IMG/VR virus record: IMGVR_UViG_3300050821_001428
Span: 1 to 64,000 of that record
Direction: 5' to 3' (one strand)
DNA: 64,000 nucleotides
Source of the DNA: a virus
Numbering within the stretch: the stretch's first letter is position 1; the number at the start of each line of letters is the position of its first letter. A program made the position numbers and the translations under genes. The notes under the pieces were generated by a model. The model did not search any database. It was not told the origin of the DNA and saw nothing but the letters and a program-made list of their open reading frames with translations. This document shows positions 1 through 64,000 of this stretch, in pieces.

Positions 1-12
1 GCCCGTCGAGTA

Positions 13-198
13 TCATCGGCCGCCTCCCACGTCCTTGATAGCCGACCGCAGAACGTCCACTCGCGCTAGATGAGATGGCCCAAAACCTTCCTTCAGCCCG
101 ACGCAAGGTTGACCGACGCCAGCGCCGCACCTTGGGCACGTCACGTTGAGCACGCTTGGACGCTTCCCGTCTTTCAGGATCTGCGCCACGGTCCTCAT
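13..198 (-). CDS. Small phage zinc-finger protein
   Basis: A 61-residue protein with a CPRCGA...GQPC zinc knuckle followed by a conserved His and Arg (SHLARVDVL). This C-x2-C-G-A...C...H-x2-R layout is that of small zinc-binding proteins common in actinophages, whose function is mostly unknown. I chose the ATG at 198 because it overlaps the stop of the upstream gene as ATGA, which suggests translational coupling; an in-frame ATG at 219 would add seven residues. The local sequence is GC-richer than the genes to the right. Confidence 0.6.
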   Translation of the reverse strand: MRTVAQILKDGKRPSVLNVTCPRCGAGVGQPCVGLKEGFGPSHLARVDVLRSAIKDVGGGR

Positions 199-467
199 CG
201 TACGTAGCCCGGTTGGCAATGGGCAGGCAACGTCTCAACCTGACTAACGAACCCACGTCCGCCCGTCAAAGCGAACAGGACCGCGTTATCAACCATCCGC
301 TCCTCAACGCCCAAGACGCGCGCTGCGATCTTCGTGCACGCACAGCAGCATGCACTCGACACCGCTAACGACATCCTGTGAACGCGTTGCCGTCCACGCC
401 GGACCAGATCGAACTCAGGGTCGATCCAATTCTTATGCCGCACAACAGATGTATTCAGTTGTGTCAT
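195..467 (-). CDS. Hypothetical protein, Cys-rich
   Basis: A 90-residue protein with a cluster of Cys (SACCCACTK) in the middle. I do not recognise the family. It is supported by a GGAGGG ribosome binding site just before the ATG, by a consensus promoter upstream (533-561), and by an ATGA overlap with the next zinc-finger gene. Confidence 0.55.
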   Translation of the reverse strand: MTQLNTSVVRHKNWIDPEFDLVRRGRQRVHRMSLAVSSACCCACTKIAARVLGVEERMVDNAVLFALTGGRGFVSQVETLPAHCQPGYVR

Positions 468-532
468 TAGTGCCCTCCAAACTTGGTCATGGATTCGGTC
501 GATGGCAAACCTACTCGGATCATCAAAGTCAT

Positions 533-561
533 AGTATACTTGTGCGTTTAGCTTTTGTCAA
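533..561 (-). promoter_or_regulatory. Consensus sigma70-type promoter
   Basis: On the minus strand TTGACA and TATACT are separated by exactly 17 bp. It sits about 65 bp upstream of the gene starting at 467. Unlike its neighbours, this one leaves a leader containing a ribosome binding site. Confidence 0.75.
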
Positions 562-562
562 T

Positions 563-730
563 CTATCGAAAGCTCAACCCGAGCCACCAACGATACAGTT
601 TATCGGGAACCTTCACCCCCCGACGCTTATACTCTGCGATAAGCCGTTGGGTACTAGCACGATCCTCTAGCCTTAGTGACATAGCTAGCTGATCGTCCAG
701 TTTCCTAGCAGTTAGCGCACGTAGTTGCAT
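563..730 (-). CDS. Hypothetical small basic protein
   Basis: A 55-residue Arg/Leu-rich ORF. It starts 5 nt after the stop of the upstream gene, and AAAGG lies directly before the ATG, so it probably shares that transcript. It ends just before the promoter at 533-561. No domain is recognised. Confidence 0.5.
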   Translation of the reverse strand: MQLRALTARKLDDQLAMSLRLEDRASTQRLIAEYKRRGVKVPDKLYRWWLGLSFR

Positions 731-735
731 AGCCT

Positions 736-954
736 TTAATGGCGGTAGAATTGTCCGTCTAGCTTATCGGTATCAATACCCTCGCCATCGGCCCAATCAT
801 TGAACATACAACGATATGCAATAGGGTCCGATCCTAGCAATGCGTCAGCCGGATCAATCGTAATTCCAAGAATGACGATATCGCCCTCCTGCATCTCCCG
901 AATGAATTCATCGAATGCGCCATATGCCTCTGATGTAGTGCTAATTTCGTTCAT
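736..954 (-). CDS. Hypothetical acidic protein, leaderless
   Basis: A 72-residue acidic protein with no recognised domain. The -10 box TATACT ends 6 nt before the ATG and TTGACA lies 16 bp further upstream, so transcription should begin at or next to the start codon and there is no room for a Shine-Dalgarno sequence. The small basic gene at 563-730 follows in the same unit. Confidence 0.65.
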   Translation of the reverse strand: MNEISTTSEAYGAFDEFIREMQEGDIVILGITIDPADALLGSDPIAYRCMFNDWADGEGIDTDKLDGQFYRH

Positions 955-960
955 AAGTTA

Positions 961-988
961 AGTATACCGATTTCGTTGTAGTTGTCAA
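961..988 (-). promoter_or_regulatory. Leaderless-type promoter
   Basis: TTGACA - 16 bp - TATACT, then six bases and the ATG of the gene at 736-954. The spacing predicts an mRNA starting at the start codon. Confidence 0.8.
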
Positions 989-991
989 GGT

Positions 992-1297
992 CTAGTTGAT
1001 TATCAAACTTTGACTAAGATTTACGCGAATCCAAGTCCACGAAAATCCCGGGAAGAAACCGTCGCGCCCATCATGCTCATAGGGGTTAACGGTAGGTTTA
1101 CGCCTAGCCATTCCTACATACTCGACACATTTACGGATTGTCTTGTTACGATCATCATAGTACACCGTAGGGGTATACGGTGAAGCTTGTTGGATTGTCT
1201 CCCAAGCTTTAATATCGCTTGCGCTATCGGGAATACTCACATCGACTTCGTGAAGATAATCGCCATGATGCGTTCTAATTGTAAAGATGAGATCCAT
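992..1297 (-). CDS. Hypothetical protein, leaderless
   Basis: A 101-residue protein with a mixed beta-strand-like N-terminus (MDLIFTIRTHHGDYLHEV) and no family I recognise. Its ATG is preceded by six bases and a TAGACT box, with TTGACA 17 bp further up. Confidence 0.6.
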   Translation of the reverse strand: MDLIFTIRTHHGDYLHEVDVSIPDSASDIKAWETIQQASPYTPTVYYDDRNKTIRKCVEYVGMARRKPTVNPYEHDGRDGFFPGFSWTWIRVNLSQSLIIN

Positions 1298-1303
1298 AAT
1301 TAC

Positions 1304-1332
1304 AGTCTAAACGATTTTGGTTAGTTTGTCAA
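1304..1332 (-). promoter_or_regulatory. Leaderless-type promoter
   Basis: TTGACA - 17 bp - TAGACT - 6 nt - ATG (gene 992-1297), the same geometry as the promoters at 961, 1744 and 2100. Confidence 0.75.
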
Positions 1333-1613
1333 GGCGATTTTCTGTTTATGAATACAGAACTAAATCCGCTCCTAATAATCAAGTTCAGTAGAGCCTCGTC
1401 CCTATCCATATTCGATACCCAATAGAATGATGTAGCCCGGGATAGATCGACCCAACAAGTAAAGTAAGCTCTCTGGTGTGCATCATAACCTAGCACATAT
1501 GCCCTATTCTCGTCATCTGGGTCTGACACAACAGCATCTACAGTAACATCTAGATACCCAGAGTGACTAGAGACAATATCTGCGGCCTTAGTATAGTCAG
1601 AGTTATTAGTCAT
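1329..1613 (-). CDS. Hypothetical protein
   Basis: A 94-residue protein with no recognised domain. It follows the 37-residue basic ORF by ten bases and is probably co-transcribed from the promoter at 1744-1772. No good ribosome binding site is visible. Confidence 0.55.
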   Translation of the reverse strand: MTNNSDYTKAADIVSSHSGYLDVTVDAVVSDPDDENRAYVLGYDAHQRAYFTCWVDLSRATSFYWVSNMDRDEALLNLIIRSGFSSVFINRKSP

Positions 1614-1623
1614 AATAAATTCA

Positions 1624-1737
1624 CTACCCCACCCGCATCATAGCGGCATTGGTTTTGATCCTGCTAGCGCGACGAGCCTTAGTGATCGGAGCTACGGTGC
1701 GCTTTCCGGCTTTGATTTTATGTGCTGTCTTTCGCAT
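1624..1737 (-). CDS. Very small basic peptide, leaderless
   Basis: A 37-residue, strongly basic ORF (starts MRKTAHKIKAGKRTVAP). It is supported by its promoter: the -10 AATACT ends six bases before the ATG and TTGACA is 17 bp upstream, exactly the arrangement of the neighbouring annotated genes. The charge would suit nucleic-acid binding, but that is only a guess. Confidence 0.5.
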   Translation of the reverse strand: MRKTAHKIKAGKRTVAPITKARRASRIKTNAAMMRVG

Positions 1738-1743
1738 AAGAAT

Positions 1744-1772
1744 AGTATTCCACTATTCCCTGCGCTTGTCAA
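1744..1772 (-). promoter_or_regulatory. Leaderless-type promoter
   Basis: TTGACA - 17 bp - AATACT - 6 nt - ATG of the 37-residue ORF. Confidence 0.7.
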
Positions 1773-1817
1773 TAGCTTGCGCTAAATATTTTCTTACGGA
1801 TTTGGATCTACCGGGCT

Positions 1818-2093
1818 TTAGATCACCTTTAAAGCGTTCGCAAGCGCCCGCTTGAATGTGTCCGCGTCAACGCGAGGAGTAGAGGAATCAATCAAATCAA
1901 GATGGCCACCCGTAGTCGGACCCCATATATTTTTATGGACGACAAGCCCAGTGGTCCGTGTGCGGAACGCTACTAGTGTCTCATAACTATAATAGAATTC
2001 GTTGCCCTGGGCGTCCGTCAATACAATAGTATGAATGCCATAGTTAAGCGACGAGTGACGACCATAGCAGCGGAATGATGGAATGTTGTTCAT
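1818..2093 (-). CDS. Hypothetical protein, leaderless
   Basis: A 91-residue protein of unknown family (MNNIPSFRCYGRHSS...). The ATG follows a TTGACA - 17 bp - AAGAAT - 6 nt arrangement. The -10 box is the weakest of the series. Confidence 0.6.
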   Translation of the reverse strand: MNNIPSFRCYGRHSSLNYGIHTIVLTDAQGNEFYYSYETLVAFRTRTTGLVVHKNIWGPTTGGHLDLIDSSTPRVDADTFKRALANALKVI

Positions 2094-2099
2094 TAGTTT

Positions 2100-2128
2100 A
2101 TTCTTTCACATTATTCGAAGTTTGTCAA
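2100..2128 (-). promoter_or_regulatory. Leaderless-type promoter, weak -10
   Basis: TTGACA - 17 bp - AAGAAT - 6 nt - ATG of the gene at 1818-2093. Confidence 0.6.
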
Positions 2129-2139
2129 GCTAAACTAAG

Positions 2140-2475
2140 AGCCTCTAGCCATTGCCATAGCCATGGCCATTGCCAGTGCCATAGCCAGTGCCATAGCCAG
2201 AGCCTCTAGCCATTGCCAGAGCCTCTAGCCATCGCCATTGCCATAGCCATCGCCATGGCCATTGCCATCGCCATTGCCAGTGCCATAGCCATGGCCATAG
2301 CCATAGCCATGGCCAGTGCCAGTACCATTGCCAGTGCCATGGCCATAGCCATCACCATAGCCAGTACCAGTACCATTGCCAGTGCCAGTGCCATGGCCAT
2401 AGCTATTGCCATCGCCATAGCCATCGCCAGTGCCATTGCCATTGCCATAGCCAAAGCCATTGCACTGGCTCTGGC
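2140..2475. repeat. Hexanucleotide repeat array, copy 1
   Basis: About 330 bp built of the unit GCCANN (plus strand; NNTGGC on the minus strand), with N varying so that GCCATN and GCCAGT alternate. It contains three copies of a TAGAGGCTC interruption (minus-strand reading). A second, shorter array at 3466-3590 shares the units and the flank on its right side. Confidence 0.9.
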
Positions 2476-2488
2476 TTACACCCTCCAT
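2225..2488 (-). CDS. Gly-X dipeptide-repeat protein, copy 1
   Basis: Read on the minus strand the hexamer array encodes an 87-residue protein starting MEGVSQSQCNG, then (Gly-X)n with X mostly Asn, Thr, Tyr, Asp or His. The start codon overlaps the 3' end of the upstream gene. The same leader peptide opens copy 2 at 3533-3598, which argues for a real, duplicated gene. After the TAG stop the Gly-X frame resumes in another register. Function is unknown; the tract may instead be a non-coding repeat. Confidence 0.4.
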   Translation of the reverse strand: MEGVSQSQCNGFGYGNGNGTGDGYGDGNSYGHGTGTGNGTGTGYGDGYGHGTGNGTGTGHGYGYGHGYGTGNGDGNGHGDGYGNGDG

Positions 2489-2847
2489 ACAGCTACGCTT
2501 TCTACTGACTGACGTGCCGCCTTGGTTGCAGGGATAACCTCAATAACACCGGCGATAGTGATAGAGGATACTGCCATAGCAAATTTACATTGATTCGGTT
2601 TACTGACACCATCCGTTGCAAGCTGCGAGAGTGAAGCTGCCCCACTCCAATACCAAAGACGCCTAGCATTGGCGAGAACCACTGTCTGTGTAGACCTATC
2701 GTGTTCAACCAGCGAACCAGCAAAGACACCCGCCATGCCAGAGCGCACGATTACATATGGACCGATGTCTGTAATAGCGGGTTCGGGGAGAGAATCGGAG
2801 CGAACATAATCCACTCCGTCGATCGAGATAACTGTAGTGTTAGACAT
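2476..2847 (-). CDS. Hypothetical protein
   Basis: A 123-residue protein beginning MSNTTVISIDGVDYVRS; this start is chosen over the longer frame because AAAGG precedes it. TATACT lies about 30 bp upstream with a TTGACG box 19 bp beyond it. The C-terminus overlaps the Gly-X repeat gene. No domain is recognised. Confidence 0.6.
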   Translation of the reverse strand: MSNTTVISIDGVDYVRSDSLPEPAITDIGPYVIVRSGMAGVFAGSLVEHDRSTQTVVLANARRLWYWSGAASLSQLATDGVSKPNQCKFAMAVSSITIAGVIEVIPATKAARQSVESVAVWRV

Positions 2848-2919
2848 GTAAATTGCCTTTCTGGAAGATTGTTTAAAAATTAGTATACCACAAACATCAG
2901 CACACACGTCAAGATATAT

Positions 2920-2952
2920 AAAGTGCCACGTATATTCGTGCGTGGCACTTTA
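2920..2952. terminator. Hairpin terminator
   Basis: A perfect 11-bp stem (AAAGTGCCACG with its complement) and an 8-11 nt loop, followed by T-rich sequence. It lies just after the stop of the gene at 2961-3266. Confidence 0.75.
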
Positions 2953-2960
2953 TTTGCTTC

Positions 2961-3266
2961 TTAGGCAGCGACTGCTACAGGACTATCCTGCTGAACCTTA
3001 GCCTGCTGCGACAGGATCGAGCGCACTCGACTGTGCCCGGGAAGGGTCAAACGGTACTCACTCTGCGGGCGACCTCGCGTTCCGGTCTGGCGATGACCGC
3101 TTTTGACAAGGTATCCCTTGTCACGGAGCGAGAGGATCATCGGCATATTCGCGCCAAGCTCAGTGGCAGTCGAGCCGGGATTAGCCTTCAACGCCAAGAG
3201 GATGGCTGGACCCTTGTAAGCCGGACGGCCAGGACCGCGCTTCTGAGACTTTGGTGACTTCGCCAT
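2961..3266 (-). CDS. Winged-helix-like DNA-binding protein
   Basis: A 101-residue basic protein. The N-terminus has an AT-hook-like segment (QKRGPGRPAYKG). The middle looks like a winged helix: a helical stretch with Thr-Ala-Thr-Glu-Leu, a helix-turn-helix, then a hairpin wing (GRPQSEYRLTL). It probably regulates transcription or coats DNA, which is inference. AGGAGA precedes the ATG, the promoter at 3344-3372 drives it and the hairpin at 2920 ends it. Confidence 0.65.
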   Translation of the reverse strand: MAKSPKSQKRGPGRPAYKGPAILLALKANPGSTATELGANMPMILSLRDKGYLVKSGHRQTGTRGRPQSEYRLTLPGHSRVRSILSQQAKVQQDSPVAVAA

Positions 3267-3343
3267 GGTAATTCTCCTATGGTTGATATGATTGATAGTT
3301 TGATTTGCTCTGTAGCGTTATCGCTACTTGCTTTCTGTCCTAA

Positions 3344-3372
3344 ATAATACCGAATCCGATTCTGTTTGTCAA
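3344..3372 (-). promoter_or_regulatory. Consensus promoter
   Basis: TTGACA - 17 bp - TATTAT on the minus strand, about 75 bp upstream of the winged-helix gene. Another TTGACA lies at about 3446-3451. Confidence 0.75.
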
Positions 3373-3465
3373 GCGAATCTTTCAAAAAGAGATTTGCTTA
3401 CTTTGCGATCGGCTTGCTATGTAAAGCTTAGCACTTTCAATCTGATTGTCAAGTGCTAATTAGCC

Positions 3466-3612
3466 AGTACCATAGTCATTGCCAGTGCCAGTGCCATAGC
3501 CAGAGCCATAGCCAGAGCCATTGCCAGAGCCTCTAGCCATCGCCATTGCCATCGCCATAGCCATTGTCATTGCACTGGCTCTGGCTTACACCCTCCATAT
3601 AGCTACGCTTCT
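3466..3612. repeat. Hexanucleotide repeat array, copy 2, with shared flank
   Basis: A shorter GCCANN array ending in about 45 bp that is nearly identical to the end of copy 1 (TTGCACTGGCTCTGGCTTAC and onward into the leader). This indicates duplication of a repeat-gene cassette. Confidence 0.85.
3533..3598 (-). CDS. Gly-X repeat protein, copy 2, short
   Basis: A 21-residue ORF with the same start as copy 1 (MEGVSQSQCN), a few Gly-X units and a TAG stop in the TAGAGGC motif. The Gly-X frame continues after the stop in a shifted register to about 3470. A strong promoter precedes it (3635-3663). It could be a truncated copy or a length-variable locus. Confidence 0.35.
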   Translation of the reverse strand: MEGVSQSQCNDNGYGDGNGDG

Positions 3613-3634
3613 GTGATAATTTGGTCATTGGTTA

Positions 3635-3670
3635 AATATAGCAAAAAGCCTTGAACTTGTCAAGGCTTTT
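3635..3670 (-). promoter_or_regulatory. Promoter embedded in a terminator hairpin
   Basis: AAAAGCCTTGA-CAAGT-TCAAGGCTTTT forms a terminator hairpin for the genes at 3694-4328. The same bases supply the TTGACA of a promoter whose TATATT lies 17 bp downstream. One unit ends where the next begins. Confidence 0.7.
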
Positions 3671-3693
3671 CCCAATACTTAACTAATCCTCAA

Positions 3694-3846
3694 TCAAGGA
3701 TCTCGGAGATATAGATACCCAACCGCAAATGTCTTATCTGCAAAATCAGGATCATCTTCATATCGGTCATACTCGGAGGTATCCTCTAATTCGTCTGTAT
3801 CAGAGGATAGACGCCAGGCATCGTAGTTTGCCGGTAGCATTTCCAT
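3694..3846 (-). CDS. Hypothetical acidic protein
   Basis: A 50-residue Asp/Glu-rich ORF (SSDTDELEDTSEYDRYEDD). It begins in a TAATG overlap with the stop of the upstream CCLGV-family gene, so coupled translation is likely. The terminator hairpin at 3642-3670 follows it. Function unknown. Confidence 0.5.
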   Translation of the reverse strand: MEMLPANYDAWRLSSDTDELEDTSEYDRYEDDPDFADKTFAVGYLYLRDP

Positions 3847-4328
3847 TAGACTAGTCGACCACCATCAGGATCGGATATAAAGAGCAAATCTTGATGAGCT
3901 ACAATTACATCTGCAATATCTGGAAATGGCAATTCGGATAGGTCATTAAGATCAGTCAATCCCTCACTAACGATTGTGGTTTGATCGCTCAGCACTACCG
4001 TTATGGGCTTCGAGAAGATTGCGTCATTGTACCTAAACCCATAGAAATCTATCACCGGGGCGATTAGCTGTAGACTTGAGCTATGCCACGGATCTCCTAC
4101 GTTGGTGGAGATGGCACTAATCATAGCCTCAGTGCAGGCATATGTCATCGTCCCGTCGCCCGAATCATATTTTACAATATCCCCCGGGTGCTCTAGCCGA
4201 GTAAGCTCGGACGCAACACCCAGGCAGCAATAACCGCTCTTATCTTGGAGAGCATAATAAGATTGGGTAAATGATCCATCGCGCAGCGCATCTACTAGCT
4301 TCTGACGCCGTTCTGTCAGAACCCCCAT
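3846..4328 (-). CDS. CCLGV-motif phage protein, paralogue 1
   Basis: A 160-residue protein. Its N-terminus, a helix (LVDALRDGSFTQSYYAL) followed by SGYCCLGVASEL, matches a widespread phage family known for a (F/Y)CCLGV motif; its biochemical role is not known to me. The C-terminus ends in a short acidic helix like the other paralogues. AAGGAG precedes the start and a TTGATC - 18 bp - TATACT promoter lies at 4400-4429. Two related genes follow at 4760-5103 and 6034-6429. Confidence 0.7.
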   Translation of the reverse strand: MGVLTERRQKLVDALRDGSFTQSYYALQDKSGYCCLGVASELTRLEHPGDIVKYDSGDGTMTYACTEAMISAISTNVGDPWHSSSLQLIAPVIDFYGFRYNDAIFSKPITVVLSDQTTIVSEGLTDLNDLSELPFPDIADVIVAHQDLLFISDPDGGRLV

Positions 4329-4399
4329 ATCAGATCACCGCTCCTTATTAGTCAAGCATCTAAGATAAATGCATAGTTTATTTACTATTCGATGTGCGT

Positions 4400-4429
4400 A
4401 GTATACCACAATATACGAGATAGGATCAA
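4400..4429 (-). promoter_or_regulatory. Promoter of the CCLGV paralogue 1 unit
   Basis: TTGATC - 18 bp - TATACT, overlapping the stop codon of the small ORF at 4426-4512. Confidence 0.6.
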
Positions 4430-4512
4430 CTTTCATTGCTCTCGTCGTCTAATTCTTTTAGACGACGCTCCGCGTCGTGAATCATGTGCTTCCAGTGTTG
4501 ATCGAGACTCAA
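4426..4512 (-). CDS. Possible 28-residue peptide
   Basis: An ORF starting TTG with AAGAGG just upstream. It encodes a short acidic helix (DAERRLKELDDESNES); an internal ATG at 4485 would give 19 residues. TTGACA lies upstream. It could be chance. Confidence 0.3.
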   Translation of the reverse strand: MSLDQHWKHMIHDAERRLKELDDESNES

Positions 4513-4572
4513 CAGCCTCTTGATAATCTATTTTTAAATCATTCGAATATTAGTTGTCAAGGCTTAGTGTGT

Positions 4573-4776
4573 TTATACTTCGTCCGCCGAGATAAACTCG
4601 TCAGCTATGGTTAGCTCATGATAATCAAACCAGTCGATATGACCCTGATTATCGACCGCTATAACCAGATAATCAGGGTCATCTTCTTCTACCCACAGAA
4701 ACCTACCTAAAGTACCATCGGGTAGTATCAATAGCTGTCGATACTCAAACTGTATAGGATTACACAAACAAACCAT
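4573..4776 (-). CDS. Hypothetical protein
   Basis: About 67 residues from the ATG at 4776 (MVCLCNPIQFEYRQLL), with a beta-rich, SH3-like composition (RFLWVEEDDPDYLVIAVD). It overlaps the out-of-frame 3' end of the CCLGV paralogue 2. No family is recognised. Confidence 0.5.
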   Translation of the reverse strand: MVCLCNPIQFEYRQLLILPDGTLGRFLWVEEDDPDYLVIAVDNQGHIDWFDYHELTIADEFISADEV

Positions 4777-5103
4777 ACGGCTCTGATTCAATCAGGTCTG
4801 CAATTTTTTCAAACGTCCAACCTAGCACATCATTAAGTCGTACTAGGTCATCATCTGATCCCTCTGAGTTTATGAACCTTCCACATGGATGAGTGAAACC
4901 CAACCAATCGCGTATTTCTGGGTGTAACTCATCCATATACTCATCATCGGCACCATCAATGACGTATCGGAATGTTCACGTCGATACAATTCAGAAGCGA
5001 CCCCGAGACAACAATATGATTCGGCGCGGCGTAAATAGTTATGACATTGCTCAAACTCACCGGAGCGCAATGCGTCTACAAGTTTTGTTGCGTTATCGTT
5101 CAT
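4760..5103 (-). pseudogene. CCLGV-motif protein, paralogue 2, frameshifted
   Basis: The start (MNDNATKLVDALRSGEFEQC) and AESYCCLGVASELYRREH match paralogue 1. From about 4970 the ORF leaves the family frame and stops at 4870. The family C-terminus (FRYVIDGADDEYMDELHPE ... SDDDLVRLNDVLGW) continues in another minus-strand frame to a stop at 4760. The break lies around GAACATTCC. It may be a true frameshift mutation, a sequencing error or recoding; both halves still look protein-like. Confidence 0.65.
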
Positions 5104-5106
5104 AGT

Positions 5107-5355
5107 TCAGAATACCATTAGCTTATCAATATCGTCAAAGGGGATTTGACGATCTTCCTTGCCATCCCACAGAGAAATACTATCTGTATTTACCGATAGA
5201 ATGCCAGAAAAGAACTCACCGTCTAGAACCGTAACGGTGATAGAACAGCCATCCAATAGACGAGCGAGTCGTTCAGAAGTAGTAAATTCTATGTTTAGTT
5301 CAATCGACTCGCGTAGAGTAGCGATGGTAGGATCGTACTTCGCTGATGTATTCAT
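5107..5355 (-). CDS. Hypothetical protein, LSm/SH3-like
   Basis: An 82-residue protein whose C-terminal half (LLDGCSITVTVLDGEFFSG, then DSISLWDG...QIPFDDIDKL) resembles a small beta-barrel of the LSm/SH3 type. This is inferred from pattern only. AAAGGT lies 10 nt before the ATG, and the gene ends 3 nt before the next start. Confidence 0.55.
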   Translation of the reverse strand: MNTSAKYDPTIATLRESIELNIEFTTSERLARLLDGCSITVTVLDGEFFSGILSVNTDSISLWDGKEDRQIPFDDIDKLMVF

Positions 5356-5425
5356 CGTAACTTATACCTTTCTTTGTGAAACTCTTAACCCCAACAATAG
5401 AACGCATAGTAGCGCCATTCCCACC

Positions 5426-5995
5426 CTACAGTGTTGGTACGGCTGTCTTGAGAATCTTAGCAGATTCTTGAAGCAACCGCTTAAACGTATAGTGCAAGCC
5501 CTTGAAATCGTCAATCTCTCGACTCTCGCGCGGATTACGAAATTCATTGACGACATATGCCATCTTACGCCGTAGCTCTGTATCAGGTCCATCAAGTATA
5601 GCAGATACCAATGGGTTATCAAGATCCGCCCTTGGAATACCCGTACCACTCTTGACGTTAACGACCTTCTCAGGCTTATGCTCCGGGCAGAACTTAGGTG
5701 CCCTACCACACTTGACCCGCGTCCATTCATGCCCTTGCTCGCATTGTAGGACTTCTGTCTTAGGTGCCTTGATAGCTGCCTCGGGCTTATGATCGGGACA
5801 ATACTTTGGGGTTTTGCCCTTAGTCCTCGGACGCTCCCAAGTATGCCCATGGGCGCACGTCAGAGTAACAGTGCTAGACTTGACAGCCGCTACCGGCGCG
5901 TGCTTAGGACAGAAGCGTGGCTTCTTGCCTCGGGTCACAGGACGCTTCCACTGATGATCGCCATTGACGCATATAAGAATTTGTTGATTGCTCAT
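5426..5995 (-). CDS. Triple zinc-repeat protein
   Basis: A 189-residue protein with three tandem repeats of about 45 residues. Each has C-x3-H-x-W near its start and F/Y-C-P-x-H near its end (GDHQWKRP ... RFCPKH; GHTWERP ... KYCPDH; GHEWTRV ... KFCPEH), so each is a likely C-H-C-H zinc site separated by Lys/Pro-rich linkers. The C-terminal 60 residues are helical and charged. It probably binds nucleic acid, which is inference. TTGACG - 17 bp - TAAGCT - 7 nt - ATG gives another leaderless-type start. Confidence 0.65.
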   Translation of the reverse strand: MSNQQILICVNGDHQWKRPVTRGKKPRFCPKHAPVAAVKSSTVTLTCAHGHTWERPRTKGKTPKYCPDHKPEAAIKAPKTEVLQCEQGHEWTRVKCGRAPKFCPEHKPEKVVNVKSGTGIPRADLDNPLVSAILDGPDTELRRKMAYVVNEFRNPRESREIDDFKGLHYTFKRLLQESAKILKTAVPTL

Positions 5996-6002
5996 GTCAT
6001 GT

Positions 6003-6031
6003 AGCTTAGCAAAGTGATCGACTTTCGTCAA
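6003..6031 (-). promoter_or_regulatory. Leaderless-type promoter
   Basis: TTGACG - 17 bp - TAAGCT - 7 nt - ATG (triple zinc-repeat gene). Confidence 0.65.
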
Positions 6032-6033
6032 TA

Positions 6034-6429
6034 TCAATCGTCTAAGTATGTCTCGCGCAAAACGTTAGCAATTTCTTCAAATGTCATAGAGTCATATATA
6101 TCATCTTCGCCATCATTCATACTCACAAGATCCGGACGGACAGGACCGGGGAAGAAATAGTCATATATTGTAGATGTAACCCCATGCCATCTGCGACCAT
6201 TGATTCTTAAGATTAATACAGATTGGTTTCGGTCTGGGTCTAGAATCTCCCATTTCGCTAATTCGGGATGATCTTGACGCCAAAGCTCAGCCATGACACC
6301 TTCGGCGCAAAAGCATTGTTCACGACACTGCGAACCGTTATCCTTCATCATGGACAATGATCCAAAAATCTGCTGATACTTTCCGCTCTCTAATGCTTCA
6401 ATCAATTTGAGTAGTTGGGTATTACTCAT
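6034..6429 (-). CDS. CCLGV-family protein, paralogue 3
   Basis: A 131-residue protein (MSNTQLLKLIEALESGKYQQ ... CREQCFCAEGVMAELWRQ ... GEDDIYDSMTFEEIANVLRE). Architecture and terminal helices match the other two paralogues, but the core motif is FCAEGV instead of CCLGV. AGGGG precedes the ATG at 6429; the upstream extension of the frame overlaps the membrane-protein gene and is rejected. Confidence 0.6.
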   Translation of the reverse strand: MSNTQLLKLIEALESGKYQQIFGSLSMMKDNGSQCREQCFCAEGVMAELWRQDHPELAKWEILDPDRNQSVLILRINGRRWHGVTSTIYDYFFPGPVRPDLVSMNDGEDDIYDSMTFEEIANVLRETYLDD

Positions 6430-6475
6430 CTTATCGCCCCTCGAACGACGTTTAAAAGCTTGTTTTAGGTTGGTT

Positions 6476-6643
6476 CTAATCTTCATTACGTAATTCTTTC
6501 TCCACTTCGGATTCAAAGTAATCTGGATCAACATCCACCCAAGGTTCATCCGAATCGCTACATCGTTGTTCAACAGCAGACACACGCCAGTATACTATAC
6601 CGACAACAATAATACAAGCAGCTATATAAAGTAAACTAGCCAT
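6476..6643 (-). CDS. Small single-pass membrane protein
   Basis: A 55-residue ORF: an N-terminal hydrophobic helix (LLYIAACIIVVGIVYW) followed by an acidic tail (DSDEPWVDVDPDYFESEVEK). The ATG lies inside the stop region of the upstream gene (ATGGCTAG), so translation is probably coupled. Confidence 0.55.
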   Translation of the reverse strand: MASLLYIAACIIVVGIVYWRVSAVEQRCSDSDEPWVDVDPDYFESEVEKELRNED

Positions 6644-6836
6644 CGAATCCACCATATCCCGCCGCGATACGGGCTAGACGAGCCTGCTCCGCAAATAGCG
6701 AATCATCACCTAAATGGCAGACTTCTACATAGTGTGCGGCTCGGGCTGCTTCTTCGATAAAGAACCATTCTTTATGACTTGCTACACCGAGCATGGTATG
6801 CAGGGCACTTACTTGATCTGTGCGTTTTTGAGGCAT
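6636..6836 (-). CDS. Hypothetical protein
   Basis: A 66-residue Ala-rich helical protein from the ATG at 6836 (MPQKRTDQVSALHTMLGVAS); an upstream ATG at 6866 is possible. It overlaps the 3' end of the upstream membrane-protein gene and the start of the downstream one, as in a compact operon. Confidence 0.5.
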   Translation of the reverse strand: MPQKRTDQVSALHTMLGVASHKEWFFIEEAARAAHYVEVCHLGDDSLFAEQARLARIAAGYGGFDG

Positions 6837-6991
6837 AATGTAAAAACTAAGTTGACTAATGACCATACGATAGCCACACCAAAAATAGCGGCACTGTAAG
6901 AGCCGGTCAGGTTATATACGATCAGCACAGCCAGCGTATACCCCCAGATGCCAATTAACGTATGTGTATATAACCGCCAGCGTTTAGACAT
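6809..6991 (-). CDS. Two-helix membrane protein
   Basis: A 60-residue protein with two hydrophobic segments (LIGIWGYTLAVLIVYNLTG and AAIFGVAIVWSLVNLVFTL) and a basic N-terminus. Function unknown. It overlaps its downstream neighbour. Confidence 0.55.
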   Translation of the reverse strand: MSKRWRLYTHTLIGIWGYTLAVLIVYNLTGSYSAAIFGVAIVWSLVNLVFTLCLKNAQIK

Positions 6992-7310
6992 ATTGATTAC
7001 TTAATTCCATGAGTTGTACTTGTACTTCACCGTTAGGTGTAATAGTTGCGCCAAGGGTACCGTCATCTACGACCTCTAGGGAGATAAGACCCTTACGCTG
7101 TAATGACCACACGGTATCAGTAATCCAGACATGATTTAACTCCTTCGTGAAAATATCCATGAAGTCATTATCATCAATATATTCACCGGTGTTATTTAGA
7201 CCGATATACTGCTCGTCGTATGTCTTGACGGCGCGATCAAATACTATCTGAATACGGTCCTGATTTTGTACGCCAAACCAATTATCAAATTCATCCTGCT
7301 GCGATGTCAT
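6984..7310 (-). CDS. Hypothetical protein
   Basis: A 108-residue acidic protein starting MTSQQDEFDNWFGVQNQD. The C-terminus looks like a winged-helix fragment (VWSLQRKGLISLEVVDDG). GGAGAACGGGAAT precedes this start; the ATG at 7328 would add six residues. It is divergent from the plus-strand gene at 7358. Confidence 0.55.
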   Translation of the reverse strand: MTSQQDEFDNWFGVQNQDRIQIVFDRAVKTYDEQYIGLNNTGEYIDDNDFMDIFTKELNHVWITDTVWSLQRKGLISLEVVDDGTLGATITPNGEVQVQLMELSNQYV

Positions 7311-7357
7311 TCTATTCCCGTTCTCCATATTTAAAGGTTACACTAACATAATATGTG

Positions 7358-8524
7358 ATGCAGAACTTCACTATCTCCAGTATAGCACCCCTACAGCGGG
7401 TATCTCACTGGGCAAAATCAAGTTTATCACATTTGGTACATTCGACCACCCGAGCTAACACCAATGCTGTAGATTCTGTAGACTACTTCCATAGTAGTCC
7501 AACTACTGAGCGAGATCGTATCATGCAACACGGCCTTATGGCGAGTCCTCCATTTAATCCCTCAAATGATAGTATGATGGGTTTACAACAATTGGCTGAC
7601 GAGGGTAATGCCGTAGCTGAAAAGGCTCTTAACGATTATAAGAATCAGCCAAGTGGCGTATATGTTGCGCCTACACCTAATGCTTGGCAGAGTCCTAAGC
7701 GAGATACCTGGCAAATTAATCCTGGTTATATCCAACAACTAAATAGTAACCCTATGATGGGCGATGACCATCCTTTCAAAGTAATTCCACATAATATTCC
7801 ACCTGAGGCTTTGACGTTACACCATAGTCCCGCTGAAGATGCGATGTGGAAGGGGCGTCAACCTATTCAATTAAAGCAAGCTGATAATTATCAGCAGGAT
7901 ACACGTAATTTCCCCGATCCAACTGAGCCTCGCGCCTCTAATCCTCCTGTGCCAGACGGTTGCACCTGTCCTTTAGGACATAAGCTAGATTGTCCGGTGC
8001 ACGGTTTACATGGGACACAAGACGATTTAGATAATCAATGGGCTAACAAACAACAAGCAAATCCAATTGGATTTGCCCAAGATGCCACACAATCCTGGCA
8101 GCAAGCTTACTCAAATATTGCCAGGCTGTACGTTTACGACCCGAATCAAGTCTCTAAAATTGCTGATATTCACGGCGGCTACGGCCTTTGCCTTTTTACG
8201 AGTTATTCAACTCAACCTCTTGTTAGAATTAGTGATATATACAGTAATGAATGGTTTAATGCATCGGTAAAAAGCAATACTAAGTGCCACAATTGTAGTG
8301 ACACTATAAATAGGAAGCCAAATCCAGCCAGTGACACCAAATCCAGCATACAAGAAAACTACCGCGAAGTAAGCGATGAGTTGGCACGTCCAAAATATTC
8401 GATCGATCATTGGTCTAATGATAGCACATTGGCCAAGCTTCATCAAGGACAATCTCAATCTCAAAAATCTCCATCAAAGCTCAAGAGTGCCCTAGATAAA
8501 ATCGCTGCTCATACTAGGTCTTAG
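7358..8524 (+). CDS. ART-like protein with zinc motif
   Basis: A 389-residue protein and the only plus-strand gene in the left half. Residues about 40-165 have the outline of an ADP-ribosyltransferase/KptA-like fold: YFHSSPTTERDRIMQHGL near the start, GVYVAPTPNAW, then IPPEALTLHH. The first strand strongly resembles YYHVTTEPAIESIQQHGL in the protein at 21941-24805. A CTCPLGHKLDCPVHG zinc motif and a low-complexity Gln/Asn/Ser tail follow. Catalytic competence cannot be judged. It is convergent with the tail fibre gene, overlapping by 4 bp. The C-terminal third also carries an antisense hydrophobic ORF. Confidence 0.55.
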   Translation: MQNFTISSIAPLQRVSHWAKSSLSHLVHSTTRANTNAVDSVDYFHSSPTTERDRIMQHGLMASPPFNPSNDSMMGLQQLADEGNAVAEKALNDYKNQPSGVYVAPTPNAWQSPKRDTWQINPGYIQQLNSNPMMGDDHPFKVIPHNIPPEALTLHHSPAEDAMWKGRQPIQLKQADNYQQDTRNFPDPTEPRASNPPVPDGCTCPLGHKLDCPVHGLHGTQDDLDNQWANKQQANPIGFAQDATQSWQQAYSNIARLYVYDPNQVSKIADIHGGYGLCLFTSYSTQPLVRISDIYSNEWFNASVKSNTKCHNCSDTINRKPNPASDTKSSIQENYREVSDELARPKYSIDHWSNDSTLAKLHQGQSQSQKSPSKLKSALDKIAAHTRS

Positions 8525-9891
8525 GTTTTGATAAAGTAACTAAAGACGCCAAATGGCTGCATATTATTGTGGGAATTACCGTTGCCTAAGTTATTAGTAG
8601 TACCAGGGTGGGTGTGGTCTGCGCTAACACCATTAGTTGTAAAGCCGTGACTATGGTTGAGTGAATTATTGCCCCATGTCGAACTGTTATGATAAGCTAT
8701 TGGGGAAATATTGTCACCGCCACCGGCCAACCCATCAGAAACAATCTGGTCAAATACCCCAGCATACTGGAAAGCCCCGTTGCCTCCATCAGCATAGCTA
8801 TTATTAGTTGTACCCCCATGAGAGTGATTATTACTTTGAGGCCCCGTAGTGAATCCTACTCCGCTGGCGGGTAGTGCCCCCATAGATAATGTATGGTTCT
8901 CTTCTCCGCCACGATTACCAAGTTCTCGCTCGGTCAAGCTTGGTCCGGTACCCGCACCAATGCCTACGATCCCGGCTCTATTAGGAACATTAAACGTAGT
9001 CGAGCCATCTCCAACTCCATGGGGAGCAAACAAGAGGCTAATAGAACTCTCGATAGCCAATGTGGGACTAGCTAATGTCAAGATCGTTAATGGTGTAGAA
9101 GTGAATTCGACACTAGTAATAGTATTTGTATTAGATGCACCAATACCAGTACCACTAACCGGGATAGATGTACCGTATACTATATTAACATTAATGTTCG
9201 TAAAGCCTAATAACCCTTGGATAAATGGTTCTAGCGTAACATCCGGGATTGTTATCGTCGTAACGCCACTACCAAAAGATACCGTTTTTGTAATAGCAAT
9301 AGCTGATAACAACGTAGCATATGTAGAGCGTGAATATGCTCCCCCTAAAGCTGGAAGATAGCCCGCAGGAGCAATTGCTCCTGCGTGCTCAATAATAGTA
9401 CCCGCTGGCACTAGCTGGGCTTGCAGAACGGAAGCGGCAGTAGGATTAGGTAATGTCCCGGCGAGGATACCGCCTAGCGCCGTTGCTTGTGTTACAGGTG
9501 GCTGTCCTTGGATAGTGTTAATAGTAACATTTGGCAGAGTACCACTAGCATCCCCGGTTAGGGAACCTACGGACGAATCAAGGTTTCCTACGCCATCACC
9601 GTGAACCGCTTCAAAATAAACATTAAAGGCGCTGTAGTGAATAGAACCGGGTACCTGAATAATATAAGAACCCTCGGCTACGAAGTAGCTATTCACGCTA
9701 CCATTTAGATTACCGGAGACATCGGTAGTAATAGTCGATACAGGCGAGCCTGCCGACACAGAACTAAATACCGTAGCTGCGCCGCCACTACGTTTAATTA
9801 CCGTTACTTGCTGGTTAGCAACAGGAAAAATACTACTACCGTTAAGGTAGGTTAATGTACAAGTTAGTGCAACCCGCTGTGTTGAAGACAT
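8521..9891 (-). CDS. Tail fibre protein with tail-collar domain
   Basis: A 456-residue protein. The N-terminal about 110 residues form a beta-rich domain of the kind that attaches fibres to the virion. Residues about 165-340 carry a phage tail collar domain (AGTIIEHAGAIAPAGYLPAL ... FNVPNRAGIVGIGAGTG). The C-terminal region is Gly/Asn/His-rich (NNHSHGGTTNN, HSHGFTTNG), which is common in receptor-binding tips where His sites bind metal. It is thought to bind the host surface. Confidence 0.85.
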   Translation of the reverse strand: MSSTQRVALTCTLTYLNGSSIFPVANQQVTVIKRSGGAATVFSSVSAGSPVSTITTDVSGNLNGSVNSYFVAEGSYIIQVPGSIHYSAFNVYFEAVHGDGVGNLDSSVGSLTGDASGTLPNVTINTIQGQPPVTQATALGGILAGTLPNPTAASVLQAQLVPAGTIIEHAGAIAPAGYLPALGGAYSRSTYATLLSAIAITKTVSFGSGVTTITIPDVTLEPFIQGLLGFTNINVNIVYGTSIPVSGTGIGASNTNTITSVEFTSTPLTILTLASPTLAIESSISLLFAPHGVGDGSTTFNVPNRAGIVGIGAGTGPSLTERELGNRGGEENHTLSMGALPASGVGFTTGPQSNNHSHGGTTNNSYADGGNGAFQYAGVFDQIVSDGLAGGGDNISPIAYHNSSTWGNNSLNHSHGFTTNGVSADHTHPGTTNNLGNGNSHNNMQPFGVFSYFIKT

Positions 9892-9942
9892 ATCACTTAT
9901 TACTGTATCGTGATAGAATCTTTATCCAAATTTCTAAGTAGA

Positions 9943-10047
9943 TTAAAATGGATGAGAACTACAGAGTAAGCATATAATTTCTGCTAATAAAAAAATACCG
10001 ACATACCATGGAAGTATACGGTGACGATGCCGAATAAACTTCTTCAT
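9943..10047 (-). CDS. Small membrane peptide
   Basis: A 34-residue ORF with a basic N-terminus and one hydrophobic helix (LPWYVGIFLLAEIICLLC). Its ATG overlaps the upstream stop as ATGA. Position after another membrane protein and beside the fibre gene suggests a lysis-accessory role, which is inference. Confidence 0.45.
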   Translation of the reverse strand: MKKFIRHRHRILPWYVGIFLLAEIICLLCSSHPF

Positions 10048-10343
10048 TCGTCTTCTAATTCCTTGGTGACCTTGCGGATTTCTTCTTCCAATTCCTGTCT
10101 GGTCGGATGTTGCTCTTCTTCGTAATTCCCGGGCCAGTTGGGACTCAGGAAGGCTGGCAGTCCCATCATAGCTGCAAACAGAATAAGCAATGTTGGACGC
10201 TCCGCGTGTGCCAATAACGTTTCGTGTGCCGTACCCGCTAAGCCCGATATAAAAAGGACCGAATTCCGGTTGATAAGATAGAGCGGTCGCAGACGACGCC
10301 TTCTTTGTAAAGCTTTGTCCCGATTGGGTTTTAGTGACTTCAT
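10044..10343 (-). CDS. Membrane protein, holin candidate
   Basis: A 99-residue protein: basic N-terminus (NRDKALQRRRRLR), one or two hydrophobic segments (LLILFAAMMGLPAFL) and a charged C-terminal helix. It sits between tail-fibre and rII genes with a second membrane peptide. Size and layout fit a holin but no homology is claimed. The longer frame on the same strand (9943-10347) is rejected because it lacks this hydrophobic pattern. Confidence 0.5.
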   Translation of the reverse strand: MKSLKPNRDKALQRRRRLRPLYLINRNSVLFISGLAGTAHETLLAHAERPTLLILFAAMMGLPAFLSPNWPGNYEEEQHPTRQELEEEIRKVTKELEDE

Positions 10344-10411
10344 TCATGTGCCAAATTGTTAGCTTCTACATATTTAATATCTTGTATTTAGCGTTATTGT
10401 TTCTATCACCA

Positions 10412-10834
10412 CTAAGTATTTTCGTAATGTTCACGTCCACCCATGATACGTTCAATATCAATGATTCGTCCGCGTGTTTCATCGTCAAATTGTCCCGCGA
10501 TAAGAATATTAAAATCATCATGCTTATGATACTCACGACCTTCTTGGCGGGCGGTTAGTATCTCAGCTATATGTTCATCAATACGAGATTCTAATTCGGG
10601 GTCTAGTCTCTCGGACGGGATATGCTCTGTCTCACAATAATATTCAAAATTAAAATACCGAGACAACATCTGTGCTTCCTGTTCATCTAATACGGCATCG
10701 GTCTGAATAGCAGAACCGACATATGAGTTATTAGTACGGCATCTCGGGCATTCTCGATACGCAGATATATACGGCCAATTTATACCGCATATTGTACATT
10801 TATAAGAAGAATGCCCTTGTCCTCCTTGACTCAT
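10412..10834 (-). CDS. Zinc-ribbon protein
   Basis: A 140-residue protein with an N-terminal zinc ribbon (YKCTICGINW ... RECPRCRTNN) and a long acidic helical region. Function unknown; likely nucleic-acid or protein binding. Confidence 0.6.
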   Translation of the reverse strand: MSQGGQGHSSYKCTICGINWPYISAYRECPRCRTNNSYVGSAIQTDAVLDEQEAQMLSRYFNFEYYCETEHIPSERLDPELESRIDEHIAEILTARQEGREYHKHDDFNILIAGQFDDETRGRIIDIERIMGGREHYENT

Positions 10835-10853
10835 ATTTCCTACCTTAGCTGAA

Positions 10854-11084
10854 TTACTCGTAAAACATTACGTCAATAACTTTATTCACATCGTCAATAT
10901 GCGTAAAGGCGCGTAGTCCAAGACTACGCGCCTTTCGATGAATCATCGTTCGCATACTTAAAAGCCCAGCGTTGAAGTCTTCTCCCTGGCGTAGCTTTCT
11001 AGCTTGGCCATCAGCCCAGGCTGCCCAGTCATATAACTCTGGTCTACCTCGATTAGATTTAAAATTAGGAATGACTTCAGACAT
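10854..11084 (-). CDS. Hypothetical basic protein
   Basis: A 76-residue protein with NRGRPELYDWAAWADGQARK at its start and a helical C-terminus. It looks like a small DNA-binding protein, but no family is recognised. It sits directly after the rIIB gene in transcription order. Confidence 0.5.
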   Translation of the reverse strand: MSEVIPNFKSNRGRPELYDWAAWADGQARKLRQGEDFNAGLLSMRTMIHRKARSLGLRAFTHIDDVNKVIDVMFYE

Positions 11085-11098
11085 CTACATATTATATA

Positions 11099-12139
11099 TC
11101 AGTAATACCGATTGTAATATGCCCAATTAGTACGTTCAAATACAGCCTCTTTGGATGTATCATCTTCGAAATCGTCAGTATTAACAAAATGCAAGCCATA
11201 TTCTATATCCATATAATCATGCATATCATGATCGTATTCGTACCGACCCCGGCTATACCAATTCTCTTTAATCCCATCCCATGCCCATTCGCTAGGGAAT
11301 GCATTATCGTTAGTAGAAGAAGGAATAGATGTCTCTTCAATAAGAATAGATGTCTGATGAGGTGTATTAATCTCTTCGATTACCTTGTAACGGCAGACCC
11401 GAATCTTCTCGTTATTAGAATCGCTAGGGACCGACACCACATCGCGCGGGTTGACTTCTACGGCTAGACGAGTCGAACTGAACTGTGAGGCATAGCGCCA
11501 GTTAGATACATGCAAACCAGTCGAGCACGATACATTAGGGTCATCGACAACAATAGACCGTTGCATCTCGACAATATCGCCAATCTTCTGACGCACGACA
11601 CCGGATCTATGTGGTACTCCGTTGATAATAGCTGGACCCGAGCGATGTGACTGATAGCCACCTTCCTGGTTATCACTAGGATGCACACCCTTATAACCGA
11701 TGAAATTACCATCTTCGTTGATAGTAAATTCATGCTTCTGTAGGAAGCTATAAAGCTGATTGCGCGAATTCTGGGATGGATTCTGCTGAACCTTCTCCAA
11801 GAAATTGATAAGCGGTTTACTGGCGGCGTGGCCATGTTCTTTCAGAGAGCGCAAGATATGATCTATCAATTCTCCTGCAATTTCGTCACCATCGAAGAAT
11901 AAACTATTGTGCGTGTAAGTAATCCTGTCTGACAGAAAGGTACGTGCAATACTATTGCCAATATCGATAAGATCAAGCACCGAATCATCATCAGCCATAA
12001 CACCGGTGACAATAGCATTCCAATGAGTATGTTCAGAGTTTACTAGATGTAGATTAAAAATCTCGTCATAGATGGCTAGATGGCTTAGACCATCTGCCGT
12101 CTTAGACAGCGTATACGTCAAATTAGACGGGTTGGACAT
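11099..12139 (-). CDS. rIIB: rIIB-like protein
   Basis: A 346-residue protein with features of T4-type rIIB: LYSFLQKHEFTINEDGNFIG followed by YKGV, then CSTGLHVSNWRYASQF and VEVNPRDVVSVPSDS. In T4, rIIA and rIIB act together at the membrane in lysis inhibition and superinfection exclusion. It overlaps the rIIA gene by 17 bp, as expected for the pair. Confidence 0.8.
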   Translation of the reverse strand: MSNPSNLTYTLSKTADGLSHLAIYDEIFNLHLVNSEHTHWNAIVTGVMADDDSVLDLIDIGNSIARTFLSDRITYTHNSLFFDGDEIAGELIDHILRSLKEHGHAASKPLINFLEKVQQNPSQNSRNQLYSFLQKHEFTINEDGNFIGYKGVHPSDNQEGGYQSHRSGPAIINGVPHRSGVVRQKIGDIVEMQRSIVVDDPNVSCSTGLHVSNWRYASQFSSTRLAVEVNPRDVVSVPSDSNNEKIRVCRYKVIEEINTPHQTSILIEETSIPSSTNDNAFPSEWAWDGIKENWYSRGRYEYDHDMHDYMDIEYGLHFVNTDDFEDDTSKEAVFERTNWAYYNRYY

Positions 12140-14165
12140 TTTGATACAATTTCTCCCAGATAGCGTTTATATACAGTGTATTATGTTCTTTGTGCTCTGA
12201 TGCAATCAGAGGATATCGTTCCATAAAATAAATTGATTTTGATGGGATATCTTTCTGCGGCAAGATATGTCTTAAATACCTAAATAGAGTGGTATGGGCC
12301 GGTGCATTATGCACTAAATTTAGCATAGTTTTCAATTCGGGATCGAGAATCTTGTCTATATCTAGAGCAGTTGCTAAGAGCAGACTATTGTTATAGATTC
12401 CATCAACCAATCCTTTTTGTGTGGTATGAGATAAATCCTTCCACCACTGAGTAATGACCGGTGTAATCCATTTATTCCACTCAATTGCGTTGGGTAGCTT
12501 CCGAATAAAGGCTTCGACCTGACGCCGCTGGATACATACTAGTGTATGTGGAGGCAAATAAGTGTTAAAATTATAGTGGCCCGGGGGCCTACCATGAATC
12601 CTATCTGCGATATAATACACCAATGTACCAGTGACACCTTGTAATTCCGTCATAGTCATACTATGAGTCTGACCGTCATGGGTCGAAGCATATTGCGTTG
12701 CATTCCGAGTATTAGATACCTTTGGCTTACTTGGAAGTTTACAAGCGTTAATATCCTCCCACTTCAAGATATAGCTAGGATCAACCCACTCACTAGTAAC
12801 TTTACCCGGTGTAAAGATGAACTGATTTGGTAGAGTTTTGTTATTATCATCAAAATACTGCCATAGCTTCTTTTTCACCGTAGCGGTATATTTACGGTCG
12901 AAACCCTCTACCCAATAATTATTAACTATTGAACGTAGATGTAACTTATACCGAATCTCATATTTTGATAGCCCAAACTCACCAGGGGTAACACCAAACC
13001 CATACTCGTAAGAACAATCATTATTATGATTTATATCATCATTGCGATTAAGAACTTGATCTGCCCGTAGTGGCGGGTAGATATAAGCAGGAATATCGCG
13101 GTTTTTATATTTGAGTTCAGACCAAGCAGCCCCCCCGTTCGATGAATACATAATCCCAGCCCAATGGTTTATCCGACGCAAGCAATCGGGAGGTGTCGGC
13201 TGATTAACGACATCTTCTACGATCAATCTTTTAATATTCGTCACACAATCTATATGTGCTTCCTTGAGGGCTTTATTGGTAGTAGCGGTATAATGTAGCC
13301 CCTCACGGCTAGGTGTAAAATGTACCGATCCCATCGGTACACGGACAACAATTTCATGTGAAGGAATAATATGATTCCAAGAAAGATCCAACGTTGATTT
13401 TGATTCTTCAATAGGATACGCGACATTGCCCATCACAACATGATGCTGCCGTGTTCTACGCCGCCCGCTAATATAGCATTTATCTTTAATATCATAAACT
13501 TCAATATTATTGAAACTAAATACCGGATCTCGTCGTATAGGGGCTACACCGTTAATAAGCACGGTCCCCGGCTCCCAGAATGAGAAGAAATCATTTGCTT
13601 TCTCTACAAAACCCATAAAACCATGGTGCGAACCGAGATTAACTACAATCGTGACAGTTACGCCATTAGGCTCGTCAACTTCTTGCTCACTGACGATCTT
13701 CAATACTGGAAAGTTACTCTCGTCGCGCATGATTAGAGCATTTGTCTTGATTCCATCCTTGATACCAATCACAGAAAATTGATTAGTATAAGTTAGTGGA
13801 GATTTACATCCAAGCCCCAACGAACCAATCTGGTCATTGGTCTGACGCTTTGTAGATGTACCATACTTTGAATAAATATTACGGAATCCATCAGCATTCA
13901 GTCCGATACCCCAATCCTGTACCTGAAAGATAGGGTTTAGCGAACTTGGCAACGTTATCTCAATAGGACGCTTCTGTCCTGCGGCTACGTGAGCATCATA
14001 AGCATTACAGCTAATCTCACGAATAATAGCCTTCTCTGGATCAGAATAAAGATCCGTCAATAGCCCTACGAGATGTTCGATTGCATTCTCATCAATCGTC
14101 ATGCGGATATCTTCGCCTGCAAGATTACCGCTAATATCAAGTTCTTTTTCTTTGGTTATGATCAT
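12123..14165 (-). CDS. rIIA: rIIA-like GHKL ATPase
   Basis: A 680-residue protein with an N-terminal GHKL (Hsp90/histidine-kinase type) ATP-binding fold: N-box REISCNAYDAH (about 48-58), DWGIGL with the nucleotide-binding Asp and Gly, and a GSLGLGCKSPL lid. This is the architecture of T4 rIIA. The following region includes a GHKL-like transducer segment, and the C-terminal half is unassigned. It is coupled to rIIB by overlap. Confidence 0.8.
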   Translation of the reverse strand: MIITKEKELDISGNLAGEDIRMTIDENAIEHLVGLLTDLYSDPEKAIIREISCNAYDAHVAAGQKRPIEITLPSSLNPIFQVQDWGIGLNADGFRNIYSKYGTSTKRQTNDQIGSLGLGCKSPLTYTNQFSVIGIKDGIKTNALIMRDESNFPVLKIVSEQEVDEPNGVTVTIVVNLGSHHGFMGFVEKANDFFSFWEPGTVLINGVAPIRRDPVFSFNNIEVYDIKDKCYISGRRRTRQHHVVMGNVAYPIEESKSTLDLSWNHIIPSHEIVVRVPMGSVHFTPSREGLHYTATTNKALKEAHIDCVTNIKRLIVEDVVNQPTPPDCLRRINHWAGIMYSSNGGAAWSELKYKNRDIPAYIYPPLRADQVLNRNDDINHNNDCSYEYGFGVTPGEFGLSKYEIRYKLHLRSIVNNYWVEGFDRKYTATVKKKLWQYFDDNNKTLPNQFIFTPGKVTSEWVDPSYILKWEDINACKLPSKPKVSNTRNATQYASTHDGQTHSMTMTELQGVTGTLVYYIADRIHGRPPGHYNFNTYLPPHTLVCIQRRQVEAFIRKLPNAIEWNKWITPVITQWWKDLSHTTQKGLVDGIYNNSLLLATALDIDKILDPELKTMLNLVHNAPAHTTLFRYLRHILPQKDIPSKSIYFMERYPLIASEHKEHNTLYINAIWEKLYQNVQPV

Positions 14166-14199
14166 TTATGATTTAAATATAATTTAAGTTGATTATTTA

Positions 14200-14730
14200 T
14201 CAGGTAGTTGATACGCCCAGAGCTTCTGCTAGCTCGCTAGGAGAGATTGTAACACATTGAAGCGCAGGTGTAAAGTCGCCTCTCGTTAGAGCCTGGGCGA
14301 CTAGACCGGAGCAAATATTAGTACGGCCAATAAAAGCAAATCCACGCCCCGGAATTAGGAAACGGGTAGCCGTACCAAATACAGTAAGCCAACCGTATTT
14401 CTTACCTATTTGCGTTTCTAGATATCTCTCTGCCTGATACTTATCTGATACGTTTATTAAACAAGTATCTCCGGTGCGAACAATGAGATATTCAACGTCC
14501 TTATATTTATCAATATTTGTATGTTGTGTACCTGTAGTAATAGCTTCAACTAAATAGCCATTACCAGTATGGTAGGCAACATGCGACCACGTATCCTTAC
14601 GAAAACGGATAAATTCACCAATACGAATAATCCAATCAGTGATGGTTGTACCTTTAACGAATATAATATCGCCAGGATTTGGTAGCAAAATACTACCTTT
14701 TGGAATCTTTTCAGCGTAAATATTACTCAT
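14200..14730 (-). CDS. Papain-like amidase (YiiX/NlpC-P60 type)
   Basis: A 176-residue protein with PGDIIFVKG, then WSHVAYHTGNGYLVEA giving His and Glu, and finally NICSGLVAQAL giving the nucleophile Cys. This is the permuted papain-like order (His before Cys) of YiiX/NlpC-P60-related enzymes, which cut peptide bonds in cell walls or acyl links. It may be a lysis or entry hydrolase. The start at 14730 overlaps the stop of the upstream gene; longer N-termini run through that gene in another frame and are rejected. Confidence 0.65.
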   Translation of the reverse strand: MSNIYAEKIPKGSILLPNPGDIIFVKGTTITDWIIRIGEFIRFRKDTWSHVAYHTGNGYLVEAITTGTQHTNIDKYKDVEYLIVRTGDTCLINVSDKYQAERYLETQIGKKYGWLTVFGTATRFLIPGRGFAFIGRTNICSGLVAQALTRGDFTPALQCVTISPSELAEALGVSTT

Positions 14731-15124
14731 AATCACGGGCTGCAATATCGGACATGGTTTTTCGTTGTTTTTGCCTTTTTGGTTTAATATCAGGTTTCTC
14801 ATTGGCGCGCTCCACGGTCTTGACGAAGTAGCACCGCTGACACTGTTGAGTCGAGTACCAGTACGTATCCTCGCTCTCTTCGAAGTCCACCGGCCCGCAG
14901 TGCACATCCTCGACCTTGCCCCACGAATGATCGCGGAGCCAGCACAGCTTGTAGAACGTCCGCCACCGTCGTTCCCACTTGCGCCGCCGCAGGAATCGTG
15001 CGCGCCAGCCACATGAGCAAATCCCGAGCGAGGACGCCGCTCTACGACGGTTGTACCGCCAGTGGTACGCGGTCAGCCGATGCTTGACCCGCAAGACGCT
15101 GCTCTCTTCGATCCCGACGAACAC
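14723..15124 (-). CDS. Cys/Trp/Arg-rich hypothetical protein
   Basis: A 133-residue protein, very basic, with CSCGW, a second Cys cluster (CQRCYF) and RRRKWERRWRTFYKLCWL. It probably binds zinc. The 3' end becomes AT-richer, marking the left edge of the GC-rich island. Confidence 0.55.
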   Translation of the reverse strand: MFVGIEESSVLRVKHRLTAYHWRYNRRRAASSLGICSCGWRARFLRRRKWERRWRTFYKLCWLRDHSWGKVEDVHCGPVDFEESEDTYWYSTQQCQRCYFVKTVERANEKPDIKPKRQKQRKTMSDIAARDYE

Positions 15125-15559
15125 TTACGCCGCCTCTCGGAGCGGGTCGCTCTCCATCAGCGTGTGGTCCCAGGCGTCGCCAAACCCGATGGGTCGCCAG
15201 CGGCGGTCATCGAGAAGCTGTCTGGCCGGTCGAACGATGATCTGCCAGACGTAATGACCACCACGCCTGGAGGACTTCATCCGGTGGATGCCCCACTCGT
15301 CATTCGGGTACGAGCCGTAGACGACCCACACCTTGCCGGAGCGGACGTTGCGCAGCGTCAGGCCATTATGCACCGTCGGATGGTCCGGTTCGATGCCGCT
15401 CTTGTTGCAGCGCGGACAGATCCCTACGTGTGCGTAGGTGATCTGGCCCCGGCTGTAGCCGGTGCCATCGCAGCATATACACGGGTCACTCGGCACCGTC
15501 GCCTTCGCGCGAAGGAAGTCCGCGTAACTCGCGATGAGCCTATTGTCAGAGCCAGTCAT
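15125..15559 (-). CDS. Zinc-knuckle hypothetical protein
   Basis: A 144-residue protein with CICCDGTGY and CPRCNKSG, a DnaJ-like C-x2-C-x-G-x-G pair that would bind zinc. The C-terminal half (VRSGKVWVVYGSYPNDEWG) has no known family. It is part of the overlapping GC-rich operon. Confidence 0.6.
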   Translation of the reverse strand: MTGSDNRLIASYADFLRAKATVPSDPCICCDGTGYSRGQITYAHVGICPRCNKSGIEPDHPTVHNGLTLRNVRSGKVWVVYGSYPNDEWGIHRMKSSRRGGHYVWQIIVRPARQLLDDRRWRPIGFGDAWDHTLMESDPLREAA

Positions 15560-15840
15560 GCGTGGCCGTCGCTCTCGTCGTATCGCCGGTTGTCCTCGGC
15601 CTCCAGCTTGGTGATCGCGGACATCACGTCGTCATGGCTCTCGCCTGAATCGAACCGCAAAGCTATGATCACGGCGGCCAATTCGGCATCGTTGAGCAGC
15701 GGCTCGGGCCACACGGCCTCAACAGCGGCCCGGATCTTTGGCCTTTGGCTCCAGCTCCGCCGATCCACTGGCGTCGCGATATACGCAGCCATCGCCTTGT
15801 CCACGATGTCCTCGCTAACGGTGCTCTCACGACTACTCAT
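15556..15840 (-). CDS. Hypothetical protein
   Basis: A 94-residue helical protein with AVEAVWPEPLLNDAELAAVI. It overlaps both neighbours by a few bases and is GC-rich. No function known. Confidence 0.5.
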   Translation of the reverse strand: MSSRESTVSEDIVDKAMAAYIATPVDRRSWSQRPKIRAAVEAVWPEPLLNDAELAAVIIALRFDSGESHDDVMSAITKLEAEDNRRYDESDGHA

Positions 15841-16075
15841 CGCGGACGCCCTCCATCATCTTCACGATTTCATTGAGCGCCGCCTGGATTTGCGAGCCAG
15901 CCTGAATCCGATCGGGCCAGCGTGCGCCAATGCCCCCGACGATCTCCCACGACCCCATGTAGTGCCTCATGCCCGACTCGAAGCCATCGACCTTGACAGT
16001 GGCTCGGTACGTCTGCTCCTCGTCATCCCAGCGCACCAGGCGCACGACGAACTCACGCTTCGCAGGAGGCGTCAT
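15833..16075 (-). CDS. Hypothetical protein
   Basis: An 80-residue protein in the same overlapping operon, with a beta-rich N-terminus ([19 protein letters not shown]) and a helical C-terminus. Unrecognised. Confidence 0.5.
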
Positions 16076-16656
16076 GCTGGCTCCGACGATGCGAAGCCGG
16101 AAGCCATGACCTGGTAGCGAGTAGGAGCATCGACGGTGTCCACTGGCTCATAGCAATTCGAGCACCGCAATTCGCTTCCGGCCTCAATCCAACCTTCCTC
16201 GCCCTTGCACATGATGCGGTCGCAGCGCACGCACACCTCTAGACGCTCCTCAACGCTCTTTGTCCGAGGCATCCATTCGTGAACCCCGATCCACTGCCGG
16301 GCGATCTCGCAAAGCGCCACGAACACGGCGTCCTTGTCACGCTCTCGCGACTCAAGCTCGTCGTAGGGCACCATGTCCGGGTGCGTCTTGGCGTCAACGT
16401 CGCGCGTAGGCCCGTAGATCCAGCCCATCGCTTCGTAGGCCTTCACCCAATCGTCGTGAAGCTCCTCCGGTGACGACTTCCGGTCGGGGCCGCACATCAT
16501 GTCGATCACGTCACGGAACTGCGCCTTGAACGGCTCCTCGCGGTCGTCCCACGGCTCGGGCACGATCGGCGCATCAACGGCCACAGCCTGTAGTGCCGCC
16601 GCCTCGTACACGAACCGAGCACGACGCTCTGCGAACGTGGATGTTGTCCTACTCAT
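16072..16656 (-). CDS. RyR-domain protein with zinc ribbon
   Basis: A 194-residue protein. Residues about 35-120 match the RyR domain seen in phage and bacterial genes: [34 protein letters not shown], then [22 protein letters not shown]-terminal zinc pair follows (CVRCDRIMC ... CSNC). RyR domains in prokaryotes are linked to ligand sensing in several conflict systems; the role here is unknown. Confidence 0.7.
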
Positions 16657-16810
16657 TAGCGCCGTCGGCCTGGCACTTGATCGGTGGACCCCAGGTATCC
16701 CCCGGGTTGTCCCGTGTCGCCACGTACAGCGCAGGGGCGTCTCCGTAGCGCTGCACCATCACGGTGCTCTCAGCGTTCACCCAAACCACCGTCTGCGTCT
16801 CGGTTGTCAT
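16649..16810 (-). CDS. Hypothetical small protein
   Basis: A 53-residue protein starting at the ATG at 16810, which overlaps the methyltransferase stop as ATGA. Beta-rich ([18 protein letters not shown]). No family. Confidence 0.5.
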
Positions 16811-17577
16811 GCTGCATCGACCTCCTGCGCGACACATTCGGCCGCGCGTATACGCTCAATTGCCAGATCCACATAAGCCCGGTTCGACTCAATTAGAAGC
16901 GCGCGCCGCCCACGGACAATCGCTGCGACAGCAGTCGAACCGGAGCCGGCAAACGGGTCAAGCACCATCTCCCCGACGCGACTTGATGACTCGATCAGTT
17001 CCGTCAGAAGCGCGACGGGCTTCTCCGAGGGGTGCCGCACCTTGCGGCCGGTCGGACGCGATACGCGCAGGACGGAGCCCTTGCGCCTACGTGCAGGAAT
17101 GGCATCACCCCCGGCCATGCCGCCGTGCCGATGGCGCGAGATCGCGAACCAGATCGGCTCGTGTGACGGTCCCCATGCCGACGACAGGTCGCCGCCGGAC
17201 ATCATCGTCTTGTCCCAGATCAGCGAGACGGGCTTCGTGATCTTCAATCCCTCGAGCACGTCCTCGGGTCCGAACACATAGAGATGCCGACTCTGCCCGA
17301 CGAGCCGCACGCACTCGCGGAGCACATCTTGCACGGCCTCACGGTCGTCAGCACCATCCAGTGCCATTGCCTCAAAGCGCTCTACGCGCTGGTTAGAGAC
17401 GAACTCCTTGCCGTACGGCGGATCGGTCACGATGAGATCGAAGCTCTCCGTCTCGAAGGTCGGCAGCACGTCGCGGGCGTCGCCCTCGTAAACCGTCGCC
17501 CATTCGGACTCATAGGCGACGCGGAAGACGCCGTTGGTCCTTTGCGTCATAGCTGCATCTTCAGTCATTATTGTCAT
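16807..17577 (-). CDS. DNA methyltransferase, DPPY type
   Basis: A 257-residue amino-methyltransferase (N6-adenine or N4-cytosine). FDLIVTDPPYGKEF carries the catalytic motif IV and VLDPFAGSGSTAVAA the SAM-binding motif I; DPPY comes first, giving the beta-class order. HPSEKPVALL, a motif typical of this class, precedes motif I. No restriction partner is seen, so it is likely a solitary phage methylase protecting DNA from host restriction. The start at 17577 shares a TAATG overlap with the upstream stop. Confidence 0.88.
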   Translation of the reverse strand: MTIMTEDAAMTQRTNGVFRVAYESEWATVYEGDARDVLPTFETESFDLIVTDPPYGKEFVSNQRVERFEAMALDGADDREAVQDVLRECVRLVGQSRHLYVFGPEDVLEGLKITKPVSLIWDKTMMSGGDLSSAWGPSHEPIWFAISRHRHGGMAGGDAIPARRRKGSVLRVSRPTGRKVRHPSEKPVALLTELIESSSRVGEMVLDPFAGSGSTAVAAIVRGRRALLIESNRAYVDLAIERIRAAECVAQEVDAA

Positions 17578-17810
17578 TATTTGTCTACTTTCTGAATCGT
17601 GACGATGGCTGTCGGATTTAAGTATAGCGTCTGTCCGTTTCCGTCTGTGACGCATAGCAACCGATGCTCTCGGACACACCGTTTAATAAGTTCAATGTTA
17701 TCTAGTGAGAAATAGATTGTATGTGTGGTTCTCAGTGCCCAGCTAAGAGGTGCCCGGAGTGCGTCAGTACGGGTGACAGCCTCCAAAACGGAAGTGGTTC
17801 GATTGGTCAT
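17577..17810 (-). CDS. Hypothetical protein
   Basis: A 77-residue protein with a beta-rich C-terminus (RLLCVTDGNGQTLYLNP). It is overlapped by both neighbours in the GC-rich operon. No family. Confidence 0.5.
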   Translation of the reverse strand: MTNRTTSVLEAVTRTDALRAPLSWALRTTHTIYFSLDNIELIKRCVREHRLLCVTDGNGQTLYLNPTAIVTIQKVDK

Positions 17811-18049
17811 GCTTGCCTCTCAAAGATGCGGTCGAACATCGAACCCCCTGACCTGCCGGTAAACACCGTCCCGCGCGACACCGCGTATGTTCGCGCTAGT
17901 TCGGCAGCCTCACGGATACCCACGGGGCGACGAGTGCCGTCTGCGTTCTCGACCCACCACTTGCCAGCGCGGTCGTAGCGGACGATCTCCTGCTGCTTGT
18001 CCGCGCTGCGCGCGTGGACCGTGCGATCAGGCTTTGTCCTTTGTGTCAT
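17807..18049 (-). CDS. Hypothetical protein, first gene of the GC-rich operon
   Basis: An 80-residue basic protein. AAAGGAACTGGC before the ATG gives a good ribosome binding site, and the promoter at 18107-18135 lies upstream. No recognised domain. Confidence 0.5.
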   Translation of the reverse strand: MTQRTKPDRTVHARSADKQQEIVRYDRAGKWWVENADGTRRPVGIREAAELARTYAVSRGTVFTGRSGGSMFDRIFERQA

Positions 18050-18106
18050 GCCAGTTCCTTTACGATAACTTCAATTGTGCGCCAGTTATAATCGCTCATG
18101 TATAGA

Positions 18107-18135
18107 AGTATACCATCTAGCTACGAGCAAATCAA
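18107..18135 (-). promoter_or_regulatory. Promoter of the GC-rich operon
   Basis: TTGATT - 17 bp - TATACT on the minus strand, upstream of the gene starting at 18049. It may drive the whole overlapping series to about 14200. Confidence 0.65.
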
Positions 18136-20471
18136 GTACGGCGAATCATTGGGCTACTGCCGCGTAGATCCGGGCGATGCTGTATTTCATTAGGCATATA
18201 CCAAGCGGTCGCTCCCCAAGCTTGCATCTTGCCTTTTTGTAGGAATGGACCTTGATTAAACAATACCTCTACCATGCCGGTGGACGGATGCACACCTCTA
18301 ACCTCGCCAATAGTACCAGCGGGGATCTGAATTGGCTGACCTACACCACCATACCCCGGGTCACCAACCATAGTTCCCCAATCATCGTTTTTCGCCTGTA
18401 CCATTTCGCCTTCAATAAACATATCTGCGCTCTCTTTGATAGACGAATAAGTACCACCTGGGTATTGGATAGGATTAGCTGGCGATGGTGGTTTCTTACC
18501 GGGGACAGACCCATTAGGATCGACATCAATAGGTTCTAGTGGAGCCTGCGGCAGTGCTGCTTCAGGATTACCAGGACCGGCCGTAAAGCCTTCTGATTCA
18601 TCCGGCCCGAATGTCCGTTGCATAGTACCGGTATCCGGTCTAGGAGTCAAGCCAGGGATATTTGCTCCGGGTTGATTAGGGGCAAAATTCATTATAGGAT
18701 TATCTTTGAGTGGCGAGAACTGACTCATATCTCCTTGACCGTTTGGCGCAGGATTATCATTGCCTTCGCCAGTATCAAGTGGCATTGACTGAGCTAACCA
18801 CCATAAGGCCATCAAATGAGCACACGGAGCATTCTGATATTGCTTCCATTGTCTTGTTCTAGGAGTATTCATGAAAGCCCCCCAATCGCAATTATGACAA
18901 GCAATACCAGGAGCCATGACATATGTATGTTCATCAAGCACTTCAATGTTATACACTGGTCCACTATATTGCTTATATTCTGGTTCTCGCAATGCTTGTA
19001 TGACTCTATTGTTCTCAAAGTAATGCTTACCTTGTCCCTTCCCACCATTTGTACGCCAAGCAATTGTATAAAGATCTTTGCCTCCGGGTACTAGAGCCGT
19101 AGCATTATCTGGATAGTGACAGATAACACTCTCTCGACCAGTACGAGCTAGTAGATAACGTAATTGATTAACAAGTGTCTCGCTAGCGGTAGCAATACTG
19201 TCACGAACGCCCATATTACCGCGATTACCATCTCCATCTATCCAGGCATTTAGAAAATGCTTGATAGCATCCTGCGGAGCTTGCATAATACGTGCATCAA
19301 TGTGCTTAGATCTTGCACCTGTTCCAAATAGACCTTTGAATACTTGTACTAAAGGCCATGAAGCGCAGCAAACAACTGTACCGTGATCCTTATATTCGAC
19401 CCATGATTTTAATCCATAATATTTTAAAATATCTTGAACTTCAGCAACAAGATGATCTTCACGGCCTTCATAATCAAATGTCCATCGAACTTCATGAGTG
19501 TGAGTAGAAACAAGATTACCTTCTGCCATATATAATCCCGCAAGACGTGCAAAACGCTGATCAAAATGTATTGAGGCGGGCATCGAGGATGCGTTTTTAT
19601 TAAAAGGTCCACTAACTAATTCTGGATGTATATTCCATAACTTATTCATTTTACGAAGTCTATCTGTGTTAGCATCCCAACCATATGAATCGTTCAGATA
19701 ATCAAGGACATCGATATAGAACCCAGCTTGATTGGTAGCTTGAGGATAATAAACTAAATCTCCTTGCACAAAAGAATCAGCTTCACGAATGTTATCCTGA
19801 TCATCAAAAATAGGGTGATTGCTAGTTACCCAAATCCCCTCGGTGCTGCCTGTTGGCTGTAGCAAGACTGCTTTTCCATCATAATCATTCTTATGAAGAT
19901 GACTCACAATCCCAATTCCACCACTAGCCGTTAGTACGCGATCACCTTCACGCATATCTTCCACAGCTTTAGTCGAACCGTCCGCCATAATAATCTTGCC
20001 GCCAGGAAGAATGCATTGACAGTGCCCCGAAATAAGACCGTTTTGACTTCTGGGAGATTGGTTAGGATCGCGCTGAATTTCTGGTTGATAAGTACCATGG
20101 TCACCAATAACCGTACCGCTGATAAAATCAGGCATATTATCGTGTACATGCACCTTATTTGTGCGAATCAGACGTAAAGCCTTACCTTGAACTTCTTCAC
20201 GATTATTACCATTCCAACTGACAGGAGTGGCGATCTTACCAAAAGCTTCAATTTGATTAGATATAAGGCGGCGGGTAAACATGCGATCTTTAGATGTACC
20301 ACCCTCGACTTGCAAGTGATATTGTCCCGGTACGGGAGAATACCAAAACCAATCGGTTGATCCAATAGAGCCTTCATGTGCCGGTAGTTGGGGAGCCTCG
20401 GATGCAATAATTTGATCCAAATAGGCATCAAACCAAGTCTCTTGAGATTCGGATGTAAGAACCGTCCACAT
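18132..20471 (-). CDS. SWIM zinc-finger protein interrupted by an intein
   Basis: A 779-residue precursor. The extein (404 residues) has an N-terminal domain and a SWIM zinc finger whose first ligands are GHCQC and later ligands NAPCAHLMALWW, as in C-x-C...C-x-H SWIM motifs. A Pro/Asn/Gly-rich linker and a C-terminal SH3/KOW-like segment (FIEGEMVQAKNDDWGTMV ... TIGEVRGVHP) follow. An intein occupies residues 153-527 inside the zinc site, so the finger can form only after splicing. It lies at the end of the virion-gene block; the role is unknown. Confidence 0.75.
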   Translation of the reverse strand: MWTVLTSESQETWFDAYLDQIIASEAPQLPAHEGSIGSTDWFWYSPVPGQYHLQVEGGTSKDRMFTRRLISNQIEAFGKIATPVSWNGNNREEVQGKALRLIRTNKVHVHDNMPDFISGTVIGDHGTYQPEIQRDPNQSPRSQNGLISGHCQCILPGGKIIMADGSTKAVEDMREGDRVLTASGGIGIVSHLHKNDYDGKAVLLQPTGSTEGIWVTSNHPIFDDQDNIREADSFVQGDLVYYPQATNQAGFYIDVLDYLNDSYGWDANTDRLRKMNKLWNIHPELVSGPFNKNASSMPASIHFDQRFARLAGLYMAEGNLVSTHTHEVRWTFDYEGREDHLVAEVQDILKYYGLKSWVEYKDHGTVVCCASWPLVQVFKGLFGTGARSKHIDARIMQAPQDAIKHFLNAWIDGDGNRGNMGVRDSIATASETLVNQLRYLLARTGRESVICHYPDNATALVPGGKDLYTIAWRTNGGKGQGKHYFENNRVIQALREPEYKQYSGPVYNIEVLDEHTYVMAPGIACHNCDWGAFMNTPRTRQWKQYQNAPCAHLMALWWLAQSMPLDTGEGNDNPAPNGQGDMSQFSPLKDNPIMNFAPNQPGANIPGLTPRPDTGTMQRTFGPDESEGFTAGPGNPEAALPQAPLEPIDVDPNGSVPGKKPPSPANPIQYPGGTYSSIKESADMFIEGEMVQAKNDDWGTMVGDPGYGGVGQPIQIPAGTIGEVRGVHPSTGMVEVLFNQGPFLQKGKMQAWGATAWYMPNEIQHRPDLRGSSPMIRRT
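18891..20015 (-). other. Intein in the SWIM protein (375 residues, LAGLIDADG)
   Basis: It begins with Cys (CILPGGKIIMADG), has the Hint-domain block EGDRVLT and TSNHPIF, two LAGLIDADG motifs (LAGLYMAEG, FLNAWIDGDG), and ends YVMAPGIACHN followed by extein Cys+1. All junction residues for a class 1 intein are present. Splicing joins GHCQ to CDWGAF and so restores the C-x-C pair. Confidence 0.92.
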
Positions 20472-20472
20472 A

Positions 20473-21846
20473 CTATCTATTATATGACTGTCTATTGATA
20501 CCCGTAATATTTACGGCATCTCCTGTAGCAGCCTTCCACATCTCGTCAACTTCAGGAGTCTTATACTTGGCAAGATTACCATCGCCAACCTGCATAACCT
20601 TGTTATGAGGCACAAATTCCCATTTTCCACCAGGGCTGCTGAATCCTGTTAATGCCTGACGATCATCAGGATTTTCTGGCCAGTTGGGTATTGGCCAGAA
20701 TCTATTTTCTGCTGTAGATTCTGGCCCTCTATGCCATGGATCATCCAAAGGGATTTTATCGGTATGTCGCCAATAACCTTCCATTTGTACAGGAGCGCCA
20801 TTACGCATTCTAACTTCATGTTCACCACCCCAATTAGGATCTAACATATATGTTTGGTGGCCATGATCGTATGCATGATTCGGATCGGTTAAAGTTCCTT
20901 GCCAAATAATTCTATTTGGATACCCTTTAAGATATCGATCAGTATTCAACGGATTGGTTGTCCAGTGTCTACCAACAGAGATATCTTTATCCGAGACTCC
21001 GTAAGGACGATCTTCAACTCGCCACATACGCGTACCACTAGGTCGATCACGCAAAATAGGTATATTTTGTTCATCGAATCTACGCGTGTCATTCTTGAGA
21101 TAATCTAATTGCTCAGGTAAATATTCCTGATGAGTTCTACCGAAGGCAGCGGTATGTGTCGACATTAATTGATGTATTTTGTCGATTAACCCGCTACGCT
21201 CAAGAACCTTGTAAGCAATATTAGCGGGGCCAAAGTCTCCCTTTGTGTCATCCCTCTGACGGCGCTTGTGAATCTGCTCATAATACATCATCGCCTTATC
21301 CGGTTCATACTTGAGTAAGGATTCCATTTTATCAGCCGCTTCTAGTCCAGCAACATACCAAGCGTTTTCTTCCTTCTCTATATTCATAATGCGCTTACGA
21401 TCTGGCGGCTCGATCCAACGGTGATCGTCAATACTATAACCTGAGCGAATATGAGACTGATATTTATCGGCAGGTTTGACATCAGAAGGCATTACATATA
21501 CTTGCAATAAGTATTGTGTACCGGATAATGGCACGCCATCGAGTTCATTGACCATTATGCCAATCATCTCGGCCCTTGACCATTCTGGTAATTTTTCTGA
21601 ATCTACAAAAAGGTTTACATCAACATCTGATTCGGGACTATACTGAAGGGTGGTCAAAGAACCGCTGATATATAATTTGGCCCATTTAATAGGATCAGCA
21701 TACCCATGGCGTTCAAGAGTATCATAAATATGCTTTGTAATGAAATGAGCATATCGTGGTTTTAGATTAGGTTGATCAGCATCGGGATCGTCCCATATTT
21801 CAGGTAGAGATGGGTGAATCGGATCTAGAATTGAACTTTGAATCAT
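20473..21846 (-). CDS. Nucleotidyltransferase-fold plus ART-like protein
   Basis: A 457-residue protein. Residues about 50-120 match a minimal nucleotidyltransferase: YISGSLTTLQYSPESDVDVN gives the G-S...D-x-D metal site. The middle is helical. Residues about 275-400 look like an R-S-E ADP-ribosyltransferase: MWRVEDRP, GRHWTTNP and GGEHEVRMRNG. Both assignments are by motif only. It ends 2 nt before the SWIM protein start and precedes the CCA-enzyme fusion. Confidence 0.55.
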   Translation of the reverse strand: MIQSSILDPIHPSLPEIWDDPDADQPNLKPRYAHFITKHIYDTLERHGYADPIKWAKLYISGSLTTLQYSPESDVDVNLFVDSEKLPEWSRAEMIGIMVNELDGVPLSGTQYLLQVYVMPSDVKPADKYQSHIRSGYSIDDHRWIEPPDRKRIMNIEKEENAWYVAGLEAADKMESLLKYEPDKAMMYYEQIHKRRQRDDTKGDFGPANIAYKVLERSGLIDKIHQLMSTHTAAFGRTHQEYLPEQLDYLKNDTRRFDEQNIPILRDRPSGTRMWRVEDRPYGVSDKDISVGRHWTTNPLNTDRYLKGYPNRIIWQGTLTDPNHAYDHGHQTYMLDPNWGGEHEVRMRNGAPVQMEGYWRHTDKIPLDDPWHRGPESTAENRFWPIPNWPENPDDRQALTGFSSPGGKWEFVPHNKVMQVGDGNLAKYKTPEVDEMWKAATGDAVNITGINRQSYNR

Positions 21847-21940
21847 ATCTATTTATTATCTCTCAGGCCCATTGAACTTTATCTTCTATTCGTCTGACCT
21901 TTTTGGAGGTCTACTAGACTATAATTCAAGATTTTCTAAG

Positions 21941-24805
21941 TTACATATATTGTTTTGCTAGATTCATTAAATCGTTATGGTTATTCAACGTAGGTTGTTC
22001 TATTACAAGATCAAGTAGATTGCGTAGAGTCTGGCCGATTTGAGCACCTTGTGGCATTCCCATACCGATTAAATCATTGCCATTAATAGCAAGATTATTT
22101 AAATCAGTGGGCTGTTGTCCCTTACGTACCTCATCTACGCGAGTTCTCATTTGATCTACAGGTGTCCTAGCTTCATAGTAGGCGGAATCCTGACCCTTAT
22201 CACCCATATCTGCCTGGCGTAAGTTTAGCAGATCATCTGCGTGTTCATCCCCTACTCTATTAAGGAATTTTCTAGCACCTTTTTGAGAATCGAAAGCAGG
22301 GAACATGTGATTTGATACTAGATGCTGCACCCGCTTAATACGTGCTACCGGATAGTTGAGATGGCGTAAACGATCTTCCGCCATCTTAGCACCTACATGT
22401 TCGTGGTCAGCACCGAATACCTCACCGGAAGGTAAATGCTTCTCGTAATAGTGGTTGTGATTAGTAACGGGATCTTTCCATGCAGACGCTGGCTTACCAA
22501 TGTCGTGAAGCATTGCTGCCATACGAACATCTGGGTCCGGTGTAAGCTGCGATGTATTCCCCAATACATGCATTAGGTGATCTCCTAATGGATATTTGTG
22601 ATGAGGATTAGATTGGTCAAAATCCCAATTATCATCAACCTCCGGGAAGATATGCTTAAGGATACCCGTATCATGTGCCAATCTTATAGCCGCTGCTGGA
22701 TTGTGGGAACCGATTAGTTTATCTATTTGCTTGTTAAGGGCATCGGATGACTCACCGCGTAGCAAGTGTGCGTTAGCTGCCATTTCACCGCGAGTCTGCT
22801 CGTCGGGGTGGAGGCCGAATCGTGAATGTGCTGTGAGCGCACGCACAAGCCTAGTTGGGTCTTCTCGGAATGAGTCTGGATGAGTTGTTCTAAGTAGATT
22901 CTTTTCAAGATCATTTTGTCCACCATGCGGGTCTATTATATCTCCAGTATCTAAATCTACTGCCATCGAATTTACAGTAAAATCACGACGCTCAAGATCC
23001 TTATCAATAGGTAAATTGTGATCTACAGTGATAACTCCTTCGCCTCTGCGGGACGTTTCGTATTTATCTTGTCTGGGCAGAGCAATCTCGACTTCGTGGC
23101 CATCGTGACGGTAACGATAGACACCAAAACGCTTCCCTGTTAGATCAACTCGGCCAGGTAGTTTAGAAAGAATATTATCAATCTCTTCGGTAGGAAGTCC
23201 GGCCACCATAAGATCAAGATCCTTAGGATTCTCACCACGCAAAACATCTCTTACTGCGCCGCCCACCACATATACCTTACCTCCTGAAAATCTCAATGCA
23301 TCATAAGCAAGACTAGCCGCCGGATCAGCGCTCGTAAGAACTCGTAAGAATTGTCCGGGGTCCATCTGATTTGCACTTATACCCGAAGTTGTACTCCATC
23401 GGTTGGTATAGGGATGGAGTACATTAACTAAAACAGAGGGTTCGTTCTTCATAATAGCAGCGCTAGCTCCATGATGTCCATCCTGCACAATCGTGCGATT
23501 CTTATTATCTTTTGCTCCTATAATAGGGTGAGAGTCAGGATAATTCAAAGCATGTTTCACACCATCTTGCGTTACATATTCTTGAGTAGGCACTAATTGA
23601 GAAACCGGAACCATCTCTTGATGCCATTCTGCTACATTAGGATCAGTATTACCAAGAACTGCCTCCTTGATATTAGGATCAAATGGATGGGACCATAGTT
23701 GACTAGTAGCTATCTCGTCTTGGGGATTCAAAGATACCCCGTACTGATTCTGCCACCAATTCTGCCAATTTGGGTCTAACGCCATGCTCTGTTTCGTATT
23801 GGTCAAGAAGGGTGTTAATTTCTCCTTCTGCCAATTCGGGACAATTGTGTCGGTAATAATCTTTCCATCGCTTGAGATGGTTTCCAATGTATTCGATGTA
23901 TTCTGAATGTTCCATGCGTCTATTATACTCCCAACCCGCCTTAATCTCATTGGATCTACATAGGACGTGTACCATCCTCCTGCGACCTGCTGTGATCCAG
24001 TATTATCGGGCTGTACCTGTAATCCTGCTCCATTGACCTGATAGATTACAGGTTTGTGTCCCATCTCTTGGATCTCCTGAGCATATTGCTGGGCCTTAGC
24101 TAGATTATCCCACAGATATACTCCGTCATCCCAATCGTCCACATTATCCCAGGGAGCGCTCTTAGCGCGAGTATTATCTAACCCATGCTGCTGAATTGAT
24201 TCAATTGCTGGTTCGGTAGTTACGTGATAATAAACTGGTCCTGCTGTTCCAACCTTGTGGGTTTTTCCTTCATGTTCTATTTCTAAGCTTGTAATCTCCA
24301 TTTGGGGAAACTGGGAAATCCAACAATTTTGTATGCTACGCGTGGTATAGAGAGCAGTATTAGACGGATAGATAATCATCTTACCGCCAGGTTGATACTC
24401 ACCCTCTACGATTGCAGCTTTAGAAAATTCGCCCCTATAAGGTTTGATGTCTCTAGTCTTTTCTCCCTCAAATCCTATCTGAATGTGGTTCTTATGCACA
24501 TCATAAATAAAAGGAATGGGAGCATTAATCAGATCTTTAGGATCTTTCCCTTTGCTCTTGGCTAGTATAGCAGCATTCCCATACTGTTGGAGGAATACAT
24601 TGAGGCCGTGATCAACTTCTGAATCGACCGCAGAGATATGTACTATCTCGCCATCTTTTGTTGCACCATATCCCACCTGCTGGCCTCTATAGAAAGCTCC
24701 GTAGAATTGATATGAATCATCATAACCAAAAAGTTCCTTATATATGGAATAATCTACGAATCTCTCTGGTGGTGTGGTTAATGGAATATATGCTATTTTA
24801 CGCAT
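21941..24805 (-). CDS. cca: ART-like + ParB-like + CCA-adding enzyme fusion
   Basis: A 954-residue fusion. An unassigned N-terminus is followed by an ART/KptA-like segment at about 190-300 (YYHVTTEPAIESIQQHGL ... DGVYLWDNLAKAQQYAQE). A ParB-like segment comes at about 395-460 (VPVSQLVPTQEY ... IVQDGHHGASAA). The C-terminal about 450 residues are a complete tRNA nucleotidyltransferase: GGKVYVVGGAVRDVLRG, KDLDLMV, RRDFTVNSMAVDL, REDPTRLVRAL, then an HD domain (MLHDIGKPASAW). CCA-adding enzymes build the 3' CCA of tRNAs; the phage tRNA genes do not encode it. The fusion architecture is new to me. Confidence 0.85.
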   Translation of the reverse strand: MRKIAYIPLTTPPERFVDYSIYKELFGYDDSYQFYGAFYRGQQVGYGATKDGEIVHISAVDSEVDHGLNVFLQQYGNAAILAKSKGKDPKDLINAPIPFIYDVHKNHIQIGFEGEKTRDIKPYRGEFSKAAIVEGEYQPGGKMIIYPSNTALYTTRSIQNCWISQFPQMEITSLEIEHEGKTHKVGTAGPVYYHVTTEPAIESIQQHGLDNTRAKSAPWDNVDDWDDGVYLWDNLAKAQQYAQEIQEMGHKPVIYQVNGAGLQVQPDNTGSQQVAGGWYTSYVDPMRLRRVGSIIDAWNIQNTSNTLETISSDGKIITDTIVPNWQKEKLTPFLTNTKQSMALDPNWQNWWQNQYGVSLNPQDEIATSQLWSHPFDPNIKEAVLGNTDPNVAEWHQEMVPVSQLVPTQEYVTQDGVKHALNYPDSHPIIGAKDNKNRTIVQDGHHGASAAIMKNEPSVLVNVLHPYTNRWSTTSGISANQMDPGQFLRVLTSADPAASLAYDALRFSGGKVYVVGGAVRDVLRGENPKDLDLMVAGLPTEEIDNILSKLPGRVDLTGKRFGVYRYRHDGHEVEIALPRQDKYETSRRGEGVITVDHNLPIDKDLERRDFTVNSMAVDLDTGDIIDPHGGQNDLEKNLLRTTHPDSFREDPTRLVRALTAHSRFGLHPDEQTRGEMAANAHLLRGESSDALNKQIDKLIGSHNPAAAIRLAHDTGILKHIFPEVDDNWDFDQSNPHHKYPLGDHLMHVLGNTSQLTPDPDVRMAAMLHDIGKPASAWKDPVTNHNHYYEKHLPSGEVFGADHEHVGAKMAEDRLRHLNYPVARIKRVQHLVSNHMFPAFDSQKGARKFLNRVGDEHADDLLNLRQADMGDKGQDSAYYEARTPVDQMRTRVDEVRKGQQPTDLNNLAINGNDLIGMGMPQGAQIGQTLRNLLDLVIEQPTLNNHNDLMNLAKQYM

Positions 24806-26196
24806 TATGCACCTTCAAGTCCATTCCATGCACTCTCACCAATAGGTTGTGTACCGAAATCTACTTGTTGATTTCTTTCAAACGGTGTTTTAGGAAATGG
24901 ATCTTGAGGTACTTGGCTCATATCGGGATGATGAACGTCCTTATCATGAAGAATAAGCTCGTTGATCTTATCGAACTTGGCTCCACAACTCTCACACTCT
25001 AGATTATTAGCTTGGGATATATCCCCTAATTCACTCTCAGGTTCAGCGTCTTGATCGCCCAGATTATGTTGGTCTAAATGTGGCATATTCTTCATCTTAT
25101 CGAGCATATTACCACCACCTGGGTAGGTAGCCTGTGGCCTCCATGTTAATTTATATCCAAAATCTTCTGCCCATTCTTGTATAGCGGCTCTAGCCGAGCC
25201 TACTTCTTCAAGACAGTTTGCCATGTTAGCTATTATATCAATCTTTCTGCCATGAGGTAATGGAGTTTTAGCAATCACTAGATGGCCATCTGGACGAGTC
25301 TTATACCACATCGATTTCTTAGCACCAAAACTATCATCAATCGGCTCACCATGTGAATCTAGCATACCTTCGAAATTCCATCCGATGGAATCTGAAAACT
25401 CTTCCAGTTGTTGGTGAACGTTGTTAAGCGCCATATTAGAGGTTACGAACCACGTCACGCTACCATCGATCACTTTACCATATCCAACGGTAATAGGACC
25501 GTTGCTCTGATCCGAGGTACCAGCAAAATTTAATAATTCATTATGATCGTGAACCGGAGATACATGAAGCTGGCCATTAGCAAATACAAAACGATATTCT
25601 TCGGCAGGATCGGACATAGACGTAGGTTCATCGTGTATCATCGGTCCATTATTCTGCCAATCCTCCTGCTTCTGTGGTGTCTCTCCGGGATGCGCCGTTG
25701 GACCCATTAAATCCGCCTGCTTAAGCACACCGCCGCGCATATAAGCATCGGCGCGCTTAGCAAATACCTCGCTACGATCATGTTTGGTATTAGGAACAAT
25801 ACGGAAATCTCTATATAACGGATGAGTAGAACGAACGTATACCGATGGGCCTAGCATCCAACGTTTATGATGAGGTTCCAAACGGATAAGATCGCCGCTT
25901 TCATCTGTCTGTCCATCAACACTGGGATCGATCGGAGGCTTACTAAACAGGTCGCCTGTTAGATCAATAATATATTCCTTATCAGGGCTGACCCAAAAGT
26001 AGTGCCCCCTTTTTATACCTACGAATCCACCAAGCCGCTTTTGTAACCATCTAGACGTTACGTAACAACATCCCTGGGAAGGGTCAGGATGACCTTGATA
26101 AGCCGGATGGCGTGTATCTTCACCCCATGCTAATTCAGCGGCACGCTGAAGCTCGCTAAGGCGTTCTTGTGATATACTGTCGGGATTAAATGACAT
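24805..26196 (-). CDS. YunG-like (transglutaminase fold) plus C2H2 zinc finger
   Basis: A 463-residue protein. Residues about 40-85 (GCCYVTSRWLQKRLGG ... GHYFWVSPDKEYIIDLTGD) have the Cys...His...Asp layout of YunG-like cysteine-peptidase/transglutaminase folds. The middle is unassigned. Near the C-terminus ECESCGAKFDKINELILHDK plus a second His resembles a C2H2 finger. It ends in a one-base overlap with the CCA fusion start. Confidence 0.55.
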   Translation of the reverse strand: MSFNPDSISQERLSELQRAAELAWGEDTRHPAYQGHPDPSQGCCYVTSRWLQKRLGGFVGIKRGHYFWVSPDKEYIIDLTGDLFSKPPIDPSVDGQTDESGDLIRLEPHHKRWMLGPSVYVRSTHPLYRDFRIVPNTKHDRSEVFAKRADAYMRGGVLKQADLMGPTAHPGETPQKQEDWQNNGPMIHDEPTSMSDPAEEYRFVFANGQLHVSPVHDHNELLNFAGTSDQSNGPITVGYGKVIDGSVTWFVTSNMALNNVHQQLEEFSDSIGWNFEGMLDSHGEPIDDSFGAKKSMWYKTRPDGHLVIAKTPLPHGRKIDIIANMANCLEEVGSARAAIQEWAEDFGYKLTWRPQATYPGGGNMLDKMKNMPHLDQHNLGDQDAEPESELGDISQANNLECESCGAKFDKINELILHDKDVHHPDMSQVPQDPFPKTPFERNQQVDFGTQPIGESAWNGLEGA

Positions 26197-26226
26197 AGAT
26201 AATCACATATTATGTGCTGCTTATGC

Positions 26227-26706
26227 CTAGACGCTTGATACGTGAGGATAATCGCTTTTAAAATCCTTTGCTGGATTCTGGAACTTAATATTATCCAACA
26301 AACGCGGAGCGTTATATTTAGGCCAACTATATGCACCTTCCTTAATCGTCCCATCGTCCCAATGTTGCTGTAAAGGCATCTCCTTAGCGTGGATCTCAGC
26401 AGTATCGTTACGATAATCGAGCACTACTAATATCCCAAGAATACCTTTAAGCCCCATCTCGGCAGTCGCCTGATTCTTATCCTTTGTATTCCGAGGATAA
26501 TTCCCTCTACGTTCCTCAGGATCATATCGGTGCTTTGGGTCATATTTATTTACCGTCTTAACGTCAATCCCCCACTCGGAGGTTGCTCCGTCTAATGGCT
26601 GAGAGCCAGAACTATCCCACCAAATAATAGCACCGTAATCTGATAGCTTACCCAATTGTGCAACTATTTCTTTACCTAAATCATTCTGAGTCTCAGCGTC
26701 AATCAT
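26227..26706 (-). CDS. Hypothetical protein, possible PD-(D/E)xK fold
   Basis: A 159-residue protein. SEWGIDVKTVN followed by a Lys/Arg-rich loop and ILGILVVLDYRNDTAEI resembles the D...D-x-K core of restriction-endonuclease-like folds, but the evidence is thin. It overlaps the upstream zinc protein by one base. Confidence 0.45.
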   Translation of the reverse strand: MIDAETQNDLGKEIVAQLGKLSDYGAIIWWDSSGSQPLDGATSEWGIDVKTVNKYDPKHRYDPEERRGNYPRNTKDKNQATAEMGLKGILGILVVLDYRNDTAEIHAKEMPLQQHWDDGTIKEGAYSWPKYNAPRLLDNIKFQNPAKDFKSDYPHVSSV

Positions 26707-26948
26707 TATTTATCAGTTTTATCGGTGATATCTGATTGGGGACTCTTTGGCAGAGAGAAGATCAATTCTCCATCACAAAAGGCACATGCAATAATAGGAA
26801 TCCCGTAATCGGTTGTTGCAGGCACATTATGTGCATCTAATACAGATTGATATCTCTTGGGTTCTAGCTTCTGATGCGTCCATTGAGGGCGGCACGTCTG
26901 ACAGATATCCCCGGCTTTTGTAAGAAGACTAATCTTTTTCTTATCCAT
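26706..26948 (-). CDS. Small zinc-binding protein
   Basis: About 80 residues starting MDKKKISLLTKAGD, with CQTC and ACAFC giving a four-Cys zinc site. Function unknown. The longer start at 26975 is not supported by an obvious ribosome binding site. Confidence 0.55.
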   Translation of the reverse strand: MDKKKISLLTKAGDICQTCRPQWTHQKLEPKRYQSVLDAHNVPATTDYGIPIIACAFCDGELIFSLPKSPQSDITDKTDK

Positions 26949-27657
26949 CTGCATTCTCATTTTTAAATATATCAACCAATGCCTTAGATGCCAACTCCTG
27001 ATAAGAGTCAGCCGCTAATATCGACAAGAAAGCATCAGCTACCAGTTCAGCCTCCGGTGTCAATGCAAATTTTAGAGTATACGGGAGTACAATATTACTG
27101 CTCTCAAAACGTTCAACTCCTACAACAATAAATGCTTCGGCCTTGGACAACGTTTCAAATGCACCTTCTAATGCATCAAGGAAACGTTCCTCATCCTTAC
27201 TAAGCTTACCCCCCTTTAGAGCATCTTCGATATCAGCCATAGCATTAATATGCTCAACATCAGACTCGGGAGCTTTCAACGCCGCCGTAGCTTGATCTTC
27301 TGTGTCATCGTCCATAGCAGCAATAAGCTGCTGTGCAAAATTAGAAATAACTTTCTTAATTTTTGTATCTTTGTCGTCTTTATTCTGACTAGCCATATCT
27401 GACTCCCTTGTTACTTGCTTTACTTTCTCAAAGTGTTCTGCAAACGTTAATCCATCCGGTGCTCCATTATATGACCAGTGGTTTTTGTCCCATTCAATCA
27501 CCACCATAGGGGATTGCCAACGATCTACTTTAATATCTCTAATCCAAGCCTCATTACCTATCGTTGTCATCCCGTTGTAGATCAACGGGTCTACGTGATC
27601 CTTAATACGAACTTTATCACCTATCTGAAATGGAAGTAAATCAAATTCAGTCATCAT
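26941..27657 (-). CDS. Hypothetical protein with SH3-like N-terminus
   Basis: A 238-residue protein. The first about 75 residues are KOW/SH3-like (FQIGDKVRIKDHVDP ... VVIEWDKNHWSY). The rest is acidic and helical. Its position in the portal-side block suggests a virion or assembly role, which is inference. Confidence 0.5.
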   Translation of the reverse strand: MMTEFDLLPFQIGDKVRIKDHVDPLIYNGMTTIGNEAWIRDIKVDRWQSPMVVIEWDKNHWSYNGAPDGLTFAEHFEKVKQVTRESDMASQNKDDKDTKIKKVISNFAQQLIAAMDDDTEDQATAALKAPESDVEHINAMADIEDALKGGKLSKDEERFLDALEGAFETLSKAEAFIVVGVERFESSNIVLPYTLKFALTPEAELVADAFLSILAADSYQELASKALVDIFKNENADG

Positions 27658-27685
27658 ATATTAGCCTGCGTTCCTTAGTATTGTC

Positions 27686-28003
27686 TTACCGTAGCCCGGA
27701 GTTTGTCCCCATACTGTTAGATAGATGTTCTGCATAATTGATAATCTCTGTCCGTAAGTCTAGCAGATCGTTGCAAATAAAATTCCGGTTAGAGGTACGC
27801 ATATCCTGATCTTCAATATCAGAGACAATTCTGTCAATATGGGCAGCCCAATCCTCAAAAGTTTTAGAATCAACGTGTGTATCTACCACCCGGGATTGAA
27901 TCTGTTTCTCCCGCTGATGTACAGTAGGATCGGTAGGATCGGTAAAATCCTGAGTGAATAAACTATTCTGACTAAATTGGCTAGAGCGCCTGAATTGGCT
28001 CAT
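27686..28003 (-). CDS. Hypothetical protein
   Basis: A 105-residue protein starting MSQFRRSSQFSQNSLFTQ, with a helical C-terminal half. It overlaps the diphosphohydrolase gene's 3' end. The longer frame to 28039 runs further into that gene. Confidence 0.5.
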   Translation of the reverse strand: MSQFRRSSQFSQNSLFTQDFTDPTDPTVHQREKQIQSRVVDTHVDSKTFEDWAAHIDRIVSDIEDQDMRTSNRNFICNDLLDLRTEIINYAEHLSNSMGTNSGLR

Positions 28004-28361
28004 TATAGCGATACCGATCGTCCTTTGCCGGGTGTGCATAGTAGAATTCCATCAAAGCCAAGGCGTGCCAAGCTACGGCTGTGATATGTAGTGACGGATC
28101 TTGATCTGGAAAACTATCAGTATCCCAATCTTCACACTGCTTAAATTTATTTAAGTGACGTTCTAAAGCATCAATACTGAGCGACCAATCATACCCAAGT
28201 CGCCAATTGTTGGGTGCATATTTGGTCGCGCCTTTACCATAGTGCTCCGCTAACAACTCCAAAGGCAACGCAGGAATAAGACTAAATCTAGATAGTTTCT
28301 GACCCTTCTGACCGCCAGTATCTGGATCAGTGACAATCTCTTCTTTACTTACTTTGCTCAT
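27981..28361 (-). CDS. dATP/dGTP diphosphohydrolase-domain protein (DUF5664 type)
   Basis: A 126-residue protein with the family signature DTGGQKGQKLSRFSLIPALP, HYGKGATKYAPNNWRLGYDW and VAWHALALMEFYYAHP. This all-helical domain is annotated as a dNTP diphosphohydrolase domain and occurs in many phages; it may adjust dNTP pools. It is coupled by ATGA to the small ORF upstream. Confidence 0.75.
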   Translation of the reverse strand: MSKVSKEEIVTDPDTGGQKGQKLSRFSLIPALPLELLAEHYGKGATKYAPNNWRLGYDWSLSIDALERHLNKFKQCEDWDTDSFPDQDPSLHITAVAWHALALMEFYYAHPAKDDRYRYNEPIQAL

Positions 28362-28441
28362 GCTTGTTCCTTATGTACGAGTCGGGTTACTATCTTACCA
28401 CCTTTAGCAGTTCTTTCAGCTTCAGGGTCTATCTCTCTCAT
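28358..28441 (-). CDS. Possible 27-residue peptide
   Basis: MREIDPEAERTAKGGKIVTR and a short tail; its TGA overlaps the ATG of the next gene. The overlap is the only support. Confidence 0.35.
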   Translation of the reverse strand: MREIDPEAERTAKGGKIVTRLVHKEQA

Positions 28442-28451
28442 TTTAATCGTT

Positions 28452-28631
28452 CTAAGTATTAGCGATATTGATGACGTACCCGTACTTCTGGGCGACTGCC
28501 CAGATAGCATTTTCGGCTTCGTCTTGAGCCTCAGAGGTAAGTTCCGATCCGTCTAATGTATGCATCGTAAGACATAATCCATTGACTGCTTCACGATATG
28601 TTCGGTGATCTTGTTGCTGGCTTTTCTTCAT
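28452..28631 (-). CDS. Hypothetical small protein
   Basis: A 59-residue ORF (starts MKKSQQQDHRTYREAVNGLC). AAAGG precedes the ATG by about ten bases. It ends 10 bp before the next small ORF. Family unknown. Confidence 0.5.
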   Translation of the reverse strand: MKKSQQQDHRTYREAVNGLCLTMHTLDGSELTSEAQDEAENAIWAVAQKYGYVINIANT

Positions 28632-28660
28632 AATTTTTCTTACCTTTACTATACTTGGGA

Positions 28661-29986
28661 TTAATATCTTTGATCACGCCAATAAGCGTGGCCATTTACA
28701 TATGTAGCGTGCTCTAACCTAAATTCACCCGTAGGCCATATACAAGCGGTTGTCCAACCTTGCTGCCAATCGGGTGCTACGGTATATGAAGGAAAACGGC
28801 GACCCGTTTCATCTATCTTACTATCAATCTTACACATACACCCGGCTTCTACACCCGTCAGCGTACTAACATTTCGGTTAATATCATGTTTACTGTGATA
28901 AATCATTGATTGACGATGTGTATGCCCGATAATAATACTATATCCTAATTGATCTAGTGTCTTAAGGGCACTACTACCAGATCCCTTAGCAGCTATCCAA
29001 CCATGACGCACTGCTAACTTATCTGATAAGAGAACCTGGGCATCTTCGTATGAGCCGTTGGTGGTAACAAGTTCTACGCCTAGTTCATCAAGGCGCATTA
29101 AATGCGTAAGTGCGTGAATAAATTCAGGCTCGGGATTCTTCGCATCTATAACACGGGACAGGTTATTGACAAATGGTGCCTTGTCAATAATATATCGCTG
29201 AATCCGAATATCGTGATTGCCGAGAAGGAACTGCCAAATAGTATCTGGAGATGCCATTATATAGTCACGGAAAACTTCATATCCGCTTTGCAGACACTCT
29301 TGCACTGAGGCGACATTATCTGGGTCCATAGGATGGCGTGATACATCCGGGAAATCTAGTAAATCACCTAAGACTACTCCGCGAGAGGGTCGATTATACC
29401 GTAACCACTCACAGAATGTGTCGTGTAGCGCCTTGTCATGAAAGGGGGCTTGCTGATCGCCACATACAACCACTAATTCTTGGCCCTGATCTTGCTTAGG
29501 AATTAATAATGATCGTATCGGCTTCCAACCCTCTGATCGTACTGGGTTTAAGACGAGATCAGGATGTTTACGCTTAGCTGTAAACTTTGCCTGATGGTTA
29601 GTGATCTTATTACCTGTCTTAGTGCGACCCTCCCATTCATTGACGGTGATCTGATCTATTACCCAATCTGCCGGGTCAAGACCCCGTTCGCGTAACATGG
29701 TATCTGGATCGTCTAGCACTATAGGGGCATCAGATAGTGCTAGACGCGGCTTGGTTGTACATTGGGCATCGTCGCCATTGATAGTTGTAGATGACTTCTC
29801 TACACCGGGGATCTGCACATTATGACGTTTGCGAAAACGTCTAACAGCAGATTCTCCTATCAATACATCATATTCTTTAGATATAGTACGCGCGATACCT
29901 GTATTGAATTCGCCCGCTTGAATTAATTCAAGGATACGTGAGTATATCGGGTCTTTATCCAGCGGACTCTGGTTTTGTTGATTCAT
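28661..29986 (-). CDS. HTH + metallophosphoesterase
   Basis: A 441-residue protein. The N-terminus has a helix-turn-helix (GIARTISKEYDVLIGESAVR). From about residue 165 a calcineurin-like phosphoesterase core follows: VVCGDQQAPFHD, VVLGDLLDFPD, LLGNHDIR and IIIGHTHRQ, giving the metal ligands D, D, N, H, H-x-H. Substrate unknown; phage homologues often cluster with portal genes. It overlaps the portal 3' end by 32 bp. Confidence 0.75.
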   Translation of the reverse strand: MNQQNQSPLDKDPIYSRILELIQAGEFNTGIARTISKEYDVLIGESAVRRFRKRHNVQIPGVEKSSTTINGDDAQCTTKPRLALSDAPIVLDDPDTMLRERGLDPADWVIDQITVNEWEGRTKTGNKITNHQAKFTAKRKHPDLVLNPVRSEGWKPIRSLLIPKQDQGQELVVVCGDQQAPFHDKALHDTFCEWLRYNRPSRGVVLGDLLDFPDVSRHPMDPDNVASVQECLQSGYEVFRDYIMASPDTIWQFLLGNHDIRIQRYIIDKAPFVNNLSRVIDAKNPEPEFIHALTHLMRLDELGVELVTTNGSYEDAQVLLSDKLAVRHGWIAAKGSGSSALKTLDQLGYSIIIGHTHRQSMIYHSKHDINRNVSTLTGVEAGCMCKIDSKIDETGRRFPSYTVAPDWQQGWTTACIWPTGEFRLEHATYVNGHAYWRDQRY

Positions 29987-32909
29987 CTAGATTTTCTAAA
30001 GTTTCTGATAAAGGATCTATTAGTGAATATTTCTTATGTGCTTCGATTGGTAAGTTGAGTCTCTTTTTGTGTGACTCAATAATGATATTTTCGCCATTAT
30101 GTTTAGCGATCTTCTGATTAGCCTTTAAAATCCATGTTTCTGGATCATCCGGATCTTCATTATTTAGTATAGCAGAGAGTTTAGGTTCTTCATCCTCTGG
30201 TTCCTCATAGAACCAACCGTACTTATCGATTGATTCCTTGATTACTATAGCACGATCTTGCATTTCTTTAGGCCAATTCTCCTGAGGGATAGGTGAATAA
30301 ATATCATTCACCGATGCCGTGTTGTAAGTAAGACCAGGGCGACGTTCATTTGAAATCTGTGGGGCATTAGTACCTCCACCCGCTGGACCACCAGGGGCCA
30401 TTGGAGGGGCACCACCACCAGGAGGCGCAGTACCGGGACCGGGGCCAAGGCCACTAGGGGGCGCTGGCATCTGTGATCCAAAGTCACTCTCGGGTCCACC
30501 ACCGGGTGGTGGACCACCCATACCTGCGCCGCCAGCGCCACCCATATCTCCACCGCCCGCACCGGGGTCACCCATTGCCGGGCCGGTACCACCTTGAAGC
30601 ACAGACTCTACCTCGTATTTGAGGTCCATTGGTACCGGTAAACCTTGAATAACAAGTGCGGTATATGTATCCATCTTGGCCCTCTGCTGGGCGATGGTCT
30701 TCTTCATAATGTCACGGTTATATTCATTGATATAATCATCGCCCTTCCATGTGACACCAATCATTAGCTTATCATCGGGAATTGGTAACCCGGCTGAGCG
30801 TAGACCCATTAAGAACTGACGTTCGGTAGCCTCATCTCTAAGATCGAAGGTATTATGAGTTACCAGACCCTCAGTAATATGAGTGTGATCACCACTAATA
30901 CCTAAACTCCATGTAGGCTCTGCTTGATGTAGTTGAATATCATTAATTTCATCCCAAGAGGGATCAAGGCGTGCATCTCGTTCACTAATTGTTTGATTAA
31001 ATATTGGCAGTTGTGTACCAACCCTAATCTTATCTTCTTCGCATAAATCAGAAGCCTCTACCCAACCGCGTTGGGTTAAGAATGGATGCTCCGCAGTTGT
31101 TCGAATATTACGACCCGATTTGGTATAAACCCCATATGTTGTTTGAAGACCATTATCATAAGAATGAGTAACCTTGGCTAATGTTGCTCTATCATTCGCA
31201 ACATCCCATCCCCAAACATCGTCTCCTACTTCTAATGTCTCTGTTGCTACAGGACCATTTGGAGTCGATACGCGACTACCATACGCTAGGCATTCCATTT
31301 TCAAGTCTGGCACTAGTAACTTATGTTCCTTAGTGATTAGCTTATTACCATCGTCATCATATGAAACAACGTTCTCATAAATAGGTATTCTACTCTGCCC
31401 TTTGCGTTCATATGCATAGTGACCTTGAGCCTCAGCAACTACCGAAGCGCGGAACTTGAAGTGATCTTTTAATACCTTCTGGAATGTACGAAGCATCTGA
31501 TTCATAAATTCAGCTTGTAATGCAGAAGAAGCATAAGGCTGTGAATTAGAACCGGCAGATAGTAATGATGGATTAACTCCGAATACCTCCATCAAACGAC
31601 GCTCGATACGATCAAAGTCATCGCCTAGACGTGGCATCTGTTCGCGTCCGAAGACCGAAGACATATCAATACCGAAGTGGTGAACCATAACGCGAAAGTC
31701 TGATGCCATAGCGATATCGATATCATCACGAACGGCATTTAGCTCATCAGGACCAGGAATCCATGGTGGTAGGCCGTCGCCCATATCCATGATTCCAAGC
31801 TTAGCTAGCAAGAATGGAGAATACAAACGTTCCGCGATAGCATCTTGAGAGGCTAGGAGTTTTTCTTCATGAAGAAGGGTACGTAGGCCACGAAGTAAGA
31901 TAGGCGTACCGTGATCATCCCAGTCATTGAGCTTATTTCCTACTTGCGTAAGCATGACTGGTGATATAGGGATATGTTCACCCTTTAGTAGATACGGAAT
32001 CAAGTCCGAATAGTTCTGTTGCAACATGTACCATTCACGCGCTGGCGACTTGGTTTGCGCAATCCTACGAAGATAGTCAGGAGGGACAATCTTTAGCTGT
32101 TTAGAATCAAGCAACGGGAAGTTATCAATTACAACATCCTCGGGGTTAATTAACTCTTCGTGCTCCCATACACCAAGGTCTTCATCAAATGACCCTAATG
32201 GGAAGGCTTCACCTACAAGCCAGAATTCACGACCTAGTGCGACTAAGAAATCTTCGTATTTTAATTGATTAAGAAATAAGTCTTCATAAATAGCAGTCAG
32301 GGCCGGGTCTGATGATTCCAAATGCATTCCCACTAGTGGGAATCTAGTGAAGATATCAATAAGAATAGGGACCAGATAGTGGGTAGCATAATACAGGCGT
32401 AACCACTTATGTAGCTTATGACGATGGCCCTCATCAGCTACATTCCAAGGTAGTCCTGATAAGTCCCAATATTCTAACGGATCATAGAAACGTGGGATAG
32501 CATTATAGACATCACCACCCATGGCAGATCCGCCACCACCAAGCATTGAGGTTTTAGGATTAAATCCCTGAAACCAGCGTTCGTCCTGAGATGACTTACG
32601 GGCTGAACCTGTTCTGGAAGAACCCCGAGGATTACGGCTTTTTCCCATAAGACTCGTTAGGGCCTGATTCTGAGCCGTAATCTTCATAGCCTCCTTGTCA
32701 TAATTCTCTGACGTGACGGGACGACCTAGACTTGCAGATATTCCAGCGATATCCTTAGATGCAGCTTCTTTAAGCATCTGGTTGGTTTGCATACCATCGC
32801 CATACGCAGAAAGCGCACGATAAGGGTTGTAGGGCAAACCCGGCACTTGATCACGGACAGCTTGAAGCTCCGAGATGAAAGTGTCTTTATCTGAAATATT
32901 TTTAGCCAT
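29955..32909 (-). CDS. Portal protein with mini-intein
   Basis: A 984-residue precursor (837-residue extein). The N-terminal core resembles phage portals: YYATHYLVPILIDIFTRFPL and REFWLVGEAFPLG, then a long helical crown and a Pro/Gly-rich region (about 770-840). Portals form the dodecameric ring at the head vertex. The position between terminase and downstream head genes fits. A 147-residue intein sits at residues 540-686. Confidence 0.75.
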   Translation of the reverse strand: MAKNISDKDTFISELQAVRDQVPGLPYNPYRALSAYGDGMQTNQMLKEAASKDIAGISASLGRPVTSENYDKEAMKITAQNQALTSLMGKSRNPRGSSRTGSARKSSQDERWFQGFNPKTSMLGGGGSAMGGDVYNAIPRFYDPLEYWDLSGLPWNVADEGHRHKLHKWLRLYYATHYLVPILIDIFTRFPLVGMHLESSDPALTAIYEDLFLNQLKYEDFLVALGREFWLVGEAFPLGSFDEDLGVWEHEELINPEDVVIDNFPLLDSKQLKIVPPDYLRRIAQTKSPAREWYMLQQNYSDLIPYLLKGEHIPISPVMLTQVGNKLNDWDDHGTPILLRGLRTLLHEEKLLASQDAIAERLYSPFLLAKLGIMDMGDGLPPWIPGPDELNAVRDDIDIAMASDFRVMVHHFGIDMSSVFGREQMPRLGDDFDRIERRLMEVFGVNPSLLSAGSNSQPYASSALQAEFMNQMLRTFQKVLKDHFKFRASVVAEAQGHYAYERKGQSRIPIYENVVSYDDDGNKLITKEHKLLVPDLKMECLAYGSRVSTPNGPVATETLEVGDDVWGWDVANDRATLAKVTHSYDNGLQTTYGVYTKSGRNIRTTAEHPFLTQRGWVEASDLCEEDKIRVGTQLPIFNQTISERDARLDPSWDEINDIQLHQAEPTWSLGISGDHTHITEGLVTHNTFDLRDEATERQFLMGLRSAGLPIPDDKLMIGVTWKGDDYINEYNRDIMKKTIAQQRAKMDTYTALVIQGLPVPMDLKYEVESVLQGGTGPAMGDPGAGGGDMGGAGGAGMGGPPPGGGPESDFGSQMPAPPSGLGPGPGTAPPGGGAPPMAPGGPAGGGTNAPQISNERRPGLTYNTASVNDIYSPIPQENWPKEMQDRAIVIKESIDKYGWFYEEPEDEEPKLSAILNNEDPDDPETWILKANQKIAKHNGENIIIESHKKRLNLPIEAHKKYSLIDPLSETLENLDESTKPESAG
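30852..31292 (-). other. Mini-intein in the portal (147 residues)
   Basis: It starts CLAYGSRVSTPNG, contains EVGDDVWGW and TTAEHPFLTQRGW, and ends HITEGLVTHN with extein Thr+1. There is no LAGLIDADG motif and the length is that of a splicing-only mini-intein. Splicing joins LKME to TFDLRDE. Confidence 0.9.
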
Positions 32910-32938
32910 AAGCTAATTATACCATATTAAATGGAATA

Positions 32939-33901
32939 TCAGTAGGATCTACTAGGTAGTGAAGATTGCTTTTCGTGAGTAACCGGATCAGTTTGTCCGC
33001 CGTTACCATGCCATGTACCGGGGCCATCTTGTTTGGTGACACCGCCATCGGCAAATCCCGAATCGTCACCCTTAGCGGCAGGCAGGTCTACAGTCTCTGT
33101 GGTCTTCTCGCCAATTTCCTTAGGATCATGACCTTCTTCTGAACGGTTCTTACGCTCAATTGGCTTGGTCACATCCTTTTGCTTTGTAGGCCAACGCCCT
33201 TTGTCCTCATCGCCAAGAACATCCTTCTTGGGGAATTTATGAGCCTTATCTATCTTTGGCTCAGGACCACCAAGATCGGTATTACCGCTTTCACCTACGA
33301 CACGCCAGCTACCCGTATATTGTGGTTGTTGGTGCATCATAGGGTCCATTGCCTGCTCGATTTGATTAGGATCTTGACCAGGAGCACCTAGTGGATTAGC
33401 CGCTTGCGGATTATGCATGGCTGCTGGATTAGCTTCGACTGGATTAGCAGATGGCCCAGTGAACGGAGTTACCGATGGCGCAATCTGTGGCTGTGTTTGT
33501 GGCTGTCCCGTAGTAGGACTTGGCATACCGGGATTAGCACTACGCTCCATACCAGCGGTATGGGCTTCCTTCTGTGCCTCCTGCTCTTCCTCTTCTTCAG
33601 CGGGAGTCTCTGCAAAATTAACTTTCTCTGATACATGATAAGAAGCAATAATAGTTTTCTTAATGTATTCTGGGTGTTCATAACCAACCTCTTCGGATGC
33701 GCTATGAACTAACCAATCAAAATCTTCTTGCACAAGTCCTAGACGAGCTAGGAATTCTTCTTCATTTCTAGCACCGCGCAGGAATTGCCCCATCTTGTCG
33801 GCAACGCGGGTATCAGCTAGTGCCAGAGCGCGACGTGAGGCTACACGCTGATGCGTCTGATCTGCTTCTAAAGATTCAAATAATGAAGGAGTGTCGTACA
33901 T
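32939..33901 (-). CDS. Pro/Gln-rich protein, scaffold-like
   Basis: About 320 residues starting MYDTPSLFESLEADQ. The N-terminal 110 residues are helical and acidic; the rest is Pro/Asn/Gly/Lys-rich low complexity. It lies between portal and terminase, where scaffold or accessory proteins occur, but no homology is claimed. Confidence 0.5.
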   Translation of the reverse strand: MYDTPSLFESLEADQTHQRVASRRALALADTRVADKMGQFLRGARNEEEFLARLGLVQEDFDWLVHSASEEVGYEHPEYIKKTIIASYHVSEKVNFAETPAEEEEEQEAQKEAHTAGMERSANPGMPSPTTGQPQTQPQIAPSVTPFTGPSANPVEANPAAMHNPQAANPLGAPGQDPNQIEQAMDPMMHQQPQYTGSWRVVGESGNTDLGGPEPKIDKAHKFPKKDVLGDEDKGRWPTKQKDVTKPIERKNRSEEGHDPKEIGEKTTETVDLPAAKGDDSGFADGGVTKQDGPGTWHGNGGQTDPVTHEKQSSLPSRSY

Positions 33902-33919
33902 AAACAACATTTTCCTTGT

Positions 33920-34888
33920 TTAAAGGAAAAGCCCCTCGTCGGTGGCATTTTCCATTGAAGCTTCCTTGACAGAAGCTTCTCTTGCCATGTTTTGCTTACG
34001 ACCAGAAGCTTCCTTCTGACGAGCTACTTCGGTTGCAGCAACATACTGTATACGATAATCGTCAACCTCAGAGCCGACAAAACCGGCTGTCTTAGCTTGG
34101 ACGTCACCTAGAGCAATCTCACGGACTATACTGGCATCCTGTATAGCGCCATCATCAAGCGCCGCTACTAATAGTCGTGGACCTTCTTGCATAATTTTGT
34201 CAAAATCTTGTGATGCCGACTCATTAGCCATGTCATTAGCTATTACTTCTAGCCACGAATCGCTCTTACCAAGACTTGCTTGCTCGACGGCAACATACTG
34301 ACGGGTAGGAACTTCGTAAGCTTCATCGACCGAGGTCAGATACTCTAGTGCTTCTTTAACCTCTAACTTCTCATGATCTGCCGAGAGCGCAATCTTATGA
34401 AGCTGATCTTGCTCCGCTGCCGACTGACTCTCAAGAATATAAGTCTTAGCAGTATGACGGATTTCCTCAAGCTCATTTAGACGAGCGATAAGCCCTTCCT
34501 TATGTGGCGTGTAAATCGCATCAACCTTCTTCTGTAAGTCTTGTACGCGATTCTCTGCTACTGGTACTTCTGCGACATACCGTAAATTAGCACCCTCGCC
34601 GTGGGATACATTGAAGTGGCGAATCTGGCCATTCTGAAAACGTACGGTAATTTCATCATCCCAAAGAGATGCAGTACGACCTAAGATTTCGGCTTGCATA
34701 CCGTTGGGGGTAATAATATGGGTCGCTTGCTTACGAGACTTTTTAGCCTTCTCAGCGCGGAGAGTGTTGAAGTATTCTTCGGCAGTCTCCGCAACCTTGG
34801 CAAAATCTGTACCGTTTGCAACAACGGTACCAGAATGCTTGGCTACGATCTGATCGCCTTCAAATTCATAGGTAGGGAAATCGGCCAT
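33920..34888 (-). CDS. Hypothetical helical head-region protein
   Basis: About 322 residues starting MADFPTYEFEGDQIVAKHSG. The first about 110 residues are beta-rich; the rest is coiled-coil-like (ENRVQDLQKKVDAIYTPHK ... LNELEEIRHTAKTYILE). It is probably a virion or assembly protein by position only. Confidence 0.5.
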   Translation of the reverse strand: MADFPTYEFEGDQIVAKHSGTVVANGTDFAKVAETAEEYFNTLRAEKAKKSRKQATHIITPNGMQAEILGRTASLWDDEITVRFQNGQIRHFNVSHGEGANLRYVAEVPVAENRVQDLQKKVDAIYTPHKEGLIARLNELEEIRHTAKTYILESQSAAEQDQLHKIALSADHEKLEVKEALEYLTSVDEAYEVPTRQYVAVEQASLGKSDSWLEVIANDMANESASQDFDKIMQEGPRLLVAALDDGAIQDASIVREIALGDVQAKTAGFVGSEVDDYRIQYVAATEVARQKEASGRKQNMAREASVKEASMENATDEGLFL

Positions 34889-34930
34889 GTGTATCAATGA
34901 TTATAAGGTGTAATCATCAATATTATAGTG

Positions 34931-37900
34931 TTAGCGTCTACCGCGCGAATTTATTCGATTCCCGCCACCGTTCCTGCGCATACCAATAGATCCTCGCGCC
35001 GGATTGCCGCCAGATCGTTCGGCGCGGGAGCGTTCTATATTACCTTGTGAATAATAATAGCTACCATCAGTGTTCATAGGCATTGGGGCACCATTTGGAT
35101 AATTATTTTGTCCCATACCATACCCTCCAGGTGCGCCGCCGACCACTGATGCTTGAGATAACCGCTCACGCATAGTCTGAATCTGTAGATTACCTAGTAG
35201 TGCCCATACTACATCGATTACAGCATCTGCCATATCCTTGGTTTGTACCGGGCCGAGGTCTTGTTTGTCTACGCGGGGGAATTTACCACTAGTTTGAACC
35301 TGCTGTAAGAACTTTAATTCTTCTTTCGAAGTATAACTGTCGATTTCCTCATCATTTGGAGCATGTACTAATCCTTGATACAAGGCTGTTTTAAATACCT
35401 CGCATTTCTTCCAGTTTAACTCCGCAGTTGTAGGTCGCACATAGACCTGACAAGTAATATTTTCTTTATGTAACCTATCTTGAATATCCTGTAATGGGGA
35501 CGAGCTATTATGACTAATGATACCATTAGCTACAAATAGTTCTGGGCCGGGTACAACAAGATCAAAACAATTTGCCGTAGACTCTACAATTGAATCAATA
35601 CGGAAATATTGTAAATCTCCTTCTCTATTCAACTTGGATCTTTTACCAACATCCTTACGACGGCTAATTTGATCTACAATGGCAGATAGTTTATGATTTT
35701 TTCTATCAGAGCAGAAACCAATCTTTTTATGGAATTCTAGAATGTCTAAACCGAACATTTTGACACGCCATTCTTGCTGAGGGGTGCCCTTATAAGTGCT
35801 TGCCGCCCCATTCCAAATAGTCGAATATATTCCTAAATTTAACAATAACTGTTGAATACCCTTGGCTAATGCAGCGCTTCTGGTACTACATCCCACAATT
35901 TCATCATTGTGTCTGGAATTAACAGCCCAACCATCACCTTCAAAATAAGCCTTTAAAAAGTTTACGATTACTGATTCTGGGGATTGAAAAATAGCCCAGG
36001 GCACCTCTTTGATATAGGAGTCACCAAAGCATCCTAACTGCGTGAACATTTTAGAGATATATCCCGATGCAGCAATTGATCCATACATAGTGTCAATCTG
36101 TCCGCCTTGAGGTGTTGTATTATGCTTTAGTTCATACCTATATGACCAATCGCCCCCAAAGGTTCTCTCTGCCGCATCCTTATACATATCTAAATAGGTT
36201 TTATCTGAGTTACTAAAACATATATTGGATTCATTAACATAACCTTCGGCTGTTAGCGCCCCCAGTATAAATCCAATATCTTCATTTAATTGTGTGGGGT
36301 ACAAACAACCTTTACGCCTAGAATGCTGTCTCTTCCAATCCAAAACAGCATTATAAGCTAATTTTTCGGTATCAAATCTTCCAATTGTGATTTGATGGTT
36401 GTTTTTGGAGACATTCGCAACCCAATGTTGTTTCGTCTCTGGATTATAACTGACACCTACATATTTAGAACTACCAGAGCCAGTTGGGTGATATTTTTTA
36501 ATATCAACATAGTTTGTTGCTGTCACGTTGTTTTTGCGCACAGCAACATAATCACCCTTTTCAATTTCAGCAATTTCTAACCATTCCCACTTATTGGATT
36601 TATGCCAAGGCTTTATTTTGTTCTTACGAACCCAAAGTCTATGGTCAGTGGTTCCTTCTATACTGTATCCAGGTTTGGTTGTAAGGATTCTCGTTGGCAC
36701 ATGACCTCTGTTGTAAATCTCAGTGGCAGTCACTATCCCTTCCATCGTTTGTACTGGTATATTAATAGTTTTGGTTTTACCTACAGGTAATTCGCCAGCT
36801 AGCTCTTTCAGTGTTTTATTACCACCAATGGTTGGAATCAAAGTGTTTTCATTGAGACATTGGTGTTGGTCCATGGTAATTTCGAATGGATGGAAAATCT
36901 TAGCATAAGTAATAATTTCATCAATAATAGGTGCCCAACGGATAACCTTATTTGGCTGCTTAGAAGGATTCCATCGTTTTATTAAATCGAATACGCAGTG
37001 TTCATTATCTAGACCGGTGACCGGATCGGGCAGGTATTCAATGTGTCCAATGGCAAATCCAAATCCAGCGGTGGTAGAAGAAGGGTCCAAGTGGAATTTA
37101 TAACGATGAAAGCCTGTGTTAATACCGACACCATAGTTGGTAGAAAATGGTTCGTATCCCAACACCATGTCTCCATTCGGCTGGCGCACCAAGCCTATTG
37201 GACGACCATTATACATGCGATCTACCATTGATGGATTTAACCAAGCTTCAGAGATTTCAGCAAATTTACCACGACGCTCAACCTTGTAGGTTTCGGGATC
37301 GGCTGCTTCGGAAGCTCGCGCCTGAATAATAGCGGCCTTATCCTCTTGGCTGAATAACGGACGATCCTGTTCATCCACCTCATCGGGATTCCAATCAGGA
37401 GACACTGTAACCATCTTACCGAGCATCTTGCCTCTGGTACGTGGTTTATATTGTGATTTATAGTAACGATATCCTTCAAACAAAGCCCATGATGGTCCTT
37501 GGAATACAAGACGACGAGGATCACCATTGATTCTTTGATCTGCCAGGTCACTATCGTCGCCCTGAAGCTCGATAGTCATTAGGTCTACAGGCCGGGTCTG
37601 ATCAAATGGCATTAGTCCTAATTCATATAGATCGTGAAACATTCCAACCTTAGAATAAGGTGATGAATTAATGAATAATAATCCATCGGTACCGAACTGA
37701 TCGAGCGATGGACCAGCCGCATTATATACCTCACCAGCCGATGACTTGCTTTCACCAGCGATCATGTGGGCAGCCTCATCGATCGTGACACAATTATGCG
37801 TAATAATCATATCATCAGTAACATATAATCCATTCACATTTGAAACCGTAATACATTGTTGTACGGCCTCTCCTATATATTCAACGTTAACAAGAGCACG

Positions 37901-39547
37901 TCGGCGTCTACTATAAAATGCATAAGGTTTTTGACGAAGTAATTTACGTTGACATCTAAACAAAGGATATTGTCTTAAATCACTAATGCATATCTCGTAA
38001 ATTGGCAGAGGGGACCTAATTACCTTATCTTCTACATATGAAATATTAGGACTAATAGGACGAGAATGTATAGTCGCGTATCCTCCTAGACTACGTACTA
38101 ATTCAACTGTATCTAGCGCTAGTTGATAGGACGTTGTACCTAATTTAATTGCTGAATCTTTTGAGATAGTACCGTCTGTATCTAAAAGTCCCTGGAGTAT
38201 AGATAATCTCTCATCAAATGATCCTCGTAAATATTGTTCCGGTATGAATTTATACTGTCCCGAATGTTTAGATAAACCTAATTGGTGAATAGCATTTCGC
38301 ACCTGATTGAGATGCGTAGGTCCGGTTTTTTTATTAGATTTAACAATTCTGAATTGAATAAGTTCATTAGGATTCTGGATTAGTTCGTGACCATCGGGTA
38401 AAGCCTTACGTACTTCTTCGACAATATCGTTATCTAAATTATAAAAAGCTACACCCGATCTTCCTGAGAAGCTTCCATCTCCTAATAAAGCTCCCAATAA
38501 ATAGGGATCTAGCGGTAACTTCTGAGTATCATACTGTATCACTGGTGCTTGGGGAAGTGCCCACTTATAGTAATCGGGCTTATTACCCCCAGCTTTTTTG
38601 GTTAAATCATTTGCAAATTCTAAAATGGTTTTGGTCTTACCTATATGTGTTTTACGAGGTTGATACAATGTCCATAAATGATCTGGCCCACATGTTGTGG
38701 AGGACCCGTCACTCATAGTTACACGATAGGTGGGTTGTATACCTCGCGGATGTATGTGGGTCACATGTTGTGATTTTCCATCAGAACCTATGATTTCATC
38801 ACCTATTTGTATCTCGCCCATAGTGGTCCAACCATATGGGGTAAGAATTTTGGCATCTAGAGGTTGGGCCATCGTTGCCGATCCACGTAACGTACCGGCA
38901 TTAGCTGCTAGAGCATTACCTCTAAGTCGCGCCTGATCTTTTTTAAAAGTCTGTCCTCTAGCTTTGGCTGATGAAATCTCCCTAATATCGGCCGGTGTCA
39001 TAATACGAATCTCTGTTTCAAGAGAATCAGCGATATATGGTTGGAAAGCTTTATTAGACTCGATACGAGCAACCATGTCGGCGTACTGGAACTTCTTTGC
39101 CTGGGATTCCGAACCAGCAATACATGAGAAATATATTTCCTTCTTGCGGTCAATACCGTAGTATTCACCAGGATTACCAAGCTGGAGCGTTGTCCAGAAT
39201 TTATATGCCATTGAAGTGCCGGTGGTAAACCCCTTAGATGCACGTCGCCCGACCGCCATCTGAATCTCACGGAAATGAGGATATCCATGAGATCGTAGAT
39301 AATCTCTACGTTCGCGGATATTAGGGGAGATAGTTATCTCTGATCCGTTGCGTCCCCCGTTGATCCACTCGGTTAGCACATCCTCTTCCGCGCCTGTCAT
39401 TTCCTCTAAAAAGATTAACTTCAAAAGGACTAGCTGACGAGGATAAAGCGCGATTCCGGCATAATCATCAGACTCAGTGAATTCTTCAATACCAACCCTT
39501 TTGGGCGCTAGTTGATCAATGTTATCTAGTAAACCTAATACACTCAT
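34931..39547 (-). CDS. terL: Terminase large subunit with two inteins
   Basis: A 1538-residue precursor (728-residue extein). The ATPase half has LYPRQLVLLKLIF as adenine-binding region, a divergent Walker A (VGRRASKGFTTG) and Walker B CVTIDEAAHM, then the coupling motif INSSPYS. The nuclease half begins around FEITMDQHQ, whose Asp is a likely RuvC-like metal ligand. TerL packages DNA into proheads. Intein 1 (residues 227-585) abuts Walker B; intein 2 (896-1346) follows the nuclease Asp. Both must be removed for activity. Confidence 0.88.
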   Translation of the reverse strand: MSVLGLLDNIDQLAPKRVGIEEFTESDDYAGIALYPRQLVLLKLIFLEEMTGAEEDVLTEWINGGRNGSEITISPNIRERRDYLRSHGYPHFREIQMAVGRRASKGFTTGTSMAYKFWTTLQLGNPGEYYGIDRKKEIYFSCIAGSESQAKKFQYADMVARIESNKAFQPYIADSLETEIRIMTPADIREISSAKARGQTFKKDQARLRGNALAANAGTLRGSATMAQPLDAKILTPYGWTTMGEIQIGDEIIGSDGKSQHVTHIHPRGIQPTYRVTMSDGSSTTCGPDHLWTLYQPRKTHIGKTKTILEFANDLTKKAGGNKPDYYKWALPQAPVIQYDTQKLPLDPYLLGALLGDGSFSGRSGVAFYNLDNDIVEEVRKALPDGHELIQNPNELIQFRIVKSNKKTGPTHLNQVRNAIHQLGLSKHSGQYKFIPEQYLRGSFDERLSILQGLLDTDGTISKDSAIKLGTTSYQLALDTVELVRSLGGYATIHSRPISPNISYVEDKVIRSPLPIYEICISDLRQYPLFRCQRKLLRQKPYAFYSRRRRALVNVEYIGEAVQQCITVSNVNGLYVTDDMIITHNCVTIDEAAHMIAGESKSSAGEVYNAAGPSLDQFGTDGLLFINSSPYSKVGMFHDLYELGLMPFDQTRPVDLMTIELQGDDSDLADQRINGDPRRLVFQGPSWALFEGYRYYKSQYKPRTRGKMLGKMVTVSPDWNPDEVDEQDRPLFSQEDKAAIIQARASEAADPETYKVERRGKFAEISEAWLNPSMVDRMYNGRPIGLVRQPNGDMVLGYEPFSTNYGVGINTGFHRYKFHLDPSSTTAGFGFAIGHIEYLPDPVTGLDNEHCVFDLIKRWNPSKQPNKVIRWAPIIDEIITYAKIFHPFEITMDQHQCLNENTLIPTIGGNKTLKELAGELPVGKTKTINIPVQTMEGIVTATEIYNRGHVPTRILTTKPGYSIEGTTDHRLWVRKNKIKPWHKSNKWEWLEIAEIEKGDYVAVRKNNVTATNYVDIKKYHPTGSGSSKYVGVSYNPETKQHWVANVSKNNHQITIGRFDTEKLAYNAVLDWKRQHSRRKGCLYPTQLNEDIGFILGALTAEGYVNESNICFSNSDKTYLDMYKDAAERTFGGDWSYRYELKHNTTPQGGQIDTMYGSIAASGYISKMFTQLGCFGDSYIKEVPWAIFQSPESVIVNFLKAYFEGDGWAVNSRHNDEIVGCSTRSAALAKGIQQLLLNLGIYSTIWNGAASTYKGTPQQEWRVKMFGLDILEFHKKIGFCSDRKNHKLSAIVDQISRRKDVGKRSKLNREGDLQYFRIDSIVESTANCFDLVVPGPELFVANGIISHNSSSPLQDIQDRLHKENITCQVYVRPTTAELNWKKCEVFKTALYQGLVHAPNDEEIDSYTSKEELKFLQQVQTSGKFPRVDKQDLGPVQTKDMADAVIDVVWALLGNLQIQTMRERLSQASVVGGAPGGYGMGQNNYPNGAPMPMNTDGSYYYSQGNIERSRAERSGGNPARGSIGMRRNGGGNRINSRGRR
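35510..36862 (-). other. TerL intein 2 (451 residues), AP2 + LAGLIDADG
   Basis: It starts CLNENTLIPT, ends FVANGIISHN with Ser+1. Between the splicing halves lie an AP2-like DNA-binding domain (SSKYVGVSYNPETKQHWVA ... ITIGRFDTEKLAYNAV) and a LAGLIDADG endonuclease (ILGALTAEG, FLKAYFEGDG). Confidence 0.9.
37793..38869 (-). other. TerL intein 1 (359 residues), class 3-like
   Basis: It begins AQPLDAKILTPYGW with no N-terminal Cys or Ser, which aligns with the Ala start of DnaB class 3 inteins. DHLW gives the block B Trp, AVQQCITVSN the block F Cys and MIITHN the Thr: the W-C-T triplet of class 3 inteins. Two LAGLIDADG-like motifs are present (LLGALLGDG, LQGLLDTDG). Extein +1 is Cys. Confidence 0.85.
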
Positions 39548-39613
39548 GAAGTCATTAACTACCTGATATTGTTTGTTTTATCGCTTCGTCCCATAAATCC
39601 TGACCGACGAGCA

Positions 39614-40198
39614 TCATGTGTGCGGCGCATTATCACCATCGCTACTTTCCCCGTTAGATTTCTTTTGTCTACGATTAGTTTCATCTTTAATACTGTTGCG
39701 ACGTTTGGTATTGGGGTTGGGTTCATATTTTTCACCCAAGAATGCTTCGCCTCGTTCATTAGCCTTTTTAACCTCATATTCCTTACGCTCATGATCTAGA
39801 CCGTATTTGGCCGACGAGTGGGTATCAAGTGCGCCTATAAGCTCTACTACAGGGGGTTGTCCTTCAAATACCGGAGCCATATCTACAGTAGCGATTAACT
39901 GAAGTTTTTCTGCCAATGTATGATGGAGTTCTGTCTCAAACTGATCAATTAACTTAGCCGCTTCTTCCATTACTTGGGACTCGCTCAGATGGCTGTACGC
40001 GGCGACATTGTTAAATTTATAACGGAACCGCGCCTGCCATTTTTTACTGATAGTTATAATAATTTTCAATGCTTGTTTAATCTCCGTATCTGTTAGATCA
40101 AGAGTTAGATTATCTGAAAATTGCTTTGCGGATCGGATGATACCGGGATCGGTATCGAGCGTAGGTGAAGTTACTGGGTTAGTGGGAAATTCTTGCAT
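39614..40198 (-). CDS. Hypothetical protein upstream of terL
   Basis: About 194 residues from MQEFPTNPVTSPTLD. A helical core (IKQALKIIITISKKWQARF) and a basic, Asn-rich tail. Position directly upstream of terL suggests a terminase small subunit or accessory factor; no homology is seen. No clear ribosome binding site decides between this start and the ATG at 40225. Confidence 0.45.
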   Translation of the reverse strand: MQEFPTNPVTSPTLDTDPGIIRSAKQFSDNLTLDLTDTEIKQALKIIITISKKWQARFRYKFNNVAAYSHLSESQVMEEAAKLIDQFETELHHTLAEKLQLIATVDMAPVFEGQPPVVELIGALDTHSSAKYGLDHERKEYEVKKANERGEAFLGEKYEPNPNTKRRNSIKDETNRRQKKSNGESSDGDNAPHT

Positions 40199-40225
40199 AC
40201 TATCAATGATATCATATAAAAACAC

Positions 40226-40258
40226 AAAAGGAGAAGAGGTTGTCCTCTTCTCCTTTTA
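40226..40258. terminator. Strong hairpin terminator
   Basis: AAAAGGAGAAGAGG paired with CCTCTTCTCCTTTT around a short loop. It lies just after the stop of the gene at 40282-41193. Confidence 0.85.
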
Positions 40259-40281
40259 ACTTTGTGTATGACTATATTATA

Positions 40282-41193
40282 TTACGAAGTTAAGGCGATG
40301 TTCTGGATGTTACCAGATGAAACTGAAGTAGCCCCACTTGGGATTAGAACATATGCTACTGGAAGCGAGTTACCACCGAATGGGAGTAGACCAGCACCGA
40401 CACCAGCGGTTGTCTGAACAAAACTACCCGCTACGTTTGTACCACCGGTTAGACCAGAAACGTTAATCGATTGATTAGTAATCGGTCCTTCAAGTAGGCC
40501 AGATGCAGTTAATGTTACAGGGCCAGCAGGAAGGGCACTGCCCGAACCTGTTACAGTGCTTGCGGGCAACGCTAGGTAGGAGCCATTAGCAGTTGCAGCT
40601 AAAATAGCTGACGCAACTGCTGACGCTACGGCATTGTAAGCAATTGTCGCAGTAGTGTAGTTGTATCCGTTATAAGTGAATGACAAGGTGAATGTACCAC
40701 CGGTTGGTGTACCAGTAATTGCTACCGTATCAACCTCATATACCGGAGAACCGTTCGAAGCAGGACCGGGAACTACGACGAACGTACCGTCAGATTTCAC
40801 TCTTACCGAGTAGATGACATCGTTCGTAGATAGAGCCGGAACTGCTAAGGTGTTGGTGGTTGCCGCTACCGCTAGCGATGCCTGATCCGTAAATAGACGG
40901 CTAGATAGAGTAAACGCAGCCGTGTTGATCGTTAGACCAGAGCCAGCAGAGACAATACTGTTCGTGCTTGCAATAAGGTCCGACCACTTACTGGTTACAT
41001 TGCCTACCTCAATATATGAGCCAATAGCACTATGACGCTGAAGATCACGACGTGTAGTAGCGCGGCCTAGGTTAGCGTGTAGAGCATGAAATAGACTCTG
41101 GTTGCCCTGGCTAGTACGACCCAGAGCGTCAGGAGAAGCACCACCGATGGTTACTTCTTGCGAGCGATTTAGAGATACAATTGGGATATACAT
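40282..41193 (-). CDS. Virion surface or decoration-type protein
   Basis: A 303-residue protein. The N-terminus (QGNQSLFHALHANLGRATTR) is helical; the rest is Ala/Thr/Ser/Gly-rich beta sequence typical of phage structural proteins. AAGGAAATC before the ATG and a strong terminator after it indicate a separately expressed, perhaps abundant protein. A decoration, tail-tube or fibre role cannot be separated. Confidence 0.5.
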   Translation of the reverse strand: MYIPIVSLNRSQEVTIGGASPDALGRTSQGNQSLFHALHANLGRATTRRDLQRHSAIGSYIEVGNVTSKWSDLIASTNSIVSAGSGLTINTAAFTLSSRLFTDQASLAVAATTNTLAVPALSTNDVIYSVRVKSDGTFVVVPGPASNGSPVYEVDTVAITGTPTGGTFTLSFTYNGYNYTTATIAYNAVASAVASAILAATANGSYLALPASTVTGSGSALPAGPVTLTASGLLEGPITNQSINVSGLTGGTNVAGSFVQTTAGVGAGLLPFGGNSLPVAYVLIPSGATSVSSGNIQNIALTS

Positions 41194-41222
41194 ATATGTT
41201 GATTTCCTTAGAGGGCAATATT

Positions 41223-41250
41223 TTTATCGGCTGATTCCGATAATCTCTAC
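41223..41250. terminator. Hairpin terminator
   Basis: TTATCGG and CCGATAA flank a 6-nt loop, followed by A/T-rich sequence, between the genes at 41294 and 41193. Confidence 0.6.
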
Positions 41251-41293
41251 CCTCATCAATTATTCACTAACGGAGAATTGGGAAAATAATGTT

Positions 41294-41815
41294 CTATGCT
41301 GCTGCTGCTGCGAACCAGAATACATTAATCGATGTGCTTGTTGCTAACGTAATATTGCTAGTTGTAGGATTCACCAGGACGATATTGAAACTGATTCCGG
41401 TTGGCGAGGCGCTAACTGGCATAGCATATAGATTGTAAGTGAAAGAACTACCAGCTTGTACCTGGCCTAGCGCACTAACGGTTGTACCCGAGATAAATGG
41501 CTGGGCAAAAGTAACGCCGAAGGTTGTCACCCCGGTTGATAAACTTACTAATCCCGATGTTTGTGCATTGATAGTCGTTGCTACAGAAGTTGTAAATGAA
41601 GCAAGACCATTTAGCACACCTGATTGAGAGGGATTGATCGCGCCTGTAGATGTAGCAATATGTAACCCGGATAATGAGCCTGGGGTAATACTAGCCCCAG
41701 TGAGTCTGACGCCACGACCAGGGGAGTGATCGTGGTAATCCGTCAGATAAAGGTTCTGCGCGTTAGTCGTAGAACTATAAACATCTTTCTGACTCGCAGG
41801 AGCGGTCAGACCCAT
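41294..41815 (-). CDS. Virion structural-type protein
   Basis: A 173-residue protein starting MGLTAPASQKDVYSS, dominated by Ser/Thr/Gly/Val beta sequence and ending in a run of Ala. It resembles the composition of phage head-decoration or fibre proteins. GAGG precedes this start by 12 nt; an ATG at 41833 is possible. Confidence 0.45.
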   Translation of the reverse strand: MGLTAPASQKDVYSSTTNAQNLYLTDYHDHSPGRGVRLTGASITPGSLSGLHIATSTGAINPSQSGVLNGLASFTTSVATTINAQTSGLVSLSTGVTTFGVTFAQPFISGTTVSALGQVQAGSSFTYNLYAMPVSASPTGISFNIVLVNPTTSNITLATSTSINVFWFAAAAA

Positions 41816-41886
41816 ATTGGTAGTGCGCCTCATACACTTTACGTTGTTGTATTAGGAAAAACTTATGAGTCGCGCCTGAAACTAAG

Positions 41887-41955
41887 TAGCGGTAGCAGGA
41901 ATCGAACCTGCGTCTATTCCGTATGAAGGAATTTGCCAACCATAGGCTTACCGCC
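41887..41955 (-). tRNA. tRNA-Met(CAT)
   Basis: Cloverleaf with a GGCGGTA acceptor strand, anticodon loop TTCATAC, T-arm GCAGG-TTCGATT-CCTGC and discriminator A. Short D-loop. No encoded CCA. It could be elongator Met or the lysidine-type Ile. Confidence 0.85.
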
Positions 41956-41960
41956 AAATA

Positions 41961-42031
41961 AGCGTCTAGTCAGGATCGAACTGACATACTTCGGGTGGAA
42001 GCCGAATTCTCTACCATTGAGATATAGACGC
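41961..42031 (-). tRNA. tRNA-Gly(TCC)
   Basis: Acceptor GCGTCTA/TAGACGC, anticodon arm TTCGG-CTTCCAC-CCGAA, T-loop TTCGATC. No encoded CCA. Confidence 0.9.
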
Positions 42032-42074
42032 GAAGGATAGCGTGCTAGGTCGTTAACACTTCGCCCACATCATA

Positions 42075-42148
42075 AGCTAAGGGAGAGAATCGAACTCTCG
42101 CAACCATACTTACAAGGTATGTCACCCTACCAACAGGGAGTCCTTAGC
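42075..42148 (-). tRNA. tRNA-Thr(TGT)
   Basis: Acceptor GCTAAGG/CCTTAGC, anticodon arm CATAC-CTTGTAA-GTATG, T-arm GAGAG-TTCGATT-CTCTC. Confidence 0.9.
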
Positions 42149-42154
42149 GAATTT

Positions 42155-42460
42155 TCCTAGCTCCTATTAGCCGCCGTTCTGGTTTATGCTAACATCTGTC
42201 TCGGGTTACCCCGGCCACGGCATTATCCGTAAACGTGGTCTATCTCCACGATGGCTGCCCTCTACCTTGTGACCTTAGTTTCCCTTAGGTCAGCATCTTG
42301 AGGTCATATCATATGCCGACTAGCTAGGTTCAAACGGATTTCCCCTCCCTGATCTAGTCTCATCTTTACCGGCTTGATTAGGGCCGATCCCCTTTCAGGG
42401 ACACGATAAGGCGAACTTCCTCGATGGATTGGTTACCGCCGCGTTAGCTCGGAACTATGA
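42155..42460 (-). ncRNA. rnpB: RNase P RNA (candidate rnpB)
   Basis: A gene-free stretch of about 305 nt that folds with the long-range topology of bacterial RNase P RNA. P1: TAGTTCC (42451-42457) with GGAGCTA (42158-42164). Two bases later P2: GCTAAC (42443-42448) with GTTAGC (42188-42193). After a GAGGAAG box, P4: AG-T-TCGCC (42410-42417) pairs with GGCGGCT (42169-42175), leaving one bulged U, the hallmark of P4. J2/4 carries CAGAAC just before P4, and only four bases separate P4 from P1. The P2/P4 pseudoknot order is that of RNase P. It cuts the 5' leaders of pre-tRNAs and would normally need a protein subunit, presumably the host's. It lies between tRNA-Thr and the lysozyme-like gene. Confidence 0.85.
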
Positions 42461-42464
42461 AATT

Positions 42465-42911
42465 TTAATACCATCCGTGGGCGTAATGAAATGCAAGTGC
42501 CCTAGAAGGGCTTTTATACCTTTCGGTCACATAGTTACCGAAGCCAATCAATTGTCCCAAAACGGTTTTGGGACTTCCGCCATATGCATAGTATTGCTTC
42601 CAACTAGCAAATTGGGCCGAACCAGCACAACCGCTTTGCGAATTATAAGCATTTATATTGACATCACTTGGTGTTGAACTCGATTCCATATACAATATCA
42701 CCCACGCATCATATACCTCGGTATCATTCCAATGATGACTTTTAGCCACGATATCCATTGGTGATAAAGTCTTATGAGTCTTATGATATCTGTACTTATG
42801 TACATTAGTCTTGTTGACCCATTTAAATGGATGAGTTACATGTTGATGTTGATGATTATTATGAAACGGTGATAATGTAATCGCCGCGATTGTTAGAATA
42901 GTAGCAAACAT
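42465..42911 (-). CDS. Secreted lysozyme/transglycosylase-like protein
   Basis: A 148-residue protein with a short signal peptide (MFATILTIAAITLSP) and a C-terminal lysozyme-like domain: YDAWVILYMESSSTPSDV with the likely catalytic Glu, AYNSQSGCAGSAQF and a terminal HYAHGWY. This layout is that of transglycosylase-like (SLT/Rpf-related) enzymes that cut peptidoglycan. GGAAGG precedes the ATG. Its place inside the tRNA array is odd. Confidence 0.7.
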   Translation of the reverse strand: MFATILTIAAITLSPFHNNHQHQHVTHPFKWVNKTNVHKYRYHKTHKTLSPMDIVAKSHHWNDTEVYDAWVILYMESSSTPSDVNINAYNSQSGCAGSAQFASWKQYYAYGGSPKTVLGQLIGFGNYVTERYKSPSRALAFHYAHGWY

Positions 42912-43042
42912 AAGCCTTCCATCCGTAGATTTTGTCGTACCTTTACTTACCTAGTCACCGATTGGATTCGGCTCTTTATACCTTAGACTCACGGACATCT
43001 ACGGAAGAGTGGAATATACTCCTTTTATTTTATTTTACACCA

Positions 43043-43116
43043 TACTCCCACCAGGACTTGAACCTGGAACCGTTCGCGTATAAGACGAATGCACTAACCA
43101 ATTGTGCTATAGGAGT
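43043..43116 (-). tRNA. tRNA-Ile(TAT)
   Basis: Acceptor ACTCCTA/TGGGAGT, anticodon arm TTCGT-CTTATAC-GCGAA, T-loop TTCAAGT. Confidence 0.9.
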
Positions 43117-43143
43117 GAGAAACTGGGAGACTGAAATTGTAAG

Positions 43144-43218
43144 AGGGTAGTGTCGGATTCGAACCGACATAGGCTAGGATCACAACCTAGAACATTAGTC
43201 CAATTATGCTAACTACCC
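43144..43218 (-). tRNA. tRNA-His(GTG)
   Basis: Acceptor GGGTAGT/ACTACCC, anticodon arm CTAGG-TTGTGAT-CCTAG. The base before position 1 is T, so the His-specific G-1 is not encoded. Confidence 0.88.
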
Positions 43219-43229
43219 ACAAGCTACTA

Positions 43230-43300
43230 AGCACCTAGCCGGAATCGAACCGGCGTCTACTGCCTGGCAAGCAGTTATAATACCATTATACCATAGATGC
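43230..43300 (-). tRNA. tRNA-Gly(GCC)
   Basis: Acceptor GCATCTA/TAGGTGC, anticodon arm ACTGC-TTGCCAG-GCAGT, T-loop TTCGATT. Confidence 0.9.
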
Positions 43301-43304
43301 GACA

Positions 43305-43376
43305 CGCCCTCGGAGAGAATCGAACTCTCGCCCCCGCCATCGGAAAGCGGTGCTCTGGCCGCTGAGCTACAAGGGC
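43305..43376 (-). tRNA. tRNA-Arg(CCG)
   Basis: Acceptor GCCCTTG/CGAGGGC, anticodon arm CCGCT-TTCCGAT-GGCGG, T-arm GAGAG-TTCGATT-CTCTC. Confidence 0.88.
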
Positions 43377-43431
43377 ATACTCGGCGTTTTTATCTATTAT
43401 GAGAACGCCCAAACTCACAGACTATATTTAC

Positions 43432-44028
43432 TTACTGACTACTCTTGATGTCATTGAAGAGCGTCGTAGCATTACCCACCAGCTTTGGACTGTTGGTAGC
43501 ATTGTCCCAAATAGCTGGACCAAAAACTACTCTTACAAAGCCCTCCCAATATTGGGCATACGTCCGACCTGTGCTCGGATCGACACACATGACATAAGTT
43601 CCACTCGATGGTCCAGAGTATACCCCATTTGGGTCCATCTGTGCTAGAACATTACTGCCAGGAACACTGCCATTATTCGGATCACGAACCTGCATTTGTG
43701 GATTACTTAGCTCTGTATCAGATGCAACCGGTGCTCCAATCGATGAACACGAACCCTCTGGGTGAGGATCACCCATGTTCATAAAGAAGGTAGTAGACTG
43801 TACGCCATTAGCCTGGGCTGTCTCAATATCAATCAATTCTTGACGAATTTGAGAATGGGTGAACACGGGAATCGGTTGGTTATTAACTAGATTAAACGAA
43901 TCTTGATTCTGGGCACGCGATTCTCGCTGGGCGGCGGCATTGACATTATTACCTCCACATGCCGTAATTGCCATGGTAAGTACAATTACGATAGGCACAA
44001 CAATCCATCTGGTCTTAAACTTAGACAC
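43432..44028 (-). CDS. Lipoprotein
   Basis: A 198-residue protein with a basic start, a hydrophobic stretch (WIVVPIVIVLTMAITA) and a lipobox Cys (ITACGG) at about residue 24, so it is probably lipid-anchored outside the membrane. The rest is Gln/Asn/Ser/Pro-rich with several Cys and no recognised domain. A superinfection-exclusion lipoprotein is one possibility, by analogy only. It is paired with the membrane protein at 44031. Confidence 0.65.
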   Translation of the reverse strand: MSKFKTRWIVVPIVIVLTMAITACGGNNVNAAAQRESRAQNQDSFNLVNNQPIPVFTHSQIRQELIDIETAQANGVQSTTFFMNMGDPHPEGSCSSIGAPVASDTELSNPQMQVRDPNNGSVPGSNVLAQMDPNGVYSGPSSGTYVMCVDPSTGRTYAQYWEGFVRVVFGPAIWDNATNSPKLVGNATTLFNDIKSSQ

Positions 44029-44030
44029 TA

Positions 44031-44444
44031 TTATTTGGCTCCGGAATAACTTGATGATGGACTCACCGCACCATCAATACAGTTGATATAAATAAATTCA
44101 CTTTGTTGGGCGTTCAACGTTCCGCCATGTGCTTGCTGCGCCAACTCGCACAGTTGGCTCAAATCCGCATATTGTTCCGCCTTTAGAGCAATTACTTCAT
44201 TACCTTGTACGTCTGGGGACTGAATTTGTGCTGTAATGGTTTCAATGTTCTGAAACTGACCATCAATCTCTGATGCGAGATTGGACTGATATCCAATGGA
44301 ATTTCGGATCATCAGAGTTGTACGATTCTCGTTTTGATTGTTAAACCACCAACCAAGTTGCCAACCACCAAATACAATTACAGCAATTATTAGGATTGCT
44401 GTAAACGATCCACCGACAATCACCATCTTTTTAATCTTCTTCAC
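44031..44444 (-). CDS. Membrane-anchored protein
   Basis: A 137-residue protein with a GTG start and AAAGG upstream. A single N-terminal transmembrane helix (FTAILIIAVIVFGGWQLGWW) is followed by a helical outside domain with two Cys (LCELAQQ, YINCIDG). It probably forms an envelope pair with the lipoprotein two bases downstream. Confidence 0.6.
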   Translation of the reverse strand: MKKIKKMVIVGGSFTAILIIAVIVFGGWQLGWWFNNQNENRTTLMIRNSIGYQSNLASEIDGQFQNIETITAQIQSPDVQGNEVIALKAEQYADLSQLCELAQQAHGGTLNAQQSEFIYINCIDGAVSPSSSYSGAK

Positions 44445-44529
44445 TAATCGTTTACCTTTATTTTAGTTGACCTACACTTCTACAGTGTAGCAGACAAATG
44501 TGATGGCTGAAATGACTGAAAAGTCAAAG

Positions 44530-44602
44530 TACCGGGAGCGAGAGTCGAACTCGCGCACATTAGATTAAAAGTCTACTGCTCTGGCCACTGAGCTACCCCG
44601 GC
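44530..44602 (-). tRNA. tRNA-Lys(TTT)
   Basis: Acceptor GCCGGGG/TCCCGGT, anticodon loop CTTTTAA, T-arm GCGAG-TTCGACT-CTCGC. Confidence 0.88.
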
Positions 44603-44605
44603 TTA

Positions 44606-44678
44606 AGCCCTTGACAGGAATTGCACCTGCGACACACGGTTTCGTAGACCGACGCTCTCTCTACTGAGCTACAAGGGC
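44606..44678 (-). tRNA. tRNA-Arg(ACG)
   Basis: Acceptor GCCCTTG/CAAGGGC, anticodon loop CTACGAA. The T-loop is TGCAATT instead of TTCRANY, which is unusual. Confidence 0.82.
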
Positions 44679-44731
44679 TGGTTGGAGAGATTAATAGCTC
44701 TCTCCGGGCTATGATTCTTATTCTATCACGG

Positions 44732-45403
44732 TTAGGCTAGAGTTTCAACCCGATCGTAATCGTACTCCGATAGAGAGTATGCACCCTTGGTAGAAAGGAA
44801 CCCTCCTTTTACATGGTCGTGCATAATCTGTGCTTCGTATACCTGTCCTTCTTCTCCCGAAAGGGCTAATTCGTAAATCTTAGGATGCTCTTCCTTTAGT
44901 TCATCTAGCAACTTCTGGGCAAATATACGTTCATGATCCCTTAGATAAGGAACAATGCTCTTCCCGGTACCATCTCCACGGTAATGAAGGTCACGGTGCC
45001 GTCCGACGCACAGAGGAATCGTACAAACAGATCTAGCAGCATAGCTAACGTAGTTATCAAGCTCCTTCATAAGCCATCTAGGGATGAAGTGATGCCTAGT
45101 AATCCGACCTTCACATTCCCATCCATGTATAGCACAGATGCGGCAGGTTGGCTGGATTTGGGACTCGATCTTACGTAATCGGCGGCGTTCAAGAATCTCA
45201 GGAGGAACTACAATAGTATTAGAAGCTAACCTTAGACGAAATAAGACCTGCTTTTGTGTAAGCCCTTCATCCAATAGATCATCTAATTCTGCATCCTCAT
45301 AGTCGGCAAGAAGTTCCAATTGCTCTACTGTAGCCCGACTTTTTTGATCAAACCAAAAGACTTGGTTAGAACGCGGATCATCAAACCAACGAGCGCGAGA
45401 CAT
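44732..45403 (-). CDS. HNH-type endonuclease
   Basis: A 223-residue protein. CRICAIHGWECEG, RITRHHFIPRWLMK and CVGRHRDLHYRGDG form a zinc-braced HNH-like centre, as in homing endonucleases of phage tRNA arrays. The N-terminal region has helix-turn-helix character (LTQKQVLFRLRLASN). AAAGGAG precedes the ATG at 45403. It lies between tRNA-Arg(ACG) and tRNA-Glu(CTC). Confidence 0.6.
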   Translation of the reverse strand: MSRARWFDDPRSNQVFWFDQKSRATVEQLELLADYEDAELDDLLDEGLTQKQVLFRLRLASNTIVVPPEILERRRLRKIESQIQPTCRICAIHGWECEGRITRHHFIPRWLMKELDNYVSYAARSVCTIPLCVGRHRDLHYRGDGTGKSIVPYLRDHERIFAQKLLDELKEEHPKIYELALSGEEGQVYEAQIMHDHVKGGFLSTKGAYSLSEYDYDRVETLA

Positions 45404-45435
45404 GAACTCTCCTTTCCTAAATTCGGGTTGCAAAG

Positions 45436-45508
45436 TACCGATACGGAGAATTGAACTCCGATTTACGCGCTGAGAACGCGCTGTCCTACACCATTAGACG
45501 ATACCGGC
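45436..45508 (-). tRNA. tRNA-Glu(CTC)
   Basis: Acceptor GCCGGTA/TATCGGT, anticodon arm GCGCG-TTCTCAG-CGCGT, T-arm CGGAG-TTCAATT-CTCCG. Confidence 0.9.
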
Positions 45509-45579
45509 TTAGGTTGAATTTTTACTACTTTAGGTTCTTCATTAGCTTTCTTAATTTTTACAATCATCATCTACAATTC

Positions 45580-45850
45580 TATCCAGGGTAGATATATGTA
45601 TCTATAGCCAGATGTACAAGATTACGCCCCTGTTTAGCGCCGAGGGGCAAGGCGGAAGGACATGGCGGTAGCACCCAGCATACACTTATCCTCAGATTAT
45701 CCCCGCCTTTTCCGCACGGCATTAGGGACCATGAATTTCGTTACAGTTACAAGTACTCCCACGGCATACTGCCAGCCGCTCGTCGGATTAAGTTGTAATC
45801 CAATGACCTCTAGGTGGGGTTTCTACATTAATGATTCAATTAACACAAAA
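45580..45850. ncRNA. Possible structured RNA, class unknown
   Basis: A 348-bp gap between tRNA-Glu and tRNA-Lys(CTT) with no credible ORF but several perfect hairpins on the minus strand: GCCCCT...AGGGGC, GGATTA...TAATCC, GGCA-GTA-TGCC and TAGATA...TATCTA. Strand and boundaries are uncertain; it may be leader/trailer sequence instead of a discrete RNA. Confidence 0.4.
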
Positions 45851-45856
45851 AGTTAA

Positions 45857-45930
45857 TACGTTGCCTCGGAGTCGAACCGAGATTTGCCGAATTAAGAGTT
45901 CGGAACTTTATCCATTTAAGTTAGCAACGC
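45857..45930 (-). tRNA. tRNA-Lys(CTT)
   Basis: Acceptor GCGTTGC/GCAACGT, anticodon arm CCGAA-CTCTTAA-TTCGG, T-arm CTCGG-TTCGACT-CCGAG. Confidence 0.9.
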
Positions 45931-45994
45931 TTATTCCTAGCTACTAGGGGTTGAAGGCTTATTTTATTACTTCGTTAATAAGTACTTTTAAAAG

Positions 45995-46077
45995 TACCCC
46001 AGGTGGGACTTGAACCCACAATCTCTTACGAGCAACCGATTTTAAGTCGGTTTGTTATACCAATTCACAACTGGGGC
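45995..46077 (-). tRNA. tRNA-Leu(TAA)
   Basis: Class II tRNA with a long variable arm. Acceptor GCCCCAG/CTGGGGT, anticodon loop CTTAAAA, T-arm GTGGG-TTCAAGT-CCCAC. Confidence 0.9.
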
Positions 46078-46083
46078 GAGAAG

Positions 46084-46154
46084 CTGGAGAATAGGGATTC
46101 GAACCCCAATAGACGGTGCCAAAAACCGTCGTCTTGCCTTTAGACGATTCTCCA
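46084..46154 (-). tRNA. tRNA-Gln(TTG)
   Basis: Acceptor TGGAGAA/TTCTCCA, anticodon arm ACGGT-TTTTGGC-ACCGT, discriminator G. Confidence 0.9.
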
Positions 46155-46170
46155 GTGATTTGTAAAATAC

Positions 46171-46461
46171 TTAATTGTTTAGTTTTCCAGGTTCAACGTT
46201 TGTCGTTGTCGCTGAATCTAGTATAGCAACTTCCTGATCAGAGTCAAGCTTTTTTGCGGGTTTGGGGGTTTTGGTTTTTAGCAACAACTCTTCAAGGATA
46301 TCTCGCTGACGCTGATTATACGGTTGGTTCTTAGTATTGAGAACTATAACACGATAATCGGCAGGGACATCTTGTGATTGACTCCATTTAGTCGCCTTTG
46401 CCGGGTCATGAGTTGTGTAACATGACACGCCACTCTTATAAAATACGCTGTAAATCTTCAT
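46171..46461 (-). CDS. Hypothetical protein
   Basis: A 96-residue protein (starts MKIYSVFYKSGVSCYTTHD), lysine-rich in the middle (KTKTPKPAKKLDSDQ), sitting between tRNA-Gln genes. No family recognised. Confidence 0.55.
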   Translation of the reverse strand: MKIYSVFYKSGVSCYTTHDPAKATKWSQSQDVPADYRVIVLNTKNQPYNQRQRDILEELLLKTKTPKPAKKLDSDQEVAILDSATTTNVEPGKLNN

Positions 46462-46502
46462 ATCATATATTATGTACCGAACTTAGGGTTCGCCATATTT
46501 GA

Positions 46503-46577
46503 TTGCCCCTCTAGGGGTCGAACCTAGATAACTCCTGGTTCAGAGCCAGGCGAGTCTGCCAATTCCTCCAAGGGGCA
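46503..46577 (-). tRNA. tRNA-Gln(CTG)
   Basis: Acceptor TGCCCCT/AGGGGCA, anticodon arm CCTGG-CTCTGAA-CCAGG, T-arm CTAGG-TTCGACC-CCTAG. Confidence 0.9.
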
Positions 46578-46583
46578 TTAGTA

Positions 46584-46659
46584 TGGCAGAGACAGGATTC
46601 GAACCTGTGATCTCCTGCGTATGAGACAGGCGGGGACGGCCTTACTCCCCTACTCCGCG
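46584..46659 (-). tRNA. tRNA-Met(CAT), second copy, possible initiator
   Basis: Anticodon arm CCTGT-CTCATAC-GCAGG and D-stem GGGG/CCCC. The acceptor pairs GCGGAG/CTCTGC but position 1-72 is a C-C mismatch, reminiscent of initiator tRNAs. The GGG run in the anticodon stem of initiators is absent, so identity is open. Confidence 0.8.
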
Positions 46660-46664
46660 TCGAG

Positions 46665-46688
46665 CCAAGTTGATATCGCTCAACTTGG
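46665..46688. terminator. Hairpin after the Tad1-like gene
   Basis: CCAAGTTGA and TCAACTTGG flank a 6-nt loop, a perfect 9-bp stem between the Tad1-like gene and tRNA-Met. Confidence 0.6.
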
Positions 46689-46717
46689 AAAGCGCAAGTC
46701 TGTTGCTAGATTATAGC

Positions 46718-47053
46718 TCAGACCGCATGGGTGCCTTCGACACCACGGGCTTCACGCGCGGTGGTGCGCTCTTGTAACTTATCAAGAGCCTCCCCAAGCA
46801 GTACGAGTGCCTGCGCGTTGTAATCGCAGGCGAACTTGGTTGATTGGTAGAACTCAATCCGGTCGACAGCGGCGGCGATCACGCCCTCTACAAACGCACC
46901 GTTCGGCTCTAGGCGGACCCCGCCGCGCGTGAGCATGTGTTCGGCAAGCGGCCCGTTCTGCCATCCGATCGTAAAGCCGACGCCGTAGGTCGTGCCACCG
47001 GCTGGATTTCCGTCGTCGTCAGTGAAGTGATGGCTCTCGATTGTCTGCAACAT
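46718..47053 (-). CDS. Tad1-like protein (anti-Thoeris/anti-CBASS sponge candidate)
   Basis: A 111-residue protein from ATG 47053, with AAAGGAG upstream. It carries GGTTYGVGFTIGWQNGPL, EPNGAFVEGVI, RIEFYQSTKFACDYN and RTTAREARGVEGTH. From memory, this pattern and the Asn-to-Arg spacing (17 and 21 residues, matching N92, R109 and R113 as I recall them from cbTad1) point to the Tad1 family. Tad1 proteins bind signal nucleotides of Thoeris and CBASS defences. The gene is GC-richer than its neighbours. Family assignment needs a profile search. Confidence 0.55.
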   Translation of the reverse strand: MLQTIESHHFTDDDGNPAGGTTYGVGFTIGWQNGPLAEHMLTRGGVRLEPNGAFVEGVIAAAVDRIEFYQSTKFACDYNAQALVLLGEALDKLQERTTAREARGVEGTHAV

Positions 47054-47124
47054 CACAGTAACTCCTTTTCTCTCGATTAACGAAATATTGTCAGTATATC
47101 TTTCATCTTGATTGAATTGTACAG

Positions 47125-47208
47125 TGCCGATGGAGGGAGTCGAACCCTCACGTCTGTCAAGACACTGGGATTTGAAGCCAGCATGTATACCAATTTCATC
47201 ACATCGGC
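47125..47208 (-). tRNA. tRNA-Leu(CAA)
   Basis: Class II tRNA with a TGTC...GACA variable arm. Acceptor GCCGATG/CATCGGC; anticodon loop TTCAAAT with a C-C mismatch closing the stem; T-arm GAGGG-TTCGACT-CCCTC. Confidence 0.82.
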
Positions 47209-47278
47209 TTGTCTGGTTGCGTGATTTTATCAAGCTAGCATCATATTATTACACGCCATTACCTGCTGCCACGACCAT

Positions 47279-47323
47279 AGCACCACGGAGAATCGAACTC
47301 CGATTACAAGATTGAACTATTTA
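47279..47323 (-). pseudogene. tRNA 3' half (Thr-like) abutting tRNA-Glu
   Basis: An intact T-arm (CGGAG-TTCGATT-CTCCG) and 3' acceptor strand plus part of an anticodon arm (CTTGTAA) lie directly after tRNA-Glu(TTC). The 5' half is missing. Confidence 0.6.
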
Positions 47324-47397
47324 TAGCTCCAGCGGGGTTCGAACCCGCAATCTTTTCCTTGAAAGGGAAACGAGATAAACCATTACTCTATGGAGCC
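47324..47397 (-). tRNA. tRNA-Glu(TTC)
   Basis: Acceptor GGCTCCA/TGGAGCT, anticodon arm TTTCC-CTTTCAA-GGAAA, T-arm GCGGG-TTCGAAC-CCCGC. Confidence 0.9.
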
Positions 47398-47420
47398 AAG
47401 ATTTTCTAGTACGACCTACA

Positions 47421-47451
47421 AGTATAGCAGAGGGCGCTCATACAGTGTCAA
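47421..47451 (-). promoter_or_regulatory. Promoter within the tRNA array
   Basis: TTGACA - 19 bp - TATACT upstream of tRNA-Glu(TTC). The spacing is long. Confidence 0.5.
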
Positions 47452-47541
47452 TTTCCGCATCGCTTGTATCTAGGTGCCATATTTTCATCCACAAAGAAAT
47501 ACCACCGACTCTTTTGATGAATTTATCAGGCCGGATTACGA

Positions 47542-47762
47542 CCCTACAACGCTCCAAGGTTTGAGGTTATCGCACGATCCGCCCGGTTCCTGCGCTCCCT
47601 CTTAGTAGGCCCAGATACCCTGGGTTCGGTGCGAGAATTTTGGCCCGGCGTGTTCCGGATCAAGTCTCGCCCGACAGCACTGTGCCGGTTCGTCATGAAA
47701 ATCATGTAGCACATGTGTTGGGCGGCAAGTTCGATAACTTCAAACCTTGGAGCGTTGTAGGG
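47542..47762. ncRNA. Structured RNA closed by a 31-bp helix
   Basis: The bases at 47542-47572 and 47732-47762 are reverse complements over 31 positions with one mismatch. Inside lie further helices, such as CGCCCGACA with TGTTGGGCG, and CCCAG...CTGGG. No credible ORF runs through it. It lies between tRNA genes, where large phage RNAs such as GOLLD and ROOL are known, but it is shorter than those and I cannot assign a class. Confidence 0.65.
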
Positions 47763-47796
47763 GAAGCTTTTCAAGGCTCGCATTTTCCTGACAACA

Positions 47797-47841
47797 GTCC
47801 AGATGAGAGGAATCGAACCTCCACCGGGGGTTAGCCCGTAA
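47797..47841 (-). pseudogene. tRNA 3' half abutting tRNA-Ser(CGA)
   Basis: T-arm GGAGG-TTCGATT-CCTCT with a 3' acceptor strand and an anticodon-arm-like CTAACCC loop, directly after tRNA-Ser. The 5' half is absent, the same architecture as at 47279. Confidence 0.55.
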
Positions 47842-47931
47842 CGGAAGGTACGGGGATCGAACCCGTAAGGCACTTTCGTGCTCGTCACTTTTCGAGAGTG
47901 GTCCCATCGCCAACCATTGGGTTGCCCTTCC
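47842..47931 (-). tRNA. tRNA-Ser(CGA)
   Basis: Class II tRNA. Acceptor GGAAGGG/ACCTTCC, anticodon loop CTCGAAA, long variable arm, discriminator G. Confidence 0.9.
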
Positions 47932-48050
47932 AAGAATTCATCATTCATTGCATGTTCATATGTGCAATTTATAGTTGATCTACCGTCAAGTTCGCATGGC
48001 ATAACGGTTTAGTAAACCGCTCCAATACCGTTATGGTTATATTTCCTTGG

Positions 48051-48116
48051 CACCAGTGAGGGGACTTTCACCGCCTATCTGCCCGTGGGCTATTCTAATA
48101 ATTAAACTACACTGAT
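48051..48116 (-). pseudogene. Degenerate tRNA with lost anticodon loop
   Basis: Acceptor ATCAGTG/CACTGGT and a D-arm-like segment are present. The anticodon arm is reduced to GCCC-AC-GGGC and the T-loop is TGAAAGT, so it should not decode. Confidence 0.45.
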
Positions 48117-48120
48117 GTAG

Positions 48121-48206
48121 CGGAGGGACAGGGAATCGAACCCTGTGGACGCTCATCACGTTTTATACCGTTTCCAGCGATATTCCTAGCCATTTGGGTT
48201 CCCTCC
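48121..48206 (-). tRNA. tRNA-Ser(GGA)
   Basis: Class II tRNA. Acceptor GGAGGGA/TCCCTCC, anticodon arm TATCG-CTGGAAA-CGGTA, discriminator G. Confidence 0.85.
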
Positions 48207-48252
48207 AAGTGTACGTTCCCGATGACAATTTAACACACTACTTCGCACTTGG

Positions 48253-48459
48253 CTATTTCTTCAAACAGCATAACTTCAGAGCGTCGAGTCGGGGAGCAGC
48301 ACTGCGTGACGCGCGCGTCCCACCTGCTGCTCGCGGATCATCATCGCGGACGGCATCTCGACGCACGGCAACCGACGACAACGGCTCCTGGGAGCCGTAC
48401 TGATCGAAGAAGCCGATCCGAATGCGCTTCTGGAGCGCACGATCACCGTAGTCAGTCAT
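48253..48459 (-). CDS. Hypothetical GC-rich small protein
   Basis: A 68-residue Arg/Ala/Asp-rich ORF. Its ATG overlaps the stop of a 22-residue ORF (MSSGKLAVAGG...), which itself overlaps a 15-residue ORF, a chain of coupled starts behind the promoter at 48574. No family; the opposite strand is also open. Confidence 0.35.
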   Translation of the reverse strand: MTDYGDRALQKRIRIGFFDQYGSQEPLSSVAVRRDAVRDDDPRAAGGTRASRSAAPRLDALKLCCLKK

Positions 48460-48573
48460 CAGAACGTGAAGTGTATGCCGTTGTCGGAATCCCGCCAGCC
48501 ACAGCTAGTTTACCAGAACTCATACGCGTAAGCCCTGGTCGAGAATAATATACATCACCGGATTCATATCTAC

Positions 48574-48602
48574 AGTATAGCATATCAGACTAGAGTCGCC
48601 AA
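48574..48602 (-). promoter_or_regulatory. Promoter within the tRNA array
   Basis: TTGGCG - 17 bp - TATACT upstream of the coupled small ORFs and tRNA-Ser(GGA). A GTGACTC/GAGTCAC hairpin lies just upstream (about 48609-48650). Confidence 0.6.
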
Positions 48603-48649
48603 CTTATGGTGACTCCTCATGCTCCTTCCGCCACAAGGTGGATGAGTCA

Positions 48650-48741
48650 CGGATAGAGTGGGGGTCGAACCCACAAGGGCTTATTCATCCTCGTCGCTTT
48701 TCAAGAGCGATGCCGTCGGCCAACTATCGGCTTGCCTATCC
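48650..48741 (-). tRNA. tRNA-Ser(TGA)
   Basis: Class II tRNA. Acceptor GGATAG/CTATCC, anticodon arm TCGCT-CTTGAAA-AGCGA, discriminator G. Confidence 0.9.
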
Positions 48742-48747
48742 ATAAAA

Positions 48748-48829
48748 AGCCAGTGTGAGAATCGAACTCACTCCCCGTTATGGGCGATACGTGTTGCAGA
48801 CGCCGGTGTTACCATTCCACCAACTGGCC
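48748..48829 (-). tRNA. tRNA-Cys(GCA) with long variable arm
   Basis: Acceptor GGCCAGT/ACTGGCT, anticodon loop CTGCAAC, T-arm GTGAG-TTCGATT-CTCAC and discriminator T, the Cys identity base. The variable region is about 16 nt with a CCC...GGG stem, so the body is class II, which is unusual for Cys. Confidence 0.78.
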
Positions 48830-48913
48830 GTTATACCCCAATTCCCCAAAAGGGCTGCTGCCGGTCGAGCTAATATTAGCCTTTACCTACTCGGGGTTTG
48901 ATAGGTAGCAAAG

Positions 48914-48986
48914 CTGCTCAGATAGGACTTGAACCTATAACCATCGCCTTAACAGGGCGTTGCACCGCCAATTGTGCTACTGAGCA
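48914..48986 (-). tRNA. tRNA-Asn(GTT)
   Basis: Acceptor TGCTCAG/CTGAGCA, anticodon loop CTGTTAA, T-arm ATAGG-TTCAAGT-CCTAT, discriminator G. Confidence 0.9.
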
Positions 48987-49170
48987 TTGTTATTCCATCT
49001 TCAACTTCCATGTGACAATTTGAACATAATAAAATACATTTACTAGCTTCTGCTCTCATTTTAGCTAATCCAGGGATTTTACCCTTCCATGCTAAATGGA
49101 ACAACTTCGTAGTGGGATCTATATGGTGAAAATGTAAGGCTCTCATACATTTATCATATCCGCAAATCAC
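48949..49170 (-). pseudogene. HNH endonuclease fragment
   Basis: About 70 residues with ICGYDKCMRALHFHHIDP and CILLCSNCHMEVEDG, the zinc and HNH signature. There is only a GTG start, nothing upstream in frame, and the 3' end runs into tRNA-Asn. It looks like the remnant of an HNH gene of the type at 50463 and 53248. Confidence 0.6.
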
Positions 49171-49203
49171 ACAGATTGTCCATAAAACCTATGATCCGTT
49201 AAG

Positions 49204-49293
49204 CAGAGGGTAGGGGATTCGAACCCCTGATACACGTCTAAGGTGTATGACGGTTTAGCAAACCGTTCTCGTCAGCCACTTGAGTAACCCTCT
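49204..49293 (-). tRNA. tRNA-Ser(GCT)
   Basis: Class II tRNA. Acceptor AGAGGGT/ACCCTCT, anticodon arm ACGGT-TTGCTAA-ACCGT, long variable arm, discriminator G. Confidence 0.88.
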
Positions 49294-49299
49294 GAGACT

Positions 49300-49379
49300 A
49301 CAGTTCGATGACCACTGGTACACAATTAAGGTACGTCAATTTAGCAAACTGATGCAATCGGCCTCTCTGCCAACCTTCC
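49300..49379 (-). pseudogene. tRNA-Ser(GCT)-like remnant
   Basis: The 5' half looks like a Ser tRNA (GGAAGGT, GCAG...CATC, anticodon arm TCAGT-TTGCTAA-ATTGA). The T-arm and 3' acceptor do not pair properly. Confidence 0.5.
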
Positions 49380-49383
49380 AATA

Positions 49384-50046
49384 CTATACTTCAATCATTA
49401 CCGGTGAATTAAGCGGTTGGTAACGTGCATCCATTATAGCAACATTCCAAACTTCGGTTTCGCCTAATTCGTAATGGCCGAATCCTTCATGAATATGCCC
49501 ACAAATGACATGCTTAGGTTTAATATCCCTAATCATCATGTCACACTGTGCCGATCCCACATGAGGATGTAGTGCGCTGATAACCTTGTCCGCTACTCCA
49601 TAAGGAGGTCCGTGGGTTATAACTACATCCGTATCGGTATCTACGGCCTTATACTTCTCGCTTAGAGTAGCATTATCTCCGTAAAACGCCCAACCCTTTA
49701 GATTGGGAACCCATGGAATACCATAGAATCGAATATCATCTACAATGATAGCCTCATCCTCAAGATAAGTCCATCCTACATCGTAGGTAGTGTCCTTTGC
49801 ATCACCAAATACTGCGTATCTATTCTCCAGAGCGAAATCATGGTTACCAGCGATTACCAATCGGTGTTTTGCTGGCATTTTCATGGTCCAGTCTGAAAAT
49901 TCATTTCTAATCCAACTAGTACAACGATCGGTATCACGATCGTACCGAATCGGACTAATATCCCCCGCTACCACCAGAATATCGGATTCTGGAACCGCTA
50001 CAGGCAAATAGCCATGTAGATCCGAAAGAGCACAAATTGTTGTCAT
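49384..50046 (-). CDS. Metallophosphoesterase
   Basis: A 220-residue calcineurin-like phosphoesterase: CALSDLHGYLP, VVAGDISPIR, VIAGNHDFALE, VITHGPPYG and ICGHIHEGFG supply all metal ligands. AAGGAAAA precedes the ATG. Substrate unknown. Its position inside the tRNA array could mean an RNA-related role, but that is speculation. Confidence 0.82.
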   Translation of the reverse strand: MTTICALSDLHGYLPVAVPESDILVVAGDISPIRYDRDTDRCTSWIRNEFSDWTMKMPAKHRLVIAGNHDFALENRYAVFGDAKDTTYDVGWTYLEDEAIIVDDIRFYGIPWVPNLKGWAFYGDNATLSEKYKAVDTDTDVVITHGPPYGVADKVISALHPHVGSAQCDMMIRDIKPKHVICGHIHEGFGHYELGETEVWNVAIMDARYQPLNSPVMIEV

Positions 50047-50250
50047 TTTTCCTTAAGTGGACCTGCTCGCATCGAAGCGAGGTGGCCCGTAATCGTCATC
50101 AGAGATTTAGTATAGCATCTTTCTAGGACAAGAGTTACTTCAAGGACAAGCAGAGCTTGTCTCCACCAACTTAGTCTACATCTTAGGGGCGACTAGTAAC
50201 CCCGATTCCTATGCTTCTGTTGACAGGTGCATAGACCCCGTTCTGGCTAT
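50047..50250. other. Intergenic region with hairpins
   Basis: It holds a CTCGC-TTCGAT-GCGAG hairpin near 50065, a GACAAGC-TCT-GCTTGTC hairpin near 50145-50161, CTATGC...GCATAG and GGGG...CCCC stems (50180-50235) and a lone TATACT box at about 50109-50114. No ORF of note; possibly 3' UTR or small RNA. Confidence 0.4.
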
Positions 50251-50466
50251 TTAAGCAAGAACAGAAAGAACTTCACTTGCACGGATCTCGCTCTTTGCAG
50301 AGAAAGCGCCAGCAGGGATGTTCATAGGACGATATGATTCGCCAGTTAATTGTTTTGCGAGATTTAGGTGTCTCAAAACCGATGCAATTCTTAATTCGTT
50401 TTTACGAGATCGAAACCTTTCAGGCCCGTTGAAGAGAGGCAGCTTGTAATTGTAATTTGCTATCAT
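50251..50466 (-). CDS. Hypothetical small protein coupled to HNH
   Basis: A 71-residue basic protein (starts MIANYNYKLPLFNGPERFRS). Its ATG overlaps the HNH stop as ATGA. Function unknown. Confidence 0.5.
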   Translation of the reverse strand: MIANYNYKLPLFNGPERFRSRKNELRIASVLRHLNLAKQLTGESYRPMNIPAGAFSAKSEIRASEVLSVLA

Positions 50467-50882
50467 TTTTTACGTTGGTCGATACGTCTACACTCTTTGC
50501 ATTTATGTCTAGGTCTAAATGACCCATCTTTATTTGGCTCAGTATGTAAACTAAAATTATCCACAGGCAAAAATTGCTGATGCCCATGACACCACCACAT
50601 CCCTTCGGGATAATTGTTTTTATGTGGTGCTTGATTTCTTTTAATATTACAATTAAGATGTGAAAATGCAATGTTATCTAAATCCCAAAATAGATCATCA
50701 GGATTTTGAAGCCAAGGGATTTTGTGTTCAACAGATAATTCCTGAGCACACTCAATCGGTTTTTCACATACAAAACAAATATCTCTTCCGCTCTGTTGTA
50801 CAAGTTGGAAAAATATTTGTTTTCTGAGTCGAGCATAGGCAGTTGTAGTATACATACCTAACATGCTACGATAGCGTTCCAA
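50463..50882 (-). CDS. HNH endonuclease
   Basis: A 139-residue protein with CFVCEKPIECAQELSVEHKI (zinc pair and HNH His), DLDNIAFSHLNCNIKRNQ, and a C-terminal zinc-like CKECRR with an upstream WWCHGH. This is an H-N-H homing-type nuclease. A 20-nt 23S rRNA-identical sequence lies about 55 bp upstream of its start. Confidence 0.8.
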   Translation of the reverse strand: MERYRSMLGMYTTTAYARLRKQIFFQLVQQSGRDICFVCEKPIECAQELSVEHKIPWLQNPDDLFWDLDNIAFSHLNCNIKRNQAPHKNNYPEGMWWCHGHQQFLPVDNFSLHTEPNKDGSFRPRHKCKECRRIDQRKK

Positions 50883-50935
50883 AGATTTAGATTCTTATTT
50901 CATCATCTATTATATCTATGGACTATTACATTTCT

Positions 50936-50990
50936 GTAACTATAACGGTCCTAAGTAGAAATCCTACCTACACGGTAATAGCGTAACATA
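50936..50990 (+). other. 23S rRNA-like fragment (I-CeuI-type site)
   Basis: On the plus strand 50936-50955 reads GTAACTATAACGGTCCTAAG, identical to the highly conserved 23S rRNA segment that contains the I-CeuI homing site (left 19 bases of that site). The next bases (TAG, AAAT, CC) can be aligned to 23S only with small deletions. It lies between an HNH gene and tRNA-Val. Confidence 0.75.
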
Positions 50991-51024
50991 ACTTCGAACG
51001 CTGCCCATTTTTGCTACCTCTCAG

Positions 51025-51096
51025 TAGACAGAGAGGGATTCGAACCCTCAACCTCCCGCATGTCAAGCGGGTGCGCTACCATTGCGCTATCCGTCT
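51025..51096 (-). tRNA. tRNA-Val(GAC)
   Basis: Acceptor AGACGGA/TCTGTCT, anticodon arm CCCGC-TTGACAT-GCGGG, T-arm GAGGG-TTCGAAT-CCCTC. Confidence 0.9.
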
Positions 51097-51112
51097 GATT
51101 ACTACTTGTAAG

Positions 51113-51185
51113 TACCCAATCTGTGAATCGAACACAGTCAATAGGGGCATGTAAAGCCCTTGCCGTCCCATCTGGCTCATCGGGT
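51113..51185 (-). tRNA. tRNA-Val(TAC)
   Basis: Acceptor ACCCGAT/ATTGGGT, anticodon arm AGGGC-TTTACAT-GCCCC, T-arm CTGTG-TTCGATT-CACAG. Confidence 0.9.
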
Positions 51186-51189
51186 ATGG

Positions 51190-51221
51190 TGGGCAAGCAA
51201 GCTTTTGAACTACACTTGCCC
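51190..51221 (-). pseudogene. tRNA minihelix remnant 1
   Basis: Perfect acceptor-like stem GGGCAAG/CTTGCCC enclosing only about 17 nt (TGTAGTTCAAAAGC...), which resembles a D-arm. Anticodon and T arms are absent. Confidence 0.4.
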
Positions 51222-51226
51222 TTGGC

Positions 51227-51273
51227 CGCATCCGGGAGGATTTCAACCTCGCCTACAGAACTAAATCGGATGC
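51227..51273 (-). pseudogene. tRNA minihelix remnant 2
   Basis: Perfect acceptor GCATCCG/CGGATGC, a 15-nt linker and a T-arm-like CGAGG-TTGAAAT-CCTCC. There is no D or anticodon arm; total about 47 nt. Confidence 0.45.
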
Positions 51274-51305
51274 TTTATTGAGGGTGGGTGGTCCCCCATC
51301 CTCAG

Positions 51306-51377
51306 CGGTTCTAGAGAGAATTGAACTCTCGTATGAGGCTTGACAAGCCCCCGTAATATCCACTATACGATAGAACC
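51306..51377 (-). tRNA. tRNA-Asp(GTC)
   Basis: Acceptor GGTTCTA/TAGAACC, anticodon arm GGGGC-TTGTCAA-GCCTC, discriminator G. Confidence 0.9.
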
Positions 51378-51387
51378 TAATTGTAAC

Positions 51388-51456
51388 ACCCCATCAAGGT
51401 AACGCTCCCTGGTCTTCGGGTTTGGAAGCCGACGTTTTGCTATTAAACTAATGAGG
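51388..51456 (-). pseudogene. Degenerate tRNA-Gly(TCC)
   Basis: Acceptor CCTCATT/TGATGGGG, D-arm GTTT...AAAC and a CTTCCAA anticodon loop are visible, but the anticodon stem is imperfect and the T-loop is AGCGTTA. Confidence 0.4.
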
Positions 51457-51839
51457 TTTTAAGAGGCCAAGACCATAGGTAATCTACCTTCCAAGCACTA
51501 CCTGGGTCTTAATGACCTACAGTAATAATAAACACTGATCGCACCCCTGAGTAGCAGTCAATAAGGAATTGTCCACATAGTGCCAGCTATATAGGTTTCA
51601 GAGAATACAGCCCTGGCAGGCTAATCTCTTGCGATGGCGAGTTATGTACTGGTCGCCACAGTAAGACTGCATTCGGATTTGAGCCGAAATGCGCTACCCA
51701 TCGTAGCATGCAGCCGAAAAATAAGTAGGCATCCTCTGTTCTAGACCAGAGCCTTTTGGTTATTCTTGAGCGCCTATGTCAAGGTTTTCCATATCTAGGA
51801 CTTTAAACCGACAGAGCTTTTCCCTTGAACCTACTTATA
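51457..51839. other. Gene-free stretch with tRNA-like debris
   Basis: No ORF is credible. Visible structures: a CAAGACC/GGTCTTG stem near 51465-51525, the three-arm tRNA-like RNA at 51664-51714 and the AAGTAGG/CCTACTT-closed segment at 51723-51836, which contains a CTCTG...CAGAG arm with a CTA-type anticodon loop. Confidence 0.5.
51664..51714 (-). pseudogene. tRNA-like RNA missing one arm
   Basis: Acceptor GGCTGCAT/ATGCAGTC (8 bp), a GCTAC-GATGG-GTAGC arm and a TTCGG-CTCAAAT-CCGAA arm, with nothing else. The last arm can be read as a T-arm or as an anticodon arm (CAA). Confidence 0.45.
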
Positions 51840-51911
51840 AGCCAACTATGAGAGTCGAACTCATTCTTTCTACTTACGGGGTAGACGTGCTTCCGTTGGC
51901 ACTCAGTTGGC
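51840..51911 (-). tRNA. tRNA-Thr(CGT) with C33
   Basis: Acceptor GCCAACT/AGTTGGC, anticodon arm TCTAC-CCCGTAA-GTAGA, T-arm ATGAG-TTCGACT-CTCAT. Position 33 is C, not the near-universal U. Confidence 0.8.
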
Positions 51912-51920
51912 GGCGGGCTA

Positions 51921-51993
51921 TCAGAGATGAGAGATTTGAACTCCCGATAAATGCTCCCAAAGCACTTGTGTTACCAGACTACACTAATCTCTG
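51921..51993 (-). tRNA. tRNA-Pro(TGG)
   Basis: Acceptor CAGAGAT/ATCTCTG, anticodon arm AGTGC-TTTGGGA-GCATT, T-loop TTCAAAT. Confidence 0.88.
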
Positions 51994-52294
51994 TTTTGGT
52001 CCCAATGTATCGCCCTATTGGCTTGACGACTCCTAGAACATTGGGACCATAGACCCATACCGAAAGGTATAAAATAGGGCCTATTTCGTTATATAGGTGC
52101 TATATAAGGTTGGGTGGAGAATTACCTCACTCGCTTACTCGCTACTTGTTCGCGACAGGCAAAACCCCAACTTTATACGTGAATTTCGTTGGCAACCTGT
52201 TACTTTCACTTTCTTCTAATGACCCATGGAAGATAAGGGAGTCGAACCCCTTCGCACACTAATTAATATCTTAGTCCCCATCATAAATAGATAG
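51994..52294. other. Gene-free stretch with hairpins and a truncated tRNA
   Basis: It contains a perfect 12-bp hairpin TGGTCCCAATGT/ACATTGGGACCA (51997-52049), small stems near 52055-52100, a GTTGGG/CCCAAC pairing (about 52110-52175) and a three-arm tRNA-like remnant at 52226-52281 with a good T-arm (TTCGACT loop). No credible ORF. Confidence 0.5.
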
Positions 52295-52371
52295 TGGAGG
52301 ATATCGGATTCGAACCGATGCAAAAACCCACGGTGCAAACGTAGTGCTCTCCCAAACTGAGCTAATCCCCC
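52295..52371 (-). tRNA. tRNA-Ala(TGC)
   Basis: Acceptor GGGGGAT/ATCCTCC, anticodon arm CTACG-TTTGCAC-CGTGG, T-arm ATCGG-TTCGAAT-CCGAT. Confidence 0.9.
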
Positions 52372-52388
52372 AAGAAGGATAATAAAAA

Positions 52389-53120
52389 ATGAAAATTAAA
52401 ACTGTTGAAGTTGTTTGTGATGGTTGTGGTCAACTTTTTGACCGATATATAGGCGAAGTAAAACGTTCTCAACGCAAACATATGAAAATGTATTGCGCGC
52501 AATCTTGCACAGCAAGATATCGTGTCCGACCCATTACTATACACGAACCTAATGTAATCTGCGCCCATTGTAATAAAGCATTTTACAAAAACCCCTCATC
52601 TTTGAGTAATTCAAAATCTGGCTTATTCTTCTGTTGTCGGGAGCACAAAGATATATCGCAACGTATAGGTAATTTACACGCGATACGGGAGATAATGCCC
52701 AATCATTATGGAACAGATCCCAATAAAAATATTAATTATAGAAAACTTGCTTTCGATCATTTACCTAATGAATGTGAAATTTGTCAATGGAAGGAATATC
52801 CCAATGTTTTAATTGTTCATCACAAAGATCGAAACAGGAATAATAATGTCCTCGAAAATTTACAAATTATTTGTCCAACACATCATGATGTAGACCATTA
52901 TTTACAAAAGGATGGACGCTTTACAACAGGACGCCGTCATACCGGAATCAATCGCTCTCAAATCAAATGGCCACCCATTCCTTGGCTTTTAGAACGTTCT
53001 AATCAAATTGGAGTCCGTCAGACCGCGCTTGAGATTAATGTATCAGATACTGGTTTACGTCACTATTTACGTAGAAATGGTATTGACCCACCAGATTTTC
53101 GAGGTAGAAAACATACATAA
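52389..53120 (+). CDS. HNH endonuclease inserted in the tRNA array
   Basis: A 243-residue protein, opposite in strand to all tRNAs. N-terminal zinc fingers (VVCDGCGQLFDRY, CAQSC; VICAHCNKAFYKN, FCCREH), then an HNH core (CEICQWKEYPNVLIVHHKDR, NNNVLENLQIICPTHH), then a C-terminal helix-turn-helix (RQTALEINVSDTGLRHYLRR). AGAAGGA precedes the ATG. It lies between an intact tRNA-Ala(TGC) and a 5' half of another tRNA-Ala(TGC), which suggests insertion into a tRNA gene. Confidence 0.85.
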   Translation: MKIKTVEVVCDGCGQLFDRYIGEVKRSQRKHMKMYCAQSCTARYRVRPITIHEPNVICAHCNKAFYKNPSSLSNSKSGLFFCCREHKDISQRIGNLHAIREIMPNHYGTDPNKNINYRKLAFDHLPNECEICQWKEYPNVLIVHHKDRNRNNNVLENLQIICPTHHDVDHYLQKDGRFTTGRRHTGINRSQIKWPPIPWLLERSNQIGVRQTALEINVSDTGLRHYLRRNGIDPPDFRGRKHT

Positions 53121-53121
53121 T

Positions 53122-53164
53122 CCTGCGTGCAAAGCAGGTGTGTTCCCATTAGCACTAATCCCCC
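53122..53164 (-). pseudogene. tRNA-Ala(TGC) 5' half
   Basis: GGGGGAT acceptor strand, D-arm and a complete anticodon arm CCTGC-TTTGCAC-GCAGG, then the sequence breaks two bases before the stop of the HNH gene. The T-arm and 3' acceptor are missing. Confidence 0.7.
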
Positions 53165-53168
53165 TAAG

Positions 53169-53241
53169 TACCACCTCTGGGATTCGAACCCAGACTTGTA
53201 CGCTCCTAAGGCGTATGCCTCTGCCGTTGGGCTAAGGTGGC
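53169..53241 (-). tRNA. tRNA with TAG anticodon (Leu), short variable loop
   Basis: Acceptor GCCACCT/AGGTGGT, anticodon arm TACGC-CTTAGGA-GCGTA, T-arm CTGGG-TTCGAAT-CCCAG. The TAG anticodon reads CTA (Leu), but the variable loop is short, unlike bacterial Leu tRNAs, so the charged amino acid is uncertain. Confidence 0.75.
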
Positions 53242-53247
53242 TAATAT

Positions 53248-53913
53248 TCAATTTTCAATCTTCGTTACTTTAATACCAAGTTGACCCGCTTGATATCGCA
53301 TTTTAACATAAGTATGAGCGTTTGTCAAGCTTACTCCAGATTTTATCGCACCATGGAGACTTTTATGGTGCTGACGACAAATCGGTACAACATCTTCAAA
53401 TTTTTCATGCCCTAATCTTACATATGTATGGTGATGTAAATCATATGATTCATCCCCACATACGAAACAAAACTTTAATGTTCCACTATTAGCAACATAG
53501 GCTGTTTTAAATTCTTTCCAATGATCCGAATCGAGATATTCTTTATATTCCTCTCTAGTCATTGAGGGTGGACACACAGCTACTTGTGCTGCTGCGGCAC
53601 GCCTGCGCTTTAAGCTTTTTTCATGTACTACAGGAAAAAATGCTAATTTTTTAGCACGGGTAGTGTGTCTACGCCTGCTGCGATTCTTCATTTTACTTAC
53701 TTGTAAAGGGCTTTTATATGGATGTTTGGAGATTTCCTCCAAAACTAACATACGTAGTTCTTTAGGCACATCCATAATATCTACATGAATCATACATGTA
53801 GATTCACGATACAGCGAATCTACATGCTTTGGAGCAAAAATCACCAAGGGACGCTCGCGCCCGCATGTTTTGCAATATTTGCTTTTCTTAGTAGGGATAA
53901 ATGATTTACTCAT
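53248..53913 (-). CDS. HNH endonuclease
   Basis: A 221-residue protein starting MSKSFIPTKKSKYCKTCGRE (zinc pair). The C-terminal core is CFVCGDESYDLHHHTYVRLG and VVPICRQHHKSLHG. REEYKEYLDSDHWKEFKTAY before it is the typical preface of phage HNH proteins. The start at 53913 is preferred because the one at 53934 lies inside tRNA-Tyr. Confidence 0.82.
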   Translation of the reverse strand: MSKSFIPTKKSKYCKTCGRERPLVIFAPKHVDSLYRESTCMIHVDIMDVPKELRMLVLEEISKHPYKSPLQVSKMKNRSRRRHTTRAKKLAFFPVVHEKSLKRRRAAAAQVAVCPPSMTREEYKEYLDSDHWKEFKTAYVANSGTLKFCFVCGDESYDLHHHTYVRLGHEKFEDVVPICRQHHKSLHGAIKSGVSLTNAHTYVKMRYQAGQLGIKVTKIEN

Positions 53914-53927
53914 AATCAAAATTCCTA

Positions 53928-54009
53928 TGCTCATTTAAGGAATCGAACCTTACTGTCATAAAGATACGGATTTACAGTCCGCTACCAACACCAGTTGGAC
54001 ATAATGAGC
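53928..54009 (-). tRNA. tRNA-Tyr(GTA)
   Basis: Class II tRNA. Acceptor GCTCATT/AATGAGC, anticodon loop CTGTAAA, long variable arm, T-loop TTCGATT, discriminator A. Confidence 0.9.
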
Positions 54010-54161
54010 TAATTTGAATTGAGAATCTGTGCTCGGCGCGACCATAGTAATTTGTGGAATACACCCACCCAGAGGGGAATTGACCACTATCACAGACCAT
54101 AACCTCAATCCTATGTTTTCTTTCTGACTCTAGTTTAGCACATCGCTTCACCTTTATCAAA

Positions 54162-54234
54162 CACCCACTGAGGGATTCGAACCCCCAATCTAGACCTTAG
54201 AACGATCTTGCCTTATCCATTGGGCTAAGTGGGC
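54162..54234 (-). tRNA. tRNA-Arg(TCT)
   Basis: Acceptor GCCCACT/AGTGGGT, anticodon arm AGATC-GTTCTAA-GGTCT, T-loop TTCGAAT, discriminator G. It is the first tRNA in transcription order of the array. Confidence 0.88.
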
Positions 54235-54256
54235 TTATGTCTTCCAACGTTCAACA

Positions 54257-54285
54257 AGTATAACACACTGCTCTACAAATAACAA
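54257..54285 (-). promoter_or_regulatory. Promoter at the head of the tRNA array
   Basis: TTGTTA - 17 bp - TATACT about 25 bp upstream of tRNA-Arg(TCT). A further TTGATA - 17 bp - TAAACT lies at about 54130-54158 before tRNA-Tyr. Confidence 0.65.
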
Positions 54286-54287
54286 GA

Positions 54288-54338
54288 GCCAGATTTTCAT
54301 CTGGCCCCTACGATAACAATTGATGTTTATCGTAGGGG
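54288..54338. terminator. Tandem hairpins before the tRNA array
   Basis: GCCAGAT/ATCTGGC and a 12-bp CCCCTACGATAA stem lie back to back, probably insulating the array from the genes at 54460 onward. Confidence 0.65.
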
Positions 54339-54459
54339 CTTACGAGGCGAAAGCACCCTTAATAGGTAGTTGCACTTCGTAATTAACTCTGGTTAAAACT
54401 GTCATCTTACTAATTGTATAGTAAGACTCAAATAAAAACTAAACACATTGGCAAAATTT

Positions 54460-54690
54460 TTATCTATAATATTTTACACACATTCCATCAAACACAAGGG
54501 TACCAAGTGGGTCCCCTTCTGTAGTTAGATTTATAACACCATCGATAGTGATAAATTTTCCTGCGTTTATCAACTCCGAAGCGGCAATCATTAGTCTAGC
54601 TATATCTTCTATATCGTCTCGATCTAGAGGCACCGGTGTAGTCACATCGGGATATACATTGGGATATAATATAATAGGTGCTTCTGTCAT
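54460..54690 (-). CDS. Hypothetical protein
   Basis: A 76-residue protein starting MTEAPIILYPNVYPDVTTP. No family; an N-terminal extension to 54705 would need a TTG start. Confidence 0.5.
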   Translation of the reverse strand: MTEAPIILYPNVYPDVTTPVPLDRDDIEDIARLMIAASELINAGKFITIDGVINLTTEGDPLGTLVFDGMCVKYYR

Positions 54691-54715
54691 TGTATGATCT
54701 AGCAATTCTTCACTT

Positions 54716-55161
54716 TCAAAAGTTTCTGTTGTGTTTATAGGGACGGTTTCGATTCTTCTCTAGCTTAGCAGATATCTCTCTATCAATATCGACTTCGTTT
54801 AGATATGCGTAGTCTAGCATACGGATCAACACATCTGCAACTTCTTCATCGTGTTCTGCTAGCGAAGCTTCGATTGTTTCAATAATCTCCGATATAACCA
54901 AGAGCAACTTGACATTATGATAAGCCCGATCATTAGGTTGCACCATACGATCCAGATTGGGAGTAAAATTAGGATTTTTACGAAGAGCTTCAAACCCTTG
55001 GACAATGATACTAAATCTGCCAGACATAGCTGTGCCGTAATGCATACATCTTCTGGGAGGTCTTCGTGGAATCCGTGATCATCATTAATCTGGCCGATTT
55101 CTTCTGCTAATCGGCCCAACGAGGAATCTCGCAATATTTGTACTGCTCGACTCCTCCTCAT
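54716..55161 (-). pseudogene. MazG-like pyrophosphohydrolase split by a frameshift
   Basis: The upstream frame starts at 55161 (MRRSRAVQILRDSSLGRLAE, EIGQINDDHGFHEDLPED), coupled by ATGA to the previous gene. The MazG-like part, ISEIIETIEASLAEHDEEVA, DVLIRMLDYAYL and the terminal KLEKNRNRPYKH, lies in another frame (54716-55045). The tail of the first frame looks like noise. Two overlapping genes or a frameshift are both possible. MazG enzymes hydrolyse nucleoside triphosphates. Confidence 0.55.
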
Positions 55162-55346
55162 GCCAACATTTGCCCATGATCTTTACATTTATACGTACCA
55201 TCTTTGAGCACCCGTAGATTCTTGCCACACGAATGATAATTATGATCATCCGGTCCTATGTTAGCCATACAGGTACGTCTACTGCTTACTTCGTCGTAAA
55301 TTACATACGCTAGGGGAGTACCGTCGACGGCTGAATAATTTTTCAT
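55158..55346 (-). CDS. Small zinc-binding protein
   Basis: A 62-residue protein with CMANIGPDDHNYHSCG and YKCKDHG, a likely zinc site. A perfect TTGACA - 17 bp - TATAAT promoter ends 8 nt before the ATG. Confidence 0.6.
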   Translation of the reverse strand: MKNYSAVDGTPLAYVIYDEVSSRRTCMANIGPDDHNYHSCGKNLRVLKDGTYKCKDHGQMLA

Positions 55347-55354
55347 CGCTAGAA

Positions 55355-55383
55355 ATTATAGCACTCCCCTAGATATCTGTCAA
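55355..55383 (-). promoter_or_regulatory. Perfect consensus promoter
   Basis: TTGACA - 17 bp - TATAAT, 8 nt before the ATG of the gene at 55158-55346. Confidence 0.85.
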
Positions 55384-55389
55384 GCTAGA

Positions 55390-58300
55390 TTATAAGATTT
55401 CGCATCCTCCATTAGCACTACACGCTAATTCTTGTGAGCCTGTCGTATAATCCTCACTCTCGTACAAGGTTAGCAGGTTCCAATCAATCTTGGATGGCAT
55501 CTCGTTTACTAGTTCAAGGTATGTATCCCGATCAATCTCTTGATAAGGTGCCTGTTGGTAACTACCATTATCAAATGGTAGGAAACTAACACCAGACATC
55601 TTATCAAAGTGGTTATATACAAAGACACCTACCTCGTCCCACTCGTTATCACGTACATATACGGTGATTGATGGCTTATGCTCGCACCAATGCTCCGCAT
55701 AAGCCAACCATAGTTTCAACTGATCTATAGCTGTAATATCATTACGGAGAATAGCACGATCTGGTGACTTGATAGGATATGAAAATACCATAGTCTCATC
55801 TGGCTTCATTACATCGTCTTCAGTTGGGATACCTTGCATGTATAGGAACTGGGAGATAGGATCAATCTTATTACCGCGATTGGTACGAATATAGTATTCG
55901 GAGTAGCGTGGGTGAATGCCCGATGCTGCATCCACTAGCTGTGATACGGTCCCACTGGGTTTACAACAGGTGATTGCGGTTGATTGGTTGATGCCAAGTA
56001 ACCTGGCCCATTTTTCGTTCTCTTCGATCGCGCATTCCTGTAGATAACCCAGACGCTCCGCTAGATCAGGATCATTATGATCTGATAGCAATGGGCAATC
56101 CATGATCCCTGTAATAGATACACCGAGTAAGCGTTCTTCTTCACAGTTCTCGCGCCACTTGTCCGACAAGTAACGGAAATCTGTAAATGTACTCTGAATA
56201 GTTCCGACTATGGTAGCTAATCTAACCTTCTGTTCTAGGGTTTGATTAGTATCGTCATGCCTTGCTACTACTTCGGACAGATTACACATCTGTCTATCTC
56301 TCAAAATGATTTCTGAATTGTGAGCAAAAATACCATTGGCATCAAAGGCATGAACATCCGATACTTCAGCGTCCCACACTTCGCCCACACGTACAAACTC
56401 AAATGACTCCATTGCGGATTCAAAGCGCTTCTCATAAAAGGTCGTAGTAGCCACAATATGCTTTAGCTGAGCCATCTTCTTAAGATGGGAGAACCCCACG
56501 CGCTGGGCATATACCTCGATATCACTTGAAGAAATTACCAACCGCCAACTAGCCTTGGTTGGGTATTCGCGTGATCCCCCCCGACCATCTGGCAATACCG
56601 AGACACCCTTGTCCTTTGCTCGATAAATACGCGATTTGATACCTAGACGCAGTAACATACGCTGTATAGCCTTAAGATCGGTCAGATCAGACTGGCTTAA
56701 GCGAATAGACCATCCCTTAGTTGCATTACCTTCGATATGACCATCAGCATCGAACAGGCCACGCAAGAATCCTTCATGAAAAGCCGAAGAAGTAAGCTCT
56801 ACGTCCTCATTGATATGCTTATTACCCCAATCCATACCAAATTTCTGAGGTAGTCTACCGATAGACATGCGCCTATAGAGTCTGCAATCTCCGCAGCCAT
56901 TCCAATCCGAACGATGCGGTAATTCATCACCAGCTATACGAGCCGTCTCCGCGATACCCACGCTGCCTTGATCGTTGTGCCAGGTCTTCACCTCGCCTCT
57001 AGCCCCGGTGCGAGGGTTTATGAAATTACCATCGCCTAAGAATAGCCCCAATAGATACCCTTCATTCCATGTACCATCCCCTCTCCATGAGAGCATCCCA
57101 TGATTCTGAATAAGCACAAGGTCGTCCGATGTTAGATGCTGTGCTTCCACCCAACCACGATTAGAGGTCTTGATGCGATGTTCTGGTGTAAGTTCAAGTT
57201 CGTAACCAGCCTTCAGAGTAAGGCGATAGATTTCTCCTTCACCGCTAACCCATGACCCATGCGGGGCATCGTATTCTCTGCCGGTGACCAGCGCCTTGAA
57301 TGGAATATCTAGCAAAGAATCGATACGACGAGGACCATCTATAGTCATGATAATAGTATCTGGAGCAAGACAGCATGGATTAGTCCCGAAGGCATAATTG
57401 GCATCGCGCCTAAAATTGCGACGTGCTTGTTCTTGCATACCTGTACGATTTATGATACCACGTTCGCCGGATTGAGAATCCCGCAACGATTGCCATTCCC
57501 GAGCGAATATATCAAGAGCCGGGCGACCATCCCATACCGCACTATTATTAGCTAGACGATATTCCGGATGGTCTATCCACCATTCTCCCTGCTTAGCATC
57601 GCGCATATCTAGATCATCCGGATCAGATAGCGAGATGAGAGCAGCACGACGGACACCGCCTACTACTACGATATCACCAATCTTGCACATGATACCGTGA
57701 CATTCAAGAGAAGTTAATTTGCGCCCTTGAGCGTCCTTGAAGATGCTAACAACGTATTGAAATAAATCCGTTAGTGGTTCTGGACCCGATGCGCTACCTC
57801 CGAATGTTTTAAGCCTAGAACCCGCAGGACGAACGAGGGATACATCCCAGGTAGGTATGCCTCCCTTATATAACTCACTGATCAATTGACGTAGGGCTGT
57901 GGCCCAACCAATCTTAGAATCCTCTACGACGATAGTCAAATTAGAATTCTGTAGGTAAGGAATTTCTGGCAATCGGTTTGTGTAACCTCTCTCAACCGAG
58001 AATCCCACCCCGGTACCGCAGCACAGGATATATAGGGCTTCATCAAAGGCTTCAATGCGATTAATAGCCAGGTAGGAACAATTATACCCAGCGACATTAT
58101 CTCTTTCAAGGGCTGGTCCCGCCGTTGTCATAGCCCGCATAGAGGGCATGATCTCTAAACCCAAAATTTTCCCTGTAATGCTTTCGCTAACGTCCTCCCA
58201 AAGACTTGGATCAATCCCTAATTCACTTATCTTACGTGTAAGCTGATTTACATAACGATCTACAGTTTCGTTCCAATGCTCTCTACGTTCTAAATCATAG

Positions 58301-58404
58301 TCCCAGCGAGCATACTTGGTCTTATGGATTTGCTGCTGATATAAGGTCGGTAAAACATGCTGATCTACATCATTTTTCTCTAAATCTATACTACTTACTT
58401 CCAT
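55390..58404 (-). CDS. nrdJ: Class II (B12) ribonucleotide reductase with intein
   Basis: A 1004-residue precursor (652-residue extein) of the monomeric adenosylcobalamin-dependent ribonucleoside-triphosphate reductase type. VAGYNCSYLAINRIEAF has the first redox Cys, NPC/SEI the thiyl-radical Cys and DRQMCNLSEVV the second redox Cys; the C-terminus ends in a Cys pair (LACSANGGCEIL). It makes dNTPs without oxygen. The intein lies between NPC and SEI. AAAGGAT precedes the ATG. Confidence 0.92.
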   Translation of the reverse strand: MEVSSIDLEKNDVDQHVLPTLYQQQIHKTKYARWDYDLERREHWNETVDRYVNQLTRKISELGIDPSLWEDVSESITGKILGLEIMPSMRAMTTAGPALERDNVAGYNCSYLAINRIEAFDEALYILCCGTGVGFSVERGYTNRLPEIPYLQNSNLTIVVEDSKIGWATALRQLISELYKGGIPTWDVSLVRPAGSRLKTFGGSASGPEPLTDLFQYVVSIFKDAQGRKLTSLECHGIMCKIGDIVVVGGVRRAALISLSDPDDLDMRDAKQGEWWIDHPEYRLANNSAVWDGRPALDIFAREWQSLRDSQSGERGIINRTGMQEQARRNFRRDANYAFGTNPCCLAPDTIIMTIDGPRRIDSLLDIPFKALVTGREYDAPHGSWVSGEGEIYRLTLKAGYELELTPEHRIKTSNRGWVEAQHLTSDDLVLIQNHGMLSWRGDGTWNEGYLLGLFLGDGNFINPRTGARGEVKTWHNDQGSVGIAETARIAGDELPHRSDWNGCGDCRLYRRMSIGRLPQKFGMDWGNKHINEDVELTSSAFHEGFLRGLFDADGHIEGNATKGWSIRLSQSDLTDLKAIQRMLLRLGIKSRIYRAKDKGVSVLPDGRGGSREYPTKASWRLVISSSDIEVYAQRVGFSHLKKMAQLKHIVATTTFYEKRFESAMESFEFVRVGEVWDAEVSDVHAFDANGIFAHNSEIILRDRQMCNLSEVVARHDDTNQTLEQKVRLATIVGTIQSTFTDFRYLSDKWRENCEEERLLGVSITGIMDCPLLSDHNDPDLAERLGYLQECAIEENEKWARLLGINQSTAITCCKPSGTVSQLVDAASGIHPRYSEYYIRTNRGNKIDPISQFLYMQGIPTEDDVMKPDETMVFSYPIKSPDRAILRNDITAIDQLKLWLAYAEHWCEHKPSITVYVRDNEWDEVGVFVYNHFDKMSGVSFLPFDNGSYQQAPYQEIDRDTYLELVNEMPSKIDWNLLTLYESEDYTTGSQELACSANGGCEIL
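56317..57372 (-). other. Intein in the ribonucleotide reductase (352 residues)
   Basis: It starts CLAPDTIIMTIDG, has LTPEHRIKTSNRGWVEA, two LAGLIDADG motifs (LLGLFLGDG, LRGLFDADG) and ends FDANGIFAHN with Ser+1. It is inserted directly after the radical Cys at residue 344. Confidence 0.95.
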
Positions 58405-58778
58405 CTTTATCCTTTACTTCGATCGGGTTTTTCTTTCTTAGTGATGATTATCTTCGAGAAAAATTCGGTCGATAAACGTTACTGTCAAAGTCTTTTGGGT
58501 ATGTCCAAAGTGTATCAAGCTAAAGGGATAAATTCAGCTTGACAAGATCAAAATAATGTGCTATTCGCGCGCGTACGCGATATAGTTTTATTATTATTTA
58601 GTTTTTAGTTTTTTAGTTTTATTATTATTTAGTTTTTAAGTTTATAGTTTTATAAATAATTTAACTTCTTACTTAAGTAAGAAGTTTATTAAATAACCCT
58701 ACGGGTTATTTATTATATCACAGAAAATTAAAGGAGGGGGGTGTGGGGGGACCAATTTTCTGTGCTACAATTTCTAGA
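58405..58778. other. Divergent control region, origin candidate
   Basis: A 374-bp gap between the leftward reductase and the rightward replication operon. It has a GCGCGCGTACGCG alternation near 58568, two near-identical AT-rich repeats (58583-58606 and 58614-58637), a 24-bp perfect palindrome (AACTTCTTACTTAAGTAAGA...), a hairpin AATAACCC-TAC-GGGTTATT, and an 11-bp inverted repeat (CACAGAAAATT) flanking a G-rich tract at about 58728-58774. TTGACA at about 58543 is 17 bp from TATTCG. Confidence 0.6.
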
Positions 58779-59096
58779 ATGATTCGTACTGCCCAACATT
58801 GCATCTCTGGGGAGCCTTTCTTCGATCGGTATGCGCCTTCGGAATCAACTCCGGGACAGTTCTACACGGTGCGAATCAACTTCGTTGGAGATCCATCCGA
58901 TCAATGGACATGTACTTGTCCCTCATTTGCTTATCGAGGTAACTGCAAGCACATCAAGATGATGGCGGGCTTTAACATTTGTCACTGGCACGAACTTGTG
59001 CATCAAGAGACACAGACAGAGCAACAGAAGATAGATCATATCTGCCCGGGATGTGGTAACATGACCGTAGACGAATTGGAAGATGATGGCACCTAG
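58779..59096 (+). CDS. SWIM zinc-finger + zinc-ribbon protein
   Basis: A 105-residue protein with a SWIM motif (WTCTCPSFAYRGNCKHIK) and a CPGCG pair near the C-terminus. The start at 58779 is chosen because TACAAT ends 7 nt before it, as in a leaderless start; the longer frame begins inside the G-rich repeat. It is the first gene of the replication operon. Confidence 0.65.
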   Translation: MIRTAQHCISGEPFFDRYAPSESTPGQFYTVRINFVGDPSDQWTCTCPSFAYRGNCKHIKMMAGFNICHWHELVHQETQTEQQKIDHICPGCGNMTVDELEDDGT

Positions 59097-59751
59097 ACAA
59101 CCAAACCTAACAAAAATTACTAACGCATTCGAACGTGCATATAATAGTGCGGAGAAGGCTAGTCAGCGCAAAGTGGTAGCGCAAGCTAAGTTCTTCTCGG
59201 CTATCGATCAGGTACTTGAGGGCAAAGTACGCAAACAACAGTTGGTAGACTTGGAGGACTCAGGATATGACGGGGACGATCCTGTCTCCTTTATCAGTCG
59301 ACAGTATCCTGGTTGGCGTCTAGTCAGCGTTAATGATGATGGTCTTCAGGCTGTTATCGAAGAAGATCCTAAGTTTATGAAGTTCTCCTTCGTAAATAAG
59401 GAGAATTCCAGAGTTTATCAGCGGACTAATACTCAGGCCGGTAGCTCATTAGATAATGAACGACTGCGTGAAGAGAATCCAGAGCTTTGGGATCAAGTCA
59501 CTACATGGCCAGAGCCATGGTATACCTTGATATATGAATTTGCTATAGCTACGGCAGCGACGACCCAAGAAGAATTGGAAGCCGAACTAGATAAGTACCT
59601 AAAGGCACAAGGTATGCAGCGCATTCTTAAAAGCCCCGAAGAATGGTCAGACGATGAATTCAAAGCTATCTCTAAATATATTATCCCGGGTTCTATTTCT
59701 ACCCGTATAATCAAGCCACGGGACGCTACTGATAAGGACATTGCTCTATGA
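59083..59751 (+). CDS. Hypothetical replication-operon protein
   Basis: A 222-residue charged protein overlapping both neighbours. Helical N-terminus (ITNAFERAYNSAEKASQRK), no recognised motif. Its setting between the SWIM protein and a P-loop protein suggests DNA metabolism. Confidence 0.6.
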   Translation: MMAPRQPNLTKITNAFERAYNSAEKASQRKVVAQAKFFSAIDQVLEGKVRKQQLVDLEDSGYDGDDPVSFISRQYPGWRLVSVNDDGLQAVIEEDPKFMKFSFVNKENSRVYQRTNTQAGSSLDNERLREENPELWDQVTTWPEPWYTLIYEFAIATAATTQEELEAELDKYLKAQGMQRILKSPEEWSDDEFKAISKYIIPGSISTRIIKPRDATDKDIAL

Positions 59752-60380
59752 AACTATTTAAGATAGCTATCTTGGGAGCACCCGGAGCGGGTAAGACCAA
59801 GGTTGCTCGGAAGGTAGTACAGCTTCTACAGGACCCGGAACCTAAATGGATAGTTGTTGACGGATATGTCAATCAAATGATAAAGCAGACTGGTATTCAG
59901 TTCGGGGCTAAGTCTAACTTCCCACAGAATCTATCGGTGATTACCACAAGATGGACCAAGGAAGCCGAAGCTTATAATAAGGGATTAAGTTCAATCACCT
60001 GCGGTAGTATTTATGAATCTATATTATACTCAACATTTGCCACCATGTTTCGCTCGCCAGATGAACAACAGATTGTACGCGATCAACTGTTCAATAACGT
60101 TATGATGCAGGCTCTTGGCGCGATCGAGGGAACGACGTATGATTATGATGCTATGTTCTTCATCCCGCTAAATCCTAAGGTCGCAAAAAATGCTGAAGGT
60201 ACTTGGGATAAGGTCATAGATGCTAAACTACCTGAAGTGCTTGAAGCCTTCCAGAAGAAGGTTATATTACTTGATGAGAAGACAGACACCGCCAAAGCCG
60301 AAAGTATTGTAGAGGTTATAGGAAAATTCCATGAGTTTTACACCAGTCTCATTACCACGAATGACGAACAAACAGTATGA
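59748..60380 (+). CDS. P-loop nucleotide kinase-like protein
   Basis: A 210-residue protein with a Walker A (ILGAPGAGKTKVARKV) at residues about 8-15, a VVDGYV strand and YDYDAMFFIPL. It resembles adenylate-kinase-like phage P-loop proteins. Substrate unknown. It overlaps the helicase loader by about 50 bp. Confidence 0.65.
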   Translation: MKLFKIAILGAPGAGKTKVARKVVQLLQDPEPKWIVVDGYVNQMIKQTGIQFGAKSNFPQNLSVITTRWTKEAEAYNKGLSSITCGSIYESILYSTFATMFRSPDEQQIVRDQLFNNVMMQALGAIEGTTYDYDAMFFIPLNPKVAKNAEGTWDKVIDAKLPEVLEAFQKKVILLDEKTDTAKAESIVEVIGKFHEFYTSLITTNDEQTV

Positions 60381-61176
60381 ATACGTTGAAGATCAGGCAG
60401 CACGCCGTAATATCTCATTCAATGTATGTCCTACGTGTGCATCAAAGCGGACGGAGATCGTTATTGATGGCAAGCACACCGAAGAATATGATTGGCCAGA
60501 AGACGCTACCTTTAAGCTAAATGGTGTTGAGTGGGCTTGCCACTGCAACGATCAGATTAACCTACTACGCCATTATATATTAGCCGATATTCCTAATGGA
60601 TATTGGCGTCTAGGTGAGAAGGAATATTGGGGCGATCCTAATGCGCTAGCGAAGGTAAAGGATTACCTAGATAACTGGGATCAATATAAATTGAACGGTT
60701 TTGGTATCGAGCTATACTCACCTCGGATGGGTGTGGGCAAAACAATGCTTGCGAGTATGCTAGCTAAGTGGCTCGTACAGAAGGGTGAGCGAGTCATGTT
60801 TGTACCTTTCAAGGACATTCTTGGCTTATATAAGTTACATGAGGACGAACGCTACGCAATCCTAGATCGTCTACGTAGCACTCCGGTATTGATTTTGGAT
60901 GAAGTTAGGGCTGGAATTAGCGATGCTCAGCACGCTTACATGGCGGGTGAGCTTGAGGATCTGCTACGCTTCCGTACAAGCGGAAGTGCTGTAACTATTG
61001 TTACAACAAATCTAACCCCCGAACAGCTTGACGAAGAGTATCCACGATGCTTCTCTCTGCTATCAGCTAAACAGTTGCCTATTGAGGTTGACGGCGACGA
61101 TGCCCGTAAGAATGGTAATAAAATGTTGGTAGATATCGAATTGATTAAGATGGGCGAAATTCGCCCAATAAATTAG
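60331..61176 (+). CDS. DnaC/DnaI-like helicase loader
   Basis: A 281-residue AAA+ ATPase. An N-terminal zinc site (VCPTCASK ... WACHCND) is followed by Walker A (SPRMGVGKTMLASMLAKWL), Walker B (PVLILDEVRAG), sensor 1 (AVTIVTTNLTPEQL) and an Arg-finger region (DEEYPRCFSLL). It would load the adjacent helicase. AGGAAA before ATG 60331 supports this start. Confidence 0.82.
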   Translation: MSFTPVSLPRMTNKQYEYVEDQAARRNISFNVCPTCASKRTEIVIDGKHTEEYDWPEDATFKLNGVEWACHCNDQINLLRHYILADIPNGYWRLGEKEYWGDPNALAKVKDYLDNWDQYKLNGFGIELYSPRMGVGKTMLASMLAKWLVQKGERVMFVPFKDILGLYKLHEDERYAILDRLRSTPVLILDEVRAGISDAQHAYMAGELEDLLRFRTSGSAVTIVTTNLTPEQLDEEYPRCFSLLSAKQLPIEVDGDDARKNGNKMLVDIELIKMGEIRPIN

Positions 61177-61183
61177 GACTATA

Positions 61184-62434
61184 ATGAACACGACTGAGAT
61201 ATTTGCGCTGGACCTTGAGGAAGAGTTACTGGCGCATTTAGGTTCACCCGATAGTTGGATGGTGATTAATGGCGAAGGCGTAACATCTGAACTAATTAAT
61301 GATCCTATAGTGGCAGAAGTATTTGAATGGCAGAAGAATCATATTCGTGAGCACAAGCAGCCCGCAACTATTCCCGTACTTGAACATCAATTTCCCGACC
61401 TACGGATTGAAGAACCCCAGACGGCGATCGGTGACCTTCTAGATCGTTTGCGCGAGCAATATTCTAAGAATCAACAGCGTAGGAAAATTACTAAAATTGT
61501 AGAATTACAAAAGAGTAATCCTCTTGCCGTACCCGATTACCTTGTGCGTTCGGGTCGAGAGCTTAAGACAGTGCTACAGAAACGCGGCGAGGTTTTTGGC
61601 ACCGGAGATATTGATCGTGCGCTTCATGCTTATGAAGCGCAGGTATTACGTGGTCCTGGTGCTTCGCTAGGTTGGAAAGAATTGAATGGATTTTTCTATG
61701 GTATGCGTGGGTTAAACGCTGTCATCGGAGCACCTAAGACTGGAAAGTCATGGGTGCTTGTGCAAATTCTAGTAGATAATATTCTTGAGGGTCACGTCAC
61801 GCACTTGCATTCGTTAGAATTGCCAGCGGTTGAAACCGATATGCGTGTGCGTTGCGCAGCAGCAGATGTACCTTTCTGGAGGTATATTCGCAACTGTCTA
61901 TCTCCTGAGGATAAGGAGAAATTACGCACAACTAGTGAATTTCTAGATGATACGGGCTTATATCGTATCATTAAGCCACCCGCAGGGAAACGGGGTATTG
62001 ATGAGATTGTCAATAGCTCGCGGGATAATGGGGCAGACGTAATCCTCATCGATCAGCTACAATATGTAGAGTCGGAAGACGGAGTAAACCTCGGATCACA
62101 CAATGCCACCGGTATGTATTGGAAGGTACTAAATAAGGCGCGGGATTACACCGACGAGGGACCAATCCTATACGCACACCAATTCAACAGAGCAGCCATG
62201 AATTCCGATACCATGCCATCAATGGAGATGGCAAAGGGTTCGTCTTCTATCGAAGAGACTGCTACACTAGCATTAGGCATATGGGCCAACAGAGATATGC
62301 GCCGTTTAGGCCAACTAGAGATTGGCGTATTATGTGCGCGTAACCATGAACACGCATCATGGGAGATTCAGGTCGAACGCAAATACGGGTGTAGCTTGAA
62401 TATTACTAGGCGAACTGACTTAGATGAAGAATGA
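61184..62434 (+). CDS. DnaB-like replicative helicase
   Basis: A 416-residue RecA-fold helicase: Walker A AVIGAPKTGKSWVLVQ, Walker B VILIDQLQYVES, and YAHQFNRAAM and KGSSSIEETA in the motif 3/4 positions. The N-terminal 140 residues are helical, as in DnaB collars. No intein is present here, unlike many DnaB genes. Confidence 0.85.
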   Translation: MNTTEIFALDLEEELLAHLGSPDSWMVINGEGVTSELINDPIVAEVFEWQKNHIREHKQPATIPVLEHQFPDLRIEEPQTAIGDLLDRLREQYSKNQQRRKITKIVELQKSNPLAVPDYLVRSGRELKTVLQKRGEVFGTGDIDRALHAYEAQVLRGPGASLGWKELNGFFYGMRGLNAVIGAPKTGKSWVLVQILVDNILEGHVTHLHSLELPAVETDMRVRCAAADVPFWRYIRNCLSPEDKEKLRTTSEFLDDTGLYRIIKPPAGKRGIDEIVNSSRDNGADVILIDQLQYVESEDGVNLGSHNATGMYWKVLNKARDYTDEGPILYAHQFNRAAMNSDTMPSMEMAKGSSSIEETATLALGIWANRDMRRLGQLEIGVLCARNHEHASWEIQVERKYGCSLNITRRTDLDEE

Positions 62435-62630
62435 CGGTCGTAGATTAAATGTACCACCGTGGGTATCGGACCCCGATCTAGTCGCGCCCTGCTTATGCGG
62501 TGAGGAATTTGACCCAGACAGCTATTATATTATCGTTCAAGATCCATATACGAACCTCAAACGTTGGTTTCATCTAACATGCTTACAAGACATGCAAGGC
62601 TTTTTCTTTGACATCGAAAATGAAGATTAG
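62424..62630 (+). CDS. Small zinc-binding protein
   Basis: A 68-residue protein with APCLCGEEFD and WFHLTCLQD giving a C-x-C...H...C site. It overlaps both the helicase and the primase. Confidence 0.55.
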   Translation: MKNDGRRLNVPPWVSDPDLVAPCLCGEEFDPDSYYIIVQDPYTNLKRWFHLTCLQDMQGFFFDIENED

Positions 62631-63711
62631 ATACTATGAATTCGTAGATGATATTGATCTTGATGCTCTATACGAAGCAATCGGATTTGATCCCCTAGTA
62701 AATATAAAGGACAATGACATTGGGCATTGTCTATTTCCAGACAATCATTCCCATGGCGATACAACTGGTAAATTTGCTATTCATCGCGGCAAGAAGATTT
62801 ATAATTGCTATAAGTGTGGTGGAGGGTCGCTACTATCCTTGATAGTAGAATTATATGGGTGGACCGTGGAGGAAGCTACCCGTTATTTACGTACATTTGC
62901 CATCGGTGATACTCGGAGCGATTCTGAATTTGCAGATCATTTGATGAAGATGTTGGGATATCAGGGAGAGAAACCATATCCTATTCCATACTTCAACGAA
63001 CGTGTACTTGATAAATTTGACGGGCCAGTCGACTACTTTAGGCGCAGAGGTATCTCTAATGAAGTAATCAATGACTGTCGCCTATGTTATTCAACGGAGG
63101 TAGTTAGAACAGCACCGATTAGGATGCGTGATAATGAATCCGTGAAAATCGATACGGACTATGTAGGTCCGGCTGCAATTTTCCCACATTTTTGGAAGGG
63201 CCGTCTTGTCGGATGGCAATCACGATGGATTGATTATCCAGATCCTAATCAACACCGACATACAGATGACACATTTCCCAAGTGGCTACCTAAGTATACG
63301 AATACTAGCTCATTTCCAAAGCATAATTCAATATATAATTATGACTGGTGCTTAACACAGAGCGATAAGATAGTAATCTGTGAGTCGGTGCCAACGGTAC
63401 TATTTTTGCGATCTAATGGTATACCTGCTATAGCATATTTTGGCGATGCACCAAGTCAAGAACAGTTAAAGATGTGTCGTCGTTTTACCCAAGGTGTAAT
63501 CTTAGCTCCCGACAACGACAGTAATGGTGATAAACTACTTATTAGTGCTACTAACGCGCTTCAAGACTTTATTGATGTGTGGCACGTACCCAAGGTTGGT
63601 GCGTCCCATGATGATCTAGGGACATATGCAGACTATGAAGATGGCCCACAACTTGTAAAGGAGCATTTAGACCTAGCTGAATTATCATATCTAATACCTA
63701 GCTATTACTAA
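62620..63711 (+). CDS. DnaG-like primase
   Basis: A 363-residue primase. The N-terminus has a CHC2-type zinc site (GHCLFPDNHSHGDTTGKF ... YNCYKCGGGSLL). The TOPRIM half shows KIVICESVPTVLFLRSNG with its Glu and VILAPDNDSNGDKL with the Asp-x-Asp. It makes RNA primers with the neighbouring helicase. The ATG at 62620 is favoured over a TTG at 62608. Confidence 0.85.
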   Translation: MKIRYYEFVDDIDLDALYEAIGFDPLVNIKDNDIGHCLFPDNHSHGDTTGKFAIHRGKKIYNCYKCGGGSLLSLIVELYGWTVEEATRYLRTFAIGDTRSDSEFADHLMKMLGYQGEKPYPIPYFNERVLDKFDGPVDYFRRRGISNEVINDCRLCYSTEVVRTAPIRMRDNESVKIDTDYVGPAAIFPHFWKGRLVGWQSRWIDYPDPNQHRHTDDTFPKWLPKYTNTSSFPKHNSIYNYDWCLTQSDKIVICESVPTVLFLRSNGIPAIAYFGDAPSQEQLKMCRRFTQGVILAPDNDSNGDKLLISATNALQDFIDVWHVPKVGASHDDLGTYADYEDGPQLVKEHLDLAELSYLIPSYY

Positions 63712-63738
63712 CAAACCGTAAGATAATAGTTAGACTTC

Positions 63739-63861
63739 ATGTTCACCAAGACCGCTGATATTCCAACTTCCTCTGCAAAGATTGTCCCTCATGATGATCC
63801 CCAGGTTAAGAAGATCAAGGAAGATTTATCCTCGGGCAAGAAAATCAAGAAGTCACTGTAA
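63739..63861 (+). CDS. Small Lys-rich protein
   Basis: A 40-residue ORF starting MFTKTADIPTSSAKIVPHDD and ending in a basic run (SSGKKIKKSL). It lies between primase and the next gene. Function unknown. Confidence 0.45.
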   Translation: MFTKTADIPTSSAKIVPHDDPQVKKIKEDLSSGKKIKKSL

Positions 63862-63926
63862 CTAAATAGCATACCTGTGCTATAGTTTATTCATCGACTC
63901 TATATGAGTCACTATTAAAGGATAAT

Positions 63927-64000
63927 ATGCCTAATTTCAATAAGGACGCCGCTAATCGCGGTAATGAAGTAGTCGAGCGTGGTACCGGAGGCGGTAATTT
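63927..64000 (+). CDS. Start of a further replication-operon gene (partial)
   Basis: ATG with AAAGGATAAT upstream opens MPNFNKDAANRGNEVVERGT and a Gly-rich stretch, running off the window. Too short to identify; a single-strand binding protein would fit the location. Confidence 0.55.
   Translation, partial: MPNFNKDAANRGNEVVERGTGGGN

Follow-up and report, generated by a model that had tools for sequence, protein, structure and literature searches.

We identified, on the minus strand of a viral DNA stretch of 64,000 nucleotides (the window, from a 144-kb phage genome), a 300-nt RNA that is very probably a genuine, very diverged phage RNase P RNA of the bacterial type, which would use the host RnpA protein and mature the tRNAs of the phage. 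RNase P RNA is a near-universal ribozyme and is regarded as a cellular or organellar gene; the window presents this known ribozyme in an unexpected place, diverged and invisible to Rfam. Homology, structure, covariation and neighbourhood support its identity, and its catalytic role is strongly suggested as a prediction from sequence. The core of the catalytic domain is kept (P1, P2, J3/4, P4 with its bulged U, J2/4 and the P15/L15 GGU), and the specificity domain is reduced.

A sequence-only reading of the window had proposed an RNase P RNA at this locus, pointing to a P1 of 7 bp with one G-U, a P2 of 6 bp, a P4 with a single bulged U, a P2/P4 pseudoknot, GAGGAAG ahead of P4 and CAGAAC in J2/4. 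All of these are present and read on the minus strand, 42457-42158 (Table 1), a strand which that reading had not given. The interval is bounded by the stop of an open reading frame at 42465 and by tRNA-Thr(TGT) at 42148. P1 closes the P2/P4 pseudoknot, the P2 core (GCUAAC/GUUAGC) is extended by a closing G-U, and P4 (AGU[U]CGCC/GGCG-GCU) is flanked by GAGGAAG and CCAGAAC where J3/4 GAGGAA and J2/4 (A)CAGAA are expected, J3/4 being one A shorter than the bacterial consensus. A CGCGG-type sequence follows directly on the 5' strand of P2, likewise in several of the relatives described below. The P3 site holds 20 nt without a clear helix; P3 is clear in the relatives G003 and G007. P5 (UAUCGU/AUGAUA) occupies the place of CAUCCU/AGGAUG in G003 and G004. 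Canonical CR II and CR III are unrecognisable by eye in the specificity domain, where GGGAG..UUGAACC, common to the window RNA and its relatives, stands instead. In the P15 region GGUA abuts GAGG, with the L15 GGU just ahead of the 3' strand of P15, as in bacterial types A and B; in known enzymes this GGU contacts the tRNA 3' CCA. The P16-like hairpin, whose 5' strand coordinates follow from the position of CCTAAGGG, contains CCUAAGGG, which is also common to the window RNA and its relatives, and the P18-like hairpin followed by AGACAGA ahead of P2' is arranged as in G003 and L129. Helix names other than P1, P2, P4 and P15 were tentatively assigned by position. The folding energy of the window RNA is modestly low (z = -2.28).

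Table 1 Coordinates in the window of the candidate RNase P RNA, its elements and associated genes; names ending in "-like" are tentative and given by position.
Feature	Position	Strand	Remark
Candidate phage RNase P RNA, P1 to P1'	42158..42457	-	300 nt
P1 5' strand UAGUUCC	42451..42457	-	partner GGAGCUA 42164-42158; 7 bp, one G-U
P2 5' strand GCUAACG	42442..42448	-	partner UGUUAGC 42194-42188
J3/4 GAGGAAG	42416..42422	-	upstream of P4
P4 5' strand AGU[U]CGCC	42410..42417	-	bulged U 42414; partner 42175-42169
P5 5' strand UAUCGU	42403..42408	-	partner AUGAUA 42312-42307
Reduced specificity domain	42313..42401	-	holds P8-, P9- and P10/11-like elements
P8-like hairpin	42401-42388	-	
P9-like hairpin	42386-42370	-	
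P10/11-like helix	42359-42354 with 42323-42318	-	
P15, L15 and P16-like region	42259..42303	-	
P15 CCUC/GAGG	42303-42300/42262-42259	-	
L15 GGU	42266-42264	-	
P16-like hairpin UGACCU/AGGUCA	42292-42287/42275-42270	-	
P18-like hairpin CGGG-GUAA-CCCG and following AGACAGA	42195..42213	-	
J2/4 AUAAACCAGAAC and P4 3' strand GGCGGCU	42169..42187	-	J2/4 12 nt
CAGAAC motif in J2/4	42181-42176	-	
tRNA-Thr(TGT)	42075..42148	-	9 nt downstream of P1'
tRNA array	41886..54234	-	30 genes; likely substrates
CCA-adding enzyme ORF	21941..24805	-	954 aa; PolyA_pol head, RNA-binding and HD domains in C-terminal half

We joined GAGGA, a 7-bp P4 with bulged U, CAGAA, P2 and P1 into a search descriptor, which was shaped by the earlier claim and whose component elements are those of the known RNase P core. 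The full descriptor has a single match in the 144-kb phage genome, at 42457-42158. The combination of motifs, P4 and P2 was absent from 400 genomes simulated with matching dinucleotide content, over which the motifs with P4 alone occurred 10 times.

The sequence-only reading had also expected an Rfam covariance-model match, and on this point it failed. No Rfam RNase P model matched the window RNA, even when the filters were permissive and the limit was raised to E=10; RF00010 matched nowhere in the 144-kb genome, and no other Rfam family matched the locus. Since the curated RF00010 cut-off of 100 bits is missed, we place the window RNA in the superfamily (clan CL00002) and not in RF00010, and with Rfam silent at the window, relatives were needed to decide its identity. 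The phage is remote: searches with two single window proteins gave no close relatives in IMG/VR, and exact and loose DNA patterns from the window RNA gave none there either (the loci L005-L009 found with such patterns are chance matches). A virion protein of the window phage is common to Rhodococcus phage E3 and the mycobacteriophages Myrna and Alice, and its alignment recovered 73 related viral loci. Run on 50 of these contigs, RF00010 gave model-spanning matches in seven; their E-values range from 6.1e-21 to 8.7e-12, and their scores of 38-65 bits stay under the Rfam cut-off. For the RNA of G011 the archaeal model RF00373 scored best. A blastn search with the window RNA matched G003 within the RF00010 match of that contig, and a P15/L15 pattern added L122, L127 and L129 as members. 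In eight cultured phages (E3, Myrna, RedWattleHog, Settecandela, ScoobyDoobyDoo, MTATph1, Finch and Alice) RF00010 found no match. A weak RF00010 match in G010 was set aside, as were the pattern matches L125 and L126; all three resemble coding sequence. Inserts are indicated in two members: the RNase P RNA at L129:11940-12470 (-) apparently has ~190 nt, which may be coding, inserted in its specificity domain, and in L127:1150-1400 (+) P15 and J2/4 are separated by a long insert that may be an intron or an expanded domain. The P15/L15 pattern also occurs on bacterial contigs (L173-L203; Leptospiraceae, Chloroflexota, Andersenbacteria and others), a possible clue to the origin of the phage RNAs.

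Conservation of the pairing in related phages, on which the sequence-only reading had staked its claim, was strongly borne out. Across 21 phage RNAs, aligned by J3/4 and J2/4 only, P4 forms standard pairs in 166 of 168 cells, with both-sided changes at several positions, and the bulged U is present in every member (21/21). In the window RNA, two inner P4 pairs are switched from G-C to C-G with pairing kept. When P4 strands were swapped between members, none of 20,000 permutations reached the observed 166 (maximum 151), and P1 and P2, though near-free in sequence, pair with their own partner strands much better than with those of other members (0/20,000 each); the sequences are related, so these counts are not exact probabilities. 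P15, with strands chosen by hand, pairs in 67 of 72 cells over 18 members. With its position left free, the window P1 does not pair better with its own partner than in all swapped pairings, and the case for the window RNA therefore draws on its position, on P4 and on a covariance-model match.

That match came from a phage covariance model which covers the 3' domain from P15 to P1' and for which nine phage RNAs, the window not among them, served as training set. The model matches the window at 42153-42312 (-) with 38.0 bits and E 2.3e-7, the next-best match in the genome reaching 12 bits; its E-values are rough owing to a short calibration, which leaves the bit gap unaffected. In a control scan of 43 related contigs the sole strong match was the training member G003, and the 42 contigs outside the training set reached at most 17.8 bits. 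A sequence-only HMM built from the relatives did not recover the window RNA. Weak R1 matches in G050, G016 and G013 had no tRNA context and were discounted; two of them, read in sequence, lack the RNase P core. The pairing in relatives and the match to a model trained without the window support the RNase P RNA identity first proposed.

The neighbourhood of the RNA points to tRNA maturation. About 32 adjoining tRNA genes had been claimed; the array stands and the count is corrected to 30 by ARAGORN, all on the minus strand, with a 3' CCA encoded by none (0/30). In the window, G003, G004, G007, G008, L129 and G084 the RNA is separated from a downstream tRNA-Thr(TGT) by no more than 4-10 nt, an arrangement seen in four of the seven RF00010-matching relatives; the next tRNAs are usually Gly(TCC) and Met(CAT). 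The domains of the open reading frame 21941-24805 match solved CCA-adding enzymes. All seven P-RNA phages >100 kb of the window's family (the window and six relatives) have a CCA-adding enzyme, compared with 3 of 14 related contigs >100 kb without detected P RNA (Fisher p 0.001, uncorrected for relatedness). The sequence-only reading had missed the L15 GGU with P15, the conservation of tRNA-Thr as neighbour, the CCA-adding enzyme and the many other viral carriers presented below. RnpA was found neither in the window phage nor in 26 P-RNA contigs, and we therefore assume host RnpA or RNA-only activity. The ~500 N-terminal residues of the CCA-adding enzyme have no Pfam match, and in several relatives the domain of this enzyme coincides with an open frame >1,000 aa long. 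Elsewhere in the window, four open reading frames on the minus strand (55390-58404, 29955-32909, 34931-39547 and 18132-20471) carry intein-splicing and/or LAGLIDADG domains, which in 55390-58404 interrupt a B12-dependent ribonucleotide reductase.

RNase P cleaves at the 5' end of tRNAs. In the mechanism that we propose, the RNA would be transcribed together with the tRNA array, bind the host RnpA protein and strip the 5' leaders from phage pre-tRNAs, and the phage CCA-adding enzyme would finish their 3' ends. Because the RNA directly precedes tRNA-Thr, a cut at the 5' end of this tRNA would also create the 3' end of the RNase P RNA itself.

An RNase P-like RNA could also act as a decoy or regulator, sequestering host RnpA or inhibiting host RNase P and not cutting tRNAs. 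The phage has no detected RnpA, so the RNA would compete for that of the host, and its specificity domain is reduced; however, conservation is highest in J3/4, the bulged U, P4 and J2/4, which make up the catalytic core, and in the substrate-contacting L15 GGU, and the RNA is located in a tRNA array of a phage that has a CCA-adding enzyme, which makes such a role improbable. A decaying remnant would fit the most divergent member seen, with its weak P3 and its silence in Rfam, but two inner P4 pairs have changed on both sides and still pair, P1, P2, P5 and P15 are intact and the neighbourhood is preserved; we regard a pseudogene as very improbable. Chance resemblance, or some other structured RNA such as an intron, a tmRNA or a large ornate RNA, is scarcely credible: the missing Rfam RNase P match speaks for it, and against it stand the empty result from the simulated genomes, the match of the independent phage-trained model and the absence of any other Rfam family at the locus. 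A diverged phage RNase P RNA that would mature phage tRNAs is the reading we prefer.

In IMG/VR, 45 stretches fit a generic pattern of the 3' core. RF00010, run on 44 records, matched in 36 and exceeded the Rfam cut-off in 25; the contigs reach 497 kb. Many of the IMG/VR RNase P RNA genes sit within tRNA arrays, several immediately before a tRNA, and a terminase profile matched 18 of the 40 contigs examined, including those of 497, 372, 318 and 190 kb. Host DNA or proviruses may account for some of the short, high-scoring contigs that lack tRNAs. Compact RNAs of ~207-227 nt by RF00010 match lie at L224:1501-1707, L229:1501-1727 and L231:1501-1722 (contigs of 190, 19 and 89 kb), and a 163-kb viral contig combines an RNase P RNA (L223:1501-2584) with a tmRNA gene and several genes for tRNA-Ser.

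On balance, we lean towards the view that several large-phage lineages own an RNase P ribozyme, and that a CCA-adding enzyme and large tRNA arrays often accompany it, amounting to a phage-owned tRNA maturation in which the ribozyme would free its own 3' end by a cut at the adjoining tRNA; some of these RNAs would be compact, at ~200-240 nt (by Rfam match), and the window's sub-family would be barely seen or missed by Rfam. The data suggest that during infection some phages assume control of the 5' maturation of tRNAs, and viral RNase P RNAs, diverged and reduced yet covarying, offer natural minimal ribozymes for study.

The sequence-only reading had called phage rnpB genes rare or undescribed. 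Our full-text searches, which covered open-access literature, turned up no description of an RNase P RNA encoded by a phage, and on this scope priority is uncertain; genes of this kind are present on many further viral contigs. The window RNA resembles class A bacterial RNase P RNA (RF00010), which its relatives match end to end, in the order of the P1/P2/P4 pseudoknot, the bulged U of P4, GAGGAA/CAGAAC and the P15-L15 GGU. Unlike class A, it has 300 nt against a 367-position model, a reduced specificity domain, a score below detection and a location in a phage tRNA array. It shares its compact size with archaeal RNase P RNA (RF00373), the best model for its relative G011, and with the minimal T-type, whereas it is phage-borne and its L15/P15 and J2/4 are of bacterial type. 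CCA-adding enzymes have been named in huge phages, in a paper whose main text makes no mention of RNase P (PMC7162821). The window phage resembles these phages in encoding tRNA-maturation functions; unlike them, it would also encode the RNA for 5'-end maturation.
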